DNA from: Clostridia bacterium
Lineage (GTDB): Bacteria; Bacillota; Clostridia; Oscillospirales; Acutalibacteraceae
Direction of reading: 5' to 3'
Length of the DNA stretch: 64,000 nt
NCBI GenBank assembly: GCA_017416765.1
Contig: JAFQBE010000012.1
Location: 1 to 64,000 of the forward strand
Below, one piece after another: positions 1-64,000 of this stretch. The position numbers and the translations under genes were made by a program. Within the stretch, counting starts at the first letter, position 1. Every line of letters starts with the position of its first letter. Under the pieces are notes generated by a model, which saw only the letters and a program-made list of their open reading frames with translations, was not told the DNA's origin and did no database searches.

Positions 1-45
1 ACGTGGATTTTCAGTCCACTGCTCTACCAACTGAGCTACAGAGGC
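1..45 (-). tRNA. tRNA-Phe (GAA), cut by window edge
   Basis: Read on the minus strand, this begins GCCTCTGTAGCTCAG, a standard acceptor and D-arm. It continues into an anticodon stem GTGGA/TCCAC around loop CTGAAAA, giving anticodon GAA (Phe). The T-arm and 3' end lie outside the window. It is the last gene visible in a leftward tRNA cluster. Confidence 0.93.
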
Positions 46-57
46 ATTTAAAAAAAA

Positions 58-134
58 TGGCGACCCGGAACGGGCTCGAACCGTCGACCTCTAGCGTGAC
101 AGGCTAGCGTTCTAACCAACTGAACTACCGGGCC
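58..134 (-). tRNA. tRNA-Asp (GTC)
   Basis: A complete cloverleaf on the minus strand. Acceptor GGCCCGG pairs with CCGGGTC, the discriminator is G as expected for Asp, and CCA is genome-encoded. The anticodon loop CTGTCAC gives GTC. It lies 7 nt after tRNA-Val in the same transcript. Confidence 0.96.
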
Positions 135-141
135 ATTAAAA

Positions 142-218
142 TGGTGGGAACAATAGGGCTCGAACCTATGACCCCCTGCTTGTAAGGCAGGTGCTCTAGC
201 CAACTGAGCTATGCTCCC
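142..218 (-). tRNA. tRNA-Val (TAC)
   Basis: A complete minus-strand cloverleaf. Acceptor GGGAGCA pairs with TGTTCCC, the anticodon loop CTTACAA gives TAC, and CCA is encoded. It is the first gene of the tRNA operon, about 35 nt downstream of the predicted transcription start. Confidence 0.96.
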
Positions 219-225
219 ACGTTAT

Positions 226-256
226 TTGCGCCGCCGCTTTATTACCGGCGACGCAA
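226..256 (-). promoter_or_regulatory. 5' leader hairpin of the tRNA operon
   Basis: An 11-bp stem with one G-U pair and a 9-nt loop (arms TTGCGTCGCCG and CGGCGGCGCAA on the minus strand). It starts within a few nucleotides of the predicted transcription start and precedes tRNA-Val. It has no U-tail, so it is more likely a leader or processing hairpin than a terminator. That role is an inference. Confidence 0.5.
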
Positions 257-259
257 ACT

Positions 260-288
260 AATATACTACATTTTTTCAAACTTGTCAA
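260..288 (-). promoter_or_regulatory. Sigma-A promoter of the tRNA operon
   Basis: On the minus strand the -35 is TTGACA (283-288), the spacer is 17 nt and the -10 is TATATT (260-265). This is a near-consensus vegetative promoter, as expected for stable RNA genes. Confidence 0.85.
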
Positions 289-362
289 CACTTTTTTGAA
301 ACTTTTTTTTAATTTTTTCAAAAAAGTTTTTGCAGCTCAAATAATCGTTGATTTTAAGCCAA

Positions 363-2054
363 TCAGATAGCGAATACCTTTAATATATATGATACAAAAA
401 GGCTTAAATATTTCAGAATTTCTGAAAAAATATCAGAATATTTTTCGACAACATCCCCTACCGTTGCTTTTACACCGTAGCCGGGCAGAGTACCGTTATT
501 ATCGTCCACACCGTCATTGTCCATTGTAAACTCATAAAGTAACGGGGAAGCTATTGCAAGCAGAAGGTATTCGACCGCTGTTGCCCTGCTCATAAGCTTT
601 GTACAAAGCTGTGTTATTTCAGTTGTAATACCGTCTTCAAGGCCGAGCAGCTCATTTACAGCACCGAGAAGTACATTGTCTGCAATACCTGCAAGGTCAT
701 CGCGAAGGATTATTGCAACGATTTTAAAGAATGCTGAAATAGTGTCGCTGTCAAGCGGATAATTTTCACTACCGGCATAATGTGCGCCGGCAAGCTCCAT
801 TGCAAGGTCCCAACCTGTACTGTAATCTGTTTTCGGAAGGTCAACACCGTATTCTTTTGCAAGTGCCTGAACACTGCCTTCTTCACCGTAAAGAGGCATT
901 TCAAGTATATCGGTAAGGCCCGTAACAGCTGTGTTTACAAGATTATAGAAAGGTTCACCTTCTGCAATACCGATTTTTTCCATTGTCATACCAAGAGCAA
1001 GTCTGTACTGAACACCTGCTTTAAAGAAGCCCTTGGCATAATTGTTAAAGCCGGCATTCATCATATCAATATGTTCCTGTGTATAGCCGCTTACAGTAGC
1101 AGTAAGTGCATCGGTATCAATTTTGTCAACAGTTCTTGTTTCGTATTTAATTTCATTATCGGTTGCTGTGAAATAGCGATACTGAATGGGATACATCGTA
1201 AGAGAAGTTGTTGCAAAATCATAGATTTTATTACCCAAGGTGCTTGTGTAGGTTGCAGCATCACTGCAATGCTCATGACCTGTGAAAACAAGCTTAATAC
1301 CCGCATTTGCGAACATTTCAGCAGTTGTATAGTGGAAACGGACAATAAAGTTACGGCTGAGAATTCTCTGTACGGGAAGATGGTCAAGAAGATTGTGATG
1401 CATCATGAGAATCGGATATTTACCGTCAGCATATGCTTTTTCAGCCTGGTCACAGACCCACTGCATTTTTTCAAGACTCATGCCGTCTTCAGTTGATTTT
1501 GAGGGGTCACAGCTATCAAGGGCAATAAGACGATATTCGTCGTTAAGCTCTGCAACATAAGAACAGTTGCCCTCCATTGTTGCAATAGCCTTATCATAGC
1601 CGAACTGATAGTACATTTCAATAAAATCATTATACTTAAAATCAATATCAGCCTGACCGTTATCGTGGTTGCCGTTGATAACATAAATCTGCTTACCGGT
1701 TTCATCTTCAAAAGCCTTGAATTTTGCAGCCATATCAATATGCTGCTGAACAACAATTCTACCGTCATTTACGATATCACCGGGAACAAGAACAAACTCA
1801 ACCGTATCATCTTCTGCGCACTGACGAAGGAATTCATCAATAATATATCCGCTTTCGTCCTCCATGGCAGCTCGTCTGTTAGCATACCAGTAGATTGGGT
1901 CATCAATCGGACCGTCAAGCGCTTCACGAGGCTCAACATAGTGAAGGTCGGAAGCTACGGCAAAGTTTGTTGCCGACTCGTCGGCTGAAACGCCTACTGC
2001 TATGAGTGAAAAGATAAGTGCTGCAGAAAGAATAATGCTAATAACTTTTTTCAT
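363..2054 (-). CDS. Exported calcineurin-like metallophosphoesterase
   Basis: Predicted to hydrolyse phosphoesters outside the membrane with a two-metal centre. The start is placed at the internal ATG (2054) because GGAG sits 9 nt upstream of it; the earlier in-frame ATG at 2069 overlaps that ribosome site. The product is about 563 aa and opens with a signal peptide (MKKVISIILSAALIFSLIAV). The metallophosphatase blocks appear in order: SDLHYV (D-x-H), GDIVNDG, NGNHD, MHHN and TGHEH. The roughly 200 C-terminal residues are family-unknown and end in a hydrophobic stretch. It is the last gene of a leftward operon, with its ribosome site just after the GH2 stop. The substrate cannot be told from sequence. 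Confidence 0.88.
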   Translation of the reverse strand: MKKVISIILSAALIFSLIAVGVSADESATNFAVASDLHYVEPREALDGPIDDPIYWYANRRAAMEDESGYIIDEFLRQCAEDDTVEFVLVPGDIVNDGRIVVQQHIDMAAKFKAFEDETGKQIYVINGNHDNGQADIDFKYNDFIEMYYQFGYDKAIATMEGNCSYVAELNDEYRLIALDSCDPSKSTEDGMSLEKMQWVCDQAEKAYADGKYPILMMHHNLLDHLPVQRILSRNFIVRFHYTTAEMFANAGIKLVFTGHEHCSDAATYTSTLGNKIYDFATTSLTMYPIQYRYFTATDNEIKYETRTVDKIDTDALTATVSGYTQEHIDMMNAGFNNYAKGFFKAGVQYRLALGMTMEKIGIAEGEPFYNLVNTAVTGLTDILEMPLYGEEGSVQALAKEYGVDLPKTDYSTGWDLAMELAGAHYAGSENYPLDSDTISAFFKIVAIILRDDLAGIADNVLLGAVNELLGLEDGITTEITQLCTKLMSRATAVEYLLLAIASPLLYEFTMDNDGVDDNNGTLPGYGVKATVGDVVEKYSDIFSEILKYLSLFVSYILKVFAI

Positions 2055-2074
2055 TTTCGTTTTCTCCATAATTA

Positions 2075-4321
2075 TTAATCTTTTTTAATAGCCTGAAGTT
2101 TATCATTTACCCAGATTTTAACATCGGGTGAAAGATTGCTGCCCGCCATATCGAAAATCTTTTCAATAGTAAAGCCCTTTGCCATTGAAAGCATGCCTTT
2201 ACTGACATTCATGTTCATCATCTCGCTGACTTTGCCAATCATTTCGGATATGAACTTTTCGCCTTCTTCTGTTTTCATGATATCGCCAAGCTTATCTTTA
2301 ACGCAGAAATAGCCTTCTTTAAAAGTAAGCTCACCGCTTGATTCAAGACCCTCAAACCAGTTTTTACCTTCGTTGCCGCCCGCCTGTGCTTTGAGAACAT
2401 AGGATTCATTCGGTGTATCGGTAAGTTTAAGAACCATTTTATCGTAAAGGTTTCCGGACTTCGCTTCGATTACATTCTCCCCTGCTTTAAGTTCAACACC
2501 TTCAAAGACAAATATTTTATCAGCTTCAAGTGTTGCAAACTCATTGCCGTTCACATAAAGAGTAACCGATTTCTGATTGGAATAAGCCTTAATTTTAACA
2601 ATACTTTCTGTTCTGTCAACATAGCGTGATGAACAAAGATGAACAAAGGGCTCATTGCTCCACCATGCCTTATAAACATAGAAGCTATCCTTTTTAATTT
2701 TACGGTCGTAGGTTACAAGGCCCTTGTTATTTCTGCCCTTTACACCGCCTTCATCGCGCATATCTGAGCCGAAATCGAACATATTCCAAACATGTGTACT
2801 CCAAAGATACGGTCTTGTATCAAAGGTTTTGAGCATTTCTTCATGGTAATATGTCTGATATTCTTCGGAATAGTCAGAACGCTTCGGATCATCATTATGA
2901 TACATCAGTATACCCTCACAGCCGTATTCGGAAACACCGAGTGCGCGTGTGGGATTGAGCTTGTGGAATTCATCAAGCCACGGACCGTTATCTGCAACTT
3001 CACCCATATACCAACCAAAATAATGGTTGTAGGAAAGTATATCTGTGATATAGTTCATGGGACTGTCCATTTCAACCATTGTGAGGTTGGCAAGCGTTGT
3101 AAGACGGGTTGGGTCAAGCTCATGGCACAAATCGTTAAGCGCTTTAAGGTTGGATATAAGCGATTCACTTTCACCGCCGATTGAAATTTCGTTAGCTATG
3201 CCCCAACAGACAATTGACGGATGGTTATAATTCTGAAGCACAAGCTCCTTCATTTGTGAAAGAGTATTTTCGCGCGCCTGGGGTGTATCGACAAAAACGG
3301 AAATGAAGGGAATTTCAGCCCAGATTATCATGCCGTATTCATCACAAAGGTCATAAAAATACTGCGAATGCTGATAGTGAGCAAGTCGTATTGTGTTAGC
3401 ACCGACTTCTTTAATCAGCTCCATATCCTCCTTGTGCTCTTTTTCGGCAATGGCCCAGCCCATATTTTCTCTGTCCTGATGGCGGGAAACACCGCGGAGA
3501 GGATAGGATTTGCCGTTAAGGAAAAAGCCCTTTTCCGGGTCAACGCTGAATGTTCTGATACCAAAGCGTGTACTTACATTATCAACAGCTTTTCCGCTCT
3601 TATAAAGTACCGCATTAACGGTATAAAGATACGGGTCTTCAACACCGTTCCAAAGATGCGGCTTTTCAATATTAAGCGTTGCAGTAGCTGTATTGTTCAC
3701 AACATCAGCCTTAACCTTCTCCCCTGCAACATCGAATTCAACGGCATTACCGCCGTTTGTATAGGCTGTAAATGTTACTGTCGCAGTACCGTCATCATTA
3801 ACCTTTGGGGTAACGGTAATACCGCTTGTGCCGAGATAGCTTAAATCGAAACGGGTTTTATCCGCAATAATAAGGTTTACGTTTCTGTAAAGGCCGCCAA
3901 AGAAAGTAAAGTCTGCCGTTGTGGGGTAAACATTGCGGTTCCGGTCGCCATTATCAACAGCAACGGAAAGCTTGACTTTGCCGCGCTTCATGTAAGGAGT
4001 AAGATTTGCTCTGAATGTTGAGAAGCCGCCTTCGTGATGAGCAATTTTTTCGCCGCCGGCATACACATCACACATAAGGCTTGCACCTTCAAATTCAATA
4101 AACACTTCTTCATCAGCTGATGTATTAACCTTTATTTCACGGCAATACCAGCATTTGTCGCGGTAGTAACCCGCGCCGCCATCCTGACCGTCCATATTAT
4201 TCCATGTATGAGGCAAATCCAGCTTATCCCAGTTTCTTTTACCCTTTTTGGGGACTTTATCCTTTTTTACAGGACCCTGATGAAAGCTCCATCCATCGTT
4301 AATTCTGATAATTTTACGCAT
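2075..4321 (-). CDS. Glycoside hydrolase family 2 (beta-galactosidase/beta-glucuronidase type)
   Basis: Hydrolyses beta-linked galactosides, glucuronides or related sugars in the cytoplasm; no signal peptide is seen. The 748-aa protein has the GH2 order: a jelly-roll sugar-binding domain (about 1-160, with DLPHTWN and YYRDKCWY), an Ig-like domain, then a TIM barrel. The acid/base is Glu378 in WGIANE and the nucleophile is Glu465 in SEYGCEG. The tail (about 590-650) looks like the Ig-like DUF4982 module. It lies between the GH4 gene and a metallophosphoesterase, which suggests oligosaccharide breakdown. The exact beta-linked sugar is not decided by sequence. Confidence 0.93.
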   Translation of the reverse strand: MRKIIRINDGWSFHQGPVKKDKVPKKGKRNWDKLDLPHTWNNMDGQDGGAGYYRDKCWYCREIKVNTSADEEVFIEFEGASLMCDVYAGGEKIAHHEGGFSTFRANLTPYMKRGKVKLSVAVDNGDRNRNVYPTTADFTFFGGLYRNVNLIIADKTRFDLSYLGTSGITVTPKVNDDGTATVTFTAYTNGGNAVEFDVAGEKVKADVVNNTATATLNIEKPHLWNGVEDPYLYTVNAVLYKSGKAVDNVSTRFGIRTFSVDPEKGFFLNGKSYPLRGVSRHQDRENMGWAIAEKEHKEDMELIKEVGANTIRLAHYQHSQYFYDLCDEYGMIIWAEIPFISVFVDTPQARENTLSQMKELVLQNYNHPSIVCWGIANEISIGGESESLISNLKALNDLCHELDPTRLTTLANLTMVEMDSPMNYITDILSYNHYFGWYMGEVADNGPWLDEFHKLNPTRALGVSEYGCEGILMYHNDDPKRSDYSEEYQTYYHEEMLKTFDTRPYLWSTHVWNMFDFGSDMRDEGGVKGRNNKGLVTYDRKIKKDSFYVYKAWWSNEPFVHLCSSRYVDRTESIVKIKAYSNQKSVTLYVNGNEFATLEADKIFVFEGVELKAGENVIEAKSGNLYDKMVLKLTDTPNESYVLKAQAGGNEGKNWFEGLESSGELTFKEGYFCVKDKLGDIMKTEEGEKFISEMIGKVSEMMNMNVSKGMLSMAKGFTIEKIFDMAGSNLSPDVKIWVNDKLQAIKKD

Positions 4322-4336
4322 TTTTTCACTATCCTT

Positions 4337-4378
4337 TTAAAAGCCGAATACCGACCCGTTTAAAGGTCGGATTTCGGC
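4337..4378 (-). terminator. Intercistronic terminator or attenuator between GH4 and GH2 genes
   Basis: On the minus strand GCCGAA/TTCGGC and CCGACC/GGTCGG form a two-part stem, followed by TTTT and then the GH2 ribosome site. The U-tail is short. It may partly terminate transcription and lower GH2 output relative to GH4. Confidence 0.6.
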
Positions 4379-4387
4379 AAAGTATGT

Positions 4388-5731
4388 TTAGTTGTATTTA
4401 GGCATCCAATCACCGTGTACTTCAATAAGTTCATCAACCATCTTGACAATATCGTCAATGCTCAGTTCTGAACCTGTGTGCGGGTCAAGCATAGCTGCCT
4501 GATAAATATGTTCCTTTTTCTTGGTAACGGCAGCTTCAATTGTGAGAAGCTGAACATTAATGTTAGTCATATTCATTGCGGCAAGCTGAACAGGAAGCTT
4601 ACCGATATGGCACGGAGTTACACCACTTGAATCAACAAGGCAGGGAACCTCAACGCAGGCATCAGCTGGAAGGTTGGTAATAAGACCATTATTAAGTACG
4701 TTACCGCCGATTTTGTAGGGATTGTTGGTAACCATAGCCTCCATAATATAGGAAGCATATTCGTGCGTACGCTCGTGAGTAATCTTACCGTTATTATAAA
4801 GGTTTTGTTTTTCCTTATCCCAGCGGCCGATAGATTCAATACACCGTCTGGGATATTCATCAAGCGGAATCTTGTAATCAGCAACAAGATTGGGATACTT
4901 ATCCTTAATATAGAACATATTGTATTCTGCATTATGCTCGCTTGACTCTGTACAATAGTAACCAAGGCGCTTGATATAGTCAAAGCGAACCATATCATTA
5001 TGCTTCTTTTCCGGGTCATTGGTAGCAAGTGCTGCGGCATTGATTTCTGCAGCCCTGCGCTTGATTTCGGGATAAAGGTCGTTACCGTCCTTATCGTGAA
5101 TTTCAAGCAGCCATGCCATGTGGTTTATGCCCGCAATTTTATCGTATCTGCCCTCAATCTTATCATCCATACCTACATGGTGGAGCAGGTCCCTGGAACA
5201 GCCCTGAACAGAGTGGCAAAGACCGACAGTCTTGATACCGGTATATCTTTGCATATAGCCGGAAAGGATAGCCATGGGGTTAGTGTAGTTAAGGAACCAT
5301 GCGTCGGGACAGACCTCCTGCATATCTCTCGCAAAATCTTCAAGAACGGGAATTGTACGCAGACCGCGCATAATGCCGCCAATACCGAGTGTATCGGCAA
5401 TGGTCTGACGCAATCCGTACTTCTTGGGAATTTCAAAGTCTGTAATTGTGCAGGGGTCATAAAGGCCTACCTGAATTGCATTGACAACAAAGTTTGCTCC
5501 GCGCAAAGCATCCTTACGGTTTTCAACACCAAGGTAAGTTTTAATTTTCGCCTTGCCGCCGTTAACATTTTTGTTAATTGCGCTGAGGATTATTTCCGAA
5601 TCCTCGAGGCGCTGTTTATCAATATCATAAAGAGCTATTTCAGCCTCGCAAAGACTGGGTGTACACATGCTGTCGCCAAGAACATTTCTTGCAAATACGG
5701 TACTGCCTGCGCCCATGAATGTAATTTTCAT
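4388..5731 (-). CDS. melA: Glycoside hydrolase family 4, alpha-galactosidase type
   Basis: GH4 enzymes cleave alpha-glycosides by an NAD+ and Mn2+ dependent oxidation-elimination mechanism in the cytoplasm. The 447-aa protein starts with a Rossmann nucleotide-binding site (MKITFMGAGSTVF), has the family motif NYTNPMA, and carries the metal-binding Cys172 in GLCHSVQG plus His in GINHMAW. The CHSVQG form is typical of the MelA alpha-galactosidase subgroup rather than the phospho-glucosidase subgroup, so a free alpha-galactoside such as melibiose is the likelier substrate. It lies between a metallophosphoesterase and GH2 genes, all leftwards. The related alpha-glucuronidase or alpha-glucosidase activity cannot be excluded. 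Confidence 0.88.
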   Translation of the reverse strand: MKITFMGAGSTVFARNVLGDSMCTPSLCEAEIALYDIDKQRLEDSEIILSAINKNVNGGKAKIKTYLGVENRKDALRGANFVVNAIQVGLYDPCTITDFEIPKKYGLRQTIADTLGIGGIMRGLRTIPVLEDFARDMQEVCPDAWFLNYTNPMAILSGYMQRYTGIKTVGLCHSVQGCSRDLLHHVGMDDKIEGRYDKIAGINHMAWLLEIHDKDGNDLYPEIKRRAAEINAAALATNDPEKKHNDMVRFDYIKRLGYYCTESSEHNAEYNMFYIKDKYPNLVADYKIPLDEYPRRCIESIGRWDKEKQNLYNNGKITHERTHEYASYIMEAMVTNNPYKIGGNVLNNGLITNLPADACVEVPCLVDSSGVTPCHIGKLPVQLAAMNMTNINVQLLTIEAAVTKKKEHIYQAAMLDPHTGSELSIDDIVKMVDELIEVHGDWMPKYN

Positions 5732-5765
5732 ATTTTTTATCTCCTTTTATTTAAAATTTAATATA

Positions 5766-6758
5766 TTAAATTAAGTCGATTGTGTATTCGTATGCTGTGT
5801 ACCATACGTTGCTTGAGTAGCTTCTTCCGCGAATTATAACTTCATCTTCATATACTTCAAACACAAAGCCCGTACCGCTCATATTCTGACCGAGTGCGTT
5901 AAAATACATATAGGAAGGAAGGTTGATTGAGGTGATATTGCCGTAGGTTTCAATGCTTTTATATCCCGCATATTCCGATGTAAGCTTATCGCCAAAACCG
6001 CTGTGAATATGACCGCTGATATAAAATACATTCTTATATTTCTGCAGAACAGCCTGAATATTGTCGGACTGCTCACCGATACCGCCGGTAAAATCGTCAT
6101 AATCATCGTCACCCCAGGATTCGGGAAGACCGTGAGTCATATTCATCGGCTGATGGAATACAACAAATATAGGCAGACCGCTTTCTGCCGCCTTTGCCAT
6201 TTCGGCATCAAGCCACTGTACCTGTTCATCGGAAACTGTCGCGCCTACATGGTCGCCTTCGCTGCCTAAAACAATGAAAGTATATCCGTTAACCTGAGTT
6301 GAATAATACACATTGTCAATTTTTCTGCCGGCAATGCGGTTATTGTAACGGATAAAGCGCTCTTTGGAAACCTCAAACGATGTTTCATCATCTGTAGCCC
6401 ATGTATCGTGATTACCTTCGGCAAAAATATACTCGCGTGCAGGTGTATAGCCTACAAATGCTTTTGCGCAGTTTTCCCAATCTTCTTCATAGGCGTGGTC
6501 AGTTACATCGCCTGCATGAACAAGCGCATCAAGCGGATACTTCGAATCCTGCATATCTGCAAGACCCAGCTGCATCATAAACACACGCAAGGGTGAAGAA
6601 TTAAAATGAGTATCGGACATAGTCGCAAAATAAAGCTTAATGTTTTCTTCATCCCGCGGCGCAAAATCGGCAGAAATATTGCCGGCAACCGGGAAAGCAA
6701 TCAGCGTAGCAATAGCCATAAACACGGCAGATATTGCCCTGAAAACGGAAACGAACAT
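5766..6758 (-). CDS. Exported calcineurin-like metallophosphoesterase
   Basis: First gene of the leftward carbohydrate operon. The 330-aa protein has an N-terminal hydrophobic signal or anchor (about residues 3-27). The five metallophosphatase blocks follow: MSDTHF, HAGDVTD, EGNHDTW, VVFHQPMN and SGHIHSG. It probably hydrolyses a phosphoester at the cell surface. It is not a close copy of the 363-2054 enzyme: it is shorter and lacks the long C-terminal region. Two such enzymes bracketing the GH4 and GH2 genes suggest that phosphate is released from the same glycan or glycolipid, but that is inference. Confidence 0.88.
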   Translation of the reverse strand: MFVSVFRAISAVFMAIATLIAFPVAGNISADFAPRDEENIKLYFATMSDTHFNSSPLRVFMMQLGLADMQDSKYPLDALVHAGDVTDHAYEEDWENCAKAFVGYTPAREYIFAEGNHDTWATDDETSFEVSKERFIRYNNRIAGRKIDNVYYSTQVNGYTFIVLGSEGDHVGATVSDEQVQWLDAEMAKAAESGLPIFVVFHQPMNMTHGLPESWGDDDYDDFTGGIGEQSDNIQAVLQKYKNVFYISGHIHSGFGDKLTSEYAGYKSIETYGNITSINLPSYMYFNALGQNMSGTGFVFEVYEDEVIIRGRSYSSNVWYTAYEYTIDLI

Positions 6759-6794
6759 AATTAATCCCCTTATTAAAGAAAAATATTTGTTTTA

Positions 6795-6822
6795 ATTATA
6801 CAATTTATAGAATTAAAGTCAA
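6795..6822 (-). promoter_or_regulatory. Sigma-A promoter of the carbohydrate operon
   Basis: On the minus strand: TTGACT (6817-6822), 16-nt spacer, TATAAT (6795-6800), about 37 nt upstream of the metallophosphoesterase start. A ribosome site AGGGG precedes that gene. Confidence 0.75.
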
Positions 6823-6878
6823 TAAAATTTGATAAATTTATGTAATTTAATTAATATTATTTTAAAATTTTATCACAA

Positions 6879-6906
6879 CAAAAAACTGCCCTGATTTGCA
6901 GGGCAG
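6879..6906 (-). terminator. Rho-independent terminator of the LytTR/DUF3021 operon
   Basis: On the minus strand CTGCCCTG, a short loop and CAGGGCAG are followed by TTTTTTG, immediately after the DUF3021 stop codon. Confidence 0.9.
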
Positions 6907-6912
6907 AAAATT

Positions 6913-7323
6913 TCATATCTGATTATTAAGTTGCTTCGCTGTCTTTTTTACAACGGTATACACAGTTATATAAACCACAGCATATACAACTGCAAAAATC
7001 AGCGTAAAAACGAGTAAAACTCCGGGTTCAAAGGGAATCCAGCTGTTAATTAAATAACATGTTGAATAAGTCAGATACAGCGTTAAAAAATGCACACCTA
7101 CCGATTTTAAAACCGCCCAATGCTCAATCTGATTAAAAACGGTTGAGCCAGCCTGTATAAACGCAAGCAAATAACCTGAAACCACAGCAATAAGCATTTC
7201 CGTTGCATTAAGAGAAACACTTTCAAACAAAGAAATAATAAATATAACTACAGTAACAACAATCGGTCCGAACCCGCCGAAAATCAACCCTCTAAACAGA
7301 AAATTTTTCAAATATTTATTCAT
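6913..7323 (-). CDS. DUF3021-type four-helix membrane protein
   Basis: A 136-aa integral membrane protein with four predicted hydrophobic segments (about residues 9-32, 41-60, 70-92 and 104-127). The size, topology and the Q-x-E-H-W region in the middle fit the DUF3021 family. Its ATG overlaps the stop of the preceding LytTR gene by 4 nt (ATGA), so the two are translationally coupled. In Firmicutes this pair is recurrent and the membrane protein is thought to control the LytTR regulator; the signal is not known. Confidence 0.82.
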   Translation of the reverse strand: MNKYLKNFLFRGLIFGGFGPIVVTVVIFIISLFESVSLNATEMLIAVVSGYLLAFIQAGSTVFNQIEHWAVLKSVGVHFLTLYLTYSTCYLINSWIPFEPGVLLVFTLIFAVVYAVVYITVYTVVKKTAKQLNNQI

Positions 7324-7751
7324 AACCCAAAACTCCTTTTCACTTTTGTAAGTTCTCGCCTTGAAATATAATCTTCAAAGCCGTTTTTCAGGCACACTTT
7401 AATTGCGCCTCCAATGGAAACCTGAAATTTTTTCACAAAGTTTTTATTGATAATACAGCCCTGATTAATTTTAACAAAGTTTTCATTTATAATGCTTTCA
7501 ATATTGCAAAGTCTTTGTTTAATCATAAGCTTTTTATTATCCGTACTGATATAAACCCTTCCCGAATCCGTAAAAAAACAATATATTTCATCGAGCGGAA
7601 CACAAAATATTTCATCATCTGCGTAGCCTGTTATTTCCTCTGTTCCTCGATTAAGCATACGCTCAATACTATCTACGAAAGCCGTTCTCTCATGTACCGA
7701 TAAAACAAGTGATTCGGGATTGTTTTTATCAATAATCAACCTGTATTCCAT
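7320..7751 (-). CDS. LytTR-domain DNA-binding regulator
   Basis: A stand-alone LytTR transcription factor of 143 aa. The LytTR fold occupies roughly residues 45-140, with the typical beginning IFCVPLDEIYCFFT and end FVKINQGCIINKNFVKKF. No receiver domain is present. The start is placed at ATG 7751, 8 nt after AGGAGG; an in-frame GTG at 7760 lies inside the ribosome site. It probably regulates its own operon together with the overlapping DUF3021 protein, as seen in other LytTR/DUF3021 pairs. Confidence 0.88.
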   Translation of the reverse strand: MEYRLIIDKNNPESLVLSVHERTAFVDSIERMLNRGTEEITGYADDEIFCVPLDEIYCFFTDSGRVYISTDNKKLMIKQRLCNIESIINENFVKINQGCIINKNFVKKFQVSIGGAIKVCLKNGFEDYISRRELTKVKRSFGL

Positions 7752-7842
7752 TAGTAACACCTCCTTTCGGAAATTAATATATCATTTTATTACTGCTTTG
7801 TCATAAATCTGATTTATTCGGTATTTTTAAAGGAAAATTCGG

Positions 7843-7875
7843 CAAAAAAAGCGGATTCCCGAATGGGAATCCGCT
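7843..7875 (-). terminator. Rho-independent terminator of the lipoprotein gene
   Basis: A perfect 11-bp stem AGCGGATTCCC/GGGAATCCGCT with a 4-nt loop. It is followed on the minus strand by seven T. Confidence 0.95.
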
Positions 7876-7893
7876 AAGTTTCTGAATTATGGA

Positions 7894-8817
7894 TTAATAT
7901 TTGAAATTTTTGTAGATGATATGTGATGAACCTGTTGCGTTACCGCCACCGGCTGTATCGATAACTACGTTGATATCGTATTCAACTGTAAGGCTTACAA
8001 GGTTACCTGTTGTGGAATCGATAACTGCCTTTACCTTTGCGTTCTTATAGCTCTCGCTGACCTTTGCGCCGCCAAGAATATCATCGATTGCATCGTAGAT
8101 AACGATAGCTGTCTTGTGGTCGAAATAGCTCTTATCGCCATCGCCGACACAGATACCGCACTTGTCGATGGGAGAGTTGTTTGACTTGGAATTCTTGTCA
8201 GCATAGCTTTTGCCACCCTTAACACCCATTACGATTGTATACTGAGTGCCGTTTACTGTGCAAGTAGCATCAGTTACATCAGCTGCTGAAAGAGTGCTCT
8301 TGCGAAGGTACTGGTGAGGAAGGTCAGATTCCCACTGGCCCTTGGTAACATCCATTGTGTACTTGTTTTCTGCGCCGATGCCCATAAACTTATACATAAC
8401 ATCGCCGAATGTCTTGAGAAGGATACCTGCATTAAGCTGTTCATTGTCAACATAACGAAGCTTATTGAAGCCAACCTTTGCTGCAACAGCCTTGTTTACT
8501 GCGGTGTTGTAGTAGGAAATGATTTCGTCCTTGGAAGCAGGAACAGCAGGTGCTGTAGTTTCTTCCGCTACTGAACTTTCCTCTTCAGAAACAGGCTCAC
8601 TTGTTTCATCCTCAACGGAAACGGGCTCTGTTTCACTTACATCTTCGGAAACTTCTTCAGAAGCCTCTTCGGTGGGTGCTTCTGTTGCGTTTGCGTCGAG
8701 TGTTTCGTCAGCAAGTGTTGTAGATTCGTCTGTTACGGGGTCGGGTGTTTCCTCACCGCATGCAGCAAAGCTAAGGAGCATTGCAGCGGCAAGAAGAAGT
8801 GCGAGAAGTTTTTTCAT
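7894..8817 (-). CDS. Lipoprotein with acidic Ser/Thr/Glu linker, function unknown
   Basis: A 307-aa exported lipoprotein. The signal peptide MKKLLALLLAAAMLLSFAAC ends in a lipobox with Cys20. Residues about 25-95 are a low-complexity linker rich in Glu, Ser, Thr and Val, as in surface proteins that span the wall. The remaining ~210 residues form a globular domain I do not recognise. It has a good ribosome site (AGGAG) and its own strong terminator, so it is probably expressed alone or after MltG. Confidence 0.8.
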   Translation of the reverse strand: MKKLLALLLAAAMLLSFAACGEETPDPVTDESTTLADETLDANATEAPTEEASEEVSEDVSETEPVSVEDETSEPVSEEESSVAEETTAPAVPASKDEIISYYNTAVNKAVAAKVGFNKLRYVDNEQLNAGILLKTFGDVMYKFMGIGAENKYTMDVTKGQWESDLPHQYLRKSTLSAADVTDATCTVNGTQYTIVMGVKGGKSYADKNSKSNNSPIDKCGICVGDGDKSYFDHKTAIVIYDAIDDILGGAKVSESYKNAKVKAVIDSTTGNLVSLTVEYDINVVIDTAGGGNATGSSHIIYKNFKY

Positions 8818-8868
8818 TGGTGGAATTCTCCTTTCATATTAAATGCCTTAAAGGCATTGATTACAATA

Positions 8869-9681
8869 TTACTTGTCGATATATTTATCAACATTTGCGG
8901 AATGTTCCTTCCATGTTACGGCATAATAAAAATTCATATCAGAATCCGTAAGGAAGAAATAATAGTCGGTATCCTCGGGGTAAAGTGCTGCCTCAATAGC
9001 AGCAACGCCCACATTAGTTATAGGTCCTGCCGGCAGACCTTTTCTTTTGTATGCGTTATAAAGCTCGGAATATGCCGAAATATCCTCAACATACGGTGCA
9101 ACGGATTCGTTAAGATAGAAAATAGTAACATCACATTCAAGCTTACCGTAGGATGAATTAAGCCTGTTGTGAAGCACGGAAGAAACCTTTTTCATTTCGG
9201 AATCGACAGCTTCCTCCTGAATAATTGATGCTATACGAAGAATTTCATCCATTGTATAACCGAGTTCATCTGCGCGTTCTATATATTCGGGCTTTATTTT
9301 TGATTCGTAATTTTTCAAAAACTTGTCCAGAACCACCTGGGGGTCCATATCATAATAAAACTCATATGTATCGGGGAAAATATAACCCTCTAACGGAAAC
9401 GGACGCTCCTGCGGATTTTCTATTCCGTAAAGGAATTCATACTCACCCTGCGGTGCATTTGCCGCAATAATAAAATCATCTGCCAGGCAAACACCGTTTT
9501 CCTCAAGCAGCTTTGCTGTTTCGCTGATTGTTAAGCCTTCGCGGAAAGTAACGCGTACCGTAGGTATGGCAGTTGTAGGCTGAGTTGGGCGGATAGTGTT
9601 TTTTATTTCAGCAGCAGAACAACCGAAAAAAGTAAAGATTAACAAAAGAACAAGAAATGTGCAAATAAATTTTTTCATCAA
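8869..9681 (-). CDS. mltG: Endolytic murein transglycosylase MltG (YceG-like)
   Basis: MltG cleaves nascent peptidoglycan strands at the outer face of the membrane and limits glycan chain length. The 270-aa protein has the YceG pattern: a LysM-like segment with GLTISETAKLLEENGV, the motif PLEGYIFPDTYEF, the catalytic-region ASIIQEEA with a conserved Glu, HNRL, and the signature GLPAGPITNVG near the end. It starts with a hydrophobic segment ending in FFGC, so it may be a lipoprotein instead of the usual membrane-anchored form. It is shorter than typical MltG (about 330-380 aa). It lies upstream of the lipoprotein gene in the same orientation. Confidence 0.93.
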   Translation of the reverse strand: MMKKFICTFLVLLLIFTFFGCSAAEIKNTIRPTQPTTAIPTVRVTFREGLTISETAKLLEENGVCLADDFIIAANAPQGEYEFLYGIENPQERPFPLEGYIFPDTYEFYYDMDPQVVLDKFLKNYESKIKPEYIERADELGYTMDEILRIASIIQEEAVDSEMKKVSSVLHNRLNSSYGKLECDVTIFYLNESVAPYVEDISAYSELYNAYKRKGLPAGPITNVGVAAIEAALYPEDTDYYFFLTDSDMNFYYAVTWKEHSANVDKYIDK

Positions 9682-9833
9682 TATAACTCACTTAAATCAA
9701 GTTAATACTGATTTATTATACAATATATTCTTTTGAGTTTCAAGTGCAGAACGGCATATTTCGTTTGTTCAAAGTGCAACAAAAACTATTCGTTTTTTTG
9801 GTAAGAAAGCAGAAATATCAATTAACAACATAC

Positions 9834-9861
9834 TTGACTATTTACGAAAATCATTTATAAT
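9834..9861 (+). promoter_or_regulatory. Sigma-A promoter of tRNA-Ala
   Basis: TTGACT (9834-9839), 16-nt spacer, TATAAT (9856-9861). The predicted start is about 9 nt before the mature tRNA. Confidence 0.8.
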
Positions 9862-9876
9862 AATCTTATAAAATTT

Positions 9877-9952
9877 GGGCCTGTAGCTCAGCTGGGAGAG
9901 TGTTCGGTTCGCATCCGAAAGGTCGAGGGTTCAATCCCCTTCAGGTCCACCA
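9877..9952 (+). tRNA. tRNA-Ala (CGC)
   Basis: A complete cloverleaf: acceptor GGGCCTG with CAGGTCC, anticodon stem TTCGG/CCGAA around loop TTCGCAT (anticodon CGC, reading GCG), T-arm GAGGG/CCCTT, discriminator A and encoded CCA. This reads the less common Ala codon and stands alone here. Confidence 0.95.
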
Positions 9953-9977
9953 AACATCACCTCTTACGAGGCAAAAG

Positions 9978-10036
9978 TGTCATCCTGAATGTAAGCGAAG
10001 GAGCTTTTATGATTCTTCACTGCGTTCAGAATGACA
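9978..10036. repeat. Imperfect palindromic dispersed repeat, copy A
   Basis: Begins TGTCATCCTGAATG and ends GTTCAGAATGACA, so its ends are inverted copies of one another, with AAGCGAAGGAGC and GATTCTTCAC inside. A half-copy of the same sequence occurs at 12234-12260. It sits between tRNA-Ala and the next gene, has no coding potential, and looks like a small mobile palindromic unit. Confidence 0.6.
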
Positions 10037-10100
10037 TTTTATATAATTTGAAACTGATTTTATTTCTTAAATCTTTATTCACTCACGGAGTTGATATACA

Positions 10101-11198
10101 ATGGCGAATATGTTTGATTATCTGCAATGGCGGGGTGATATACTCTTTTCACAGCTGCCTGTAAACCATGTGGATATGCTTATTTTTTCAGCACTGTCAT
10201 ACATCCGTTTTGAAGGTATAGTACCCGAAGCAACGGATAACGCAATTACATTACAGGCTGCTGCACAGGCAATAGAACTGCTTGATGAAAAAAGCCGAAA
10301 AGAGCGTTGCCGAGTTCAGAATGATATAGATTTACTTGCCGCAGCGGCACAAACAGAGCGTTTTAAAAACATAAAAATCTGCGCATACAGAAGCATATTT
10401 ATCCCAGAAGAAGATACACAGTTTTCCGCTGTAACATTTATACCTAACAGCGGTATAATCTGCCCTGTTTTCCGCGGAACAGACAATACGCTTGTCGGCT
10501 GGAAAGAAGATTTCAACATGACTTTTCAAGACAGCGTTCCTGCGCAAAGGCTTGCAACGGAATATGTCAAGGAAACAGCTGAAAAGCTCAACGGCTCATT
10601 AATAATCGGCGGGCATTCAAAAGGCGGTAACCTTGCAGTATATGCTGCATCAAAATGCGGGTATTATATTCAACAAAGAATTACAAAAGTTTTTAATTTT
10701 GACGGACCGGGGTTTACGGAATTTCTGTTGACCGACAGCGGCTACAAAAGCATTATACCGAAAATCCACACCTTTGTGCCGCAATCTTCCGTTTTCGGAA
10801 TGCTGCTGCAAAGGGAAGAAGGACACACAATCATAAAAAGCAACAACATCAGCCTTTTTCAGCATGACCCCTATTCTTGGGAAATACTCGGCGCGGATTT
10901 TATTGCCGAAAGTGAACTGACAAGCGATGCACAGCTTTTTGACCGCGTATTCCACAACTGGATTACCGGTATGACAATTGACGAACGCAATGAATTTTTC
11001 GATTCGCTTTTTGAACTGCTGATGACCGAAAATGCCTTCCGACCCATAGATATTTTAAAGCCGCAAAACCTTATGACCTACTTTAAAAACCTGAAAGCAG
11101 ACGAAAACAAGCGCAGAATAATAACCTCGGAATTTGTAAACCTTGCGCAAATGGCAAGAAACATACAAAAAACAACGGAAGAAGCTGAACAGAGTTAA
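10101..11198 (+). CDS. Mbeg1-like (DUF2974) alpha/beta hydrolase, lipase-type
   Basis: Predicted serine esterase or lipase of the DUF2974/Mbeg1-like group; 365 aa, no signal peptide, so cytoplasmic or exported by another route. It has the lipase-class-3 strand PVFRGTDNTLVGWKEDFNM (about 113-131), the nucleophile elbow GGHSKGGN with Ser173, and the family-typical VFNFDGPGF after it. A ribosome site GGAG lies 10 nt before the ATG. It lies downstream of tRNA-Ala with a palindromic repeat between, so it is probably a separate unit. The natural ester substrate is unknown. Confidence 0.85.
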   Translation: MANMFDYLQWRGDILFSQLPVNHVDMLIFSALSYIRFEGIVPEATDNAITLQAAAQAIELLDEKSRKERCRVQNDIDLLAAAAQTERFKNIKICAYRSIFIPEEDTQFSAVTFIPNSGIICPVFRGTDNTLVGWKEDFNMTFQDSVPAQRLATEYVKETAEKLNGSLIIGGHSKGGNLAVYAASKCGYYIQQRITKVFNFDGPGFTEFLLTDSGYKSIIPKIHTFVPQSSVFGMLLQREEGHTIIKSNNISLFQHDPYSWEILGADFIAESELTSDAQLFDRVFHNWITGMTIDERNEFFDSLFELLMTENAFRPIDILKPQNLMTYFKNLKADENKRRIITSEFVNLAQMARNIQKTTEEAEQS

Positions 11199-11230
11199 TT
11201 AATAGTTTATAATTGTTTAAGCATAACCTA

Positions 11231-11258
11231 TTGATTATTTTATGTTTTGTGGTATGAT
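11231..11258 (+). promoter_or_regulatory. Promoter of the YdjC-family gene
   Basis: TTGATT (11231-11236), 16-nt spacer, TATGAT (11253-11258), followed by a ribosome site AAAGGGA before the ATG at 11296. Confidence 0.6.
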
Positions 11259-11295
11259 TATATTGGAAATATTCAGACGAAAGGGAATATAAACT

Positions 11296-12180
11296 ATGGC
11301 TAAATATCTTATTGTCAATGCAGACGATTACGGAATGTGCCACGCAGCTAACGAAGCTGTTAACGAACTTTTTGAAGGCGGCTGGCTTAAATCCGCAACT
11401 ATTATGATGCCCTGCCCTACAGCGGCAGACGCTGTCGAATTTTCAAAGGCACACCCCGAACACGCAATAGGCATTCACCTTACAATGACCAGCGAATGGG
11501 GCAAATACCGCTGGAAGCCGCTTACAAACGGCAAAAGCCTTGTTGACGAGGAAGGCTTCATGTGGCACGAGAGCGACCAGGTTGAAAAGAACGCATCATA
11601 CAAGGACCTTGAAGCTGAAATCAGAGCGCAGATTGACCTTGCACACAGCATGGGCATGAAGCCCTCACACACCGACAACCACATGGGTTCACTTTACGGC
11701 CATTATACAGGCAGACTCGGTCTTGCAAAAATGACACTTCGCATCTGCGGTGAATACGGCTATGCATACCGCCTTTACACAAAGCACGATAAGCGTATCT
11801 GCCCCAACGGCACACCCTATTTCCTCTATGCAGCTATCACTCTTCTTTCCAAAAAATGGGGTAAAAAGTATAATGTTGTTATCCCAGATTATCTTCTTTT
11901 CCCCGATTGGAACGATGATATGCGCGTAAGCTACGAGGTTTACCGCGATACTATTCTTAAAATCTGGACCGATATCCCCGACGGCGTTACCGAAACCTTT
12001 GTTCACCCGTCAGTTGAAAGCGATGAACTCAAGGGCATCACCGCAAGATGGCAGGACAGAGTATGGGAATACCAGCTTATGAAGGACCCGTATGTACATA
12101 AGTACCTTAAAGACCACGGCGTTGAGCTTATCAGCTACCGCGAGCTTATTAAAATGAAAGGCGGCAAAGTAATGGGCTAA
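11296..12180 (+). CDS. YdjC/ChbG-family carbohydrate deacetylase
   Basis: Members remove acetyl groups from N-acetylated sugars such as chitooligosaccharides in a metal-dependent reaction. The 294-aa protein opens with the diagnostic KYLIVNADDYGMC, whose Asp pair binds the metal, followed by GIHLTMTSEW and SHTDNHMG, which supply the His ligands. No signal peptide is seen, so it acts on imported sugars. It stands alone with its own promoter and is not next to a transporter. The substrate could also be another acetylated oligosaccharide. Codon use matches the neighbouring core genes. Confidence 0.87.
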   Translation: MAKYLIVNADDYGMCHAANEAVNELFEGGWLKSATIMMPCPTAADAVEFSKAHPEHAIGIHLTMTSEWGKYRWKPLTNGKSLVDEEGFMWHESDQVEKNASYKDLEAEIRAQIDLAHSMGMKPSHTDNHMGSLYGHYTGRLGLAKMTLRICGEYGYAYRLYTKHDKRICPNGTPYFLYAAITLLSKKWGKKYNVVIPDYLLFPDWNDDMRVSYEVYRDTILKIWTDIPDGVTETFVHPSVESDELKGITARWQDRVWEYQLMKDPYVHKYLKDHGVELISYRELIKMKGGKVMG

Positions 12181-12233
12181 AGACTCATTTGCCATTAATT
12201 CAATTTATTCATGCTTGTAAGCTTACAGTTTAA

Positions 12234-12260
12234 GATTCTTCGCTTACGCTCAGAATGACA
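12234..12260. repeat. Dispersed repeat, half copy B
   Basis: GATTCTTCGCTTACGCTCAG followed by AATGACA matches the right half of the palindromic repeat at 9978-10036 (differing at a few positions). It lies in the 650-nt gap after the YdjC gene. Confidence 0.55.
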
Positions 12261-12290
12261 TGCTTTTTATAACATATAAAAATTAATCAG

Positions 12291-12327
12291 CACCCCCGAT
12301 AAATGCGTTGTGCAAATATCGGGGGTG
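12291..12327. terminator. GC-rich hairpin after the YdjC gene
   Basis: An 11-bp stem CACCCCCGATA/TATCGGGGGTG with a partly paired loop. It lacks a clear U-tail on either strand, so terminator function is likely but unproven. Confidence 0.5.
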
Positions 12328-12352
12328 CGTTTAGTTAGGTGTTGCCAATCAC

Positions 12353-12635
12353 AGAACCGTCCCTTGATAGATCAGTCCCTTGATAGATCTTCCCAATCGT
12401 CATCCGTTACTGAGCCTCGGATAGTAACAACAACTAAGTCTCTTGAGTTTGTTAATTGAGAGCTCCCCGTATCGCTGATAATATTATATGAGCCAGCATA
12501 TATGTCCCTCCGAATAGTGCTTCGAACCATGCCAGTATTGTTGCCATTATAGTTTGTCTCCTCTTCTGTTTTATTTTCATTTTGTGTTACATATTCAATA
12601 TTACTGTACGCAACAGTCTATCAAGGGACGGTTCT
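12353..12635. repeat. Inverted-repeat-bounded segment (MITE-like)
   Basis: A 19-bp sequence beginning AGAACCGTCCCTTGATAG at 12353-12371 recurs as its exact reverse complement at 12617-12635. The left end also holds a tandem second copy of TCCCTTGATAGATC. The ~245 nt between the repeats hold a lipase-gene fragment on the minus strand. Such GGGACGGTTCT-type ends are common on small non-autonomous elements in Clostridia; this identification is from memory. Confidence 0.6.
12372..12617 (-). pseudogene. Class-3 lipase gene fragment
   Basis: One minus-strand frame is open for about 80 codons between the inverted repeats. It contains LVVVTIRGSVTDDDWEDL, the conserved beta-strand and RGT/DDW region of class-3 lipases. 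There is no start codon with a ribosome site, no Ser nucleophile motif, and it stops inside the repeat, so it is a remnant. A short 31-codon frame with a GAGGAG site in another phase is probably fortuitous. The fragment is not a copy of the 10101-11198 hydrolase. Confidence 0.6.
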
Positions 12636-12790
12636 ATGATAGGCGCGTCCTCTGTTAGTTTTATTTAAGGGTATGTGTATACAAGAGGATAGAAAAGTAT
12701 TTCCTCTTGATTTTATTTTATCAGCACAAATTCAGTTTGGCAATACTTTCAGCCAATCTGTAACTATTTGTAACCTTTTTATAAAAGTGT

Positions 12791-12823
12791 AAAACACAGC
12801 ACTTTTTACAATGCTGTGTTTTT
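12791..12823 (-). terminator. Terminator of the 12827-13975 gene
   Basis: AAAACACAGCA/TGCTGTGTTTT hairpin with flanking A and T runs, so it can act on both strands. It lies directly after the stop codon of the minus-strand gene. Confidence 0.8.
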
Positions 12824-12826
12824 AAC

Positions 12827-13975
12827 TTAACCTAACATATTTAAAAGTAATTCTGTATTAGTTTTCCAGACATCGGTTATAATTTCATCGGCATCGCTAT
12901 AAGCTTTTGCGCCCGATTCAAACAGAATATAAAGCTGACCGTTTTCATAATCAACCGCTTCCATAAGAGTAGGCATTTTTATTTTTGCAAGCTGTGAAGA
13001 ATTATTCGGTGTATAAAAATCAACCGATGAATCCATAACCGCAATTGACGATTTATTCCATGAGCTGTAATTATCGAAAATATAAAGCGCGGAATTATTG
13101 TGTCTTCCGTAGGATGTGCTGAAATAAATATTACCGTGTACATCAGCTGCCATACCCTGTACTTTATCCGGAATTGAAAGAACGATATCGGGTACAAGCG
13201 GTGAATTCAGCGAATAATCAACATCAAGCGGAAGAGTATAACCGCATACTATTGAATGATTATTGCCGCTGTAGTGTGCAGGATTCACTTCATTATCTCC
13301 ACCGAGAGTATAAAATTCACCGACCCACAGCATTTCATCATCTGCATAAGCAAACGAACCTTTTGCTTCAGTCTTAAAACTGCCGTCAAAGCTTAATTCC
13401 GAACCGTTTTCAGCCTGAGCAAGGGCATCAACGGTTATATGATAAACCGTACCGTAATTATATGCACCGCTATCCTTATCCAGTCCACCACCGGAGGAAA
13501 CCCAGATATCGTTACCGTTTGACGCTATACCACCCGCATGGGCAAAAAAGCCATCAAGCAGAATGTATTTGTATTCATTAGTTTCAGGGTCTGCAAGATA
13601 AATACGCGACTGACCTGTTTTGCCGGACATATAGCCGCTGACTGCAAACTTTTCAAGCGAATCAATATAGCACATACCCTGCGGAACGAAATCGGTATCA
13701 AGCCCCGGTACGGCAAATTCATTTTCTGTTACTGATTTAATATCAACATTTGTATACCCTATTCCGAACAAAGCGCATATTGAATTATAAACCTTATCAA
13801 AAGCTGACTTAATTAAATTTATAATTTCAGCAAAAAAGCTTTCAACATCTTCAAAAAATGTGCTTTCCTGTGCTGCGGCAGATGATTGTTCCGTTGCATA
13901 GGAAGAAACACCAAAGCACGAAAAGCAAAGCAAAACAGCCAATAACAGCGATAATATTTTCTTTGAAACAACCAT
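12827..13975 (-). CDS. Exported beta-propeller-like protein, function unknown
   Basis: A 382-aa secreted protein. The start is at ATG 13975, preceded by GAGGTG at 6 nt; an upstream in-frame ATG at 14023 has no ribosome site. The signal peptide is MVVSKKILSLLLAVLLCFSC, cut near SSYATEQ. A short helical segment follows, then repeated blade-like stretches (SGKTGQSRIYLADPETNEYK, GIASNGNDIWVSSGGGL, FAYADDEMLWVGEF, GMAADVHGNIYFSTSYG) that resemble SMP30 or NHL-type propellers. No catalytic motif is seen. The family is not recognised with confidence. Confidence 0.7.
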   Translation of the reverse strand: MVVSKKILSLLLAVLLCFSCFGVSSYATEQSSAAAQESTFFEDVESFFAEIINLIKSAFDKVYNSICALFGIGYTNVDIKSVTENEFAVPGLDTDFVPQGMCYIDSLEKFAVSGYMSGKTGQSRIYLADPETNEYKYILLDGFFAHAGGIASNGNDIWVSSGGGLDKDSGAYNYGTVYHITVDALAQAENGSELSFDGSFKTEAKGSFAYADDEMLWVGEFYTLGGDNEVNPAHYSGNNHSIVCGYTLPLDVDYSLNSPLVPDIVLSIPDKVQGMAADVHGNIYFSTSYGRHNNSALYIFDNYSSWNKSSIAVMDSSVDFYTPNNSSQLAKIKMPTLMEAVDYENGQLYILFESGAKAYSDADEIITDVWKTNTELLLNMLG

Positions 13976-14055
13976 TTTATTCACCTCAAGCAAAGTATAG
14001 CATATAGTGGTAAAAATGTACACAAAAAATATTTTTCAAAACTTTGAAAAAAGAC

Positions 14056-14084
14056 TTGATTTTTTGGAAGATATATAGTAAAAT
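14056..14084 (+). promoter_or_regulatory. Promoter of tRNA-Ser
   Basis: TTGATT (14056-14061), 17-nt spacer, TAAAAT (14079-14084), 17 nt before the tRNA. Confidence 0.7.
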
Positions 14085-14101
14085 ATCGACTGTTGACTTA
14101 T

Positions 14102-14194
14102 GGAGAGTTGTCCGAGCTGGTCGAAGGAGCACGATTGGAAATCGTGTAAGTCGCTAAAACGGCTTCGAGGGTTCGAATCCCTTGCTCTCCGCCA
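14102..14194 (+). tRNA. tRNA-Ser (GGA)
   Basis: A class II tRNA with a long variable arm. Acceptor GGAGAGT pairs with GCTCTCC, the anticodon stem CACGA/TCGTG encloses TTGGAAA (anticodon GGA), and discriminator G and CCA are encoded. The last 13 nt of this gene are repeated downstream in the 199-bp tandem array, and a broken inverted copy occurs at 15441-15503. Confidence 0.95.
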
Positions 14195-14695
14195 TAAAAA
14201 AGCAGTTACACCGACAGGTGTGGCTGCTTTTTTCGTTTGCAAAAAGAGCAAGGGATTCGAAAGCCCGTTAAGAAAACAGTCCGGTGGACTGTTTTTAGGG
14301 CGTGGGATTACACCAACATATAATAAACAAAAAAGCCGCAGAATGCGGGGCAGCACATAAATTATATCAGTAAACCACCCTTGCTCTCCGCCATAAAAAA
14401 GCAGTTACACCAACAGGTGTGGCTGCTTTTTTCGTTTGCAAAAAGAGCAAGGGATTCGAAAGCCCGTTAAGGAAACAGTCCGGTGGACTGTTTTTAGGGC
14501 GTGGGATTACACCAACATATAATAAACAAAAAAGCCGCAGAATGCGGGGCAGCACATAAATTATATCAGTAAACCACCCTTGCTCTCCGCCATAAAAAAG
14601 CAGTTACACCGATAGGTGTGGCTGCTTTTTTCATTTGCAAAAAAGAGCAAGGGATTCGAAAGCCCGTTAAGAAAACAGTCCGGTGGACTGTTTCA
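14182..14695 (+). repeat. 199-bp tandem repeat grown from the tRNA-Ser 3' end
   Basis: Copies begin at 14182, 14381 and 14580, each with the last 13 nt of tRNA-Ser (TTGCTCTCCGCCA). The first two are full 199-bp units and nearly identical; the third is cut after about 115 nt. Every unit holds a terminator hairpin (AAGCAGTTACACC/GGTGTGGCTGCTTTTTT), an inverted copy of the tRNA T-arm (AGAGCAAGGGATTCGAA), and a second hairpin CAGTCC-GGT-GGACTG. The T-run after that second hairpin is present only in the two full units. No convincing gene lies within. Confidence 0.9.
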
Positions 14696-14703
14696 AAAAA
14701 TAT

Positions 14704-15210
14704 CTATTGATTATTTTTAAATTTTTTTGATAATATGTACTCTCCATCTTTATTTTGTAAAGAATTTCCGTTATGAAAGTCGTATCCAAGCTTTCTGTAA
14801 AATTCAAGGCCATAAACCGAAGCAGGTATGAGTACTTCTTCTGCACCAATTTTTTCAGCATATTCATCAATTTTTTGTATAAGAGCTTTGCCAATACCTT
14901 GCTTCTGATGTTCAAGATGAGTAAATACAGTAAGTATTATATATTTATTTTCTGGATTTTCTACCTGAACACCATACATACCATTTACTTTATCTAAACT
15001 TGCTGTCGCTAACACTTTCCCTTCATCAATCGTAACAAAACACTTTATTCGTTTCGGAAAATTCTTTTTTATCTCTTCTTCAGTAAAATGTCTGGCTATT
15101 CTGTCAACCACGTCTTTTCCATGATCTTTTATAGTTATTGTATATAAATTACTTAAAATAATTTCTGACATTTCTTTTGCGTATTTTCCTTCATACTCTT
15201 TTATTTCCAT
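14704..15210 (-). CDS. GNAT-family N-acetyltransferase
   Basis: Predicted to transfer an acetyl group from acetyl-CoA to an amine; cytoplasmic, 168 aa. Motif A is visible as HLEHQKQGIGKALI (acetyl-CoA pyrophosphate loop Q-x-x-G-I-G), followed by VYGLEFYRKLGYDF, a typical GNAT end. The start is ATG 15210, with GAGGTG 6 nt upstream; a GTG 9 nt earlier falls within that site. It is enclosed by tRNA-Ser with its tandem repeat and a reversed partial copy of the same tRNA, and is more AT-rich than its surroundings, which suggests it arrived by transfer. The substrate is unknown. Confidence 0.85.
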   Translation of the reverse strand: MEIKEYEGKYAKEMSEIILSNLYTITIKDHGKDVVDRIARHFTEEEIKKNFPKRIKCFVTIDEGKVLATASLDKVNGMYGVQVENPENKYIILTVFTHLEHQKQGIGKALIQKIDEYAEKIGAEEVLIPASVYGLEFYRKLGYDFHNGNSLQNKDGEYILSKKFKNNQ

Positions 15211-15401
15211 AAATGTCACCTCAATAATTATTCAATTGAATTATATCAAACATATATCAGAAAATCCACTATTAAATCATCACCTGTCGACGGTGACGGA
15301 TATTCTTGCCGACCTTTGGAATATTTATGCTCGGTGTACCGTCGTCTTTTGGTCGTCGAAAGTGGGTTTCGGATATACTTTACTGTGCACGAAGGCATAA
15401 G

Positions 15402-15436
15402 AAAAACCCCACTGAAGCTATTGCTTCTATGGGGTT
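15402..15436 (-). terminator. Terminator hairpin following the tRNA-Ser remnant
   Basis: On the minus strand AACCCCA/TGGGGTT and GAAGC/GCTTC form one stem followed by TTTTTC. It directly follows the truncated tRNA-Ser copy, as a native tRNA terminator would. Confidence 0.8.
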
Positions 15437-15440
15437 CTGT

Positions 15441-15503
15441 CGGAGAGCAAGTAATTCGAACCCTTGAAGCCATTTTAGCGACTTACACGATTTCCAATCG
15501 TGC
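15441..15503 (-). pseudogene. 5'-truncated tRNA-Ser (GGA) copy
   Basis: Sixty-three nt match tRNA-Ser from the anticodon stem (GCACGATTGGAAATCGTG) through the variable arm, T-arm and acceptor 3' strand (CTTGCTCTCCG), with about four differences. The 5' acceptor strand and D-arm are missing, and CCA is replaced. It cannot fold as a tRNA. The rest of 15211-15600 holds the hairpin above and no convincing gene. Confidence 0.85.
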
Positions 15504-15600
15504 TTATTTTTGTAAAATATATCTTATTATTCTTTTCTGGTATATACATTTTACCAATATAATGATACTATCAATTAAATATGATTAGAATATTGGTGAT

Positions 15601-17154
15601 ATGATGAAAAGGATTATTTCAGTTTTACTTTGTCTTGCTTTATTAACAAGCGTGTTTGTTATTTCTGTGCCTGCTTCGCAACCGGCTGTTGACGGGGCTG
15701 ACATTCCGGTAATTCATGTTTGCGGCTCGGGTGCATTGCTTGTTCGTATAAACGAAGAAGGAAAAAAAGAAACCGTTTACCCGCTTAACATTGAAGGCAG
15801 CTATATTGAAGAAAAGGCTAAAGAATTCCTGCCTGTTTTTGCCAAAGCTTTTTTTACTCAGGAATGGGAAGAATTCTGCGACGTGCTGGTTGACATTCTT
15901 GTGCCTGTGCTTGAGCCTATGGCACTTGATAAAAACGGTGAAGCATCCGACGGCAGCCGTGCTGACTGGACATGGGACAGAAAAACTCTGCCTAACAGAA
16001 AAAACAAGGACGGCAAATACAGCGCTACAGCTTATAAATTCCATTATGACTGGCGACTTGACCCGCTTGTAATTGCCGACACACTTCACAAATATATTGA
16101 AGATATACTTTATGTAACGGGCGAAGAAAAGGTTGCGCTTTACGGCAGATGCCTCGGTTCTAATGTTGTTGCAGCATATATGCACAAATATGACGGTGAG
16201 CATGTACAGGAGGTTATTCACTACGCCAGCAGCGTATACGGTACAGATTCATGCAGCAAGGCATTTACTGGCGAGCTTTATCTGCCCGCAGACGGAATTG
16301 ACCGATTTATGTACGATTATGATTTAGGCATTGAAGATTATTACGCAGAACTTATTCAGTCTTTTATAACACTTTTGAACAAAAACTACGGACTTGACAT
16401 TGCTTGCTGGGCTGTAAACAATGTTTTTAAAGATATCTACCTTGATATTATCCCTGAGGTGTTAATTAAAAGCTACGGCACCTTCCCCGCCTATTGGAGC
16501 ATGGTTAACCCCAACGATTTTGACCGCGCTATGGAAACGGTATTTCATGGCTCGGATTTGACCGAATACGCAGGTCTTATTGAAAAAATTGAATACTACC
16601 ACGAAAATGTTCAGCTTAAATTTGAAGAAATTTCAATGCAGCAAGCTGAAAGAGGTATTGAATTTTCAAATATTGTTAAATACGGTTTGCAGGCTGCACC
16701 GCTTACAAAAAATTCCGATGAGCTTTCCGACAGCATTGTTACGGTTAAAGACGCAAGCTTTGGCGCGACTACAGCAAAAGTTACGGAAAAATTAAGCGAA
16801 GATTATCTTGCAAACGCAACAGATAAATATATTTCACCGGATAAGCAGATTGACGCTTCAACCTGTTTTTCACCGGATACAACATGGTTTGTTAAAAACC
16901 TTGAACATTACACTTTTCCCAACTGTATTAATCCCCTTGTCAGCGAAATTGTAAACAACAAAAACTATACGGTCAATTCAAGTGAAGAATTCCCGCAATA
17001 CATGGTTTATAATCCGGAAGCCGAAACAATATCCCCTATGACAGCGGACAATATGAACACCACAGAAAAGTGGAATGTTACATTCTTTGAAGCGATAAAA
17101 AAATTATTCGGTGCATTGATTGAAGTTATTAAAACTGCGTTTGCAAACGCATAA
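15601..17154 (+). CDS. Exported LCAT-like alpha/beta hydrolase with Cys at the nucleophile elbow
   Basis: A 517-aa secreted protein with a signal peptide (about 1-25). The region YKFHYDWRLDPL (about 147-158) is characteristic of lecithin:cholesterol acyltransferase-like lipases. The nucleophile elbow reads ALYGRCLGSN, with Cys184 where lipases normally have Ser. Family knowledge makes it an acyl hydrolase or transferase on lipids; the Cys makes it either a thiol-nucleophile variant or an inactive relative. It is followed after 12 nt by a DUF4474 protein with a strong AAGGAG site, so the two are probably one operon. The ATG at 15601 has a weak GGTG site; a second ATG follows at once. Confidence 0.78.
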   Translation: MMKRIISVLLCLALLTSVFVISVPASQPAVDGADIPVIHVCGSGALLVRINEEGKKETVYPLNIEGSYIEEKAKEFLPVFAKAFFTQEWEEFCDVLVDILVPVLEPMALDKNGEASDGSRADWTWDRKTLPNRKNKDGKYSATAYKFHYDWRLDPLVIADTLHKYIEDILYVTGEEKVALYGRCLGSNVVAAYMHKYDGEHVQEVIHYASSVYGTDSCSKAFTGELYLPADGIDRFMYDYDLGIEDYYAELIQSFITLLNKNYGLDIACWAVNNVFKDIYLDIIPEVLIKSYGTFPAYWSMVNPNDFDRAMETVFHGSDLTEYAGLIEKIEYYHENVQLKFEEISMQQAERGIEFSNIVKYGLQAAPLTKNSDELSDSIVTVKDASFGATTAKVTEKLSEDYLANATDKYISPDKQIDASTCFSPDTTWFVKNLEHYTFPNCINPLVSEIVNNKNYTVNSSEEFPQYMVYNPEAETISPMTADNMNTTEKWNVTFFEAIKKLFGALIEVIKTAFANA

Positions 17155-17166
17155 AAGGAGCATATC

Positions 17167-18366
17167 ATGAAGAATTTCAAAAAAATAATTGCCGTTATTC
17201 TGTCTTTGATAATTACTGCAACAGCTGCTCTGCCCGCTGTTGCCGTCAGCACTGAACAGGCTGAAATAAGCAGCATAAGCGATTATAAGCAAATGCTTTG
17301 GGAGGAAGGCTTTCCTGTATTTTCAACAGAAAAGTTTATGAAAATTGCCAACATTTTTAACAGTATAATTCGTCTTTTCACATGGCAATGGATATTTCCG
17401 GAAAACCATTTCAATGTAACAATTGATGATTTTGTAACCAACGCTTGCGACTATGTTTTTGAAAACTGCTGCCTCGATATTGTAACTCTGCTTACAAATA
17501 TCCCCGATATTAATGGCTTTGCGGAAATTACAACAAAAGTTTTTAACATTGATACCGTAGAATTCAGAAACCAGATGTACGCAAAGCGCGATGAATATTG
17601 GGACCAGGGCAACACATTTCTTTCAAGCGCCTGCGATTTGCTTGGCGCATACATGAGCGTTATTGAGCTATGCGAAGTTTATGCCGAGCCCACAGCAAAC
17701 AATCCCGTTGTTTACGAAGTAAGAATCCGCCTGACCTACCGCGACGGTGGCTCAGATATCATCAACCCCGGTATATTTATTAACACCGAAACCGGTGAAT
17801 GTACCAACAGAAACAACAGCGGACTTGTAAAAACAGGCTTTAATTTCTCACTTGCAGATATGATGGTATATGCAACAATTGACTGCTGGATGAGAGATTT
17901 CGGCTTCTGCGTTTTTTATGACATAGCCGCCAATTCAATGCCCTTGCTCTGGAACTACGAAACAAGAAGATTCAAATTTGATTACAACGGACTTGAATGG
18001 ATGATTCAGATATGGAAAGGCAATTACCTTATCACCAACGGCGGCGAAGTGGGACTTTATAACAGAAAGCCGGGGTCATTCGGCACATTCTACAACACCG
18101 CTACGGATGACCAGCTGCTTGAAATGAGCATGCAGGTATACCACGGCGATGACCTGATTGTTGAGCAAAAGCCGCAAAAGCACTGGTGGATAAACGGTTT
18201 TAACATGAGCGACAGAATGTATCTGCCCGAAAGCCTTACATTAAAATTCAGCATAGTTTTGCCTGATGAAGAAATGCTGAATGCCTTCTGCGAAGCAATA
18301 GATAACCATTATAAGCACGATGTTACATATAGTGTTGACGGTCTGATAATTAATGCTGTGTGGTAA
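17167..18366 (+). CDS. Exported DUF4474-family protein
   Basis: A 399-aa secreted protein of unknown function. The signal peptide is MKNFKKIIAVILSLIITATA, cut near AVAVS. The C-terminal ~200 residues contain FGFCVFYDIAANSMPLLWNY and LEWMIQIWKGNYLITNGGE, which match what I know of the DUF4474 domain (a W-K-G-x-Y core with G-x-E-x-G-x-Y following). The middle is helical and Cys-containing. It is second in an operon with the LCAT-like hydrolase and ends in a strong terminator. A lipid- or wall-related role is inferred only from this partner. Confidence 0.75.
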   Translation: MKNFKKIIAVILSLIITATAALPAVAVSTEQAEISSISDYKQMLWEEGFPVFSTEKFMKIANIFNSIIRLFTWQWIFPENHFNVTIDDFVTNACDYVFENCCLDIVTLLTNIPDINGFAEITTKVFNIDTVEFRNQMYAKRDEYWDQGNTFLSSACDLLGAYMSVIELCEVYAEPTANNPVVYEVRIRLTYRDGGSDIINPGIFINTETGECTNRNNSGLVKTGFNFSLADMMVYATIDCWMRDFGFCVFYDIAANSMPLLWNYETRRFKFDYNGLEWMIQIWKGNYLITNGGEVGLYNRKPGSFGTFYNTATDDQLLEMSMQVYHGDDLIVEQKPQKHWWINGFNMSDRMYLPESLTLKFSIVLPDEEMLNAFCEAIDNHYKHDVTYSVDGLIINAVW

Positions 18367-18377
18367 TAATTAAACTC

Positions 18378-18414
18378 AAAGAGCAACTTCACTTTTTTGT
18401 GAAGCTGCTCTTTT
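18378..18414 (+). terminator. Rho-independent terminator of the hydrolase/DUF4474 operon
   Basis: AAAGAGCA-AC-TTCAC stem pairs with GTGAA-GC-TGCTCTTTT, followed by ATTTATT, 11 nt after the stop codon. Confidence 0.92.
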
Positions 18415-18448
18415 ATTTATTGTGTGGGTGTTAAATTTCAAACTATTC

Positions 18449-18754
18449 TTATTTATCGTTTGGGTCAGAATTATTATTTTGATTTTCGAACATATAATAA
18501 ACAATCCAAAGTATAAGTAAAACAGCTACCGGTGCAAGGATTATCACTAAAAATAAAGCCATATTAATATCACTTTCACCAAAGGCATTATAAAAACAGA
18601 AAACAGAATAAAAAACACCGCCAAATACGCTAAACAATAATCTTAATAATCTTGCAAACGGTTTATCGCCAAGGAAACGGTTGCATATTAACGAAATTGC
18701 TTTTCCAACTAAAAATCCATCAAAAATAATAAGAATTATAAACAGCAAATCCAC
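18449..18754 (-). CDS. Small membrane protein, function unknown
   Basis: A 101-aa protein with two or three hydrophobic helices. The start is GTG 18754, reading VDLLFIILIIFDGF after GGAGG at 7 nt; an upstream ATG at 18835 has no ribosome site and adds unrelated residues. It ends with a polar Asn/Asp-rich tail (ENQNNNSDPNDK). No family is recognised. It lies alone between the DUF4474 operon and the edge of the accessory island. Confidence 0.65.
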   Translation of the reverse strand: MDLLFIILIIFDGFLVGKAISLICNRFLGDKPFARLLRLLFSVFGGVFYSVFCFYNAFGESDINMALFLVIILAPVAVLLILWIVYYMFENQNNNSDPNDK

Positions 18755-18826
18755 AGTATTTCCTCCAAAATAAAAAATGTGAGCAACCGAAGTCACCCAC
18801 ACCGAAAAACGCAAACTCCGATTGCT

Positions 18827-18985
18827 GCTACACAAACTAAATCAGAATTAGAGTATCGCTACCATAATCAATTAGTGGAATTTGCGCTTTTACCAAATTC
18901 ATTAATTGATTATGACAAAATAAGGGTATATTTATCCCTAAACGAGAAAAGATACCGCTAATTCCGAATATTCAGTTTGTGTAGC
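18827..18985. repeat. 159-nt foldback element
   Basis: Ends are exact inverted copies GCTACACAAACT (18827-18838) and AGTTTGTGTAGC (18974-18985). Nested inside are GAATTAG/CTAATTC and ATAATCAATTA/TAATTGATTAT, so most of the segment can fold into one long imperfect hairpin. There is no coding potential. It looks like a small MITE at the left edge of the accessory island. Confidence 0.6.
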
Positions 18986-19037
18986 AATATAAGTATATCA
19001 TAAAATATCACAAAATTTCAATATCATTATTAAAAAA

Positions 19038-19409
19038 CTAAATTAGACTTAAATACTTAACATTGTAAAATTCAATAGTTGTTGCTTTGTGTTCTCCGTC
19101 ATATATAGCAAGAGGAAACCAAATGTCATTAATAAACTCTGTGAAAGGAGTTTTTGCTTCGTTAATAAGCCGTTGTTGCTTTCTGATTGGGTCTAAAACT
19201 TCTTTTTCATATTCCTCTTGCACTTTTGCTTCCCATTCTGCGGCGGCTTTCTCTGCGGCTTTTAATGCCTTTGCAGGGGACAATCCGTCAGGCGCAAACC
19301 AAGTTGTGTATTGATTGATTTGCTTTCCGATTTCGTTTCTTCCGAGATACGCACGGAATTTGAATGAAACTGTTTTGCCGTTCTTCTTGTTTTCAATTAC
19401 TGTTGCCAA
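19038..19409 (-). pseudogene. Tyrosine integrase, N-terminal remnant
   Basis: A 123-aa frame starting at TTG 19409 after AAAGGA. It contains an arm-type DNA-binding domain (FKFRAYLGRNEIGKQINQYT) and the start of the core-binding SAM-like domain (FTEFINDIWFPLAIYDGEH). It stops there, whereas full integrases reach about 380-420 aa with the R-H-R-Y catalytic domain, none of which is present. It is thus a decayed integrase marking the left side of the island. Confidence 0.8.
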
Positions 19410-19507
19410 AAAAATAAATCCTTTCCGTGCATTTAACGCTTCGGATTGGATTTTTTAGCGATTCTGTGTGCTTTTTTGTGTGCTTTTTTTCAAGATTGAA
19501 GCAAAGT

Positions 19508-19549
19508 AAAAAAAGAATCGTCAAAACCCTTGAGATTTCAACGATTCTT
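19508..19549 (-). terminator. Hairpin terminator between the integrase relic and tnpV
   Basis: AAGAATCGT/ACGATTCTT stem; on the minus strand it is followed by a run of T. It would stop leftward transcription from entering the integrase relic. Confidence 0.7.
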
Positions 19550-19662
19550 AGTGGTGCGAGTGTTCATAAGGGATTTACTCAAAATATAAGTAAAACCGGC
19601 TTCAAACATAGTATTCTGCACTCCTACCTTGCTTAAAAGAGTAAACAGAAAGGACAAATACT

Positions 19663-20025
19663 ATGAAAACTAATAATATTTCTTACAGACGAGTTGGCGA
19701 CTACAATATTCCTAACCTTGTATTACCATCCGAAGAAACAAATACCACTCTCAGCAGATGGGGAATGTTACATAAAAATTATCTTCTGAAACATAAGAAG
19801 GTTGTATTTGCGACGCTGCTAGCAGAAGGCAAACTGTGGCAGTGCCTCGCAGATATTGATACTCAGGCACAACAGATGTTTGATACTCTTGTTGAACAAC
19901 TGAAAAAGGCTGAAGGTGTAACGGAGCAACTGAAAGAAGAAAATCAGATGGAGTGGGTATGTAGTATGCAAAACATTGAGTCAAGAGCAAATGAGCTAGT
20001 ATATAAGGAGCTGATATATGTATGA
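19663..20025 (+). CDS. tnpV: TnpV-like transposon protein
   Basis: A 120-aa protein resembling TnpV of Tn4451-type mobilizable transposons, with the typical opening ISYRRVGDYNIPNLVLP and the run GMLHKNYLLKHKKVVFATLL. TnpV is carried by these elements and is thought to assist excision; its exact role is not settled. The C-terminal half is helical with a Glu/Lys-rich coiled-coil segment. Its stop overlaps the start of a 51-aa gene (ATGA). Finding it at the left end, with the recombinase at the right, supports one mobile element. Confidence 0.8.
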   Translation: MKTNNISYRRVGDYNIPNLVLPSEETNTTLSRWGMLHKNYLLKHKKVVFATLLAEGKLWQCLADIDTQAQQMFDTLVEQLKKAEGVTEQLKEENQMEWVCSMQNIESRANELVYKELIYV

Positions 20026-20177
20026 GTGTAAACTATGATATTGAAGTGCCTAACGAATACTCTGCTGATCTTTGGAAGCTACTAACTGATAATTTCAATA
20101 TTATTCTTACAAAAAGGCAACACTCTCCTAATGGTGAAGTTTTATATGTAGAATTGAAGATTATCGAATCAAAATAA
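20022..20177 (+). CDS. 51-aa protein coupled to tnpV
   Basis: An ATG at 20022 overlaps the tnpV stop (ATGA), and the frame runs 51 codons to TAA at 20177: MSVNYDIEVPNEYSADLWKL and on to an acidic/basic tail ending IIESK. A purine-rich AAGGAG lies 12 nt upstream inside tnpV. The overlap, codon use and the terminator soon after support a real gene. No family is recognised. Neither membrane segments nor Cys are present, so it is a small cytoplasmic partner of TnpV, if expressed. Confidence 0.6.
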   Translation: MSVNYDIEVPNEYSADLWKLLTDNFNIILTKRQHSPNGEVLYVELKIIESK

Positions 20178-20204
20178 AAGATTAAACATAATTCTAAGGT
20201 ATAT

Positions 20205-20243
20205 AGTCACGAAATGTTTTTTATAAAATGTTTCGTGACTTTC
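20205..20243 (+). terminator. Terminator after tnpV and the 51-aa gene
   Basis: AGTCACGAAA/TTTCGTGACT with internal A/T pairing, followed by TTCTATT. The rest of the gap to the sigma gene (to 20472) is AT-rich and holds the palindrome at 20404-20420 and no other feature I can support. Confidence 0.75.
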
Positions 20244-20403
20244 TATTATAGTTTTATGCAAAAAATAAAAGCCTTAAAATATCTATATTTTTTAGTTTAA
20301 TGAGCAATACTGCAAAAAAGTAGAAAATTAAGTCAAAATTGCATAACAAATAACACAAATAATATGTTATAATTATATAAATACAGTCAAATCTTAAATT
20401 TTC

Positions 20404-20420
20404 TTGTCACATTATGACAA
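20404..20420. promoter_or_regulatory. Palindrome TTGTCA-N5-TGACAA upstream of the ECF sigma gene
   Basis: An exact 6-bp inverted repeat with 5-nt spacer, 53 nt before the sigma-factor ATG. It overlaps possible sigma-A elements (ATGACA and TATATG 17 nt apart). It fits an operator for a dimeric repressor, but no cognate regulator is identified. The TGTAAGA/GACTATA motif is absent here, so the sigma gene seems to be transcribed independently of its own product. Confidence 0.35.
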
Positions 20421-20472
20421 TCAAAACGATTACTATTATATGGGAATAATTTGAAAAGAGGATATAGAGAAA

Positions 20473-21009
20473 ATGGATTATAATAAAAAAATAGTAAACG
20501 AGTTATGGCAAGAGCATGAGCCGTATATTCGCAAACTATGTACATATAAACTAAAAAGTTTACCTGATTATGTTGATGATTGCGTTCAAGATGTTTTTCT
20601 TGATTTATCCGATGCCATAAATAAAGGAAAAACAATAGAATATCCAAAAGCTTGGTTGACAAAGGTAGCAAACAATAAAATTAAAGATATTTATACGCAA
20701 GTAAAAAAGGATGCAGAAAGACTTATCCCCCTTGACTCTCAAAATCTTGACAACACTTACTCGGGTGTCATTTATGATGAATATTTCACAATTAAAGATG
20801 AGGAAATTCCGGTTCTTAAAGAAAAAGTTATTAATATGCTTGATGATAATGAACAGCAATTACTATATGACAGATACACATTAAAGAAAGCTATTTCTAT
20901 AATTGCTAAAGAGCATAATACTACAGAGAATAACATTTATCAGAAACTATTTAGATTGAAACAAAAGACCAAGATGTTAATCGAAAATGTATTAAACGAA
21001 AAAAATTAA
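20473..21009 (+). CDS. ECF-type RNA polymerase sigma factor
   Basis: A 178-aa group 4 sigma factor that directs RNA polymerase to a small regulon. Region 2 spans about 12-75 (LPDYVDDCVQDVFLDLSDAI, AWLTKVANNKIKD) and region 4 about 115-170 (LDDNEQQLLYDRYTLKKAIS, TENNIYQKLFRLKQK). It is followed directly by a membrane protein with anti-sigma layout. Its likely targets are the three TGTAAGA-N15-GACTATA promoters in this island, none of which precedes the sigma gene itself. The gene is AT-rich like the rest of the cargo. Confidence 0.88.
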   Translation: MDYNKKIVNELWQEHEPYIRKLCTYKLKSLPDYVDDCVQDVFLDLSDAINKGKTIEYPKAWLTKVANNKIKDIYTQVKKDAERLIPLDSQNLDNTYSGVIYDEYFTIKDEEIPVLKEKVINMLDDNEQQLLYDRYTLKKAISIIAKEHNTTENNIYQKLFRLKQKTKMLIENVLNEKN

Positions 21010-21018
21010 TAATTTTTT

Positions 21019-21047
21019 TGTAAGAAATCTAAATATGTTAGACTATA
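21019..21047 (+). promoter_or_regulatory. ECF promoter 1 (anti-sigma operon)
   Basis: TGTAAGA (21019-21025), 15 nt, GACTATA (21041-21047). The predicted start lies just before the anti-sigma ribosome site GGAGG (21053-21057), giving an almost leaderless mRNA. The same two heptamers at the same spacing occur at 22524 and 27265. Confidence 0.75.
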
Positions 21048-21068
21048 TAGTTGGAGGTAGAATGAATA

Positions 21069-21866
21069 ATGCTTACAGATAAAGAGTTTTTATCCTTCAT
21101 CAACGACAAATCACTTGACGGTTCATTAGAAGAAAACCTTAACAAAATAATTGATGAAGAGATGGAAAAGTCCGAAGAAGAAATGGATGCAGAGCTTATT
21201 GAGTATTGTTTAGACAAATTAAGCAAGCTCGAAGCTGAAACACCTGCTACAGAAGAAAAGAAAGGTAATGGTGATTCCAATGGTAAACACATAAAACTCA
21301 AATTAAAAAAGGTTATTGCAGTTGCCGCTGCAATTGCAGTCTTTCTCGTTGGCACATTGTCGGTATCTGCAGTTGTATTTGATGTTAATTTGTTTGATGG
21401 TATTGTTGAACTATATAATGATTATATTCGTATTAATTTTGACAAAACCGATGATAAAGCTGATGAATACCAACTCCTCGGTACAGAACTCGCCAAAGAA
21501 CTTGCTGATAATGGGTTTAATGAAGTGCTTTTACCGGAAGCTTTTTTCTCAGAATATTATGAAATTCAAAAAATGGAGTATGATGTTACTGAAGTCGTTG
21601 TAACTGCAAATATAACTTTTAATTATGAAAATAAACATGGTTACATTAATATAAGCAAATATTCTATGAATGAAATTGTGCCGGATGTTGAATTTCTTAA
21701 CGTCACAAGTAATATTGAAGAACTGACAATAGGTAATACAACTGTATACTGTTTTATGCAAGATGATGCTACGGCAATTACTTATAGGGATGGTTTATTT
21801 ATTTATTTCATTCAAATCCCGTTAAGTTTAGATGATGCAATAGAATTTGCAAAAACTATTAAATAA
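21069..21866 (+). CDS. Membrane-anchored anti-sigma factor, probable
   Basis: A 265-aa protein with the layout of a transmembrane anti-sigma factor. An acidic cytoplasmic N-terminal part (1-75) is followed by a basic stretch and one membrane helix (VIAVAAAIAVFLVGTLSVSA, about 80-100), then an extracellular domain of about 160 residues similar in style to DUF4367 sensor domains (GNTTVYCFMQDDATAITYRD). It would hold the sigma factor at the membrane until an external signal arrives. The start is the ATG at 21069; an ATG 7 nt earlier stops after six codons. It has its own ECF promoter between it and the sigma gene, giving negative feedback. Confidence 0.78.
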   Translation: MLTDKEFLSFINDKSLDGSLEENLNKIIDEEMEKSEEEMDAELIEYCLDKLSKLEAETPATEEKKGNGDSNGKHIKLKLKKVIAVAAAIAVFLVGTLSVSAVVFDVNLFDGIVELYNDYIRINFDKTDDKADEYQLLGTELAKELADNGFNEVLLPEAFFSEYYEIQKMEYDVTEVVVTANITFNYENKHGYINISKYSMNEIVPDVEFLNVTSNIEELTIGNTTVYCFMQDDATAITYRDGLFIYFIQIPLSLDDAIEFAKTIK

Positions 21867-21878
21867 GGAGTGTTTGTT

Positions 21879-22391
21879 TTGAAGAAAATTATATCAATAT
21901 GTTTAGTTTTATTATCAATTTCAAGTATGATGTCAATTAATGCTTTTGCAGTGGATTTAGTTGGTGAGGATATACTTGTAATAGAAGATGACATTATTGA
22001 AGAAGTATATGGATTATACAACACAAACAATAGTTCAAATATAAGTTTAATGTCAACGGGATTGATAGTGAGCAAATCCTTGAAATTATCAAAAACCTCA
22101 AATGGTTTAATAATTACTGCTACAACAGTAGGCAATGCTGATGTAAAAAAATGTGGTTTTACTTATATTAAATTACAGAGATTAATTAACGGCACTTGGA
22201 CAGACTACACTACTTACTGCTATTATGACCAATACTCCGAATCGACATCAAAAACATTTTCAAAAACTATTACTGCCCCTACAGGATATACCTATCGTGT
22301 AATTTGTGAACATTATGCTGAGAAAACCAAACTTTTAATTTTTAAAGAAACGGAAACAAGTTATAATGTAACCTCTTCGTTAGCGTTTTGA
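21879..22391 (+). CDS. Small secreted protein downstream of the anti-sigma gene
   Basis: A 170-aa exported protein. The start is TTG 21879, 8 nt after AAGGAG; the in-frame GTG at 21870 falls inside that site. The signal peptide (KKIISICLVLLSISSMMSIN, cut after AFA) is followed by an acidic segment and then a beta-rich domain with repeated T/S strands (SNGLIITATTVGNADVKKCG, YRVICEHYAEKTK) and three Cys. It resembles small clostridial secreted proteins of the DUF6147 type, but I am not certain. It is co-transcribed with the anti-sigma gene and could be a signal protein or effector of the system. Confidence 0.7.
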   Translation: MKKIISICLVLLSISSMMSINAFAVDLVGEDILVIEDDIIEEVYGLYNTNNSSNISLMSTGLIVSKSLKLSKTSNGLIITATTVGNADVKKCGFTYIKLQRLINGTWTDYTTYCYYDQYSESTSKTFSKTITAPTGYTYRVICEHYAEKTKLLIFKETETSYNVTSSLAF

Positions 22392-22414
22392 TTATATATT
22401 TTTATGTTTCATAT

Positions 22415-22452
22415 AAACCCCGTACAATTTGTGTTAATTGTATGGGGTTTAT
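22415..22452 (+). terminator. Terminator of the anti-sigma/secreted-protein operon
   Basis: AAACCCC-G-TACAATT pairs with AATTGTA-T-GGGGTTT, followed by ATTGTGT. The stem is strong and the U-tail poor. Confidence 0.75.
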
Positions 22453-22523
22453 TGTGTCTGAAAATAAACGTTTTTCTTACAAATCCTACAAAATTAATAA
22501 GAAATATTTATGCAATATGTTTT

Positions 22524-22552
22524 TGTAAGATTTTAAATTATTGAGGACTATA
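22524..22552 (+). promoter_or_regulatory. ECF promoter 2 (radical SAM/RiPP operon)
   Basis: TGTAAGA (22524-22530), 15 nt, GACTATA (22546-22552), with extra shared T residues before the -35. The start would be near 22558, leaving a ~55-nt leader to the radical SAM gene, which has an AGGGG ribosome site. Confidence 0.75.
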
Positions 22553-22612
22553 TTATTGAAAACCGATTTTTTTATCAGAATGAAAATTTTAGTTTAACTA
22601 GGGGTTGATTGT

Positions 22613-23647
22613 ATGAGTAGAAGTGTTCTTGAAACTATAGGTATAGATATTACATATAATTGTAATTATCGATGCAAACATTGTTTTAATTCTAGTGGAA
22701 CACATAATTTTGCAAAGGAAATGACTGACGAAACATTGAAGCAATTAGTAAATGATATTTCAAAGTTAAATTTAAGAGGAGCATGTATTTGCGGAGGAGA
22801 ACCACTTTTGCGAAAAAAAATCTTATTAGAAATTATTGATCTATATAAATCAAGCAATCCTATACAAGGTTTTAATATGGTAAGCAACGGATTCTATATA
22901 GACAGACAGACTGCCCATGATTTAAAAAGTGCTGGAATTAATTCTGTTCAAATAAGTTTAGATGGTGCCACTGCTGAAACCCATAATTGGTTAAGAAATA
23001 ATACAGATGCATATGAACATGCAATAAAAGCCATTGATTTTTTAGTAAAATCGGATATTGATGTTAGTGTTGCATGTGTTCCAAATAAGCAGAATTTTAA
23101 TGAAATATCAGAATTAATTGATTTGTGTCAAAAATTAGGTGTCAACAGAATAAGATTTCAACCACTAATGAGTCTCGGACGAGGAAAAAATATGGAGCAA
23201 TATTTTTTAAATGATGAAGAATATTTTGTATTGTCCAGAAAACTTGATTCAAAAAGAAGTAGTAACAGCCATATTCAAATAGAATGGGGGGATCCGATTG
23301 AGCATCTTTTTGCATATTGTAGTGGTTTTTCAGGATTAAAATTTATTGAAATAAGTGCTTATGGCGATTTGCTAATATCGCCTTATTTGCCTCTAAAATT
23401 AGGTAATATTACCAGACATAATATATTTGATTATATAAATGCAGGATTAACAGATGTATTAAATAATGATTTCATAAGGCTGATTACATCATTGATAACA
23501 GATGCAGCAAAAATGGATGAGCAATCTAGAAAAGTTTTACCTGAAATATTTACAGGAAATGATATTTCAATAGATATCATAGACGAGAATTTTTCAGAAA
23601 AAACATTAATGTTTGTACAAAGATACACAAAAGGGGAAACATTATGA
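22613..23647 (+). CDS. Radical SAM peptide-modifying enzyme, probable
   Basis: A 344-aa radical SAM enzyme. The [4Fe-4S]-binding motif is C17-N-Y-R-C21-K-H-C24 and the SAM-binding GGEP is in GACICGGEPLLRKK. The family fold continues through VQISLDGATAETHNWLR and NRIRFQPLMSLGRG, as in SPASM/Twitch peptide maturases. The C-terminal part has the SPASM-like YGDLLISPYLP but lacks the Cys cluster, so no auxiliary cluster is apparent. It is the first gene of an operon with an RRE protein, a Gly-Gly precursor and an exporter, so it probably modifies that peptide. The reaction (crosslink, epimerisation or other) cannot be told. Its stop overlaps the next start (ATGA). Confidence 0.87.
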   Translation: MSRSVLETIGIDITYNCNYRCKHCFNSSGTHNFAKEMTDETLKQLVNDISKLNLRGACICGGEPLLRKKILLEIIDLYKSSNPIQGFNMVSNGFYIDRQTAHDLKSAGINSVQISLDGATAETHNWLRNNTDAYEHAIKAIDFLVKSDIDVSVACVPNKQNFNEISELIDLCQKLGVNRIRFQPLMSLGRGKNMEQYFLNDEEYFVLSRKLDSKRSSNSHIQIEWGDPIEHLFAYCSGFSGLKFIEISAYGDLLISPYLPLKLGNITRHNIFDYINAGLTDVLNNDFIRLITSLITDAAKMDEQSRKVLPEIFTGNDISIDIIDENFSEKTLMFVQRYTKGETL

Positions 23648-24102
23648 ATATTTGTTTATTAAAAGAAAACAGATATAGTGATATTAAAAATTTTATTGAA
23701 GCTAATCATGAAAAAATGTATATATCAGATCAAATTCAAGATAAATTTAATTATTTCACTAATACGGAATTGAGGTTTTTACTGTTTTCTGGCAGAGTAC
23801 TATGTCTTGCAAATGTAGAAAATGGAACAATAATTGATATAGCATTATTACTTTTGCCAGATGATTTTTATAATTTAACAATATCTAAATTTATTCTATT
23901 CTCTATTAACAATGATACTTTCTTTGAAAAAATGTTAATTAAACTAAAAACGATTTTGGCAGGATGTTGTATAAAAAAAATAGTTGCCTTTGTTAACAAC
24001 AATGAGCGATTGGCAAATTTTCTTCTTCAAAATGGATTCTTAGAAGAATACCATTTGACTACTATTATCGGCAATCGAGTGAGAATGTCATTATTAATAT
24101 AA
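23644..24102 (+). CDS. GNAT-like protein of the RiPP cluster
   Basis: A 152-aa protein starting within the radical SAM stop codon. The C-terminal part (KKIVAFVNNNERLANFLLQNGFLEEYHL) has the helix-strand ending of GNAT acetyltransferases, and the preceding strands fit, but the acetyl-CoA loop (Q/R-x-x-G-x-G/A) is not clear. It may be a diverged acyltransferase that modifies the peptide, or a structural partner. The tight coupling places it in the same pathway as the radical SAM enzyme and the RRE-GNAT fusion. Confidence 0.6.
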   Translation: MNICLLKENRYSDIKNFIEANHEKMYISDQIQDKFNYFTNTELRFLLFSGRVLCLANVENGTIIDIALLLLPDDFYNLTISKFILFSINNDTFFEKMLIKLKTILAGCCIKKIVAFVNNNERLANFLLQNGFLEEYHLTTIIGNRVRMSLLI

Positions 24103-24122
24103 ATTGCTAAAGGAGATTAATC

Positions 24123-24938
24123 ATGAAAACCATTTTCAAACCAATCATTGGCCCATACTATGAAGGAAATACGATTCAATCAGGTCAATATGTTTTATTT
24201 TCCTCATTACTACCAAACAGAACATTCAGTTTAAATAAAACAGGTTTTGAAGTTTGGAAAAGTATTGAAAAAGGGTTAAATATTAATGACATAATAAATA
24301 ATATGTGTGAATTATATAAATCAATAGATAAAGATGTAATCTCTAATGACATATTAAAAGTTATAAAAAAATTATGGAAAAATGGTTTCATTTCTTTTGA
24401 AAATGAAAATCCATTCGAAAATGATTATATATATGATTTTAATAATGATTTATTAATTAAAAAAAATGTTTTTGGATTGACTACTGAATATATGAAATGC
24501 ATAAATTCTAACATACATTTTTTTAACAATGCTTATACCCCGATAGAAAAGTTAACGGATCGTAATACTATAAATGCAGAACTGTTTTACAATATAAATA
24601 ATATTTATGTTTTGTTAAGTAAAACTAAAAATGATATATTAGCAATGATATCTTTCAGTATTGATTCTTTTAATGGAATTGTTGATATTAACACCTTATT
24701 CTTTAAAAGTCAAGAAAACATTATGCATGAATTCATAAAAAAAAGTATAATTGTTGAACTGGGTATTCGTGGTATAAATGAAAACGAATTTAATAAGTAT
24801 AATATTTTATTTCATATTATTTCAAAAAAACAGGATTGCATAGATCTAATCCAATTAGGATTTGAGAATTTCACAACATTAAAACAAGAATCAAAATTTG
24901 GTGATATCATAGTTTATAAATTCCATCCTCACATATAA
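24123..24938 (+). CDS. PqqD-like RRE fused to a GNAT-like domain
   Basis: A 271-aa protein. Residues about 18-95 (YVLFSSLLPNRTFSLNKTGF, INDIINNMCELYKSI, VIKKLWKNGFIS) match the PqqD/RiPP recognition element, which binds leader peptides and hands them to modifying enzymes. Residues about 110-271 look like a second GNAT-like domain (SIIVELGIRGINENEF, CIDLIQLGFENFTTL). The fusion suggests that the leader-binding module brings the peptide to an acyltransferase as well as to the radical SAM enzyme. Its last codons form the left arm of an inverted repeat around the precursor gene. The GNAT assignment is weaker than the RRE. Confidence 0.7.
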   Translation: MKTIFKPIIGPYYEGNTIQSGQYVLFSSLLPNRTFSLNKTGFEVWKSIEKGLNINDIINNMCELYKSIDKDVISNDILKVIKKLWKNGFISFENENPFENDYIYDFNNDLLIKKNVFGLTTEYMKCINSNIHFFNNAYTPIEKLTDRNTINAELFYNINNIYVLLSKTKNDILAMISFSIDSFNGIVDINTLFFKSQENIMHEFIKKSIIVELGIRGINENEFNKYNILFHIISKKQDCIDLIQLGFENFTTLKQESKFGDIIVYKFHPHI

Positions 24939-25176
24939 TATTTTTACATGGAGTTGATTTTATGAATGACGATTACCTTTCCGAGTATAATAGTCCTGAT
25001 TTATTTGAAAATGATGGGATTTCAACCTATAGTTCCGATGATGAACCATCTGGTGGTAGCATATTTATATTAATATCAGCAGTTATAATTGCTGCTGCCA
25101 TATATAATGTTGTTCTTTATGCTAATACATATTTAACCAAGTCTTAGTTACTCATATGTGAGGATGGATTTATAAA
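24913..25176. repeat. Inverted repeat enclosing the precursor-peptide gene
   Basis: The left arm (24913-24936) is the 3' end of the RRE-GNAT gene; the right arm (25154-25176) follows the precursor stop. The arms are complementary over 23 bp except for one extra T in the left arm; the core is CCATCCTCACATAT/ATATGTGAGGATGG. In mRNA they could pair around the whole precursor gene; in DNA they could allow inversion. The right arm lies just before the ribosome site of the next gene. Confidence 0.7.
24962..25147 (+). CDS. Gly-Gly leader precursor peptide with hydrophobic core
   Basis: A 61-aa peptide with a GGAG site 8 nt before the ATG. Residues 1-32 form an acidic leader (MNDDYLSEYNSPDLFENDG, then STYSSDDEPSGG) ending in Gly31-Gly32, the classic cleavage signal of peptidase-linked exporters. 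Residues 33-61 are a 29-residue hydrophobic core, starting SIFILISAVIIAAAIYN and ending NTYLTKS; it has no Cys, so thioether formation is excluded. Its position between an RRE protein and an ABC exporter argues for a ribosomally made, modified peptide. An alternative is a small membrane protein, as the core could span a membrane. Confidence 0.72.
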   Translation: MNDDYLSEYNSPDLFENDGISTYSSDDEPSGGSIFILISAVIIAAAIYNVVLYANTYLTKS

Positions 25177-25196
25177 AATGTAAGGGGGTGAGGTAT

Positions 25197-25532
25197 TTGC
25201 TTAGATTATATGTGGGAATAGTATTTGTTATATATGGAATAATTCTGTTTTCTTCAAAAGGTTTAATCTTCCTTGCTGGATATAAACAAGCGGAAAATCG
25301 ATTCAACAAAAAAAGAGTTTCCAAAGCCATAGCTCCTGTTTTTTTCTTTATAGGTCTTCAGATTATTATATTTTTTTTAATAGACAGGTTACAATTTGGT
25401 GACTATAAAAATATTGAAAATATTTTAGAAGCTGTTGAAATGATATGCGTTGTTACTTTAGTAATACTAGTTAATGTTTGTCCATATTTTCGCAACAACA
25501 AAGAAAATGATGACAAGGATGAAAATAGATGA
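25197..25532 (+). CDS. Small membrane protein (DUF3784-like), possible immunity protein
   Basis: A 111-aa protein with three predicted membrane helices (about 4-20, 44-62 and 82-98). The segment SSKGLIFLAGYKQAENRFNK resembles the DUF3784 signature of a hydrophobic strand, then AGY and a charged run. The start is set at TTG 25197, 8 nt after AAGGGGG; the in-frame GTG at 25188 overlaps that site. Its end overlaps the exporter start (ATGA). Small membrane proteins at this place in bacteriocin operons often give self-protection; that role is inferred from position only. Confidence 0.65.
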   Translation: MLRLYVGIVFVIYGIILFSSKGLIFLAGYKQAENRFNKKRVSKAIAPVFFFIGLQIIIFFLIDRLQFGDYKNIENILEAVEMICVVTLVILVNVCPYFRNNKENDDKDENR

Positions 25533-27148
25533 TAAAATTAGGTAGATATATTCTTAAATTTTTAGATAAATCAAAAAAATTGTTCGTTGTTTCAATTTTC
25601 TTATCAATTATAAATACTGGAATTTCTGCAATAATTCCATATTATATTGGAATATTCATTGATTCATTGATATCTCCAGTTGATATGAATAGTATATTGC
25701 GTTTTATTGTTTTTATATTTATTTTAAATGCATTTTGTATTATTTTAAATTACGTAATTAAAATAATAAATATGAAAGTAATATGCAATCTTGAATTTAA
25801 CATTCTTCGTGCAAATATTAATCATATACAAAAAATACCAATGGATAATTTTTTCACCAATTTCAATGCTTCGCAATTGACACAACGAATAACCGCTGAT
25901 ACAAAAACAATTGTATCATTTTATTTTAATTACATAATTCAATTTTTTGTAAACATTATATATTTTATTTTTTTGATTATTGCAATGCAAAAAATAAGCA
26001 CAAAAATTGTTTTTATTGCATTGCTATTTATTCCTATTTATATTTTATGTTTCTTTTTATCAAAGAAAAAATTATTTAATTCAAACCTACAAGTAAAAGA
26101 AATTAATACTGTATTCTACAAGAAATTGTTTGAGCAACTAAAATATATAAAAAATATAAAAACCGATGTTCTTTTTGATATTAGCAACAATACAATGAAA
26201 GACTCATTTGATGATGTGTTTTCAGCTAATTTAAGAAATACAAAATTAAATCAAAATATTTCCTTAATAAGCAGTATGCTCTCTGTTTTTGCATTAAGTA
26301 GCATGCTGATTGTAAGTGCATATCAAACATTAAATGGAGTAATGTCAATTGGTGGACTTACAACAACAAATTCATATTTTGGACAACTATTTAATGTTAT
26401 AAGTTTTTATTTTTCTTTCGCACAGGTAAGCCAAAATGCAAATGCATCACTACAAAGATTAAATGAACTATCTAAAATCAAAAATGAAAATAATGGAAAT
26501 GTTGTTTTAAATGCTATAGATGAAATTGCTTTATATAATGTGAAATTTGGCTATGGAGAATCGGATGTTGGATTAAATCTTACAAATGAAGTCAAAAAAT
26601 TTAAAAAGGGAAGCATATATCAATTCATTGGAAGAAATGGTTCAGGAAAATCAACTTGCATAAATATCATACTGGGCATATATCAAAAGTTAAATAAAGG
26701 AACTGTTTCATTTAATGGAATTGATTTAAAAGAAATTGATCTTTATACAATGCGAAAAAATAAAATATCAGTATTACAACAGGATGAGTACTTCCCGGAT
26801 TTAACAGTTGCTATGTATCTTTCAAACATTCTTAACATAACAGATATAGATTTAAAACAAAGAATCAAAGACAGTATGTTATATGGTTTTTTTCAAAATG
26901 AAGATGAACTCGATAGTTTTATGCAAAAAAAATGTAATTGCATGTCTGGGGGACAAAAACAACTTGCAGGTCTTTTAAAAACATTTCTTAAAAATGCTGA
27001 TGTTTATATTTTGGATGAACCAGATACTGCACTAGATGTTTTTCATATTCAAAAATTGAAGAATTGTTTAATAAAACTAAGTCAGCATTCAATCATAATT
27101 ATAATCAGCCATAGTAATGAATTTACTGATAATTTGATATATTTTTAG
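25529..27148 (+). CDS. ABC transporter, fused permease and ATPase (peptide exporter)
   Basis: A 539-aa half-transporter. Residues 1-310 form the exporter-type membrane domain with about six helices. Residues ~330-539 form the ATPase with Walker A GRNGSGKST, signature CMSGGQKQLAG, Walker B VYILDEPDTALD and the switch His in ISHSNEF. It probably works as a homodimer exporting the modified peptide. There is no N-terminal C39 peptidase domain, although the precursor has a Gly-Gly site, so cleavage needs another protease in the genome or does not happen. It ends the RiPP operon, followed by a hairpin terminator. Confidence 0.88.
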   Translation: MIKLGRYILKFLDKSKKLFVVSIFLSIINTGISAIIPYYIGIFIDSLISPVDMNSILRFIVFIFILNAFCIILNYVIKIINMKVICNLEFNILRANINHIQKIPMDNFFTNFNASQLTQRITADTKTIVSFYFNYIIQFFVNIIYFIFLIIAMQKISTKIVFIALLFIPIYILCFFLSKKKLFNSNLQVKEINTVFYKKLFEQLKYIKNIKTDVLFDISNNTMKDSFDDVFSANLRNTKLNQNISLISSMLSVFALSSMLIVSAYQTLNGVMSIGGLTTTNSYFGQLFNVISFYFSFAQVSQNANASLQRLNELSKIKNENNGNVVLNAIDEIALYNVKFGYGESDVGLNLTNEVKKFKKGSIYQFIGRNGSGKSTCINIILGIYQKLNKGTVSFNGIDLKEIDLYTMRKNKISVLQQDEYFPDLTVAMYLSNILNITDIDLKQRIKDSMLYGFFQNEDELDSFMQKKCNCMSGGQKQLAGLLKTFLKNADVYILDEPDTALDVFHIQKLKNCLIKLSQHSIIIIISHSNEFTDNLIYF

Positions 27149-27162
27149 ACTTAAAAAAATAC

Positions 27163-27196
27163 TTTGGTGACCCGATTTCATATCACCAAAATTTTT
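27163..27196 (+). terminator. Terminator of the RiPP operon
   Basis: TTTGGTGA/TCACCAAA stem with a 12-nt loop, followed by ATTTTTG, 14 nt after the exporter stop. Confidence 0.85.
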
Positions 27197-27264
27197 GCTA
27201 AAAATTAACACCATCCACGTTAAAATGCACAAACTCACAACGGAATATTTATACAGTATTACCT

Positions 27265-27293
27265 TGTAAGATTGCATAATTTTCAAGACTATA
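27265..27293 (+). promoter_or_regulatory. ECF promoter 3 (lectin-metalloprotease operon)
   Basis: TGTAAGA (27265-27271), 15 nt, GACTATA (27287-27293). The transcript would carry a ~245-nt leader (27300-27544), which is AT-rich, holds no convincing small gene, and shows only weak hairpins. Identical in core and spacing to the promoters at 21019 and 22524. Confidence 0.75.
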
Positions 27294-27544
27294 ATAATGA
27301 AAGGAAAGATTTGTTTTTCTTAGCTGAAAAAATAGGATGTGAATCCAATGTACTGATTTGTATTTGTTTCAATATAATATTGCAATTTACAATTGATAGT
27401 TGAATTATGAAGTTTATTAATGGCTGAAAAGTATTATTTTAGTCCAGTATGAAGCTTTCAGTATAATTTACTGCTTCACGAAAAGGATAACTACTTGCCT
27501 AAATATCTAAACCAGATTATTATAATAGGAGGACAGTTTTAATA

Positions 27545-28555
27545 ATGAAATCAAGTCGTTTAAAGTTATTTTCTTGCATATTGATAATTGTAATGCTATT
27601 TTCTTTGTTTGGTGCTGTCACGGCATATTCATACGGCCCCACAGCACCAAACAATGAATATTGTTATATACGTGCAGTAAAAAGTGGAAAATACATAACA
27701 GTGCCAAACGGAACCGTATCCAATGGAAAGGAAATAAAGATTTATAGTGGTGATGTAACGGCATCTCAAAGATGGCATATATATACTTATTCTGATGGCT
27801 ATAGTATTATACGTTCTGCGATTAATTCAAATTATTATCTTTCACTCAAGAACAGTACATCAACGAATAATGCAAAACTAACAATAGAATATTTTGCATC
27901 GGGAACAGCAATACCATCAAGAGCCATCTTTATGTTTATTGGCGATGCTTCATTGGGTATAACGTATATAATTAATAAGAGTACATTAGCTGAGCATGCT
28001 ATGATAAAAGTTTTAGAGGCTTATGGCGGTTCAATTAGTGATGGAACAAACATTGTAAATTATGATGCGCATGAAGGTATAGATGCAGCACGTAATCAAT
28101 ATTGGGTTATAGAAAGCACAACCCGAACAACATATAAATGGGCATATGATTTAGTTGATAGTGGTGGACACTGTGATTGGGACTCATCATCAATATATAC
28201 AGATATGGTTACTGAAGCAGCATATGCTTGGAATAACAGATTAAATGCAACTATTTTTAGAAAAGATTCATTAAGTGTTGTGCAAGATGTAAAAATTATT
28301 GATGCACTCCAAAACCCCTCGAATACCCAGACTTTTGCAACTACTTCAGCAGATACTAAAAAAATAACATTTTATACAATTCCTATGGATGCACTTCCAG
28401 GAGATGTGGTTAGAATGCATACTGTGACACATGAACTCGGGCATTGTTTAGGGCTGTATGAAAGTAGTCAACAGGGAAATATAATGACGCAGGGTGGTTT
28501 GGCGTATGGCACATCGATTAGTTTGGACGATGTTGCGACATATAAGCTCACATAG
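27545..28555 (+). CDS. Exported ricin-lectin/metzincin-like metalloprotease
   Basis: A 336-aa secreted protein with a signal peptide (about 1-28). Residues ~38-190 look like a ricin-type beta-trefoil lectin (YIRAVKSGKYITVPNG, QRWHIYTYSDGYSII, NQYWVIE), suggesting glycan binding. Residues ~200-336 carry a zinc-protease site H296-E-L-G-H300-C-L-G303-L-Y-E306 with a Met-turn at NIM (M314). In canonical metzincins the third ligand is His or Asp; here Glu306 stands at that place. AGGAGG precedes the ATG. It is expressed from an ECF promoter shared with the RiPP operon. It could attack host or competitor glycoproteins, or process the secreted peptide. Confidence 0.8.
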   Translation: MKSSRLKLFSCILIIVMLFSLFGAVTAYSYGPTAPNNEYCYIRAVKSGKYITVPNGTVSNGKEIKIYSGDVTASQRWHIYTYSDGYSIIRSAINSNYYLSLKNSTSTNNAKLTIEYFASGTAIPSRAIFMFIGDASLGITYIINKSTLAEHAMIKVLEAYGGSISDGTNIVNYDAHEGIDAARNQYWVIESTTRTTYKWAYDLVDSGGHCDWDSSSIYTDMVTEAAYAWNNRLNATIFRKDSLSVVQDVKIIDALQNPSNTQTFATTSADTKKITFYTIPMDALPGDVVRMHTVTHELGHCLGLYESSQQGNIMTQGGLAYGTSISLDDVATYKLT

Positions 28556-28579
28556 AGTTGAAAATATTAGGAGGCTATC

Positions 28580-29398
28580 ATGAAAAAAAGTGTTATTTCT
28601 GCAATATTTATAACTATAATTTGCGTTTTCACTATCGGTACAGTATCATTTAAAAATCAACAGCCAAAAGTTTCTTATATTGAAGGAAATTATGCTATAG
28701 ATATCAATGATCCCTATGCAGTTGTTGGTGCAAAAGATTATGTATTTATTTGTGAAGTTTTAGAAGTAAAAGACTGTAATACAGAGATTTCTAAAGATGA
28801 GTTACCTGATTCAATAATTGAATTTGATACTCCAATGACGCGATGTATAGTTAAGGTTTTAAAAAATATGAAGGGAAATCTCAAAGAAGAAGAAATAATT
28901 ACGTTTTATAAAGATTGTGGTTTGAGCAGCGACGGAAAAGTTTTACAAATTTATAAGAACGATCTAATGCCTGAAGCCCATAAAGTATATATTTTTATGG
29001 GCTATGGTCAATATGATGGTACTATAACTGGCGGTGGCGAAAACGGAACAATTTTTGTATGCAATTCTGATGGAATATATAGTGAAACAAAAATTTATAA
29101 TGAATACATTCAATATATAAATAATCAAGTTTCCCCACCCATTGAATATCCTCATTATTTAGCATATGCAGATGTAAATTTCGGTGATGGTTCAGTAAAT
29201 AAAAATATATATGAAGAATTCAATTCATCTATTGACAACGTTACAGAACAATCATTAGGTAGCTCAATAAATAAAAAAATATATGAGGAATCAAATTCAT
29301 CTATTAAAAAAGTTACGGGGCAATCATTAGAAGACCTTATTAATGAAAAACTTGATTATGCAAACAAAAATCCAGTTGATGAATATATCGCTCCGTGA
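28580..29398 (+). CDS. Exported protein with C-terminal tandem repeat, function unknown
   Basis: A 272-aa protein with a signal peptide or anchor (about 1-24) and a globular middle (YVFICEVLEVKDCNT, GNLKEEEIITFYKDCG, VYIFMGYGQYDG). Near the end, two ~24-residue repeats occur (NKNIYEEFNSSIDNVTEQSL and NKKIYEESNSSIKKVTGQSL), a recent internal duplication visible also in the DNA. It lies 25 nt after the metalloprotease gene with a good GGAGG site, so it shares ECF promoter 3. It may be a partner, inhibitor or surface anchor of the protease; no family is recognised. Confidence 0.7.
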   Translation: MKKSVISAIFITIICVFTIGTVSFKNQQPKVSYIEGNYAIDINDPYAVVGAKDYVFICEVLEVKDCNTEISKDELPDSIIEFDTPMTRCIVKVLKNMKGNLKEEEIITFYKDCGLSSDGKVLQIYKNDLMPEAHKVYIFMGYGQYDGTITGGGENGTIFVCNSDGIYSETKIYNEYIQYINNQVSPPIEYPHYLAYADVNFGDGSVNKNIYEEFNSSIDNVTEQSLGSSINKKIYEESNSSIKKVTGQSLEDLINEKLDYANKNPVDEYIAP

Positions 29399-29432
29399 AC
29401 AAAACATTTTGTGCTATTACAAAATGTTTTGT
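29399..29432 (+). terminator. Long A/T hairpin after the metalloprotease operon
   Basis: ACAAAACATTTTGT and ACAAAATGTTTTGT form a perfect 14-bp stem with a 6-nt loop directly after the stop codon. The U-tail is poor, so it may be a stabiliser rather than a terminator. Confidence 0.6.
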
Positions 29433-29510
29433 AGATTGCAATAAACTTAATTTGCGAATGCGGAGTTGTCTATTGGTAAATCATAACAGATGAGCTTAAC
29501 AAATAACATC

Positions 29511-29545
29511 ATCCCCGACGGAGTAAAATCTGTTGGGGATTTTTG
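29511..29545 (+). terminator. Second hairpin terminator downstream of the cargo
   Basis: ATCCCCGAC/GTTGGGGAT stem followed by TTTTTG. The stretch 29546-29715 is AT-rich and I see nothing else in it. Confidence 0.8.
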
Positions 29546-29715
29546 TAAAAACTGTTACTCAGATTATTTACAGAATACAGGAACATTTTTATTTTTTGAA
29601 TGTCGTTTAATAGAGGTGTTCAAAGCGAAAACTGTATACTTCAAAGCACCCAAATTCTGTTGTAAGAATACTGCGTTAGATTCTTGAGGTTAGAATTGAA
29701 ATTTGTAAAAAACTC

Positions 29716-29744
29716 TTGACAAAGAAACAAAGGTTCATTACAAT
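29716..29744 (+). promoter_or_regulatory. Sigma-A promoter of the structured RNA
   Basis: TTGACA (29716-29721), 17-nt spacer, TACAAT (29739-29744). Strong, and not followed by any coding frame. Confidence 0.82.
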
Positions 29745-29750
29745 GATAAG

Positions 29751-29991
29751 TTAGTAAATAATGTATTTGCGTTACAACTACATATAAACTGAAACACCTA
29801 TTTATTAGTGTCTATTATAGTGAGTCGGAAATCACTGTACTGACCTGAAGAGTATCTGTCCGAATACTTGGTCGGGAAACATACGGACAATCAGCGCTTA
29901 AAGTTTAAGCCGTTACATAGTTTCAGTGCAAACTGTGCGAGAGGATGAAATGTCTTCCCGCTATTTGTGCTGTCTATGTGACGGCTTTTTG
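29751..29991 (+). ncRNA. Structured RNA of about 240 nt, unidentified
   Basis: Begins after a strong promoter and ends in a long rod: AAGCCGTTACATAG (29907-29920) pairs with CTATGTGACGGCTT (29974-29987), and inside it CAGTGCAAA pairs with TTTGTGCTG and GCG-AGA-GGA with TCC-CGC, ending TTTTTG. The 5' half has further pairings (AGTGA/TCACT, CTGTCCG/CGGACAATCAG). There is no coding frame. It lies 330 nt before the relaxase gene, so it could be a regulatory RNA of the mobile element. I cannot match it to a known class by eye. From 29992 to 30141 I see only short inverted repeats (GGAACAA/TTGTTCC). Confidence 0.6.
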
Positions 29992-30141
29992 TTTTCTAAA
30001 AAGTATTTCTGAAAATCAGGAACAATTTTATGTGGCTTGTTCCCATTACTTTTAGGGACAATTTCTTTATATAATAACTGCCCCCACAAACGTAACACGG
30101 TATAAAGGATACTACAGCCACCCTACATAGCGAAGCTCGTC

Positions 30142-30262
30142 TGCGGTATATACCGCAACTAAAGTTTGTCGCTCCCTTGATAAGCGAGAAATTTTAGTTT
30201 ATGAGCCTCGCAGAGCCCACTGACATCTTTGCAGCTGTTCAGGCTGAAAGTGTCATAGTGGG
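30142..30262 (+). other. Candidate origin of transfer (oriT)
   Basis: Three nested or adjacent hairpins just upstream of the relaxase gene: a perfect 16-bp palindrome TGCGGTATATACCGCA (30142-30157), a two-part hairpin AACTAAA...TCGCT...AGCGA...TTTAGTT (30157-30199), and CCCACT-GACA with TGTC-AT-AGTGGG (30216-30262). MobV relaxases act at hairpin-containing oriT sites located just upstream of their gene. The nick site itself is not identified. Confidence 0.5.
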
Positions 30263-30324
30263 TTACGTACTTTGGAAAAGTGCGGAACAAATAAAGCAGT
30301 AATGCAGAAAGGAGGTAAAAACCT

Positions 30325-31524
30325 ATGTCAAAGAAAAATTACAGTGTAGCAAGAGTTGTCACTCACACACAAAGCTCAATCGGCAAATGTGAAAGGCACA
30401 ACGAGAGAAAGAATGAGTCTTACGCAAATATGAATGTTGATATGGCTCGGTGTGATATGAATGTGCATTTCAAGAGCTGCGGTGAACTGACCTACTATGA
30501 ACAACTGAATAGGCTCATAGCCGAAAAGAGAGTCTGTATGCGTGGCCTGAAAACTGATGCGAAAGTCTTTGATGAAGTCATATTCGATGTCAACACAGAC
30601 TACTTTGAAACTCACGGCGGTTATGAATATGCCAAAGAGTTTTATGAGGAAGCCTATCGTTTCGCAGTCAATCTCTACGGCGAACAGAATATCATCTCTG
30701 CCGTAATGCATGCCGATGAACTGAATATAGCTCTCACGGAACAGTATGGAAAACCTGTGTATCACTATCATATGCATCTTGTAGCTTTGCCTGTTGTAGA
30801 AAAGCAAATCTTATGGACAAAGCGGTGTAAGGACAAATCGCTTGTAGGTACTGTGAAAGAAAACGTCAATCAGATAAGCCACTCAAAGAAATGGAAATCA
30901 CCTCAGGCTGTGGATGAAAACGGTAATGTTGTATTCAACGAAAAAGGCAAGCCTGTACTGATTCCGTCTTACAGTATCCTGCAGGATGATTTCTTCAACC
31001 ATATGCAAAAAGCCGGTTTCAATGATTTCATCCGTGGTGAAAAAGGCAGTACGGCTGAGCATCTGTCTTGTCTGCAATATGAAATTCAACAGGATAAGAA
31101 ACGCCTTGAGGAAATCAAAGAACGATTGCAGACGGAAGAAATCAGATACGATGAAGTTCAGACCGTGAATAAAACCTTCTATGAGATTGACGGTATGGGT
31201 AAAAAGTCCATAACCGGTAAGGTTACTGTTACTGCTAAGGATTTTGAAGATTTAAGTACAATGGCAAAGCAGTCCGTTGCAGCACGAAGCAAAATATACA
31301 ACCTTGAACATGAAAACAAAAGGCTACAAAGCAAGGTTTGGGATTTGCAATGCAGGATAAACAGATTGAGTGAAAGACTTCATGAACTTGAACAAGTCTG
31401 TGCACCATATCTTGAGGCATTGAGGCTGATGCCTGAAAAAGTAAAAGCATTTATCTCGGATGTGCTGAAAACTGTCCGAAAAGAGAAAACCAACAAAAAT
31501 ATAGAAATAAAAAAAGAGAGGTAA
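30325..31524 (+). CDS. MobV-family relaxase (plasmid recombination/mobilization protein)
   Basis: A 399-aa relaxase that nicks oriT and allows the excised element to be mobilised by a helper conjugation system. The N-terminal region has the MobV opening (VARVVTHTQSSIGKCERHNE), the motif VMHADE, and the metal-binding HYHMHLVALPV (about 151-161). The C-terminal third is a long coiled coil (KKRLEEIKERLQTEEIRYDE, LEHENKRLQSKVWDLQ), as in Pre/Mob proteins. A clear AGGAGG precedes the ATG. It is 4 nt upstream of the ParB-like gene and begins a tightly packed mobility operon ending in the recombinase. Confidence 0.92.
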   Translation: MSKKNYSVARVVTHTQSSIGKCERHNERKNESYANMNVDMARCDMNVHFKSCGELTYYEQLNRLIAEKRVCMRGLKTDAKVFDEVIFDVNTDYFETHGGYEYAKEFYEEAYRFAVNLYGEQNIISAVMHADELNIALTEQYGKPVYHYHMHLVALPVVEKQILWTKRCKDKSLVGTVKENVNQISHSKKWKSPQAVDENGNVVFNEKGKPVLIPSYSILQDDFFNHMQKAGFNDFIRGEKGSTAEHLSCLQYEIQQDKKRLEEIKERLQTEEIRYDEVQTVNKTFYEIDGMGKKSITGKVTVTAKDFEDLSTMAKQSVAARSKIYNLEHENKRLQSKVWDLQCRINRLSERLHELEQVCAPYLEALRLMPEKVKAFISDVLKTVRKEKTNKNIEIKKER

Positions 31525-31528
31525 TTAA

Positions 31529-32446
31529 ATGAAAAAAGAAGATAATTTTATTAACACCCTGTTTGAGAAAGCAGAAGAAACAGAGGCTATAAAGCCTCAG
31601 ACAACAGAAATCATAAAGATGCCTATGAGCAGTATTGTTCCGAATTTTAAGAATCCGTACAAGTGCCGTGAAGAGGATATGAAGCCGTTGGAAGACAGTA
31701 TCCGTGAAAATGGTATCATACAGCCTCTTATAGTACGAAAGGATGATAAAGCGGATGTGTACGAAATCATATCAGGTCACAGACGTTTCCTTGCAGCAAC
31801 AAGGCTTAAACTGACAGAGGTGCCCGTTGTTGTATTGGACATAAGCAAAGAGGAAGCGGATATTATCCTTGTTGACAGTAATCTGCACCGAGAGCATATT
31901 TTGCCCTCGGAGAAAGCCTTTGCATACAAGATGAAAATGGATGCCATTAAAAGACAAGGTAAACGCACAGATTTAACTTCAGACCAAGTCGGACCGAAGT
32001 TGTCTGCGGATGAAATATCCGATACCGACAGTGCTTCTCAGGTGAAAAGATATATCCGCCTTACCAACCTGATTCCGAGGCTTCTTGCTTTGGTAGATAG
32101 CGGTAAAATAGCATTTGGTCCTGCTGTTGAGCTTTCATATCTCAGCCAAGGCCATCAGAACTTTTTGGCTGAGGCTATTGAAAAAGAGCTCGCTACACCG
32201 TCCCTTGCACAGGCACAGAAATTGAAGAAGTTGGAACAAGAAGGAAATCTTAATGTCGGTACAATTCTTAGTATGGTTAAACAGCCAAAACCTAATCAGG
32301 TCGTTACAGTTAAAATCCCCGAAGATAAAATCAGTAAATATATGAAATCTACTGCTACCGTAAAAGAAAAGGAAGATTTTCTTGCAAAGGCAGTTGAGTA
32401 TTATGGTAAGCATCTTATGAAGCAGAAAGACAGAGGTGCGAGATAA
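31529..32446 (+). CDS. ParB/RepB-like nuclease-domain partition protein
   Basis: A 305-aa ParB-family protein. The N-terminal ParB domain (about 30-125) shows IVPNFKNPYKCREEDMKPLE, IQPLIVRK, the box II motif ISGHRRFLAA and NLHREHILPSEKAFAY; the middle holds the helix-turn-helix DNA-binding region. No ParA partner is present. On mobilizable transposons of this type such proteins stand between the relaxase and the recombinase; they probably bind element DNA, but their precise job is not known. Its stop overlaps the next start (TAATG). Confidence 0.9.
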   Translation: MKKEDNFINTLFEKAEETEAIKPQTTEIIKMPMSSIVPNFKNPYKCREEDMKPLEDSIRENGIIQPLIVRKDDKADVYEIISGHRRFLAATRLKLTEVPVVVLDISKEEADIILVDSNLHREHILPSEKAFAYKMKMDAIKRQGKRTDLTSDQVGPKLSADEISDTDSASQVKRYIRLTNLIPRLLALVDSGKIAFGPAVELSYLSQGHQNFLAEAIEKELATPSLAQAQKLKKLEQEGNLNVGTILSMVKQPKPNQVVTVKIPEDKISKYMKSTATVKEKEDFLAKAVEYYGKHLMKQKDRGAR

Positions 32447-32682
32447 TGAAAAAGGTTAAAGATTTTTATGGACTCGCTTCTGATAGTGAATATGTAATTG
32501 ACGGTGTACTTTACAAGGTTTCTTCCAAATTCGCACCCGTGAATATTTGTAAGATTGAAAACACCATAAGTGACAAAGCACAAAAATATGTAGGCAGTGA
32601 TTTTGCACATTTGACAAATGCCGATGATAAAAATACAATGAATGCAGAATATGTATGTTTGACTGCCGGGAAGGAGGATTAA
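32446..32682 (+). CDS. 78-aa mobile-element protein, function unknown
   Basis: A small protein translationally coupled on both sides: its ATG overlaps the ParB stop, and its stop overlaps the recombinase ATG (TAATG in each case). The sequence contains YGLASDSEYVIDGVLYKVSS and ends CLTAGKED; no membrane segment or known motif is seen. Similar short frames commonly occupy this slot before large serine recombinases. It might be an excision accessory protein. Confidence 0.7.
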   Translation: MKKVKDFYGLASDSEYVIDGVLYKVSSKFAPVNICKIENTISDKAQKYVGSDFAHLTNADDKNTMNAEYVCLTAGKED

Positions 32683-34385
32683 TGCAGTCTGAAGCAAACA
32701 TCGGAATTACTGCTATCTACTGCCGATTATCAAGAGATGACGGTGCAGAGACAGAGAGTAATTCAATCGGCAACCAAAAGAAAATGCTGACACAAAAGGC
32801 AAAGGAATTAGGTTTAACAAATACTAAGTATTATGTTGATGACGGCTATACGGGAACAAACTTCAACAGACCTGCTTTTCAGGAGCTTCTTGACGATATT
32901 GAAATGGGATATATATCGGTTGTTATCGTAAAAGACCTTTCCCGTTTAGGACGAGATTATGTTTCGGTTGGTCATTATACAGACAACTATTTCCCTGAGT
33001 ATAATGTAAGGTTTATCGCTGTTAATGATATGGTTGACAGTGATGAGGGTGAGAACGAAATCGCCCCTTTCAAGAATGTTATGAATGAAATGTATGCGAG
33101 AGATATCAGCCGTAAGGTCAGAAGTGCTCATCGTATTCGCGGAAATATGGGAGAACCGTTATCTCAGCCACCATACGGCTATATGAAAAGTCCTGAAAAC
33201 AAGAAAAAGTGGATAATCGATACCGAAGCTGCAGAAGTGGTCAGGGACATTTTCAGAATGTGCCTTGATGGTATGGGGAATGAATCAATCGCAAGAGAAC
33301 TGCAGAACAGACAAGTGCTTATCCCTATGGCGTATTGGCAAAGCAAAGGTCTTAACCGAGGTGGTAAGAAAACTCAACCGAATCCGTATAAGTGGTGTAA
33401 AACTACTGTTCAGAAAATCCTCTGTCAACAGGAATACTGCGGTGATGTAATCAACTTTAAGACCTATTCCAAAAACTTTAAGAACAAAACCCGTATTGAT
33501 AATCCCGTGGAGAATTGGAAAATCTTCAGGGATGTTCACGAGCCTATTATTGACCGTGATACTTGGGAAACGGTACAGAAGCACACTGCTCAAACAAAAC
33601 GCAGAGCACCGAAAAAAGAAAATGCAAGAAAGCATATCTTCAGCGGTCTTATACGCTGTGCTGATTGCGGAAGTAATATGAGGTATCACACAAACACTGT
33701 CAACAAGGATATTCACTATTTCAGTTGCGGTAATTATGTTAAAGATACCCGTGGCACTTGCCCTGAACGACACTATATCCGTGCAGATGCTCTTGAACAG
33801 ATAGTCATCTTTGAGCTGAAACGCCTTGCAATTATGCTTCAACAGGATGAAAAGCTTCTTGCAGAAATTCTTGAAAAGAAAACCCATAAGGATTTTTATG
33901 ATGAGAAGAAATTTCTTGAAGGTGAATTGCAGAAAGCCATAGTCCGTCAACAAACAGTTGCTTCTCTTTATGAGAAGCTGTATGAGGATAATGCTACGGG
34001 TAAGGTTACGGATGAGTGGTTTACCCACATGTCTCACAAGTATGAGGTTGAGAGAGCAGAGCTGAAAATCAAGATATTTAACCTGAGAGAACAGGTTGCA
34101 AATATGCAGACAGTTCAGCACAGTAAGGATATGTTTATCGGTGCGGTAAGAAAGTTCTTGGATATGGAAACAATCACAGCACCACTAATCCACGAGCTCA
34201 TTGACCACATTGATGTTTATGAGGCAGAGGGTAAAGGTAAGAACAAGACTCAGAGAGTTGTGATTCACTACAACTTTGTAGGCTATCTTGAAATACCTGA
34301 AAATGATGAACCTTGTTTCACGGCAGATACCCGTCAGGGAGTAGCAATAGGATATATTGCAAACCCTACAGAAAAGTTAGCATAA
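32682..34385 (+). CDS. Large serine recombinase, TnpX-type
   Basis: Catalyses excision and insertion of the element through a serine-DNA intermediate. The 567-aa protein has the resolvase catalytic domain (about 9-150) with nucleophile Ser17 in YCRLSRDDG and the arginine motif LSRLGRDYVS. It continues with the recombinase domain (NMGEPLSQPPYGYMKSPENK), a zinc ribbon (CADCGSNMRYHTN with FSCGNYVKDTRGTC) and a C-terminal DUF4368-like segment. The start is ATG 32682 after AAGGAGG; a longer frame to 32655 lacks a ribosome site. It is the last gene of the mobility operon at the right end of the island. Confidence 0.93.
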   Translation: MQSEANIGITAIYCRLSRDDGAETESNSIGNQKKMLTQKAKELGLTNTKYYVDDGYTGTNFNRPAFQELLDDIEMGYISVVIVKDLSRLGRDYVSVGHYTDNYFPEYNVRFIAVNDMVDSDEGENEIAPFKNVMNEMYARDISRKVRSAHRIRGNMGEPLSQPPYGYMKSPENKKKWIIDTEAAEVVRDIFRMCLDGMGNESIARELQNRQVLIPMAYWQSKGLNRGGKKTQPNPYKWCKTTVQKILCQQEYCGDVINFKTYSKNFKNKTRIDNPVENWKIFRDVHEPIIDRDTWETVQKHTAQTKRRAPKKENARKHIFSGLIRCADCGSNMRYHTNTVNKDIHYFSCGNYVKDTRGTCPERHYIRADALEQIVIFELKRLAIMLQQDEKLLAEILEKKTHKDFYDEKKFLEGELQKAIVRQQTVASLYEKLYEDNATGKVTDEWFTHMSHKYEVERAELKIKIFNLREQVANMQTVQHSKDMFIGAVRKFLDMETITAPLIHELIDHIDVYEAEGKGKNKTQRVVIHYNFVGYLEIPENDEPCFTADTRQGVAIGYIANPTEKLA

Positions 34386-34390
34386 CAAAA

Positions 34391-34415
34391 AGTCGCACTC
34401 CGAAAGGAATGCGAC
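34391..34415 (-). terminator. Hairpin after the recombinase gene
   Basis: GTCGCACTCC/GGAATGCGAC with a GAAA loop. The U-run (TTTTTG) is on the minus strand, so it would block leftward transcription from the chromosome into the island. Confidence 0.7.
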
Positions 34416-34460
34416 GATACATAAAAACTACAAAAATATATATTAAACTCTATTTTAAGC

Positions 34461-34505
34461 AAAAAAATTGAGTATTCACAGGTCAAATCCCTTATGAATA
34501 CTCAA
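34461..34505 (-). terminator. Terminator of tRNA-Pro
   Basis: On the minus strand TTGAGTATTCA and TGAATACTCAA form an 11-bp stem followed by TTTTTTT, 3 nt after the tRNA CCA. Its loop and right arm share 19 nt (one mismatch) with 19558-19576 on the other side of the island. Confidence 0.88.
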
Positions 34506-34507
34506 TA

Positions 34508-34584
34508 TGGTCGGAGTGACGGGACTTGAACCCATGGCCTCTTGGTCCCGAACCAAGCGCGATACCAAACTTCGCCACACCCCG
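34508..34584 (-). tRNA. tRNA-Pro (CGG)
   Basis: A complete minus-strand cloverleaf: acceptor CGGGGTG with CACTCCG (one G-U), anticodon stem CTTGG/CCAAG around TTCGGGA (anticodon CGG), T-loop TTCAAGT, discriminator A and CCA. It marks the right border of the accessory island. Confidence 0.95.
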
Positions 34585-34590
34585 AAATAC

Positions 34591-34609
34591 AAGCTGTTTC
34601 GGACAGCTT
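34591..34609 (-). promoter_or_regulatory. 5' leader hairpin of tRNA-Pro
   Basis: AAGCTGT/ACAGCTT stem with a 5-nt loop, lying just after the predicted transcription start and 7 nt before the tRNA. Its placement parallels the leader hairpin of the tRNA-Val operon (226-256), though the sequence differs. Confidence 0.45.
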
Positions 34610-34613
34610 GATT

Positions 34614-34642
34614 ATTATATATGATGCATTAAAAAAAATCAA
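34614..34642 (-). promoter_or_regulatory. Sigma-A promoter of tRNA-Pro
   Basis: On the minus strand TTGATT (34637-34642), 17-nt spacer, TATAAT (34614-34619). Confidence 0.75.
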
Positions 34643-34669
34643 GTGATTTTAGCAAATTTTTAAAACTTT

Positions 34670-35161
34670 TCAGCTTTGAGCTATAACTTGCCAGCATTCA
34701 ATGAGCTTTTCAAGTGTAAAAGCGGCGTTTGCAGGGCTTGTAGAAGGCAAAGCCACTATTTCAACAGCAGTAGAAGGTAAAACAAGTTTATTATAAAGCT
34801 GTGCAGCTGTTTTACCGTTGGCATATATACGCGCTATATTAGTTTTATCAAGCAGAGATTTTATATCATTAGGCATAACATTGCGTATGCTGCTGTCGCT
34901 TGAGGCGTGAACGGTACAGCTTGCCGCAGTATCCCACAGAGCAATATTATGCCGCAAAAGCAGAGACTTTTTCTGCTCAACTGTTTCAGGCAAATGTTCG
35001 CTGTACAACGCGGAAATAACCCGCCAGAAACGGTTGCGCTCATGACCGTAATAAAACTCGTTCTCCCTTGATTTAACCGACGGAAAAGACCCTAAAATCA
35101 AAACCTTTGAGTTTCCATCAAACACAGGATCGAAAGGGTGAACAATTACTTCGCTGCTCAT
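34670..35161 (-). CDS. DNA-deoxyinosine glycosylase (family 6 uracil-DNA-glycosylase superfamily)
   Basis: Removes hypoxanthine from DNA after adenine deamination, starting base-excision repair. The 163-aa length and motifs fit the family: [28 protein letters not shown] and the ending [11 protein letters not shown], where the superfamily's catalytic loops lie. Its start overlaps the stop of the flavin reductase-rubredoxin gene (ATGA), so the two are coupled. Pairing a deaminated-base repair enzyme with a redox protein may reflect a shared response to nitrosative or oxidative damage, which is inference. Confidence 0.87.
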
Positions 35162-35772
35162 TTTAACGGTTCAAAATCACTTGCCGGATGCTTGCAAATG
35201 GGACAAACAAAGTCAGCAGGAAGTTCATCACCCTCGTAAACATAGCCGCATATTTTACAAACGTATCCCCTCTTCTTTTCGGGCTGCGGCTTGGGCTTAA
35301 CATTTGCAAAATAGTATTCATAGGTCATTGATTTATCATTATTCAGAACCTCTGCTTCGGTTACATCGGCAATAAAAAGTGTATGCGTACCGCAATCAAT
35401 CTGTTCAATAACCTTGCCGGAAATAAAAGCGTTTGAAAAATTACCGGTAATGTGCGGCAAATTATTTTCGCCGATTTCGCAATCGGTAAATTCATAAAAT
35501 TTATTTGTATCTCTGCCCGAAGCAAAGCCGAAGCGCTTGAAAATATCAAACGGAGCTTTTTCGGAAAGAATACTTACGGCAAACACACCGCTATTCGAAA
35601 TCAGCTCATGGGTATAATTTGATTTATTGACACAGATTGAAATTTTAAGCGGTTCCTGCGTCAGCTGTGTGCAGGTGTTGATAATACAGCCGTTGCTCAT
35701 TCTGCCGTCAGAAGCAGTTAAAACAAAAAGGCCGTAGGAAAGTTTAAACATTGCAGTATTATTTATGCTCAT
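35158..35772 (-). CDS. Flavin reductase-like protein fused to rubredoxin
   Basis: A 204-aa redox protein. Residues ~1-150 are a flavoredoxin/flavin-reductase domain binding FMN ([39 protein letters not shown]). Residues ~160-204 are rubredoxin with [14 protein letters not shown] and CPICKHP, the four Cys that hold iron. It is the architecture of high-molecular-weight rubredoxins, which feed electrons to flavodiiron oxygen or NO reductases in anaerobes. The start is ATG 35772, 9 nt after AAAGGA; an upstream TTG at 35790 is less likely. It is first in a two-gene operon with the deoxyinosine glycosylase. Confidence 0.92.
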
Positions 35773-35955
35773 AGCCACATTTCCTTTCAATGGTAATTAT
35801 TACATAATATTTTAACACAGAAAATAATATCTATCAACAGAAAATAATTATTTATTTAAAACAGCTAAAATAATATTTTGTTAATAAATTTTTAATTGAA
35901 AAACAGAAGAATGCATGATAATATTAAGTTAATAAAATAAGGAGCGTGTATAGAA

Positions 35956-37203
35956 ATGGCAATACTTTTTAAAATTATCGGCTTTATTTTAGCTGTAATC
36001 ACTCCCATTGCATCGTTAATCGTTACCGATGTTACTGTACCTTTTGACAAAGAAATTCCTGTTGCTGCGGATAAGGTTGACGGCTACATAACAGGCGTAT
36101 GCCACGCTGACCCCGAAAACAGCGAAATGATGAAGGAAGCAAATATCTACTGGGTACGCAAAGATATACCCTTCCTCTACAATTCCGACGGTACAATTTC
36201 GCAGAGATACCTTAACTGGAAAGCTGAAATGCAGCAGTTTGCTGACAACGGCATCAAGGTTATGGCAATCACACCCTACCCGGATGATTACATTGCATAC
36301 GGACTTGACCCCAGAAAACCCGAAAGCAAAAAAGGCATTCAGGATATAGCTTTATATTATCTCAATGACCTTAAAGACATTGTAGGTGCATTCCAGATTA
36401 CCAACGAAATGGGTATTGACCGCTTCACTCTTCCGCTGACACTTGAGGAAGCGGCAGAATTTATAGGCATTCAGCTTGAAGCTATGTATCCCGAACGCGG
36501 CAATATACTTATCGGCTACAATCTCGGCGGTCTTGCAATTCTTCAGCTTCCCGGTCTTATGAAGGATTACCACAAATATTGCGACTATGTCGGTCTTGAT
36601 ATGTACCTCGGTTGCTTTGAACCCGTACTCAAAAATGCCAATCAGTATATTACAATACTCAACTTTGTAAGAATAATCACTGGCAAGCCTGTTATTATGT
36701 GCGAGTTCGGCTACATCGGACTTGGTGAGCCCAAAACAAAAGCTGAAAAACAGGCTATTCTTGAAAGCTACGGCTTCAGCAGTGAAGAAGAAGCACGCGC
36801 AAATATTGACGAATTTATCGCAAACCTTCCCGATGACCTGACAGAAGAAATCATGGAAAACTATGCTGACGAAACACCTGAATACAAGGCAAACCTTATT
36901 TTTGACGGTGAGTATTCCAACCACATTTTCTGTGAGCTTCCCGACGGCTACGGTCTTTACGGCTTCCCACACACACCCGAAGGTCAGGCAGATTTCTTTG
37001 AATATGTTATCCCCAGAGTACGCAAGCTTGATTATGTAATCGGTTCGTTCATCTACTGCTGGGAAGACAGCGATGACTGCTATGTCTGCGGTCAGGAGGC
37101 ATGCCCCGTTGAAACAAAGTGGGGTCTTGTAGACGGCAACGGTAATCCGAAGCCTTCATACTACGCAGTACAGAAAGCATTCGGCGACTGCCTTGCAAAA
37201 TAA
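35956..37203 (+). CDS. Clan GH-A glycoside hydrolase-like protein, exported or membrane-anchored
   Basis: A 415-aa TIM-barrel protein with an N-terminal hydrophobic segment (about 3-23) that anchors or exports it. Clan A retaining glycosidase features are present: acid/base Glu151 in FQITNEMG and a candidate nucleophile Glu250 in VIMCEFGYIG. The other barrel strands (GIKVMAITPYPDD, YCDYVGLDMYLGCFEP, GSFIYCWEDSDDCY) fit. It ends with four nearby Cys in the barrel's last loop. I cannot assign a numbered GH family. It has its own ribosome site and a strong terminator, so it is monocistronic. Confidence 0.75.
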   Translation: MAILFKIIGFILAVITPIASLIVTDVTVPFDKEIPVAADKVDGYITGVCHADPENSEMMKEANIYWVRKDIPFLYNSDGTISQRYLNWKAEMQQFADNGIKVMAITPYPDDYIAYGLDPRKPESKKGIQDIALYYLNDLKDIVGAFQITNEMGIDRFTLPLTLEEAAEFIGIQLEAMYPERGNILIGYNLGGLAILQLPGLMKDYHKYCDYVGLDMYLGCFEPVLKNANQYITILNFVRIITGKPVIMCEFGYIGLGEPKTKAEKQAILESYGFSSEEEARANIDEFIANLPDDLTEEIMENYADETPEYKANLIFDGEYSNHIFCELPDGYGLYGFPHTPEGQADFFEYVIPRVRKLDYVIGSFIYCWEDSDDCYVCGQEACPVETKWGLVDGNGNPKPSYYAVQKAFGDCLAK

Positions 37204-37219
37204 TAAAGCGCAATTAATT

Positions 37220-37254
37220 TCAGCGGAGAAAATTCTCCGCTGATTTTTATTTTT
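37220..37254 (+). terminator. Rho-independent terminator of the GH-A gene
   Basis: TCAGCGGAGAA/TTCTCCGCTGA perfect stem followed by TTTTTATTTTT. Confidence 0.97.
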
Positions 37255-37317
37255 ACTCTTGATATTGAATATAAAAAATAATACAATTATATCAGCAATT
37301 TTTCCGGAGGGATAATT

Positions 37318-38640
37318 ATGGGTAAAAATATTATTATAGCAGGTTTGGGTCACGGCGGTATTGCCGTTGCTGCTATACTTGCACAAAACGGCTACAATGT
37401 AACCGTTTATGAAAAACAAAGCGAAGGCACACTCGGTTATGACTGGACCGATATTTTCGCTCCAGAAGCATTGAAAATTGCAGGCATGCCCATGCCACCG
37501 CAGGAAAAATACGAATATAAAGAACATATGACATTTTTTGCACCCACATCCAAGCGCACACTTACACAGCGTGTCCCTGATGACAAGCTTGAAATTAAAA
37601 TGGAGCGTAAGGATATATATGCTCATTTTATCAACCATGCCGTTAATTGCGGTGTAAATATTATATATGACTGTATGGTTACTGCGCCCATAACATTAGG
37701 CAGCAGAGTTATAGGCATAAAAACAGACAAGGGTGATTATTATGCTGACCTGATAATTGATGCCTGCGGTATGAATTCACCCGTGCGCAGTAACCTGCCC
37801 GATTCATTCGGCATTGAAAAGCAAGTAAAAAGAGAAGAAAAGATTACAATATTCCGCGCCTTTTACAACAAAGCAAGTGATATTGAGGTTGAAGCAAAGT
37901 TCAGAGTTATGCTGTTTGCGGGCGGTAAAAAAAGCATCAGCTGGGTTGCAAGCGAAAATGAACATACCGACCTGCTTGTGGGCAGATTTGAAGAATTCAC
38001 CATAGAAGAACTGAATGAATATGCAGATTTTCTTCGAAAAAGCTGTCCACGATTGGGTAAAGAAATTGTCCGCGGCGGTCAGTTTGTTGAAATTCCGGTG
38101 CGCCATCCCCTGTCCGTAATGGTTGCTGACGGCTATGCTGCTATCGGTGACAGCGCATTTATGACTGTACCGTTAATAGGTTCGGGTATTGCCAATTCAC
38201 TCAAAGCTGCAAGAATGCTTGCAGATACAATTATTGCAGACAAGGCTGAAGATTATAACGCTTCCACTCTCTGGAGCTATCAGCTTAATTATTTCAGAAA
38301 AATCGCAACTAATATGGCACCGCTTGAATGTGTTAAATACTTTCTGCTTAATGCCACACCTGATGAGCTTGATTACTGCTTTGATTCGGGTATGCTAAAC
38401 GAAGATAACATAACCATGACAGCTGATTTCGGCGGAATATTTGATTTATTCAAGCCCGATGTAAAGGATATGATAGTAAAAGCCAAGGGTGCAATAAAGA
38501 ACCCGAAACTGCTGGTTAAAATACTTGACTGCGGCGCGAAGCTTGCCGCCGCAACAGCAATCTGTGCCGCCATCCCTACCAAATGGGACAAGAAAAAGGT
38601 TATGGCATGGGCAGAAAAATACGCTAAACCTTTTCATTAA
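37318..38640 (+). CDS. FAD-dependent oxidoreductase (geranylgeranyl reductase/monooxygenase-like fold)
   Basis: A 440-aa flavoprotein. The Rossmann motif GLGHGGIAVAAILAQNGYNV opens the protein, and the second FAD motif GYAAIGDSAFMTVPLIGSG (about 270-290) is typical of the PHBH/geranylgeranyl-reductase group. It could hydroxylate or reduce a lipid or small aromatic; in an anaerobe, saturation of a double bond is likelier. There is no membrane segment. The C-terminal ~80 residues contain a weakly hydrophobic helix (AAATAICAAIP). It stands alone between two terminators, so context gives no substrate. Confidence 0.78.
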   Translation: MGKNIIIAGLGHGGIAVAAILAQNGYNVTVYEKQSEGTLGYDWTDIFAPEALKIAGMPMPPQEKYEYKEHMTFFAPTSKRTLTQRVPDDKLEIKMERKDIYAHFINHAVNCGVNIIYDCMVTAPITLGSRVIGIKTDKGDYYADLIIDACGMNSPVRSNLPDSFGIEKQVKREEKITIFRAFYNKASDIEVEAKFRVMLFAGGKKSISWVASENEHTDLLVGRFEEFTIEELNEYADFLRKSCPRLGKEIVRGGQFVEIPVRHPLSVMVADGYAAIGDSAFMTVPLIGSGIANSLKAARMLADTIIADKAEDYNASTLWSYQLNYFRKIATNMAPLECVKYFLLNATPDELDYCFDSGMLNEDNITMTADFGGIFDLFKPDVKDMIVKAKGAIKNPKLLVKILDCGAKLAAATAICAAIPTKWDKKKVMAWAEKYAKPFH

Positions 38641-38648
38641 TTAAACTT

Positions 38649-38681
38649 AAATCACCCCGCCATAACGACGGGGTGATTTTG
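38649..38681. terminator. Bidirectional terminator between convergent genes
   Basis: AAATCACCCCG/CGGGGTGATTT with an A-run on one side and a T-run on the other. It serves the FAD oxidoreductase (+) and the PHP gene (-), which converge here. Confidence 0.9.
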
Positions 38682-38699
38682 GTTTATTATTCAAACTTA

Positions 38700-40193
38700 T
38701 CAAAGTCTTTCAAGCGGGTTGTAACCGAGAGCAAAATACTTGAAAATCCATATTATCGGATTGAATTTAAATGCTACAAAATCAATAACAGTAACAAGAC
38801 CGCGAAGGAATGTTGAAATATCATGGGTTTCCGGTACAATTACTTCGGGGAATTCTTCACCCTCTACCTTGAGAACCATGGGATTTGAATAGCAGATACC
38901 GTTATCGCCGGAAAGATAGAAGCGGATAAACATATACGGCTTTGCAAGCAGTTCATCGTTGTGAAGGTCGAGTGTTGCTGTACCGTCAGTTATAGATTCA
39001 CGCTTAATAACTTCACCGTTTGAAATCCAGGTAATAATGTTTGCATTTATACCTTCAACGGTAATTGTGTCAGCATCCTGGTCAACATAAACACCGGTTA
39101 CATTGGGCGTATTATCAAGCCAATAAGCTCTTGTGTCATATACATCCTGCTCTACAAAACCGGGCATTTCAGGCATACCGTTGAGTTCCACACCGTTTGA
39201 AAAGTGAGATATTGAGAAAAACTGACCTTTTTCAAGGCAGGTACGGAAGGCTTCAAGAGTAAGTTCAGGCATCCAGCTCATTGTATAAGCATCGTTAAGT
39301 GATGTTTCGTTATGTGAATCGGCAAATGTATTACCCCACGGAACAACACCATTGGGAATTGTCTTTTGAAGAATCTGGTCGTAAAGTATACGGTCGCAGC
39401 GTGTATGTGCATCAGTTGCGCTGTTAATGCCCATACCAAGTGAAGAACCGGGATTATCAAGGAAAATCCTTGCAAATTTATTAACATAGTATTCATCAAT
39501 CTTCTTACCTACATGGTCAGCAGAATCCTTATCCGGATAAACATATTCGCCGACATGAGAAAGGAATGTAATACCGCCGAGTTTTGCAACCTCTCTTGAA
39601 GGTGTTTCATAATCGCCGAAAACGCCTGCAAGACCCTGACCATATTCAGCCCAGTAGCTGGTTAAATGGCAGTCAGCAAAAGGTGTAGCCATGTTCTGTT
39701 CGTTACCAAGAGGAACATCAAGCATACCGTTTGTTGTGGTACGGGTAAGAGTATCACCGGCTGTAGAAGTATAGCTTCTGTCAGGATGTGTACCGTTTAT
39801 ATACTTCTGATAGTCTTCATCAGGAATAGGGATAATATCCGCCATCTGTGTTCTGTCTTTTTTGATATAGCGCATAAGCGGTACGGTTTCAGGCACAACA
39901 TTCCAGCCGCGGTTCAATGTACCGTGGTCTGTAAGGGCTACGATTTCATAGTTGAGAGAATAATGCATATCAACAAACTGAGAAATGGGCAAAAAGCCGT
40001 CGCTTGCGGTAGTGTGACAGTGAAGCTGTGTTTTATAATCTTCCCATTTTTCCCAATCAATGCCGTCATACGGGTTTTCGATTATGTAATTTTTCTTTGC
40101 GGGTGCATCAGCCGCAAAAGCGGGTACGGCAACCGTAAACAAAATACATACTGAAAGTAAAACGGTTAAGAATTTTTTTAAAGCTACAGACAT
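38700..40193 (-). CDS. Exported PHP-domain phosphoesterase
   Basis: A 497-aa secreted protein with a signal peptide ending AVPAFAADA. The PHP metal-binding motifs are QLHCHTTASDG and VALTDHGTLN near the N-terminus, followed by TFLSHVGEY and NSATDAHTRCD further on. PHP enzymes hydrolyse phosphoesters with a three-metal centre; extracellular ones are poorly characterised. After the catalytic part (to about 340) there is a beta-sandwich-like region and a C-terminal hydrophobic tail (FLRGLVTVIDFVAFKFNPII). Adjacent to a sugar carrier on the same strand, it may act on phosphorylated glycans or lipids. Confidence 0.85.
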   Translation of the reverse strand: MSVALKKFLTVLLSVCILFTVAVPAFAADAPAKKNYIIENPYDGIDWEKWEDYKTQLHCHTTASDGFLPISQFVDMHYSLNYEIVALTDHGTLNRGWNVVPETVPLMRYIKKDRTQMADIIPIPDEDYQKYINGTHPDRSYTSTAGDTLTRTTTNGMLDVPLGNEQNMATPFADCHLTSYWAEYGQGLAGVFGDYETPSREVAKLGGITFLSHVGEYVYPDKDSADHVGKKIDEYYVNKFARIFLDNPGSSLGMGINSATDAHTRCDRILYDQILQKTIPNGVVPWGNTFADSHNETSLNDAYTMSWMPELTLEAFRTCLEKGQFFSISHFSNGVELNGMPEMPGFVEQDVYDTRAYWLDNTPNVTGVYVDQDADTITVEGINANIITWISNGEVIKRESITDGTATLDLHNDELLAKPYMFIRFYLSGDNGICYSNPMVLKVEGEEFPEVIVPETHDISTFLRGLVTVIDFVAFKFNPIIWIFKYFALGYNPLERL

Positions 40194-40296
40194 AAATTAA
40201 CCCTCCAAATAGTAAAATCAATTTACTTTGTATATTAATTTAACATATTTTTTTGAAATTGTCCATTGTTTTTATTTGTTTTTTACAAATAAATAT

Positions 40297-40331
40297 AAAA
40301 AAAGCAACCGATATTGATTACCGGTTGCTTT
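40297..40331 (-). terminator. Terminator of the sugar carrier gene
   Basis: On the minus strand AAAGCAACCG/CGGTTGCTTT stem followed by a T-run of seven. Confidence 0.93.
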
Positions 40332-40336
40332 GAGTT

Positions 40337-41863
40337 TTATTTAAGTTCGCCGTTTATTTCTGCTTTGGCAAATTCCTTGATTTCTTCAGCAGAAGCTTCA
40401 TTCATAATTTCTGCCATCTTATCACGGCGCTCCTGAAGTTCGGTATACATCTGATTACGCATCTCAGCATTAAGCGGATAGAAGAACTTGGGAATAATAC
40501 CGAGACTGCTTGTGATAATCGGAATACCGGTACCAAGAGCAAAAATCCACCACTTTGTCTTTGTGGTCTGTGTACCTATTTCAAGACCTTGCTGGTAGCC
40601 GATTTTTTTCATAACAATAGCGTTTATACTACCCATAACGGCATTCTGCAGTTTTGAAATTGTTGCCTGGGCAACACCAGTCATAGCCTCTGCACGGTAG
40701 CCGTTTTTCCATTCACAATAGTCCATAGACTCGTTGACAATTTCGTTAGGAATAACTCTGCGCAAGCCATAGACACACATCTCAAAGATTTCTTCCAGAC
40801 CCATAAGCGGAAGAATGATAGGCTTCTTCATAAAGTTATTGTTGATTGAACCTATTCCGAAAACAATCATCCACAGCATATCAGTCCATGCATCTTCAAA
40901 AATCCAGAGAGCTTTTGTAGAAAAGCGCTTACGAAGCGGAGCAACAAAGCTGTAGCTGATAAACTTTACGGGGAAAGCGGGAATACCAACTATTGTCTTC
41001 CAGGTGATTGAACCGATAACATCGATATAGAAGTTTGTTCTGCTCTTTCCTATACTGAAACCACTGAGGAAAGAGGAAACAACCTGAATAAGAACAGGTT
41101 TGTTGGTAACGATAGCTTTCAGACCCTGAATTATGCTGGGACGTTCAACAGACTGCATAACTCTTTCACGGGACTTGAGGAAGAACAGCATAACAAAGCT
41201 TGTGGAAAGAATTGCACAGGCAAGACCGAAGCCTGCAAAAAGCTTGGGAAGCTCCCAGTTAACAACCTTGTTGGCAACAAGGTCATAAAGAATACCGAAA
41301 ATCTGTTTAGGCAAATCTTCAAAAATGTGTGAAAGAAGATGAGCCATTGTAATAAGCCTTGTACGCTCAACAGGGTTCGGGGTAATGGTGGTCATAAAGC
41401 CGGTGTTTGCAATACTTGTAAAAGTACCTGCTGTTTCCTGAACCATCATCATAACCGAATAAAAAATAAGTTTGGGCAAATATGTAGCGGCTGAATTTGG
41501 GAAGATAAACGGAATAACCCAATAGAACAGACCGATTATCATAAGCGGAATCTGACCGAACAACATATAGGGTTTGAACTTACCCCAACGTGTTCTTGTT
41601 CTTTCAACAACAACACCGATAAAGGTATCGTTTATAACGTCCCATATAGTTGCTATCATGTTGTGCAAAGCAAGATAGTTAAAGTCAATTTTAACTACGT
41701 CATAAATATAGCGTTCGTAGAAATCGCTGATATTAAGAGTCTGCGCAGCATCGTTAAGAACGTACGCAACGGTTTCCGCACGACCTACATAACGTCGGTT
41801 ACCCTTATATTCAACGGTTTCAAATCTTGCGCTTTTTTGCTTTTTTTCTTTTACTTTTGCCAT
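40337..41863 (-). CDS. GPH-type (MFS) sugar:cation symporter
   Basis: A 508-aa permease with about twelve hydrophobic segments. The family signature IWDVINDTFIGVVVERTRTR followed by WGKFKPY is typical of glycoside-pentoside-hexuronide carriers such as MelB and the YicJ group. It likely imports a di- or oligosaccharide with Na+ or H+. It lies 8.5 kb from the GH4/GH2 operon, so its substrate may be an alpha-galactoside or the product of the neighbouring PHP or GH3 enzymes; this is inference. It has its own promoter and terminator. Confidence 0.87.
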   Translation of the reverse strand: MAKVKEKKQKSARFETVEYKGNRRYVGRAETVAYVLNDAAQTLNISDFYERYIYDVVKIDFNYLALHNMIATIWDVINDTFIGVVVERTRTRWGKFKPYMLFGQIPLMIIGLFYWVIPFIFPNSAATYLPKLIFYSVMMMVQETAGTFTSIANTGFMTTITPNPVERTRLITMAHLLSHIFEDLPKQIFGILYDLVANKVVNWELPKLFAGFGLACAILSTSFVMLFFLKSRERVMQSVERPSIIQGLKAIVTNKPVLIQVVSSFLSGFSIGKSRTNFYIDVIGSITWKTIVGIPAFPVKFISYSFVAPLRKRFSTKALWIFEDAWTDMLWMIVFGIGSINNNFMKKPIILPLMGLEEIFEMCVYGLRRVIPNEIVNESMDYCEWKNGYRAEAMTGVAQATISKLQNAVMGSINAIVMKKIGYQQGLEIGTQTTKTKWWIFALGTGIPIITSSLGIIPKFFYPLNAEMRNQMYTELQERRDKMAEIMNEASAEEIKEFAKAEINGELK

Positions 41864-41896
41864 AAGTCACCGCCCATTTTATATTTGTTCAGAGTT

Positions 41897-41925
41897 ATTT
41901 TAACACATATATTAAAATATTTCAA
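41897..41925 (-). promoter_or_regulatory. Promoter of the sugar carrier
   Basis: On the minus strand TTGAAA (41920-41925), 17-nt spacer, TAAAAT (41897-41902). The rest of the 228-nt divergent gap is very AT-rich. Confidence 0.6.
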
Positions 41926-42091
41926 TAAAATTCTTAATTAATATAATAAATTGTTAATTTATTTCTTATTTTATTTTAAATTTATATTTGCAAACAAAAA
42001 ATCCGGCAAAAATCAGCATTTTAGTTAAGAACAAAATAATAAAGATTGATTAAAAATAATTATTATGCTAAATTATAGCAGGGTGATTAAA

Positions 42092-44386
42092 TTGAAAAGT
42101 AAAGCAAAAATCAATACTTTCACTGTCACTTTAACAGCTTTTGTCATGGCAGCTGCAATTGCATTGCCTGTTATGCTTGCAAACAAGGGTAATTTTTACC
42201 TTGTCGGCGATTATATGACACAGCAGATACCGTTTATAAACGAATGCCGCCGATTGCTTAAAAGCGGTGCTCCGTTTTGGAGCAGCAATACATTTTTAGG
42301 TGCTAATTTTCTCGGTACATACTCCTTTTACAATTACGCAAGTCCCTTTTACTGGCCTTTATTTTTAATGCCTGAAAGCATGACCGGAATCGGCGTTGGA
42401 TTTATGTTTATAATTAAGCACGCCCTCGCTGCGGCAACTGCATTTATTTACCTTAAAAAATATGTTAATACCCCTCACCTTTCATTTATCGGTGCTTTAA
42501 TATACGCTTTTTCCGGCTTTGCAATGGATTCAAGCTATTTCTATCATTTCCATGACGTTATGGCTCTTTTTCCGTTACTGCTGTATCTTACAGATGAAGC
42601 GTTGGAAAGCAGAAAATGCTTTTGCTTTTCCGTTTATGTAACAGTTAACGCAATAACCAATTATTACTTCCTTGTTTCTACTTCTGTATTTATACTGTTT
42701 TACCTGCTGTTTAAAGTTAAATATACACAGCTCAGCTTAAAAAAAGCATTCAAATGTTTGATATATTACTGTTCAGGCTGCTTGTTGGCTTCTTTTTTAC
42801 TTCTTCCCACAGCATTTTCGCTGCTTGAAACGCACAAAGCAACTTCAAGCTTTTCAAATGCTTTAATTTCAGGTTTATCATCAATACCTAAGCTTTTAAA
42901 AGTTATTAAAGGAATAATACTTCCGAGTGAAGGAGTTTTAGGTTCGGCAACAGGATTTAGTTTTTCTAATTTCAATTCCAATGTTGCTTTTCTCCCGTTC
43001 TTTGGCGCAGTATTCATATTTATTGCCATTAAAATCAAGTCAAACGAATGGCACATAAAGCTATTTAAATTTTTGTTTATTCTTTCTCTTATTCCGTTCG
43101 GAAACGGTATTTTCAATCTTTTTACCAACATGAGTTACACGCGCTGGTGGTACAGTTTCACCTTGATTGGCATATTAGTGAGCCTGAAAATTGCAGAAAG
43201 CAAGCAAAGCAATGCTCAACTTTATAAAAGCAGTGCAAAAACAATAGCCATTCTTTCCGCAATTACTGTAGGACTTCCGCTGATAATCAAAATACTTTGT
43301 GCTTATATTTTAAACAAAGAAACATTTAATATTTTACCTGGTGCCGCAGTTAGTTACCTTAACGAATGCGGTCTGACAGATAAGTTTACAATGTACGATT
43401 TAAGGTACGCAGCAGTGTTTATTCTGTTGACAGCTGTAACATATGTACCTCTGCTGTTTTTTATTAAAAACAATTGGCTTATTTCTGCCAGAAGAACAAT
43501 TCCTGCTGTAGTTTTAATATGCACATTAAGCTATGGTGTTTACCTTGCAAACGAAGCAGAAATATGGAATACACATAAAAATTCAGATTATAAGGGTGCA
43601 GATATTTCTGCCGACAGCTCAACGGAATACACTTCGCGCAAATATTATGATTATTCTTTTGCAAATTACCCTGCTGTAATAAATCAGCCCGGTATTACCG
43701 CATTTCACAGCTTTAAATCGCACTCAACTAATGCATTCTGCAATTTAGTGGGCTATGCCGATACTTTACACACAACCGCAACAAGATATTTTGATACACC
43801 TGCAATTCAATCCGTATTAAGCATAGAAACAATTACAGACAAAAACGGACAAGAAACAAAAGCTGAATACTACTCACCTTTCGGATATGCTTATGAATAC
43901 TATGTTATTTGTGATAAATATGAATACACCACTAATAAGAAAGAGAATAATAAGCGGATTGAGTTAATGACAGCTGCGTGTTTTGCAGATGAAGAAACAG
44001 CCAAAAAACTTTCCGCAGTAATAAAACCGTTTAATTTTTCATCGGATTTTGATTGGAAAGAGCAAGTTAAAATTAACAAAGCTACTGCGGCAACGGAATT
44101 TATTTTGAATTCTGAAGGCTTCAGCTGTAATACAAGCGGCAGTAAAACACGGCTAATATACTTCAGTATTCCGCACGATAACGGCTGGAAAGCATATATT
44201 AATGGCGAAGAAACTGATATCTATACCATTAACGGCGGTTTGATGGGAATAATAGTACCTGCGGGAGAAAGCGAAATTGAATTTGAATTTACAACACCCG
44301 GACTAAAAGCGGGTATTATTCTAAGCATAATTGTACTTCTTATTTTATTAGTTTTTTATATAATAGATAAAAAGAAAGCGCATTAA
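42092..44386 (+). CDS. YfhO-family membrane protein
   Basis: A large integral membrane protein of 764 aa with about a dozen helices and a C-terminal extracellular domain (about 490-735), ending in a last helix and a KKKAH tail. The opening GDYMTQQIPFINECRRLLKS and WSSNTFLGANFLGTYSFY matches the YfhO family, which has a GT-C glycosyltransferase fold and is implicated in glycosylating lipoteichoic acids or other cell-surface polymers. The start is TTG 42092, preceded by AGGGTG at 6 nt; the ATG at 42065 has no ribosome site. It is monocistronic. Confidence 0.87.
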   Translation: MKSKAKINTFTVTLTAFVMAAAIALPVMLANKGNFYLVGDYMTQQIPFINECRRLLKSGAPFWSSNTFLGANFLGTYSFYNYASPFYWPLFLMPESMTGIGVGFMFIIKHALAAATAFIYLKKYVNTPHLSFIGALIYAFSGFAMDSSYFYHFHDVMALFPLLLYLTDEALESRKCFCFSVYVTVNAITNYYFLVSTSVFILFYLLFKVKYTQLSLKKAFKCLIYYCSGCLLASFLLLPTAFSLLETHKATSSFSNALISGLSSIPKLLKVIKGIILPSEGVLGSATGFSFSNFNSNVAFLPFFGAVFIFIAIKIKSNEWHIKLFKFLFILSLIPFGNGIFNLFTNMSYTRWWYSFTLIGILVSLKIAESKQSNAQLYKSSAKTIAILSAITVGLPLIIKILCAYILNKETFNILPGAAVSYLNECGLTDKFTMYDLRYAAVFILLTAVTYVPLLFFIKNNWLISARRTIPAVVLICTLSYGVYLANEAEIWNTHKNSDYKGADISADSSTEYTSRKYYDYSFANYPAVINQPGITAFHSFKSHSTNAFCNLVGYADTLHTTATRYFDTPAIQSVLSIETITDKNGQETKAEYYSPFGYAYEYYVICDKYEYTTNKKENNKRIELMTAACFADEETAKKLSAVIKPFNFSSDFDWKEQVKINKATAATEFILNSEGFSCNTSGSKTRLIYFSIPHDNGWKAYINGEETDIYTINGGLMGIIVPAGESEIEFEFTTPGLKAGIILSIIVLLILLVFYIIDKKKAH

Positions 44387-44430
44387 AAATGAGGCAGTTG
44401 CTTTAAACAGCAGACTGCCTCATTTTTATT
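44385..44430. terminator. Bidirectional terminator between YfhO and GH3 genes
   Basis: AAAAATGAGGCAGT/ACTGCCTCATTTTT stem with a 15-nt loop; A-run and T-run on the two sides serve both converging genes. Confidence 0.95.
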
Positions 44431-44435
44431 AAATA

Positions 44436-46691
44436 TCAATCTAATTCAATTTCTGCGGTTAAACGGATATCTCTTGAAGACGATGCGGCAAATATTTTAA
44501 ACACACCGGGTTCAACTACCCATTCATACGCCTGATTCATAAGACGGAAGGCTTTATAATCAAGGTTGAATTCAAGTGTCTGCTTCTCACCCGGTTCAAG
44601 CGTAACACGCTTAAAATCCTTTAAAAGAAGAAGCGGCGTAACAACTGAGCTTTCGCAGTCTTCAACATAAATCTGAACAACTTCGTCACCTTTAACCTTG
44701 CCGATATTTTTAACATCAACATTTACCCTGACATCAGTTTTGCCTGTTCTTTCAACAGTAAGGTCAGAATATTCAAATTCGGTATAGCTCAGACCGAAGC
44801 CGAAGGGATAAAGCGCATCTCCCCTGCCCTCGTAATACTCGTTGCTTGCGCCGGGAAGCATTGAATAGTAGCACGGAATCATTGTCGAGCGTCTGGGAAG
44901 CGAAAACGGCAGTTTACCGCCGGGATTAACATTACCAAGCAGAACATCGCAAATAGCCTGCGGACCGCATTCACCGCCAAACCAGCAGGAAAGAACTGCG
45001 TTTGAAATATCGCTTTCTTCTTTAATTGCAAGTGGCTTGCCGTGAATCATAACAAAAACCATGGGCTTGCCTGTTTCATGAAGAAGCTTCATTAATTCAC
45101 TCTGTCTGCCGCAAAGGGTAAGCTCACATCTGTCGCGACCTTCGCCGCTTGAAATAGTATCATCACCGCCGCAGAAAATAATCAAATCTGACTGCTTTGC
45201 GTATTCAACAGCCTGAGCAATATTCTCGCTCTGTTCTTCTGCCTTTATGCCCTGCAAGTGATGCTGGTCGGAAAGTGCAAACCGGAAATCGCCGTCGCTG
45301 ATGCCGCAGCCGTCACACTGCATAATTTCAGCGGCAGGAAATTCTTCTTTGAGAATTTCAAAGATAGTTTTAAGCTTCCTGCCAACAATCTTTGCAGAAT
45401 ATCCGCCCAAACGCACTTTGTTTGAGGAAGGACCAATCAAAGCTATCTTTTTATACTTATCTTTTTTAAGCGGCAAAATGCCGTCATTTTTAAGCATAAT
45501 AACAGACTTACGGGCTATTTCCAAAGCCTTGTCAAGGTGAGCCTTGCAATTGATTATGTCTTTATACTCATTTTCATCCGTATACGGATTTTCAAAAAGA
45601 CCGAGTTCAAATTTGATTTTAAGCACTCTGCGGCAGGATTCGTTGATGTTTTCAACATCGAGCTTGCCTTCATTTACAAGTTCTTCAAGGCTGTCAACCC
45701 AAAGCTTATTCGGGTATTCATCACCGCCCTGACAGTCAAGACCGTTTTTCTTTGAAAGATAAATAGCATCTTTTTCGTTTTTGGCCATTTTATGCAGATA
45801 ATGTACACGGCGAAGTCCGCCCCAATCCGAACGGCAGATACCTTTAAGTCCGAAACGCTCTTTAAGTACGGTTTTAAGATAATGGCTTGAAGTCATCATA
45901 AGGTCGCCGTCAATTGAGTTGTAGCTTGCCATAACATCGTATGCGCCGCCTTCTTTAATTCCGGCTTCAAATACAGGCAGATAGCAGCTTTCTATTTCTC
46001 TTATACCCGCTCTCGCGGTTGCACAGTTTACACCGCCCTCGGGAATACCGTGGATACAGTAGTGCTTGGGTTCAGAAACAACGCTGTCCTTAGCAGAAAT
46101 ATCACCGTTCTGATGTCCTTTTACAACGGCAGCCGCCATTTTACTTGAAAGGCAGGTATCTTCGCCAAAGGTTTCTTCTGTTCTGCCCCATCTCGGGTCG
46201 CGCGCAACATCAAGATTAGGCGCTAAAACCTCATAAATACCAAGGGAACGGGTTTCTTTTGCAATAACTCTGCCTGCTTCATAGGCATATTTCGGCTCAA
46301 ATGTAGCTGCCCAAGCGGTAGGAATAGGCAGAACCGTAGCCCTTGTACCTGCAATACCGTGAAGTGCTTCACCGGTAAAAATAACGGGAATACCCAGCCG
46401 TGAATTTTCGATAAAAAATTTCTGCAGCTTATTCATAACGGCAGGAACGGAATAGTTATCGTGCAGATAACCGAGTCCGTCGGGAAAATCTTCACGCAGT
46501 TTATCCCAATAATAATCCGTTGTTTCTGCGGCAGAACAGTTATCGTTGGGGTCAGGTTCAGTACAGTAATTGCTGCCGAACTTCATATCAAGCTGAGCTA
46601 TTTTTTCGCGCAGGGTCATACGCGAAAGTAAATCCTCTGTACGCTCTTCAACTGATAAAGCAGGATTTTTATATCTGATATTATCTGACAT
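44436..46691 (-). CDS. Glycoside hydrolase family 3 (beta-glucosidase type)
   Basis: A 751-aa retaining glycosidase with the two-domain GH3 core and a C-terminal fibronectin-III-like domain (YTEFEYSDLTVERTGK onward). The nucleophile is Asp289 in ICRSDWGGL. Other family marks are VLAPNLDVARDPRWGRTEE, VSEPKHYCIHG and GGDDTISSGEGRDR. No signal peptide, so it hydrolyses imported oligosaccharides. The start is ATG 46691, 8 nt after GGAGG. A longer frame to 46832 runs back through the asnS 3' end and is not credible. The linkage could be beta-glucosidic or beta-xylosidic. Confidence 0.93.
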   Translation of the reverse strand: MSDNIRYKNPALSVEERTEDLLSRMTLREKIAQLDMKFGSNYCTEPDPNDNCSAAETTDYYWDKLREDFPDGLGYLHDNYSVPAVMNKLQKFFIENSRLGIPVIFTGEALHGIAGTRATVLPIPTAWAATFEPKYAYEAGRVIAKETRSLGIYEVLAPNLDVARDPRWGRTEETFGEDTCLSSKMAAAVVKGHQNGDISAKDSVVSEPKHYCIHGIPEGGVNCATARAGIREIESCYLPVFEAGIKEGGAYDVMASYNSIDGDLMMTSSHYLKTVLKERFGLKGICRSDWGGLRRVHYLHKMAKNEKDAIYLSKKNGLDCQGGDEYPNKLWVDSLEELVNEGKLDVENINESCRRVLKIKFELGLFENPYTDENEYKDIINCKAHLDKALEIARKSVIMLKNDGILPLKKDKYKKIALIGPSSNKVRLGGYSAKIVGRKLKTIFEILKEEFPAAEIMQCDGCGISDGDFRFALSDQHHLQGIKAEEQSENIAQAVEYAKQSDLIIFCGGDDTISSGEGRDRCELTLCGRQSELMKLLHETGKPMVFVMIHGKPLAIKEESDISNAVLSCWFGGECGPQAICDVLLGNVNPGGKLPFSLPRRSTMIPCYYSMLPGASNEYYEGRGDALYPFGFGLSYTEFEYSDLTVERTGKTDVRVNVDVKNIGKVKGDEVVQIYVEDCESSVVTPLLLLKDFKRVTLEPGEKQTLEFNLDYKAFRLMNQAYEWVVEPGVFKIFAASSSRDIRLTAEIELD

Positions 46692-46716
46692 ATAAAATGC
46701 CTCCGTTTTATAGTAG

Positions 46717-46743
46717 AAACGCCTGCCAAAACAGCAGGCGTTT
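46717..46743 (-). terminator. Hairpin between asnS and the GH3 gene
   Basis: AAACGCCTGC/GCAGGCGTTT perfect 10-bp stem, followed on the minus strand by CTACTAT, so the U-tail is poor. It probably lowers read-through from asnS into the glucosidase gene. Confidence 0.7.
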
Positions 46744-46750
46744 AAAATAT

Positions 46751-48142
46751 TTAGATATCGCAGTTGTTGACTGTTCTCGGGAAGGGAAGAACGTCGCGGA
46801 TATTTGACATACCTGTAAGGTACATTACGCAACGCTCAAAGCCGAGACCGAAGCCTGCATGACGGGCTGAGCCGTACTTGCGAAGGTCGAGATAGAAATC
46901 ATAATCCTCAGGATTAAGACCAAGCTCATTCATACGGGTTACGAGCTTATCGTAATCATCTTCACGCTGGCTGCCACCGATAATTTCACCGATACCCGGA
47001 ACAAGACAGTCCATAGCGGCAACAGTCTTTCCGTCGGGATTGAGCTTCATATAGAAAGCCTTAATCTCCTTAGGATAGTCTGTAACGAATACAGGACGCT
47101 TGAAAACAGTTTCGGTAAGGTAGCGCTCATGCTCTGTCTGCAAATCGCTGCCCCAATGAACAGGATAATCAAAGTTATCGTTGTTCTTCTCCAAAATTTC
47201 AATAGCTTCCGTATAGGTAACTCTGCCGAAATCGGAGTTGACAACATTGTGAAGTCTTTCAAGCAGACCCTTATCAATAAAGCTGTCGAAGAACTTCATT
47301 TCCTCGGGTGCTTTTTCAAGAACATAATTGATAACATACTTGAGCATATCCTCAGCCAGCTGCATATCGTCAGTAAGGTCAGCAAATGCAATTTCAGGCT
47401 CAATCATCCAGAATTCGGCTGCGTGACGAGTAGTATTGGAATTTTCTGCACGGAAGGTAGGACCGAATGTATAGATATTGCGGAAAGCCATAGCATAGGT
47501 TTCGCCGTTGAGCTGACCGCTGACGGTAAGGTTAGTTGACTTGCCGAAGAAATCCTGGCTGTAGTCAACCTTTCCGTCTTCAGTCATGGGAAGATTTTCG
47601 GGGTCAAGAGTAGAAACTCTGAACATTTCGCCTGCACCCTCACAGTCGCTGCCTGTGATAATAGGAGTGTGGACATATACAAAATTACGCTCCATAAAGA
47701 AGCTGTGAATTGCAAAAGCAATGAGAGAGCGGACACGGAATACAGCCTGGAAAGTGTTTGTTCTTGCACGAAGATGTGAAATTGTACGAAGATATTCAAG
47801 GCTGTGGCGCTTTTTCTGCAAAGGATAATCGGGTGTTGAAGCACCTTCAACAGTAACTTCTGTTGCCTGAATTTCAAAGGGCTGTTTAGCTTCGGGTGTT
47901 GCAACAAGTGTACCCTTTACAATAATAGCAGAGCCGACATTGAGCTTTGAAACCTGCTCAAAGTTTTCCATAGTATCGTGGAAAACTACCTGGAGTGTTT
48001 CAAAAAAAGTACCGTCGCTTACAACAATAAAGCCGAAAGCTTTTGAAGCACGTACACTGCGAACCCAGCCGCAGACTTCAATTTCTTTGTCGTAAAACTG
48101 TTCTCTTTTTTCAAACAGCTCACGAATTGTAATAATGTTCAT
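46751..48142 (-). CDS. asnS: Asparaginyl-tRNA synthetase
   Basis: Charges tRNA-Asn with asparagine. The 463-aa class II synthetase has the N-terminal OB-fold anticodon-binding domain ([20 protein letters not shown]) and catalytic motifs [20 protein letters not shown] (motif 2) and [15 protein letters not shown] (motif 3). The gap to the proC gene is 21 nt, so it follows proC and mscL in a leftward run. No T-box leader is present. Confidence 0.97.
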
Positions 48143-48163
48143 TGGATATATGCTACCTTTCAG

Positions 48164-48970
48164 TTATTTTTTCTCTCTCATTTTGCAGTCTTTATTATAT
48201 GCTGCTTCAACAGCCGCATTAACCGCGTTTTCAAAACCGTTTGCCTGTAAAGCGGTGATACCTTCAATTGTTGTACCGCCAGGTGAACAAACCTTATCAA
48301 TTAAAGCATAAGGATGCTCTGTACTTTCAAGTATTGTCTGCGCGCTGCCCTTTACCGCCTGCGCAGCAACCTGCAATGCAGTCTGCTTATTTATGCCGAG
48401 CTTTACTGCGGCGCGGGCAAGCTGGTCAATATACATATAATTAAATGCAGGTGAACAGCCGGCTATTACACCAAAGACAGGGAAAGCGCTTTCATCAAGC
48501 TCAAACACACCGCCGAAGGATGCACAGAAATCAAGCAGACTCTGCTTTTCCTGCGTCTTTACATCACCGATAAAACAAACAGCAGTTGCCGAGCCTTGAA
48601 CGCGCGCGTTAATATTGGGCATTATTCTTGCAAGCCTTGCTTCAAAGCCTAAAAGCGACTGAATATAGGATAAATCCGTACCTGCTGCAACAGAAACAAT
48701 AAAGCAATCCTTTGCCTTAAATGCCTCTGCATTTTCGGTAAGCAGCGCAGGAAAATCCTTGGGCTTGACAGCAAGAATAACTGTATCGCTGCTTTTAATA
48801 AGTTCAGCTATACTGCTGCAGGGCTTAACACCGTATTCGGCAACGGCATCAAGACAAGGCTTAAATATATCATATGCCAAAAATTCATTTTCCGCAAAGA
48901 AAGCGGATTTGGAACAACCGCATACAAGTGCAGAAGCTAAATTGCCTGCACCTATAAAACCAAATTTCAT
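48164..48970 (-). CDS. proC: Pyrroline-5-carboxylate reductase
   Basis: Last step of proline synthesis: reduces pyrroline-5-carboxylate with NAD(P)H. The 268-aa protein has the dinucleotide-binding start MKFGFIGAGNLASALVCG, AVKPKDF, IMPNINARVQG and the ProC signature region KVCSPGGTTIEGITALQANG near the end. Cytoplasmic, decameric in the family. It stands between mscL and asnS on the minus strand; all three are close enough for one transcript. Confidence 0.96.
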   Translation of the reverse strand: MKFGFIGAGNLASALVCGCSKSAFFAENEFLAYDIFKPCLDAVAEYGVKPCSSIAELIKSSDTVILAVKPKDFPALLTENAEAFKAKDCFIVSVAAGTDLSYIQSLLGFEARLARIMPNINARVQGSATAVCFIGDVKTQEKQSLLDFCASFGGVFELDESAFPVFGVIAGCSPAFNYMYIDQLARAAVKLGINKQTALQVAAQAVKGSAQTILESTEHPYALIDKVCSPGGTTIEGITALQANGFENAVNAAVEAAYNKDCKMREKK

Positions 48971-48987
48971 TTTAATTCACCGAAAAA

Positions 48988-49455
48988 TTATTCTACATCA
49001 GATGTGCAGTTGGGGCACTTTGTAGCTTCGATATCAATTTCACTCTTGCAGTAGGGGCATTTCTTTGTTGTGGGTGCTGCGGGAGCTTCTTCAACCTTCT
49101 TCTCGGTCTTTTCGCGGAGCTTGTTGATAGCCTTTACAAGGCAGAAGATAACAAATGCCATTATAAGGAAATTGAATATTGCACCGATAAAGTTACCGTA
49201 GTTAAGAGTTGCAGCACCTGCTTCCTGTGCAGCTGCAAGGGATTCATATTCTCCGCCGTCAAGCGCAACAAAGAGGTTTGAAAAATCAATACCGCCGGTG
49301 ATAAGACCGATAACGGGCATAACAACATCGTCAACCAAGGATTTGATGATAGCCTGGAAAGCAGCACCGATGATAACACCGACTGCAAGGTCAACAACAT
49401 TGCCTCTCATGATAAATGTTTTGAATTCAGCCATAAAACCGTTCTTTTTGCTCAT
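48988..49455 (-). CDS. mscL: Large-conductance mechanosensitive channel with C-terminal zinc ribbon
   Basis: MscL opens under membrane tension and releases solutes during osmotic downshock. The 155-aa protein has the conserved first helix ([20 protein letters not shown]), the periplasm-facing loop and the second helix ([20 protein letters not shown]). Unlike typical MscL (about 130-140 aa), it ends in a zinc ribbon, [18 protein letters not shown], joined by an [11 protein letters not shown] linker. Four Cys in two CxxC pairs should bind one zinc on the cytoplasmic side. The added module's role is unknown; it might bind partners or sense metal or redox state. Confidence 0.95.
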
Positions 49456-49578
49456 AATAACACATCCTAATTAATATTTTTTGCTATTATAACACACAAG
49501 AAAATACATTTCAAGTTTGAATTGACTATTAAGTAAAAATATGTTAAAAAATATATTAGATAAATAGGAGATGATTAA

Positions 49579-50346
49579 ATGCTGCTTACTATAGATATAG
49601 GTAACACCAACATTACACTCGGTGTTTTCAAGGAAAACGAGCTGATTTTTGTCAGCCGCTTTGCAACACAGCGTGTAAAAACCAAAGACGAGTATGCTTT
49701 TCAGCTGCTCAATATGTTTAACCTGAATTCAATAAACCCTAAAGAATGTAACGGTGCAATTATCAGCTCTGTTGTACCCGAAATAACCAATAATGTCGGC
49801 AATGCAGTTTTGCTCACCACAGGCTGTACACCGAAATATGTTGATTCAAGTCTTGATACAGGGCTTAAAATAATAACAAAAATTCCCGGTCAGCTTGGTG
49901 CAGATATGGTTGTAGGCTCGGTTGCGGCAATTGACAGATATCCCCTGCCCTGTCTTGTAATTGACCTTGGCACAGCCAGCAAAATGTTTGTGCTTGACAA
50001 AGAAGGAACATTCCTCGGTTGTACAATAAGTGCAGGTGTAGGTATTTCACTGAACGCACTTTCAAGCGGCGCTTCACAGCTGCCCAATATTAACATAGCT
50101 GCCCCTGAAACTGCAATCGGTACCGAAACCGTAGGCTGTATGCAATCGGGTGCTGTTTACGGCACAGCCTGCATGATTGACGGAATGATTGAAAGATTTG
50201 AAAATGAGCTTGGCTACAGGTTTGAAAGTATTGTTGCCACAGGCGGATATTCACAAAGAATTGTACCGCATTGCAAAAACGAAATAATATTTGACGATAA
50301 TCTTTTGCTTGACGGTCTGAAGGTTATTTATGAAAAAAACAGTTGA
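49579..50346 (+). CDS. coaX: Type III pantothenate kinase
   Basis: First committed step of coenzyme A synthesis, ATP-dependent phosphorylation of pantothenate. The 255-aa protein of the ASKHA fold has MLLTIDIGNTNITLGVF (phosphate 1), GQLGADMVV, VIDLGTASKMFVLD (phosphate 2) and VATGGYSQ (adenosine motif). CoaX lacks CoA feedback inhibition in the family. It has a GGAG site and is first in a rightward run with the aldolase, iolC and Gfo/Idh genes, although it shares no pathway with them. Confidence 0.95.
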   Translation: MLLTIDIGNTNITLGVFKENELIFVSRFATQRVKTKDEYAFQLLNMFNLNSINPKECNGAIISSVVPEITNNVGNAVLLTTGCTPKYVDSSLDTGLKIITKIPGQLGADMVVGSVAAIDRYPLPCLVIDLGTASKMFVLDKEGTFLGCTISAGVGISLNALSSGASQLPNINIAAPETAIGTETVGCMQSGAVYGTACMIDGMIERFENELGYRFESIVATGGYSQRIVPHCKNEIIFDDNLLLDGLKVIYEKNS

Positions 50347-50361
50347 ATATAGGAAAGCAAT

Positions 50362-51216
50362 ATGTTAGTTAATATGAAACAGCTTCTTATTGAAGCACAG
50401 AAAGAAAAATGGGCAGTAGGCAGTTTCAGCGTAGCAAACATGGAAATGGTACTGGGTGTAATAAAAGCCGCAGAAGAAACAAACAGTCCCATTATTTTGC
50501 AGATTGCCGAAGTAAGGCTTAAACAGTCTCCGCTTGAAATAATCGGTCCGCTGATGATAGCAGCCGCAAAGAATGCAAAAGTACCGGTAGCCGTACATTT
50601 TGACCACGGCTTGACTTTGGAAAAAATCAGACTTGCTCTTGATTTGGGTTTTACAAGTGTAATGTTTGACGGTTCACACCTTCCTTTGGAAGAAAATATA
50701 ATTAAAACAATTGAAACGGTAAAAATTGCAAAGGAATACAGTGCCTGCGTTGAGGCTGAAATCGGCTGTGTGGGCGGCAGTGAGGACGGAAGCGAAGATA
50801 TTGCAATAAACTGTACCTCCCCTGCCGAAGCAGTAAAATTTGTTAAAGAAACAAATGTTGATGCGCTTGCAATAGCCATAGGCAATGCACACGGCAACTA
50901 CAAGCAAACGCCGCACTTACGCTTTGACATACTTGAAAAGGTAAAGAATTCGGTAGATGTTCCGCTTGTATTGCACGGCGGTACGGGTATACTGCCCGAA
51001 GAATTTGTAAAATGCCGTGAAAACGGAATTAAGAAAATTAACATAGCTACCGCAACCTTTGACAGCGTACAGCAAAACGTTAAAGCCGCATATGAAAGCA
51101 GAAAAATTAACGGCTACTACGATTTGCATGCCGCAGAAATCGAAGGAGCATATAAAAACGCACTTAAACATATAGAAATTTTTGATTGCGCAAACAAAGC
51201 ACAGCTTTTCATATAA
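50362..51216 (+). CDS. Class II aldolase, fructose-bisphosphate/IolJ type
   Basis: A 284-aa zinc-dependent aldolase. Family motifs appear in order: VGSFSVANMEMV, VAVHFDHG (zinc-binding His and the preceding Asp), SVMFDGSHLPLEENI, CVEAEIG, AIGNAHGNYK and VLHGGTGI. Placed directly before iolC, it probably cleaves the phosphorylated 5-dehydro-2-deoxygluconate formed by IolC into dihydroxyacetone phosphate and malonate semialdehyde, as IolJ does. Fructose-1,6- or tagatose-bisphosphate cleavage is an alternative and cannot be excluded by sequence. Confidence 0.85.
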   Translation: MLVNMKQLLIEAQKEKWAVGSFSVANMEMVLGVIKAAEETNSPIILQIAEVRLKQSPLEIIGPLMIAAAKNAKVPVAVHFDHGLTLEKIRLALDLGFTSVMFDGSHLPLEENIIKTIETVKIAKEYSACVEAEIGCVGGSEDGSEDIAINCTSPAEAVKFVKETNVDALAIAIGNAHGNYKQTPHLRFDILEKVKNSVDVPLVLHGGTGILPEEFVKCRENGIKKINIATATFDSVQQNVKAAYESRKINGYYDLHAAEIEGAYKNALKHIEIFDCANKAQLFI

Positions 51217-51233
51217 AAGAAAGGAAATTTGAC

Positions 51234-52253
51234 ATGAGCTATTTTGAATTTGACAGCACAAGAAAATATGATGTCATCCCCCTTGGCAGAGTTGCAATTG
51301 ACTTTAACCCTACCGATATGAATAAACCGCTTTCACAAAGCAGTAATTTCAACAAATATGTCGGCGGTTCACCTGCAAACATTGCCGTAGGTCTTGCAAG
51401 ACTCGGCGCAAAATGCGGATTCTTTGCCAGAGTTTCCGACGACCAGTTCGGTGATTATGTTACAGAGTATTTTGCAAACGACGGTATTGATGTTTCACAC
51501 ATTGTCCGCTGTAAAAACGGCGAAAATCTTGGACTTACATTCACCGAAATCAAAAGCCCCACTGAATCAAGCATTCTCATGTACCGCGACGGTGTTGCAG
51601 ACCTTATGCTCGATGTTGAGGATATTGATGAAGAATATATAAAGCAGGCAAAAATTCTTGTAATTTCCGGTACATCACTTTGTACATCTCCCAGCCGTGA
51701 AGCTGCGCTCAAAGCAATGTTCCTTGCAAAGAAAAACGGCACTGTAGTTGTATTCGATATTGACTACCGCAGTTACACATGGAAAAACAAAGATGAAATT
51801 TCAATCTACTACAACCTTGTTGCACAGAATGCTGATATCATTCTCGGTTCACGCGAAGAATTTGACCTTACAGAAGCTATCATGGGCGGCGGCAATGACG
51901 ACCTTGCTTCTGCAAAGCTTTGGTTTGGCTACAATGCAAAGCTTATTATTATCAAGCACGGCAAGGAAGGCTCATATGCTTACGCTGCAGACGGAACCAA
52001 CTACAAAGTTAACATATTCCCCGTTAAGATGCTTAAAGGCTTCGGCGGCGGTGACGGATATGCGTCTGCCTTCCTTTATTCATTGCTCAACGGTAAATCC
52101 TTGAAGGATGCGCTTGAATTTGCAACCGCTTCCGCTTCAATGCTTGTTTCCGCACACAGCTGTTCAGAAGCTATGCCCAGAGTTGATGCAATTGAAAATT
52201 TCATTGCAGAACAAAAAGCAAACGGCTGCGGTGAAATAGTTGTTGAACTCTGA
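51234..52253 (+). CDS. iolC: 5-dehydro-2-deoxygluconokinase-like PfkB kinase
   Basis: A 339-aa sugar kinase of the PfkB/ribokinase family, most like IolC of inositol breakdown. It opens YDVIPLGRVAIDFNPTDMNK, continues with VGGSPANIAVGLARLGAKCG (substrate site) and ends with the catalytic GFGGGDGYASAFLYSL, where Asp is the base. The start is ATG 51234, 8 nt after AAAGGA; earlier in-frame codons overlap the aldolase. Together with the aldolase it accounts for two steps of the inositol pathway; iolG/E/D/B are not next to it. Confidence 0.88.
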   Translation: MSYFEFDSTRKYDVIPLGRVAIDFNPTDMNKPLSQSSNFNKYVGGSPANIAVGLARLGAKCGFFARVSDDQFGDYVTEYFANDGIDVSHIVRCKNGENLGLTFTEIKSPTESSILMYRDGVADLMLDVEDIDEEYIKQAKILVISGTSLCTSPSREAALKAMFLAKKNGTVVVFDIDYRSYTWKNKDEISIYYNLVAQNADIILGSREEFDLTEAIMGGGNDDLASAKLWFGYNAKLIIIKHGKEGSYAYAADGTNYKVNIFPVKMLKGFGGGDGYASAFLYSLLNGKSLKDALEFATASASMLVSAHSCSEAMPRVDAIENFIAEQKANGCGEIVVEL

Positions 52254-52273
52254 TATTACGGAGGTAATATAAT

Positions 52274-53257
52274 ATGCTCAGAATTGCAATGCTTTCAAAA
52301 TGGCATGTACACGCCGAAGGATACGCAAGAGATGCCGTAAACACCGGTAAAGTACAGATTACAGCCGTTTGGGATGAAAATCCTGAACGTGGTAAAGAAT
52401 GGGCAGACAGACTCGGTGCAGATTTTGAATCTGACCTTGACAAACTGCTTGCAAGAGAAGATATTGACGCAGTTATCTGCGATACACCCACAACTTTGCA
52501 CGAAGAAGTGCTTATAAAAGCTGCCAATGCAGGCAAACACATATTTACCGAAAAAGCACTTGCAACAACAGTTGAAGGCTGTAAAAAAATTGCTGATGCT
52601 ATTGAAAAAAACGGTGTAACCTTTACAATTTCTTACCCTCAGCTTTTCAATTCAGCGATGAAGCTGATAAAATCCTACATAGATTCAGGCAAACTCGGCA
52701 AGGTTACAACAGTACGCATACGCAATGCGCACAGCGGTGTAAGCAACGGCTGGCTTCCCGAATACTGGTTTGATGAAGCGGCTGCCGGCGGAGGCGCAAT
52801 GATGGACCTTGGCTGTCACCCTATGTATCAGCTTGCTGCGCTCTGCGGAAAACCAAAAAGAATAAGCGGTATGTTCAATGCTCCGCTCGGTTCAAAGGTT
52901 GATGAAAACGCTGTATCTATAATAGAATTTGAAAACGGAATTATCGGTATTTCAGAAACAGGCTTTGACTCCTTCTATTCACCGTATAGACTTGAAGTTT
53001 ACGGCACAGACGGAACAATTATAGGAGAAAGCGGAAAAATTCAGGTTAAAACAAGAGAAACCGCCGAAATCAGCAATGAACCCATTGTTCCGAAATGTGA
53101 AGAAGCTGACGAAAGTCCGCTGATAAAGTTTATCAACGCCTGCATTGACGGCACAGGCACACCGGACGGTCTCGGACTTGATATGGCAACAGCTTTAACC
53201 GAGCTGCTTGAAAATGCGTATATTTCCGATAAAACCAATACAACTGTTACTCTTTAA
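52274..53257 (+). CDS. Gfo/Idh/MocA-family oxidoreductase
   Basis: A 327-aa NAD(P)-dependent dehydrogenase of sugars or cyclitols. The Rossmann part covers 1-120 (RIAMLSKWHVHAEGYARDAV, DAVICDTPTTLHEEV, AGKHIFTEKAL, where E-K carries the catalytic Lys). The C-terminal beta-sheet domain has GGGAMMDLGCHPMYQL. The last gene of the coaX-aldolase-iolC run, it plausibly oxidises an inositol-related polyol, like IolG, but the first Rossmann motif is atypical (lacks GxGxxG), so the cofactor mode may differ. Confidence 0.85.
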   Translation: MLRIAMLSKWHVHAEGYARDAVNTGKVQITAVWDENPERGKEWADRLGADFESDLDKLLAREDIDAVICDTPTTLHEEVLIKAANAGKHIFTEKALATTVEGCKKIADAIEKNGVTFTISYPQLFNSAMKLIKSYIDSGKLGKVTTVRIRNAHSGVSNGWLPEYWFDEAAAGGGAMMDLGCHPMYQLAALCGKPKRISGMFNAPLGSKVDENAVSIIEFENGIIGISETGFDSFYSPYRLEVYGTDGTIIGESGKIQVKTRETAEISNEPIVPKCEEADESPLIKFINACIDGTGTPDGLGLDMATALTELLENAYISDKTNTTVTL

Positions 53258-53266
53258 TAATAATTT

Positions 53267-53306
53267 CAGGGTAGTGCTTTGATTTTGAAGCACTACCCTG
53301 TTTTTT
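53267..53306. terminator. Terminator between convergent operons
   Basis: CAGGGTAGTGCTT/AAGCACTACCCTG stem followed by TTTTTT, directly after the Gfo/Idh gene. Confidence 0.95.
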
Positions 53307-54558
53307 ATGCGTTATTTAAATTTTCATCAGCAACCGCAAGCATGAGCCTTATGCGGTTTTCCTGGTTAACCCGCGTTGCACCGGGGTCATAGTCAATCGG
53401 AACGATATTTGACTGAGGATATAACTCTTTGAGCTTTCTTATCATACCCTTGCCTACAATGTGGTTGGGCAAGCAACCGAACGGCTGTGCGCAGACAATA
53501 TTGCCGTAGCCGCTTTCTATAAGTTCCATCATTTCTGCTGTAAGAAGCCAGCCTTCGCCCATTTTACAGCCTGCACCTATAATTTTGGTGCATTTTTCTT
53601 TAATGTGCGCGTACGGTGCGGGAACAGTAAAATTGCCGTAAGCGCGTGCGGCATCATTGAGCATGGTTTCAATTTTTGTGAGATACCATATTGCTACGGT
53701 CATAGCAATTTTCTTGATTTTTTTGCCGCCGTAAAGCTTTACATCTTCAAGTCTGTTATCGGTTTTGAAAAGGAAAAATCCGAGCAGACCGGGCACCATA
53801 ACCTCACAGCCCTGGCTGAAAAGGAACTCTTCAAGGTGGTTATTGGCAAGCGGAGAATATTTTACATAAATCTCGCCAACTACACCGACCTTTACCTTAT
53901 TAACCTTATTTACGGCAATTTCAGAAAACTCCTTGGTTATCTGAGGCAGGATTTTTTTCATTTCCCTCATGCTGTAGCCTTTGCCGTTTTTGAACATTTC
54001 GCTGATATCATCAATCCACTTTTGACTGAGTGCATTTGTTTCACCTTTATTTATTTCATACGGCTCAACCTGATTTTTAAGCAACATTATCAAATCGCCG
54101 TAAATGAGCGCGGAAAGCATTTTAAGTGCCATTGAAACGCGGATTTTAAAGCCGCTGTTTTTTTCAAGACCCGAAAGATTAAGCGAAATAACAGGCACCT
54201 GACCGTAACCTGCCTTCTTCAAAGCCTTGCGCAGAAGATGAATATAGTTTGATGCACGGCAACCGCCGCCCGACTGCGTAATCATAAGCGCGGTTTTATT
54301 GGGATCATATTTTCCGCTGTTGAGTGCATCAATAAGCTGACCGATTACGAGTAACGCCGGATAACAGGTATCGTTATGGACATATTTCAGCCCTTCATCA
54401 ACAACTGCTCTGCCATCATTTTTAAGCAGTTCTACTTTATAACCATACTGGCCGAAAATATTTACCAGCATTGAAAAATGGATATTTGCCATATTGGGTG
54501 CAAGCAAAGTATAATCCATCATATCCTTGGTAAATTCCACTCTGTTTTCAGGATTCAT
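53305..54558 (-). CDS. 2-hydroxyacyl-CoA dehydratase-like protein (C-terminal partner)
   Basis: A 417-aa protein related to the dehydratase D component found at the end of long activase fusion proteins. It has HNDTCYPALLVIGQ, QSGGGCRASNYIHLLRKAL, IGAGCKMGEGWL and CAQPFGCLPNHIVGKG, whose Cys are candidate iron-sulfur ligands. Its partner gene (54575-57478) lies 16 nt upstream. Together they match, in two pieces, proteins of ~1400 aa seen in many anaerobes. The reaction is unknown; double-cubane-cluster chemistry on small substrates is a family-based possibility. Confidence 0.8.
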   Translation of the reverse strand: MNPENRVEFTKDMMDYTLLAPNMANIHFSMLVNIFGQYGYKVELLKNDGRAVVDEGLKYVHNDTCYPALLVIGQLIDALNSGKYDPNKTALMITQSGGGCRASNYIHLLRKALKKAGYGQVPVISLNLSGLEKNSGFKIRVSMALKMLSALIYGDLIMLLKNQVEPYEINKGETNALSQKWIDDISEMFKNGKGYSMREMKKILPQITKEFSEIAVNKVNKVKVGVVGEIYVKYSPLANNHLEEFLFSQGCEVMVPGLLGFFLFKTDNRLEDVKLYGGKKIKKIAMTVAIWYLTKIETMLNDAARAYGNFTVPAPYAHIKEKCTKIIGAGCKMGEGWLLTAEMMELIESGYGNIVCAQPFGCLPNHIVGKGMIRKLKELYPQSNIVPIDYDPGATRVNQENRIRLMLAVADENLNNA

Positions 54559-54574
54559 TATATATCACTCTCCC

Positions 54575-57478
54575 TTATCTTCCCGTAGCCGCAAAAAGGC
54601 TTCTCAAGCGAATTTTAACGGCACCGGGGTTTGATATTTCGTCAATTTTAATCTGTGTATAAATTCTGCCCTTACTTTCAAGGATTGAACGCATTTCATC
54701 GGTTGTAATGGCATCAACACCGCAGCCGAAAGAAACAAGCTGAACAATATTTATATCGTTATCCTGCTTATCGGCAACATACTTTGCCGCAGCATACAAG
54801 CGGGAATGGTATGTCCACTGGTCAAGAACATCAGTCGGGAATTTTTCAACCATAGGGCTTACGCTGTCTTCCGTAACTACTGCTGCACCGCAACGGCAAA
54901 TCAACTTATCTATACCATGGTTAATTTCTTCATCAAGGTGATAAGGTCTGCCGCAGAGAATTACAACAGGCAAATCTCTCTTTTTAGCTTCCTTCATAAA
55001 CTGCAGACCCTGAATATGAATCTTATTCATATATCTGTGGTATTCGTCATAAGCCTTATCGCTTGCTGCCTTAACTGCAGAAAGCGCAATATCGCCAAAG
55101 TTCCTGCAAAGAATTGCATGAATTTTACCAACAAAATCCTTCGGTCTGTGAAGCCCGAGATAATCGCTGATAAAGTTGATTTCCTTGAGTTTGGGTATAT
55201 TTGAACGGATAACTTCAGGATAATAGGCAACAACAGGACAGTTATAGTTGTTATCACCGAGTTTTTCATCAATATTGTAGGTCATACAGGGATAGAAAAT
55301 ATGCTTAACACCCTGTTCAAGCAAGGATTCAATATGACCGTGAAGAAGCTTTGCAGGATAACAAACAGTATCAGAAGGAATAGTATGCTGCCCCTTTACA
55401 TAAAGCCCTCTTGTGGATTTTTCCGAAAGAGCAACACCAAAGCCGAGTTCTTTAAAGAAAGTATGCCAGAAAGGCAGAAGCTCAAACATATTAAGTCCCA
55501 TTGCAAGACCTACTGTTTCTCTTTGACCATTGAAGGGTACATATGCGTTTAAAAGCTCACGCTTATATTCAAACATATTCAGTCCGCTGTCTGTTTCCGT
55601 ACTTGCAACAGGCTTGCTGCAACGGTTGCCGCCAATAAAGCGTCTGCCGCCGCTGAAGGTATTTACAGTCAGACGGCAGGCATTACTGCAACCTGAACAA
55701 ACAACAGCTTTTACTTTATGTTCAAAAGTTTCAAGCTCTTCCTTTGAAATAATTGTGCTTTTTTCTTTTACCTTTTCTTTTGCAATAAGTGCCGCACCGT
55801 ATGCGCCCATAAGACCCGAAATATTCGGACGGATAACATCTCTGCCGATTTCCTGCTCAAAGGCACGCAATACGGCATCGTTAAGAAAAGTTCCGCCCTG
55901 AACAACAATGTTTTTGCCGAGTTCATCTGCATTGGCAGCGCGTATAACCTTGTAAAGTGCATTTTTAACAACACTTACCGAAAGACCTGCGGAGATATTT
56001 TCAATTGATGCGCCGTCCTTCTGTGCCTGCTTGACGGATGAATTCATAAATACCGTACAGCGTGAACCAAGGTCAACGGGCTTATCTGCAAACAGGCCGA
56101 GCTTTGAAAAGCTTTCAATATCATAGCCCCAAGCACTCGCAAAGGTCTGCAGGAATGAACCGCAGCCCGATGAGCAGGCTTCGTTTAAGAAAATATTGTC
56201 AATGGCATTATTGCGGATTTTAAAGCACTTGATATCCTGACCGCCGATATCAATAATAAAATCAACATCGGGTTTGAATTTTTTAGCAGCGGTATAGTGA
56301 GCAACGGTTTCAACAATACCTACATCAATACCGAACGCATTTTTAATTATTTCTTCACCGTAGCCTGTTACTGCCGAACCGCATACAACAGCACTTGGGA
56401 AAGAACTGTAAAAATCAATCAGGAATTCTTTAATCAATCTGACAGGGTCGCCTGAATTGGGCATATATTTTGAATATACAATATCACCGTCAGTATTGAC
56501 TGCTGCAGCTTTTACCGTAGTTGAGCCGGCATCAATACCTATGTATACTCTGTTGTCACAGTAAAGCTGACCGTCTGTTTTTACTGCATCCTCGGCATGT
56601 CTGGTACAGAATTCTTCATATTCTTCCTTGTTATTAAACAAAGGCTTTGAAGCAAGGTATTCACCGCTTGAAACAAAGCTGTTGATTTTTTCGGTGATGC
56701 CGAGAATATCAATTGCTTCGTTTTTAGAAGAAAATGCCGCACCGAGCGCAACAAAATAAAGTCCGTCATCGGGACAGTGACCCTTAACACCCAAGCCGCT
56801 GTCAAACGCATTGCGAAGCTCGGAAAGGAAATAAAGAGGACCGCCGAGATAAACAACCTTGCCTACAATTTTTCTGCCCTGTGCAAGACCCGCTACAGTC
56901 TGATTTACTACAGCTTCAAATATACTTGCGGCTATATCCTTTTTAGCTGCACCCTGGTTGAGAAGCGGCTGAATATCCGACTTTGCAAAAACACCGCAAC
57001 GCGATGCAATAGAATATACCTTTTCTTTGCCTTTTGCTATTTCATTCATTTCAAGCGGACTGATTTCGAGCAGCGATGCCATCTGGTCAATGAAAGCACC
57101 TGTACCGCCTGCACATGAACCGTTCATGCGTACTTCCGTACCGTTGGTAAGGAAGAGTATTTTAGCATCTTCACCGCCAAGTTCAATTACGGCATCAGTA
57201 CCCGGTAAAAGCCTTGAAACAGCTATTCTTGTAGCATAAACCTCCTGCACAAAATTAAGTCCGAGGCTTTGCGCAAAGCCCATACCGGCAGAACCGGAAA
57301 CGGTTAACTGCGCTCTTGCGAATTCGGGATGCTTTTCAACTATTTCATTGAGCATCTTTGCGCTCATATTTGCTATTTTTGAATAATGGCGTTCATACGC
57401 CTTATAGACTATTTTTTCATTATCGTCGATTGCAACGCATTTAAGCGTTGTTGAACCGACATCAAGACCAATTTTCAT
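54575..57478 (-). CDS. Double ASKHA activase fused to DUF2229-type domain (2-hydroxyacyl-CoA dehydratase system)
   Basis: A 967-aa protein with two tandem BadF/BcrA-type ATPase domains. The first (about 1-265) opens KIGLDVGSTTLKCVAIDD and has the cluster-binding loop GSCAGGTGAFIDQ. The second (about 308-580) opens YIGIDAGSTTVKAAAVNTDG with EACSSGCGSFLQTFA. The remaining part (~650-967) is DUF2229-like with Cys-rich segments (VVCSGCSNACRL, FYPCMTYNIDEK). Such activases use ATP to push one low-potential electron into a dehydratase or reductase partner, here the next gene. The physiological substrate is not known. Confidence 0.88.
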   Translation of the reverse strand: MKIGLDVGSTTLKCVAIDDNEKIVYKAYERHYSKIANMSAKMLNEIVEKHPEFARAQLTVSGSAGMGFAQSLGLNFVQEVYATRIAVSRLLPGTDAVIELGGEDAKILFLTNGTEVRMNGSCAGGTGAFIDQMASLLEISPLEMNEIAKGKEKVYSIASRCGVFAKSDIQPLLNQGAAKKDIAASIFEAVVNQTVAGLAQGRKIVGKVVYLGGPLYFLSELRNAFDSGLGVKGHCPDDGLYFVALGAAFSSKNEAIDILGITEKINSFVSSGEYLASKPLFNNKEEYEEFCTRHAEDAVKTDGQLYCDNRVYIGIDAGSTTVKAAAVNTDGDIVYSKYMPNSGDPVRLIKEFLIDFYSSFPSAVVCGSAVTGYGEEIIKNAFGIDVGIVETVAHYTAAKKFKPDVDFIIDIGGQDIKCFKIRNNAIDNIFLNEACSSGCGSFLQTFASAWGYDIESFSKLGLFADKPVDLGSRCTVFMNSSVKQAQKDGASIENISAGLSVSVVKNALYKVIRAANADELGKNIVVQGGTFLNDAVLRAFEQEIGRDVIRPNISGLMGAYGAALIAKEKVKEKSTIISKEELETFEHKVKAVVCSGCSNACRLTVNTFSGGRRFIGGNRCSKPVASTETDSGLNMFEYKRELLNAYVPFNGQRETVGLAMGLNMFELLPFWHTFFKELGFGVALSEKSTRGLYVKGQHTIPSDTVCYPAKLLHGHIESLLEQGVKHIFYPCMTYNIDEKLGDNNYNCPVVAYYPEVIRSNIPKLKEINFISDYLGLHRPKDFVGKIHAILCRNFGDIALSAVKAASDKAYDEYHRYMNKIHIQGLQFMKEAKKRDLPVVILCGRPYHLDEEINHGIDKLICRCGAAVVTEDSVSPMVEKFPTDVLDQWTYHSRLYAAAKYVADKQDNDINIVQLVSFGCGVDAITTDEMRSILESKGRIYTQIKIDEISNPGAVKIRLRSLFAATGR

Positions 57479-57506
57479 CCAATCCTTCTCCTAAGTTCAC
57501 ACAAGT

Positions 57507-58124
57507 TCATTTTGTTGCTTTTTCTGCTTTTTTTCCTTCAAGAACAAGTCTTTTTATTTCGTTATACAGCTTTTCATTTGCTTCTTCCACTGTCATATCC
57601 GTTGCTTTAAACGGCTCACCGTAACGGACAGTAAGTGTTTTACTGCGGAATTTATATTCGCCTGTAAGACCGCAAGGCACTATGTATGCATCCGTCTTTT
57701 TGGCAATGGCAACCGCACCGGGTTTAAAATCAAGCAGAAGCTTGTCCGTTCTGTTACGAGTACCTTCAGGGAAAATACCTATTGCACCACTCCTGCGCAA
57801 AACCTTCATTGCAGCTTTGACGCTTTTAATATCCGTAGTCTGTCTGTCAACAGCTATACAACCCATAGCTTCAAAAAATGGCTTTAGTTTGCCATCAAAA
57901 TACTCCTTTTTAGCCATGTAATGAATTATTCTTTTAGTGGCCATAATTGTAAGGCACTGGTCAAACAGATGCACATGGTTACAGGCAATTACAACCGCGC
58001 CTTCTGCGGGTATGTTTTCTTTGTTGATAATTTTCGGGCTATAGTAGGCTTTAAAAGCCGCACGCATAAGCGGCATAAAAAGCCTGTATCCCCTTTCTCT
58101 GTCTTCGGGATTCTTTTTTGGCAT
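57507..58124 (-). CDS. 1-acyl-glycerol-3-phosphate acyltransferase (PlsC family), copy 2
   Basis: A 205-aa acyltransferase of phospholipid synthesis, adding the sn-2 acyl chain to lysophosphatidate at the membrane. Motifs are ACNHVHLFDQ (H-x4-D), GCIAVDRQ and IFPEGTRNRTD. Its ATG overlaps the stop of the preceding PlsC paralogue by one base (TAATG), so the two are co-translated. One of the pair may prefer another acyl chain or acceptor. Confidence 0.9.
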   Translation of the reverse strand: MPKKNPEDRERGYRLFMPLMRAAFKAYYSPKIINKENIPAEGAVVIACNHVHLFDQCLTIMATKRIIHYMAKKEYFDGKLKPFFEAMGCIAVDRQTTDIKSVKAAMKVLRRSGAIGIFPEGTRNRTDKLLLDFKPGAVAIAKKTDAYIVPCGLTGEYKFRSKTLTVRYGEPFKATDMTVEEANEKLYNEIKRLVLEGKKAEKATK

Positions 58125-58723
58125 TACTTATTTACTCCTTCTCTTGCATTCTCAAGTTCATTTCTGACTGTTGTATAAAGTTTCTGATTTGCCGCTTTTA
58201 AACTTCCTCTTTCAATTTCAATTGCAGGCATAAACTTTATTTTTACATTTCTTTTAAACATCTTGTATTTGCCGATAATTGCAAATGGAACAATTTTTGT
58301 ACCTGTATCAAGCGCAATTTTTACGGCACCGCCCTTAAACGGCATCATAATATCGTCTGTGCGGTTAATTGTACCCTCGGGGAATATGGCGATAAGCTTA
58401 TCATCCTTCAGGTATTCTTCAGCTACATTTACTGCCTGTGCGCCGCTTGCACTGCTGCTTCTGTCAACAGGAATTATACCGAGACCGCCGAAAATATACT
58501 TTCCTATACCTTTTGTAAGTTCTGCCTTTGCTATAAAATGCACACATCTTTTTGTTGATGTACCGACAAGCAGACAGTCAAGCAGATTGGTATGGTTTCC
58601 TGCAAGTATTATTTTTCCGTTTTCAGGTATATTTTCCGTTCCTTCATATTTCGGTCTGTAAAACAGCTTGAACCACGCTGAAAGACCGGGCTTTACAACC
58701 TTGTAAAAAATTGGTTCTTTCAT
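58124..58723 (-). CDS. 1-acyl-glycerol-3-phosphate acyltransferase (PlsC family), copy 1
   Basis: A 199-aa paralogue of the downstream gene, with LAGNHTNLLDC (H-x4-D), GIIPVDRS and IFPEGTINRTDD. Both proteins share length, a basic first helix region and an ending in the same position; the pair looks like an old tandem duplication. It acts in phosphatidic acid synthesis at the membrane. The start has GGAGG upstream. Confidence 0.9.
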   Translation of the reverse strand: MKEPIFYKVVKPGLSAWFKLFYRPKYEGTENIPENGKIILAGNHTNLLDCLLVGTSTKRCVHFIAKAELTKGIGKYIFGGLGIIPVDRSSSASGAQAVNVAEEYLKDDKLIAIFPEGTINRTDDIMMPFKGGAVKIALDTGTKIVPFAIIGKYKMFKRNVKIKFMPAIEIERGSLKAANQKLYTTVRNELENAREGVNK

Positions 58724-58754
58724 TTCTTTTCCTCCCGGGATTTTTTAATTTTAT

Positions 58755-58789
58755 TCCAAAAAATAGCGGACAGGATTAAAACCTGTCCG
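58755..58789 (-). terminator. Terminator overlapping the end of the 58-aa gene
   Basis: On the minus strand CGGACAGG/CCTGTCCG stem then CTATTTTTTGG. The stop codon TAA of the 58-aa gene lies in the loop, so the gene ends inside its own terminator. Confidence 0.85.
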
Positions 58790-58952
58790 TCGTCTTTTCT
58801 TTAATCACAGCGGTAACAGTAAAATTACCTGTTTTGATTTTTCTGACGGTAGCATATCTGGCACAGTTTCGGGCAATTCTTTGCTTTGCTTCATCGCTTA
58901 ACTGAACACTGTTCATAACGCGGCGGTAATCTTTAATTGCATTAGCTTTCAT
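58776..58952 (-). CDS. 58-aa protein after ECF sigma factor, probable anti-sigma remnant
   Basis: Starts at ATG 58952 (AAAGGAA at 8 nt) inside the 3' end of the sigma gene. The product, MKANAIKDYRRVMNSVQLSD followed by EAKQRIARNCARYATVRK, resembles the N-terminal sigma-binding part of clostridial anti-sigma factors (S-x-E-A-K-x-R-I). It has no membrane helix or sensor domain: the frame ends in a terminator after 58 codons. It may be a soluble mini anti-sigma factor or a truncated gene. A longer frame to 59087 has no ribosome site and is not credible. Confidence 0.65.
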   Translation of the reverse strand: MKANAIKDYRRVMNSVQLSDEAKQRIARNCARYATVRKIKTGNFTVTAVIKEKTTDRF

Positions 58953-59445
58953 GTAATTCGTTCCTTTCAAATTCGTGCTTAAGAAGCTTTCTGCCGTATT
59001 GCAAGCGTTTACGCACCGCAGCCGGAGAAACATTGATAATGCTCGAAATTTCATTTGCTTTATACCCTTCAATATAATACAGATCAAGGACTATTTTATA
59101 TTTCGGAGGTAAACGCATAATTGTTTCTAAAATATCACGGTCATCATTATTGACACCGATATTTTTCAATTCTTCAAGGTTGACGAAATCATGCCGCATT
59201 TTAAAACGGACCATGTTTTTGCAGATATTGGTTGCAACCTTGATAAGCCATGCTTTTTCATGGTCGGAATCTCTGAACAGCGGTGCTTTGGTCATATACC
59301 GCATAAAGGTTTCCTGCACGGCATCTTCTGCATCAGCTTGATTCATCAGAATTGAACAGCAAATACGAAAAAGCAAATCGCTGTATTTTTCTACCGCATA
59401 TTCAACGTATTGGTATTCTTCATTGTACTTTTCCGTTATGCCCAC
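58942..59445 (-). CDS. ECF-type RNA polymerase sigma factor
   Basis: A 167-aa sigma-70 family protein. Region 2 is seen in ADAEDAVQETFMRYMTKAP and KAWLIKVATNICKN; region 4 in LPPKYKIVLDLYYIEGYKAN and INVSPAAVRKRLQYGRK. The start is GTG 59445, 7 nt after AAAGGTGG; the ATG at 59463 overlaps that site. It overlaps the short downstream gene by 11 nt. It is unrelated in detail to the island's ECF factor, being closer to common chromosomal clostridial types. Confidence 0.88.
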   Translation of the reverse strand: MGITEKYNEEYQYVEYAVEKYSDLLFRICCSILMNQADAEDAVQETFMRYMTKAPLFRDSDHEKAWLIKVATNICKNMVRFKMRHDFVNLEELKNIGVNNDDRDILETIMRLPPKYKIVLDLYYIEGYKANEISSIINVSPAAVRKRLQYGRKLLKHEFERNELHES

Positions 59446-59530
59446 AATTCCGCCACCTTTCATTATGGCATAAATATTGCCTATATAATATTATAACACC
59501 TGAAAAAGACAAAATGTGAAATAATTTTTG

Positions 59531-59573
59531 AAAAAATTTTTTGCCGCCCGAAATTTTCAATCAGGCGGCAAAA
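59531..59573 (-). terminator. Terminator of the clp gene
   Basis: On the minus strand TTTTGCCGCC/GGCGGCAAAA stem followed by AATTTTTTC, 17 nt after the stop codon. Confidence 0.88.
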
Positions 59574-59590
59574 TTTATTAAATAATTACA

Positions 59591-61897
59591 TTATAATGCT
59601 GTAATAATTATTTCATTATTCTCTGATGACAGCGAAACCGCTTTCAAAGGAGATTCAGCGTTATCAACAATAAGATTTGCTATTTTATCCTCAACATTTC
59701 TGCGGATAGCATTGCGCAAATCACGCGCACCCCTTGTACCGTTTTCACACTTTGCTGCAAGTGTGGCAGGAACATCTTCGCTCCATGAAAATTCTATACC
59801 CTTATTCTGCAAGGGTTCAACAAGCTCCTGAAGCATAAGAACAGCTATTTCTTTATAGTTTTCCTGTGTAAGGTCGTTGAATACTGCTATTTCATCAACT
59901 CTGCCTATAAATTCGGGACGCAGGAATTCACGCAAAGCCTTCATTGCTCTGTCCGTACTTGCTTCTGCCTTGCTCTTGGCAAAACCGAGTGCATCGCCCT
60001 TGCGTTCGCTTCCCGCATTGGAAGTCATAATAATAACAGTATTTTCAAAGCTGACTGTTCTGCCTTGCGCATCGGTAATTTTACCTTCATCAAGAATCTG
60101 CAAAAGGATATTCATTACATCGGGGTGAGCCTTTTCAATTTCATCAAAAAGAATAACTGAATACGGCTTTCTGCGTACCTTTTCGGTAAGCTGACCCGCT
60201 TCATCGTAGCCTACATATCCGGGCGGCGAACCGATGATTCTTGAAACGCTGTGCTTTTCCATAAATTCCGACATATCAAGACGAATCAAGGTTTCGGGTG
60301 TATCAAAAAGCTCCTGCGACAGCAGCTTTACAAGCTCGGTTTTACCGACACCTGTAGGACCGACAAAGATAAATGATGACGGACGGCGGCGTGGGCTGAT
60401 TTGCACTCTGCCGCGCTTTATGGCAGCGGCTACAAGCTTAATTGCTTCATCCTGACCGATAAGCTTGGATTTAAGCTTGTTTTCAAGGTCAGCAAGTCGT
60501 CGCAAATCGCTTTCAATAACCTTTTGTGCAGGTATGCCTGTCCACAGCTGAATGACTTTAGCAAGGTCATCTTCCGTAACATTATTATCCTTTGCAAGCT
60601 CAGAAAGATTATTAATTTCGTTTTCACAAGCCATTATTTCAGACTTGACCTTTGATACAGCTTCGTAATCAATTTCTTTGGCTTCAGAAAGTTTCTGATG
60701 CTCTACTTTAAGTGCCGCCAGCTTCTTTTCAGCCATTTCGCACATTGAAATATATTTATTGCGAAGGTTAGCGCAGGTACATGCTTCATCAAGCAGGTCT
60801 ATAGCCTTATCCGGCAGGAATCTGTCATTAATATAGCGTTCAGAAAGAACCACAGCACTGTAAACTAAAGAATCATTAATTCTGACTCTGTGGTAATTCT
60901 CGTAATAATCCTTTATACCTACAAGAACCTTATATGTGTCTTCAACTGAAGGTTCTTCAACCTTTACGGGCTGAAGTCTGCGTTCAAGTGCGGCATCTTT
61001 TTCGATATATTTACGGTATTCGGTAAAGGTGGTTGCACCTATAATCTGAATTTCACCGCGTGAAAGGGCGGGCTTGAGGATATTGGCAGCATTCATTGAG
61101 CCTTCCGCATCACCCGTACCGACAAGATTATGAACCTCATCAATAAACAGTATTATATTACCCTCTGCCTTGACTTCATCAACAAGACCTTTTATACGGC
61201 TTTCAAACTGACCTCTGAACTGTGTACCGGCTACAAGTGCAGTAAGGTCAAGAAGATGTATTTCCTTATCTGCAAGTTTTGCAGGTACATCGCCGTTGGC
61301 TATTTTAAGGGCAAGACCTTCCGCAATGGCAGTTTTACCGACACCGGGTTCACCGATAAGGCAGGGGTTATTCTTTGTTCTGCGGCAAAGAATCTGAATA
61401 GCGCGGTAAATCTCGTTATCTCTGCCGATAATACGGTCAATTTTACCGTCCTTGGCTTTTTTGGTGAGGTCTGAACAGTAAAGAGAAAGATATTTTCTCT
61501 TTTTTTCGTCAGGCATTTTTTTCTTTTTACCGAAGCCTTTGGTTTTATCATCCTTGACTTCTTCTGCTACTATGCCTTCATCCTCACCCGATTCGATATC
61601 CGGCGCGCCGCCGAGACCGTTCATAAAGCTTTGCATAAAAGGAAATGTTGGAGCACCGCCGTTTTCAAACGAACCTTCATCAATTCCGTTGAATGCAGCA
61701 TCCATCTGTTCGGTAACTGCATCAACATCGTCTTCTGTAATGCCCATATTTTCCATCATTTGCTTTATGGGGCCGATATTCATTTCCATAGCGCATTTTA
61801 TACAGAATCCTTCCGGTTTGCTCTGACCGTTTTCAACGCGCTGAATAAATATCACCGCAGGACGCTGTTTGCACTTAGTGCATATCATTCTTTTCAT
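59591..61897 (-). CDS. clpE: ClpE-like AAA+ unfoldase with N-terminal zinc finger
   Basis: An ATP-driven unfoldase for the ClpP protease, active in heat and protein-damage stress. The 768-aa protein begins with a McsA/ClpE-type zinc finger (MICTKCKQRPAVIFIQRVENG then FCIKCAMEMN) instead of the ClpN repeat. AAA-1 follows with GEPGVGKT and the DEVH Walker B, then a middle coiled coil (AALKVEHQKLSEAKEIDYEA) and AAA-2 with GPTGVGKTE. The ClpP-docking tripeptide is visible as LGF in GDALGFAKS. The zinc finger fits ClpE rather than ClpC. No CtsR site is evident upstream. The next upstream gene is pgsA. Confidence 0.88.
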   Translation of the reverse strand: MKRMICTKCKQRPAVIFIQRVENGQSKPEGFCIKCAMEMNIGPIKQMMENMGITEDDVDAVTEQMDAAFNGIDEGSFENGGAPTFPFMQSFMNGLGGAPDIESGEDEGIVAEEVKDDKTKGFGKKKKMPDEKKRKYLSLYCSDLTKKAKDGKIDRIIGRDNEIYRAIQILCRRTKNNPCLIGEPGVGKTAIAEGLALKIANGDVPAKLADKEIHLLDLTALVAGTQFRGQFESRIKGLVDEVKAEGNIILFIDEVHNLVGTGDAEGSMNAANILKPALSRGEIQIIGATTFTEYRKYIEKDAALERRLQPVKVEEPSVEDTYKVLVGIKDYYENYHRVRINDSLVYSAVVLSERYINDRFLPDKAIDLLDEACTCANLRNKYISMCEMAEKKLAALKVEHQKLSEAKEIDYEAVSKVKSEIMACENEINNLSELAKDNNVTEDDLAKVIQLWTGIPAQKVIESDLRRLADLENKLKSKLIGQDEAIKLVAAAIKRGRVQISPRRRPSSFIFVGPTGVGKTELVKLLSQELFDTPETLIRLDMSEFMEKHSVSRIIGSPPGYVGYDEAGQLTEKVRRKPYSVILFDEIEKAHPDVMNILLQILDEGKITDAQGRTVSFENTVIIMTSNAGSERKGDALGFAKSKAEASTDRAMKALREFLRPEFIGRVDEIAVFNDLTQENYKEIAVLMLQELVEPLQNKGIEFSWSEDVPATLAAKCENGTRGARDLRNAIRRNVEDKIANLIVDNAESPLKAVSLSSENNEIIITAL

Positions 61898-61927
61898 TTA
61901 ATTTTCTTTAACTCCTGTAATTTTTAC

Positions 61928-62548
61928 TTATTTTTTACCGTACTTTTCTTTAACCTGTCTTACAACATCAGGAATATAGGAAGCAAATGCAACCAAGGTA
62001 AGCACCGCGGAAATTGAAACAAGAACAATGCATACGATATCAGGCAGAGTAAATACACTTGCAAATACGCCGACTTCGGGACCGAAAAGGAAAAGCGCAA
62101 CCATAACACCGTAGAAAACAAAGGTTGCTGCCTTGCCGTAAATTTCGGCAGCGCAAGGTACCATGCCAAGGATAATCATAATAACCGCAAACACAGTCAT
62201 TACAGCTTCTTTTACAAGGAAAACAAGGAATACGTAGCTGAATGCGTGCATAACGCTGTCAGACGATGCGTTGAATTCAAGGAAAAGAAGAATTGCCAGT
62301 GTAATCTGTGTGAGTTTGTCTGCAAGCGGGTCAAGCATTTTGCCAAGTTCACTTATCTGATTGAATTTACGGGCAATTTTACCGTCAACAAAATCGGTAA
62401 GGCCGGAAATAACAATAACAACCAAAGCCCAGCCAAGCTGACCCTGACGGAAAAGAACACCGAATACGGGTATAAGAAGAATTCTTACAAAAGAAATAAA
62501 GTTGGGAATTGTTTTCCAGTTTTCTAAGTAACGTTTGATACCATCCAT
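61928..62548 (-). CDS. pgsA: CDP-diacylglycerol--glycerol-3-phosphate 3-phosphatidyltransferase
   Basis: Makes phosphatidylglycerol phosphate, the committed step to the main anionic lipid. The 206-aa protein has four or more membrane helices and the CDP-alcohol phosphotransferase signature D-G-x2-A-R-x8-G-x3-D-x3-D, visible as DFVDGKIARKFNQ followed by GKMLDPLAD. It lies between cvpA and clp on the minus strand; the 30-nt gap to clp allows co-transcription. Cardiolipin synthase of the same superfamily is a less likely reading. Confidence 0.94.
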   Translation of the reverse strand: MDGIKRYLENWKTIPNFISFVRILLIPVFGVLFRQGQLGWALVVIVISGLTDFVDGKIARKFNQISELGKMLDPLADKLTQITLAILLFLEFNASSDSVMHAFSYVFLVFLVKEAVMTVFAVIMIILGMVPCAAEIYGKAATFVFYGVMVALFLFGPEVGVFASVFTLPDIVCIVLVSISAVLTLVAFASYIPDVVRQVKEKYGKK

Positions 62549-62569
62549 AATGTAACACTCCTGTATAAA

Positions 62570-63319
62570 TTAATTAAATAAATTTTCAAAGTCAATTTCA
62601 ATTTCTTTCAGGTCTGCTATACCGAATTCATTCAGAGCGGTACAGATGCGCGAATTTTCGCAGGCAACGGCAAGCTTGAATTCAGGCTCTGCCAAGCCTG
62701 CAAGAGCATTCAGCAGCAAGCTGAGCGCTATTACTATTACTCCTCCTTTCACTACACCTATTGCACCGCCGAGCCATTTATTTGCGGCTTTAAAAAGCAT
62801 AGGCATGGGTAATTTTATTATTAAACCTATTATACATCCCGATGCAAAGCGCACAAGCACAAAAATCAGAATGTAGCACAGGAGTTTTAACAACACAAGT
62901 GCTCCGGGGCGTATTATCTGCTCGGATATTTTTTCAGCTGTGTCCTGCGACGAAAGCTCCAGAGAAGCAATCTGCTTACTCAAGGCATCTGTATCAATTC
63001 CGAATTCGTCCAATTGTTTAAGTAAAAAGGACGGCACAGCTTCAATAGTCTGCTGAACGGTATCCGCTGCAGTTTTGCTTGAAAAGCCTTCGGTTATTGC
63101 TTCATCAAGCTCGCTTACTATCCTTTCGGAAAGCAGATTATCGTAAGTCCATTCGGCCGCAGGCTGTGAATAATTGAACGCAGCAAAAAGCGCAACGATA
63201 ACACAAACAAGCGACAACAGACACCTTAATAAACCGCGTCTGTAAGAATTGAGAACAGTAGCCAGAAATATTATTATAAGTGCCGCATCAACACCGTATT
63301 CTAAAATAAGTTCCATCAT
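62570..63319 (-). CDS. CvpA-family membrane protein
   Basis: A 249-aa protein with four hydrophobic helices. The opening LNSYRRGLLRCLLSLVCVIV and the C-terminal WLGGAIGVVKGGVIVIALSLLLNALA fit the CvpA/colicin V production family. A polar insert of about 90 residues (60-150) separates the helix pairs. The family is linked to envelope stress and secretion, but its mechanism is unknown. Its ATG overlaps the stop of the upstream gene (ATGA), so the two are coupled. Confidence 0.85.
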   Translation of the reverse strand: MMELILEYGVDAALIIIFLATVLNSYRRGLLRCLLSLVCVIVALFAAFNYSQPAAEWTYDNLLSERIVSELDEAITEGFSSKTAADTVQQTIEAVPSFLLKQLDEFGIDTDALSKQIASLELSSQDTAEKISEQIIRPGALVLLKLLCYILIFVLVRFASGCIIGLIIKLPMPMLFKAANKWLGGAIGVVKGGVIVIALSLLLNALAGLAEPEFKLAVACENSRICTALNEFGIADLKEIEIDFENLFN

Positions 63320-64000
63320 TTTTCCTCATTTAAATTTGTTCTTACATTCATGCGCAGCAAATCGCCGTAGCACAAAGTATAACAGTATTTTCCGTTTACT
63401 GCAAGCTTCTGTGCACTGTTGTCAAGCTGTGTTTTACCAATGAGCTTGCCGTTTGAATTGTATGAATAAAGTACATTTGAAGAATCAACAAAGCTGATAT
63501 TCTTTCCGTCATAATCTATACAGTCAATGCCTGAATTGAGCTGTATTGTGTATTTTTCTTTACCTTTGCTGTCAAACACGGCAACAAGACCGGAATCAAT
63601 ACTGCCGTACTTTGAGAGTACAAGGGCAAAATTGCCGTTTTCGTGAGTTACAAAAGAGGAAATAGTGTTATTATCAAAACCGATTTTTTCAAGTTCGCTG
63701 TTTTTTTCAACTATATAGTAAGCGTTTTCGCTGACAGCAATAACAGAATTGTTACTGCTGTAGAATACACGGCTTAAAGTTTCACCTTTAAAATCAAACT
63801 CATTTATTACCTGTTGTTCATTGATATCTATAAGGTAAAGCTTTGAATAGACAGCTGCTTTTTCCGAGCCTATGCCGATAGCAGCAAGATATTTTCCGTT
63901 AGCAGAAAGCGAAATGCCTATAATATATTCCTTTGAACATTTGAAAGAAAACTGTGTTTCAAATTTTGAGTTGCAGACTTTCAGAACACTTGAAGCATCG
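63316..64000 (-). CDS. Beta-propeller-like protein, 5' end beyond the window
   Basis: The frame is open from the right window edge to the stop at 63316, giving at least 228 residues without a start in view. It is made of repeating strand-rich units (SANGKYLAAIGIG, YSKLYLIDINEQQVINEFD, YSSNNSVIAVSENAYYIVEK, THENGNFALVLSKYG, YDGKNISFVDSSNVLYSYNS) like WD40- or PQQ-type propellers, and resembles the DUF5711 family often found beside cvpA. A membrane anchor would be expected in the missing N-terminal part. The internal GTG at 63579 is not the true start. Confidence 0.72.
   Translation of the reverse strand, partial: DASSVLKVCNSKFETQFSFKCSKEYIIGISLSANGKYLAAIGIGSEKAAVYSKLYLIDINEQQVINEFDFKGETLSRVFYSSNNSVIAVSENAYYIVEKNSELEKIGFDNNTISSFVTHENGNFALVLSKYGSIDSGLVAVFDSKGKEKYTIQLNSGIDCIDYDGKNISFVDSSNVLYSYNSNGKLIGKTQLDNSAQKLAVNGKYCYTLCYGDLLRMNVRTNLNEEK

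Follow-up and report, generated by a model that had tools for sequence, protein, structure and literature searches.

Sequence comparison points to a probable self-contained ECF sigma regulon within a Tn4451-like element, in which the sigma factor would feed its presumed anti-sigma gene and not its own gene. In the window (the whole 64,000-nucleotide stretch of DNA analyzed), three copies of the motif TGTAAGA-N15-GACTATA, here termed P1, P2, and P3, follow an ECF-type sigma gene (table 1). All three are on the forward strand. As originally noted, they have exactly 15 nt between the heptamers, and their spacers are unlike (AATCTAAATATGTTA, TTTTAAATTATTGAG, TTGCATAATTTTCAA). The region is AT-rich, which could favor a chance pattern or a copying artefact. 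This possibility, which we regard as negligible, is already contradicted by the differing spacers, by the conservation of the sites in other genera, and by the exact pattern being found in none of 100 dinucleotide shuffles of the window (mean 0.00).

The exact motif is confined to the island. A scan of the whole genome (2.77 Mb, 47 contigs) returned only P1 to P3, the outcome anticipated in the original prediction. With one mismatch allowed, two extra sites appeared, both within ORFs (one of 530 aa, the other identified by eye as purF-like), and the reversed-pattern control gave one hit. At up to three mismatches, the window is not enriched (nine sites vs. a shuffle mean of 6.28, with 14 of 100 shuffles reaching nine); the signal therefore sits in the exact copies. 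Similarly, seven relatives scanned with one mismatch gave 24 TGTAASA hits versus 27 for the reversed control. As relaxed motifs carry no signal, exact sites alone were counted.

Table 1. Positions in the window of the sigma gene, the motif sites, the associated operons, and the mobile element genes
Feature	Position	Strand	Evidence or remark
TnpV, left part of mobile element	19663..20025	+	PF14198 9.4e-41
Extended -10 TGnTATAAT, sigma-A-type, proposed sigma-gene promoter	20365..20373	+	sequence
Inverted repeat TTGTCA-N5-TGACAA, possible operator	20404..20420	+	sequence
ECF-type sigma factor, 178 aa	20473..21009	+	TIGR02937, Sigma70_r2 above cut-offs
Tyr156 codon of sigma	20938-20940	+	
P1, TGTAAGA-N15-GACTATA	21019..21047	+	precedes anti-sigma candidate and secreted-protein genes
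Candidate anti-sigma, 265 aa	21069..21866	+	one hydrophobic segment; weak DUF4179/DUF4367
Secreted protein, 173 aa	21870..22391	+	family without Pfam or PDB match
Terminator-like hairpin after P1 operon	22410..22456	+	-24.5 kcal/mol, z -6.63
P2, TGTAAGA-N15-GACTATA	22524..22552	+	precedes RiPP-like operon
Radical SAM protein, 344 aa	22613..23647	+	PF04055 7.2e-24
152-aa protein	23644..24102	+	no family
271-aa protein, PqqD-like domain N-terminal	24123..24938	+	PF05402 2.9e-10
Candidate precursor peptide, 61 aa	24962..25147	+	position and sequence only
DUF3784 membrane protein	25188..25532	+	PF12650 34.4 bits, cut-off 28.1
ABC exporter, membrane and ATPase domains	25529..27148	+	PF00664, PF00005
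Hairpin after RiPP-like operon, then T run	27163..27190	+	-7.8 kcal/mol, z -2.90
P3, TGTAAGA-N15-GACTATA	27265..27293	+	precedes lectin-metalloprotease operon
Leader element GTGAnnCCRATGTnnTRA	27339..27356	+	readable as tiny ORF M-N-P-M-Y-stop
Secreted ricin-B-type lectin and metalloprotease-like protein, 336 aa	27545..28555	+	PF14200 6.6e-14; HELGH
272-aa partner protein, probably exported	28580..29398	+	no family
Mob/Pre relaxase	30325..31524	+	PF01076 7.5e-37
ParB-N protein	31529..32446	+	PF02195 1.9e-18
Large serine recombinase	32655..34385	+	PF00239, PF07508, PF13408, PF14287

The Sigma Gene and Its Own Promoter

The gene at 20473 does encode the ECF sigma factor that had been predicted. 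Its product matches TIGR02937 with 54.7 bits (cut-off 42.9) and Pfam Sigma70_r2 at 29 (cut-off 24), region 4 falling below its cut-off (14.8 vs. 25.7). It has the layout of the ECF (group IV) factors, a class of ~160-200 aa proteins made of sigma regions 2 and 4 alone. Early hallmarks of this group were AAC/CGT promoters and positive autoregulation, before the definition was narrowed to domain layout (PMC8103513). Neither is seen here. The promoter type can be refined from the sequence: the -35 element reads as AAG and not as the usual ECF AAC, and the -10 element as GACTATA and not as CGT. The sigma gene has no site of its own type upstream, none being found with up to three mismatches between 16774 and 20473, as had been predicted. 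Likewise, no TGTAASA-type site with at most one mismatch precedes the sigma gene in the mapped loci of relatives. The extended -10 proposed for the sigma gene is also present in L113, L114, and L122 and is absent in L074. Between this sigma-A-type promoter and the sigma gene lies the inverted repeat, which is kept in L114 and L122 and has one base changed in L113.

The Motif Accompanies the Sigma Gene across Genomes

Among 250 genomes of the family, the exact motif occurs ten times, only in the five genomes with a sigma relative that reaches 51% identity or more, and is missing from the 245 without a close relative. In L007-L010, which hold sigma relatives of 51-85% identity, it is located behind the sigma gene. 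Ten further genomes yielded 15 exact sites in the six with a sigma of the Tyr156 clade (see below), all on the cassette contig, and no exact site in the four with Lys, Arg, or Glu sigmas. Overall, 24 of the 25 exact sites in the 11 genomes with this sigma clade lie on the contig of the sigma gene; the other, in G018, is on another contig and no clear effector gene follows it.

In relatives, including those of other genera, the site beside the sigma gene is conserved, and the next genes encode a one-pass membrane protein along with a secreted one; in L124, this site carries one mismatch. Additional sites lie ahead of cargo operons of varied content, with as many as four sites in series (first included, two in L072, three in L113, and four in L122). 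L118 and L122 share a homologous cargo pair (65% and 45% identity). A change of promoter along with the sigma in this pair is unsupported, as no recognizable second promoter precedes the cargo in L118.

Could these sites be ordinary sigma-A promoters? The second block is TATA-rich and TTGTAA resembles a -35 element, but TTGTAA and TATA are 20 nt apart, whereas the usual sigma-A spacing is 16-18. Furthermore, the heptamers and the spacer length are invariant, and 245 of the 250 family genomes lack the exact motif. We consider this explanation very improbable.

Residue 156 and the Base at Position -31

Residue 156 of the sigma aligns with Lys170 of SigW, which contacts the G' opposite C-31 (PMC6713349). 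The sigma-adjacent junctions of 33 cassettes were scanned with the -31 base left unscored, at a threshold of p<=0.01. Significant sites were obtained at 17 of the 33 junctions and not at the other 16: the ten with a Tyr all have G at -31, and the seven with an Arg or a Lys all have C. L119 has TGTAACA with the same GACTATA, and its recognition helix is otherwise similar (ENNIRQRLYRLK vs. ENNIYQKLFRLK). The ten Tyr rows form one clade on the tree (support 97/89), and L113 and L114 are near copies. The Tyr/G pairing thus corresponds to one switch on the tree, and the agreement at 17 of 17 junctions does not represent 17 independent events. AAG was read by hand in the distant L107 (Tyr), which has no significant site in the scan, as were two TTAG sites in L127 (Glu); as the scan did not select them, both were left uncounted. 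L127 may be a second switch.

This pairing also bears on which protein reads the sites. The genome contains eight further sigma-like matches (E<=0.1), two of them, C14 and C8, in paralogous cassettes, and the sites might be ECF promoters read by one of these host factors rather than by the 20473 sigma. We find this unlikely: across genomes, the exact motif follows the presence of a 20473-type sigma, and its -31 base follows residue 156 of that sigma. Moreover, C8 and C14 have a Lys at this position and different junction elements, TGTAAC for C8 (significant) and TGTTAC for C14 (hand-read, not significant).

At P1, the beginning of a GGAGG or GGGGG lies a mere 5-6 nt past GACTATA, so that a transcription start 5-9 nt past GACTATA would meet the edge or the inside of the ribosome-binding site. 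This closeness is a tension that we leave unexplained. It would suit sites that are operators of a DNA-binding regulator and not promoters, and a two-part operator could consist of two conserved blocks set at a constant distance. However, neither block repeats the other, and the second one is TATA-like; the gene maps, which are partly family-annotated, reveal no shared regulator gene except the sigma; and the change of base goes along with a residue of the sigma. This makes operators quite improbable.

The motif is kept beside the sigma gene in relatives, is absent in its exact form from the family genomes that lack a close relative of the sigma, and has a -31 base that tracks residue 156, which supports the predicted ECF regulon restricted to the island. 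The same evidence favors as likely targets the three operons originally named, to the exclusion of the sigma gene.

Predicted Products of the Three Operons

The first gene after P1 is the presumed anti-sigma gene. Its product has a hydrophobic segment followed by a signal-peptidase-like Val99-Ser-Ala101 and an amphipathic stretch. At this putative cleavage site, Ala occupies -1 in 21 of 22 aligned members, and V, A, G, or I occupies -3 in all 22. The DUF4179 and DUF4367 matches are below cut-off (18.5 vs. 30.1 bits for DUF4179), so that membership of the RsiV-type DUF4179 family is not established by the profile; a one-pass membrane protein is nevertheless conserved beside the sigma gene in relatives. 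A PDB profile search returned four weak matches (E 0.04-0.5), none an anti-sigma factor, and for the secreted 173-aa protein no match.

The P2 operon combines a maturase with a PqqD-type recognition domain, as expected of a RiPP operon. The candidate precursor has no family match, and its C-terminal half, after a Gly-Gly, is hydrophobic. A Pfam scan of six operon proteins gave no lanthipeptide-synthetase family. The PqqD-domain protein was matched in only one of the 250 family genomes, the source genome itself, and a search for the operon elsewhere, made through this protein only, returned no plasmid record.

In the 336-aa protein of the P3 operon, PF00413 is below cut-off and the HELGH motif is present in the sequence. 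In L072, a homolog of this protein lies behind the second motif site, and the 272-aa partner has a homolog in the same place. Rfam returned nothing at the leader element, only a T-box elsewhere in L144 and, in L159, a match that fell far short of its cut-off. The single Rfam match over the region was weak and distant from the promoter sites.

The Mobile Element

The island contains the genes of a Tn4451-like mobilizable element and the regulon occupies its passenger region, flanked on one side by TnpV and on the other by the Mob and large serine recombinase genes. The GC content of the genes from the sigma through the 272-aa protein is 22.9-35.5%. The ends of the element were not found, and the tRNA-Pro end has no second copy in the window. 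L072, L073, L074, and L076 have no match to the TnpV of the window, the only mobile gene compared. This mobile setting is therefore not general.

A Model for the Regulon

We propose that the sigma-A-type promoter supplies a basal level of sigma, kept inactive by the one-pass membrane protein encoded at 21069. As in RsiV, an outside signal would probably uncover a signal-peptidase site that follows the membrane segment, freeing the sigma. The freed sigma would read TGTAAGA-N15-GACTATA through an altered -35 contact, with Tyr156 at the position where a Lys or Arg reads the G opposite C-31, the promoters here bearing G-31. P1 would yield more anti-sigma and its secreted partner; because the sigma gene itself lacks such a promoter, this feedback would be negative. 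Expression of the RiPP-like peptide system would come from P2, and that of the secreted lectin-metalloprotease pair from P3. As each cargo operon has its own copy of the promoter, cargo could be exchanged while control stays within the element.

A broader reading, to which we give slightly less than an even chance, is that gut Clostridia harbor mobile elements equipped with a private transcription system, in which a switched-contact sigma serves exchangeable, promoter-tagged effector modules and, in its regulatory loop, feeds its inhibitor alone. The changes from Lys/Arg to Tyr and from C to G at -31 would make the sigma read only promoters of its own element, insulating it both from the host and from any paralogous cassettes that share the cell. 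The cargo (peptide, lectin-protease, lipase, and nuclease with its immunity protein) would presumably serve competition. The shared promoter would then mark these few exchangeable effector operons as co-regulated.

Comparison with Known Systems

The layout resembles that of SigH-RshA of Corynebacterium glutamicum, where both genes are expressed from housekeeping promoters and a sigma-dependent one serves only the anti-sigma gene, an arrangement interpreted as allowing fast shut-down (PMC3489674). Here too, a sigma-type promoter would feed the candidate anti-sigma gene, with the sigma expressed from a housekeeping-type promoter. However, the SigH regulon is wide, with 83 genes up in the rshA mutant (PMC3489674), whereas 24 of the 25 exact sites here lie within the cluster of the sigma, and our anti-sigma candidate is membrane-bound and has a secreted partner. 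As a cluster-encoded pair of an ECF sigma and a presumed anti-sigma over a RiPP-like cluster, the system is also like MibX-MibW of microbisporicin (PMC4973701). The latter governs an actinomycete lantibiotic in a feed-forward loop with a further master regulator, MibR. Here, the cluster is of the radical-SAM type, lies on a mobile element, and has a negative-feedback layout, and no lanthipeptide-synthetase family was matched among the six proteins scanned. The 21069 protein is like RsiV, the partner of sigma V, in its single membrane pass followed by a putative signal-peptidase site and an amphipathic segment, and differs in matching DUF4179 only below cut-off (PMC6066255).

The recognition helix has the layout of that of Bacillus subtilis SigW, with a Tyr at the Lys170 position and G-31 in the promoters (PMC6713349). 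The window and L119 form a natural pair, with similar helices distinguished by residue 156 and promoter heptamers distinguished by one base, and lend themselves to testing how ECF specificity changes.

Sigma-like genes were noticed in 2011 on conjugative and Tn4451-like elements of C. difficile, together with the question of whether the promoters that their products read belong to the element or to the recipient genome (PMC3158075). Those elements share with ours the large serine recombinase, TnpV, and Mob genes and sigma-like passengers; here, candidate promoters are identified, and they are inside the cluster. For one sigma family, the sequences suggest that promoters are read inside the element and essentially only there. 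The element would govern the secreted-protein and peptide genes that it carries, leaving host genes untouched. Among open-licence papers, we found no report of such an element-private regulon. The system appears known in kind, its new features being the AAG -35 element, the confinement, and the varied cargo.

Candidate Promoter Sites and Units in the Window

The original prediction placed three exact copies of TGTAAGA-N15-GACTATA (P1 to P3; first heptamer −35, second −10) in the window, each upstream of genes on the same strand, and assigned them to an island-restricted ECF regulon. All three are present at these positions and in this arrangement. The exact site occurred in none of 100 shuffled windows. 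As predicted, the 2.77-Mb genome contains no fourth exact copy, and the two one-mismatch copies found elsewhere in it each lie within an ORF. The P1 unit is followed by a hairpin (z −6.63) before P2 begins, and the P2 unit by another (z −2.90) before P3, so that each unit plausibly requires its own start. The ECF-regulon interpretation is supported in each part testable here by sequence. The best explanation, which we regard as quite probable, is a self-contained ECF sigma regulon carried by a Tn4451-like element.

Features of the window around the sigma cassette
Position	Feature	Remark
14036–14555	Two ORFs with identical first 59 residues	Adjoin tRNA-Ser; local duplication
19038–19409 (−)	Short ORF	By eye, truncated start of a phage-type integrase; no Pfam support
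19663–20025	TnpV	Left side of cassette
20404–20420	Inverted repeat TTGTCA-N5-TGACAA	
20473–21009	ECF-type sigma gene	
21019	P1	
21048–21057	Stretch after the P1 −10 block, in which the ribosome-binding site begins	
21069–21866	Membrane protein	Candidate anti-sigma
21870–22391	Secreted 173-aa protein	
22524	P2	RiPP-like operon
27265	P3	Lectin-metalloprotease and 272-aa partner
27339–27356	Leader element GTGAnnCCRATGT	
29192–29335	72-nt tandem repeat, 79% identical	Within the 272-aa partner gene
30325–34385	Mob/Pre, ParB-N, large serine recombinase	Right side of cassette
34508–34584	tRNA-Pro	

Confinement of the Exact Site

Among 250 family genomes, 23 encode a match to the sigma protein (E ≤ 1e-10). 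Identity is at least 51% in five of them (the parent genome G000, G018, G056, G108, and G207), 44–45% in G133 and G222, and at most 34% in the remainder, apart from G080, whose 40% match is partial. The ten exact TGTAAGA copies in the 250 genomes all fall in these five (3, 2, 2, 1, and 2, respectively). The TGTAACA form occurs four times, once in G133, adjoining its sigma gene, and otherwise in G004, G204, and G213, all without a sigma match. The reversed-pattern control for both forms pooled gave 14 matches in 13 of the 250 genomes. Ten extra genomes, outside this count, were sampled through sigma-cassette loci (L numbers). Six with a sigma of the clade carrying Tyr156 hold 15 exact sites (3, 3, 4, 1, 1, and 3 in L113, L114, L122, L124, L121, and L112), and four with other sigmas (L119, L118, L125, and L127) hold none.

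Together, the 11 genomes with exact sites hold 25 of them: 24 share a contig with sigma and start within 6,246 bases, and the last (G018 C15) sits close to one end of another contig, 8,636 bases long. Since L112 is practically the window cassette and L113 and L114 are near copies, these represent about nine independent genomes. The one-mismatch pattern was not enriched in seven relatives (24 matches versus 27 in the control). The L114 contig (JAGBBT010000114.1), whose cassette is nearly identical to that of L113, is binned as Treponema, reflecting either misbinning or transfer.

Cassette Layout and Cargo

Cassettes of the Tyr156 clade share the order sigma, P1, membrane protein, secreted protein, and their P1 is exact save for one mismatch in L124 (GACTTTA). 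A different protein occupies the third place in L078 and L079 (sigma 44–45% identity). In 10 of 20 further loci, a secreted-family member immediately follows sigma and membrane protein; L105 has such a member elsewhere. Pfam gave a weak match (E = 0.0033) for one of 14 family members, and PDB none for the family. In L102, the domain forms the C-terminal portion of longer secreted proteins.

Cargo genes beyond the first unit bear their own sites: two follow P1 in L113 and L114 and three in L122. The second site of L072 precedes homologues of the window lectin-metalloprotease pair, one at 26% identity (E = 1e-19) and the other at 28% (E = 1e-07). This pair adjoins the secreted protein in L072; in the window, the RiPP-like operon lies between them with its own P2. 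Its PqqD protein has no match in the rest of the 250 genomes. Cargo elsewhere comprises a lipoprotein alongside a C39-like protein (below cut-off), an LCAT-like lipase, and a secreted HNH protein with an SMI1/KNR4 (SUKH) protein behind it, both above cut-off. The HNH and SUKH proteins are encoded by the third promoter-tagged operon of L122 (11459–12832), which resembles an interbacterial toxin–immunity pair. Three cargo pairs recur among the loci. These cargo types suggest a role in competition against other bacteria.

Several cargo-operon leaders share the element GTGAnnCCRATGT (also L115 at 8654, L124 at 8708, L113 at 10306, and G000 C14:51023–51040). Translated, it would give a tiny ORF of M-x-P-M, an aromatic residue or Cys, and a stop. 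The immediate-stop form has 32 copies in the 250 genomes versus 6 in the reversed control; 16 of 30 loci examined lie inside an open frame of more than 150 codons on one strand. The element is also found behind sigma-A-like promoters and has no Rfam match.

Residue 156 and Base −31

Lys170 of SigW contacts the G opposite C−31, according to PMC6713349, from which the helix letters T168, K170, T171, R172, H174, and R175 are also taken. By the layout of the recognition helices (VKTRIHR/IYQKLFR), its counterpart here is Tyr156. The remaining SigW letters in this alignment are general background knowledge.

We scanned 33 sigma/membrane-protein junctions with the −31 base left unscored, using weights hand-chosen from AAG sites; as control, each junction was shuffled 200 times by letter. 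Sites at p ≤ 0.01 were obtained in 17, with G at −31 in all ten Tyr cassettes and C in all seven Arg/Lys cassettes (L078, L079, L080, L093, L097, L118, and L119). The other 16 junctions have no significant site; five are Lys cassettes whose best-scoring site has TTAC. The tree groups the ten Tyr rows in a single clade (97/89) that excludes L118 and L119, so the Tyr/G pairing counts as one co-switch. L119 combines a similar helix carrying Arg with the site TGTAACA-N15-GACTATA.

The parent genome encodes two further sigma/membrane-protein/secreted-protein cassettes (C14:74787–76719 and C8:28309–30242; L092 and L093), both with a Lys156 sigma. A significant TGTAAC-N16-CATTATA is present at the C8 junction and a hand-read TGTTAC, below significance, at that of C14. 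Judging from these residues and junction elements, parallel systems with distinct promoters may share one cell.

Candidate Anti-Sigma and Control of the Sigma Gene

The membrane protein has a single hydrophobic segment, then Ala101 and an amphipathic stretch. Of 22 aligned members, 21 keep Ala101, and the residue at −3 is V, A, G, or I. RsiV, whose cleavage by signal peptidase is described as gated (PMC6066255), has the same layout past the membrane segment. The DUF4179 match is below cut-off, so the membrane protein is RsiV-like in layout and no member of that family.

The P1 ribosome-binding site starts 5 nt past the −10 block (5–6 nt across the P1 sites compared), a gap that would force the transcript start to the edge of, or within, the ribosome-binding site. 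The P1 leader would be unusually short if GACTATA is the −10, in tension with the promoter reading, and this closeness slightly lowered our confidence in the regulon explanation.

An extended −10 sigma-A-like promoter lies upstream of the sigma gene in the window, L113, L114, and L122. No TGTAAGA site precedes sigma in any of them, in line with the absence of the motif that the original prediction noted for the window. Active sigma would thus boost its inhibitor and not itself, increasing the candidate anti-sigma while its own gene stays outside the regulon. An inverted repeat that lies past this promoter and ahead of the sigma gene, and is conserved in L114 and L122, is a possible operator. 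L124 has two TGTTACTTTTTG...ACTATATAA elements, at 6437 and 11388, one of which lies 142 nt upstream of the sigma gene; its sigma may be driven by a promoter of another ECF type.

Mobile-Element Setting and Known Systems

ORFs resembling the window TnpV also lie upstream of sigma in L112, L113, L114, and L122; L072, L073, L074, and L076 gave no TnpV match. G148, of the same genus, has right-hand sequence identical to that of the window (34500–34600) at its own tRNA-Pro on C31, where the first 31 query bases recur exactly 7.5 kb away. The tRNA-Pro gene is the likely insertion site. Ends of a Tn4451-like element were looked for in the window and not found.

The TnpV, Mob/Pre, ParB-N, and large serine recombinase set matches the Tn4451 genes named in a description of Clostridium difficile elements (PMC3158075). 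Positive autoregulation is presented as the usual case in an ECF review (PMC8103513); the same inhibitor-only feedback design is already known from SigH-RshA of C. glutamicum (PMC3489674). The locus reads in kind as an ECF regulon, and its variant features are the AAG −35, the almost exclusive occurrence of exact sites within the cluster, and a mobile element's cargo that is promoter-tagged and exchangeable.
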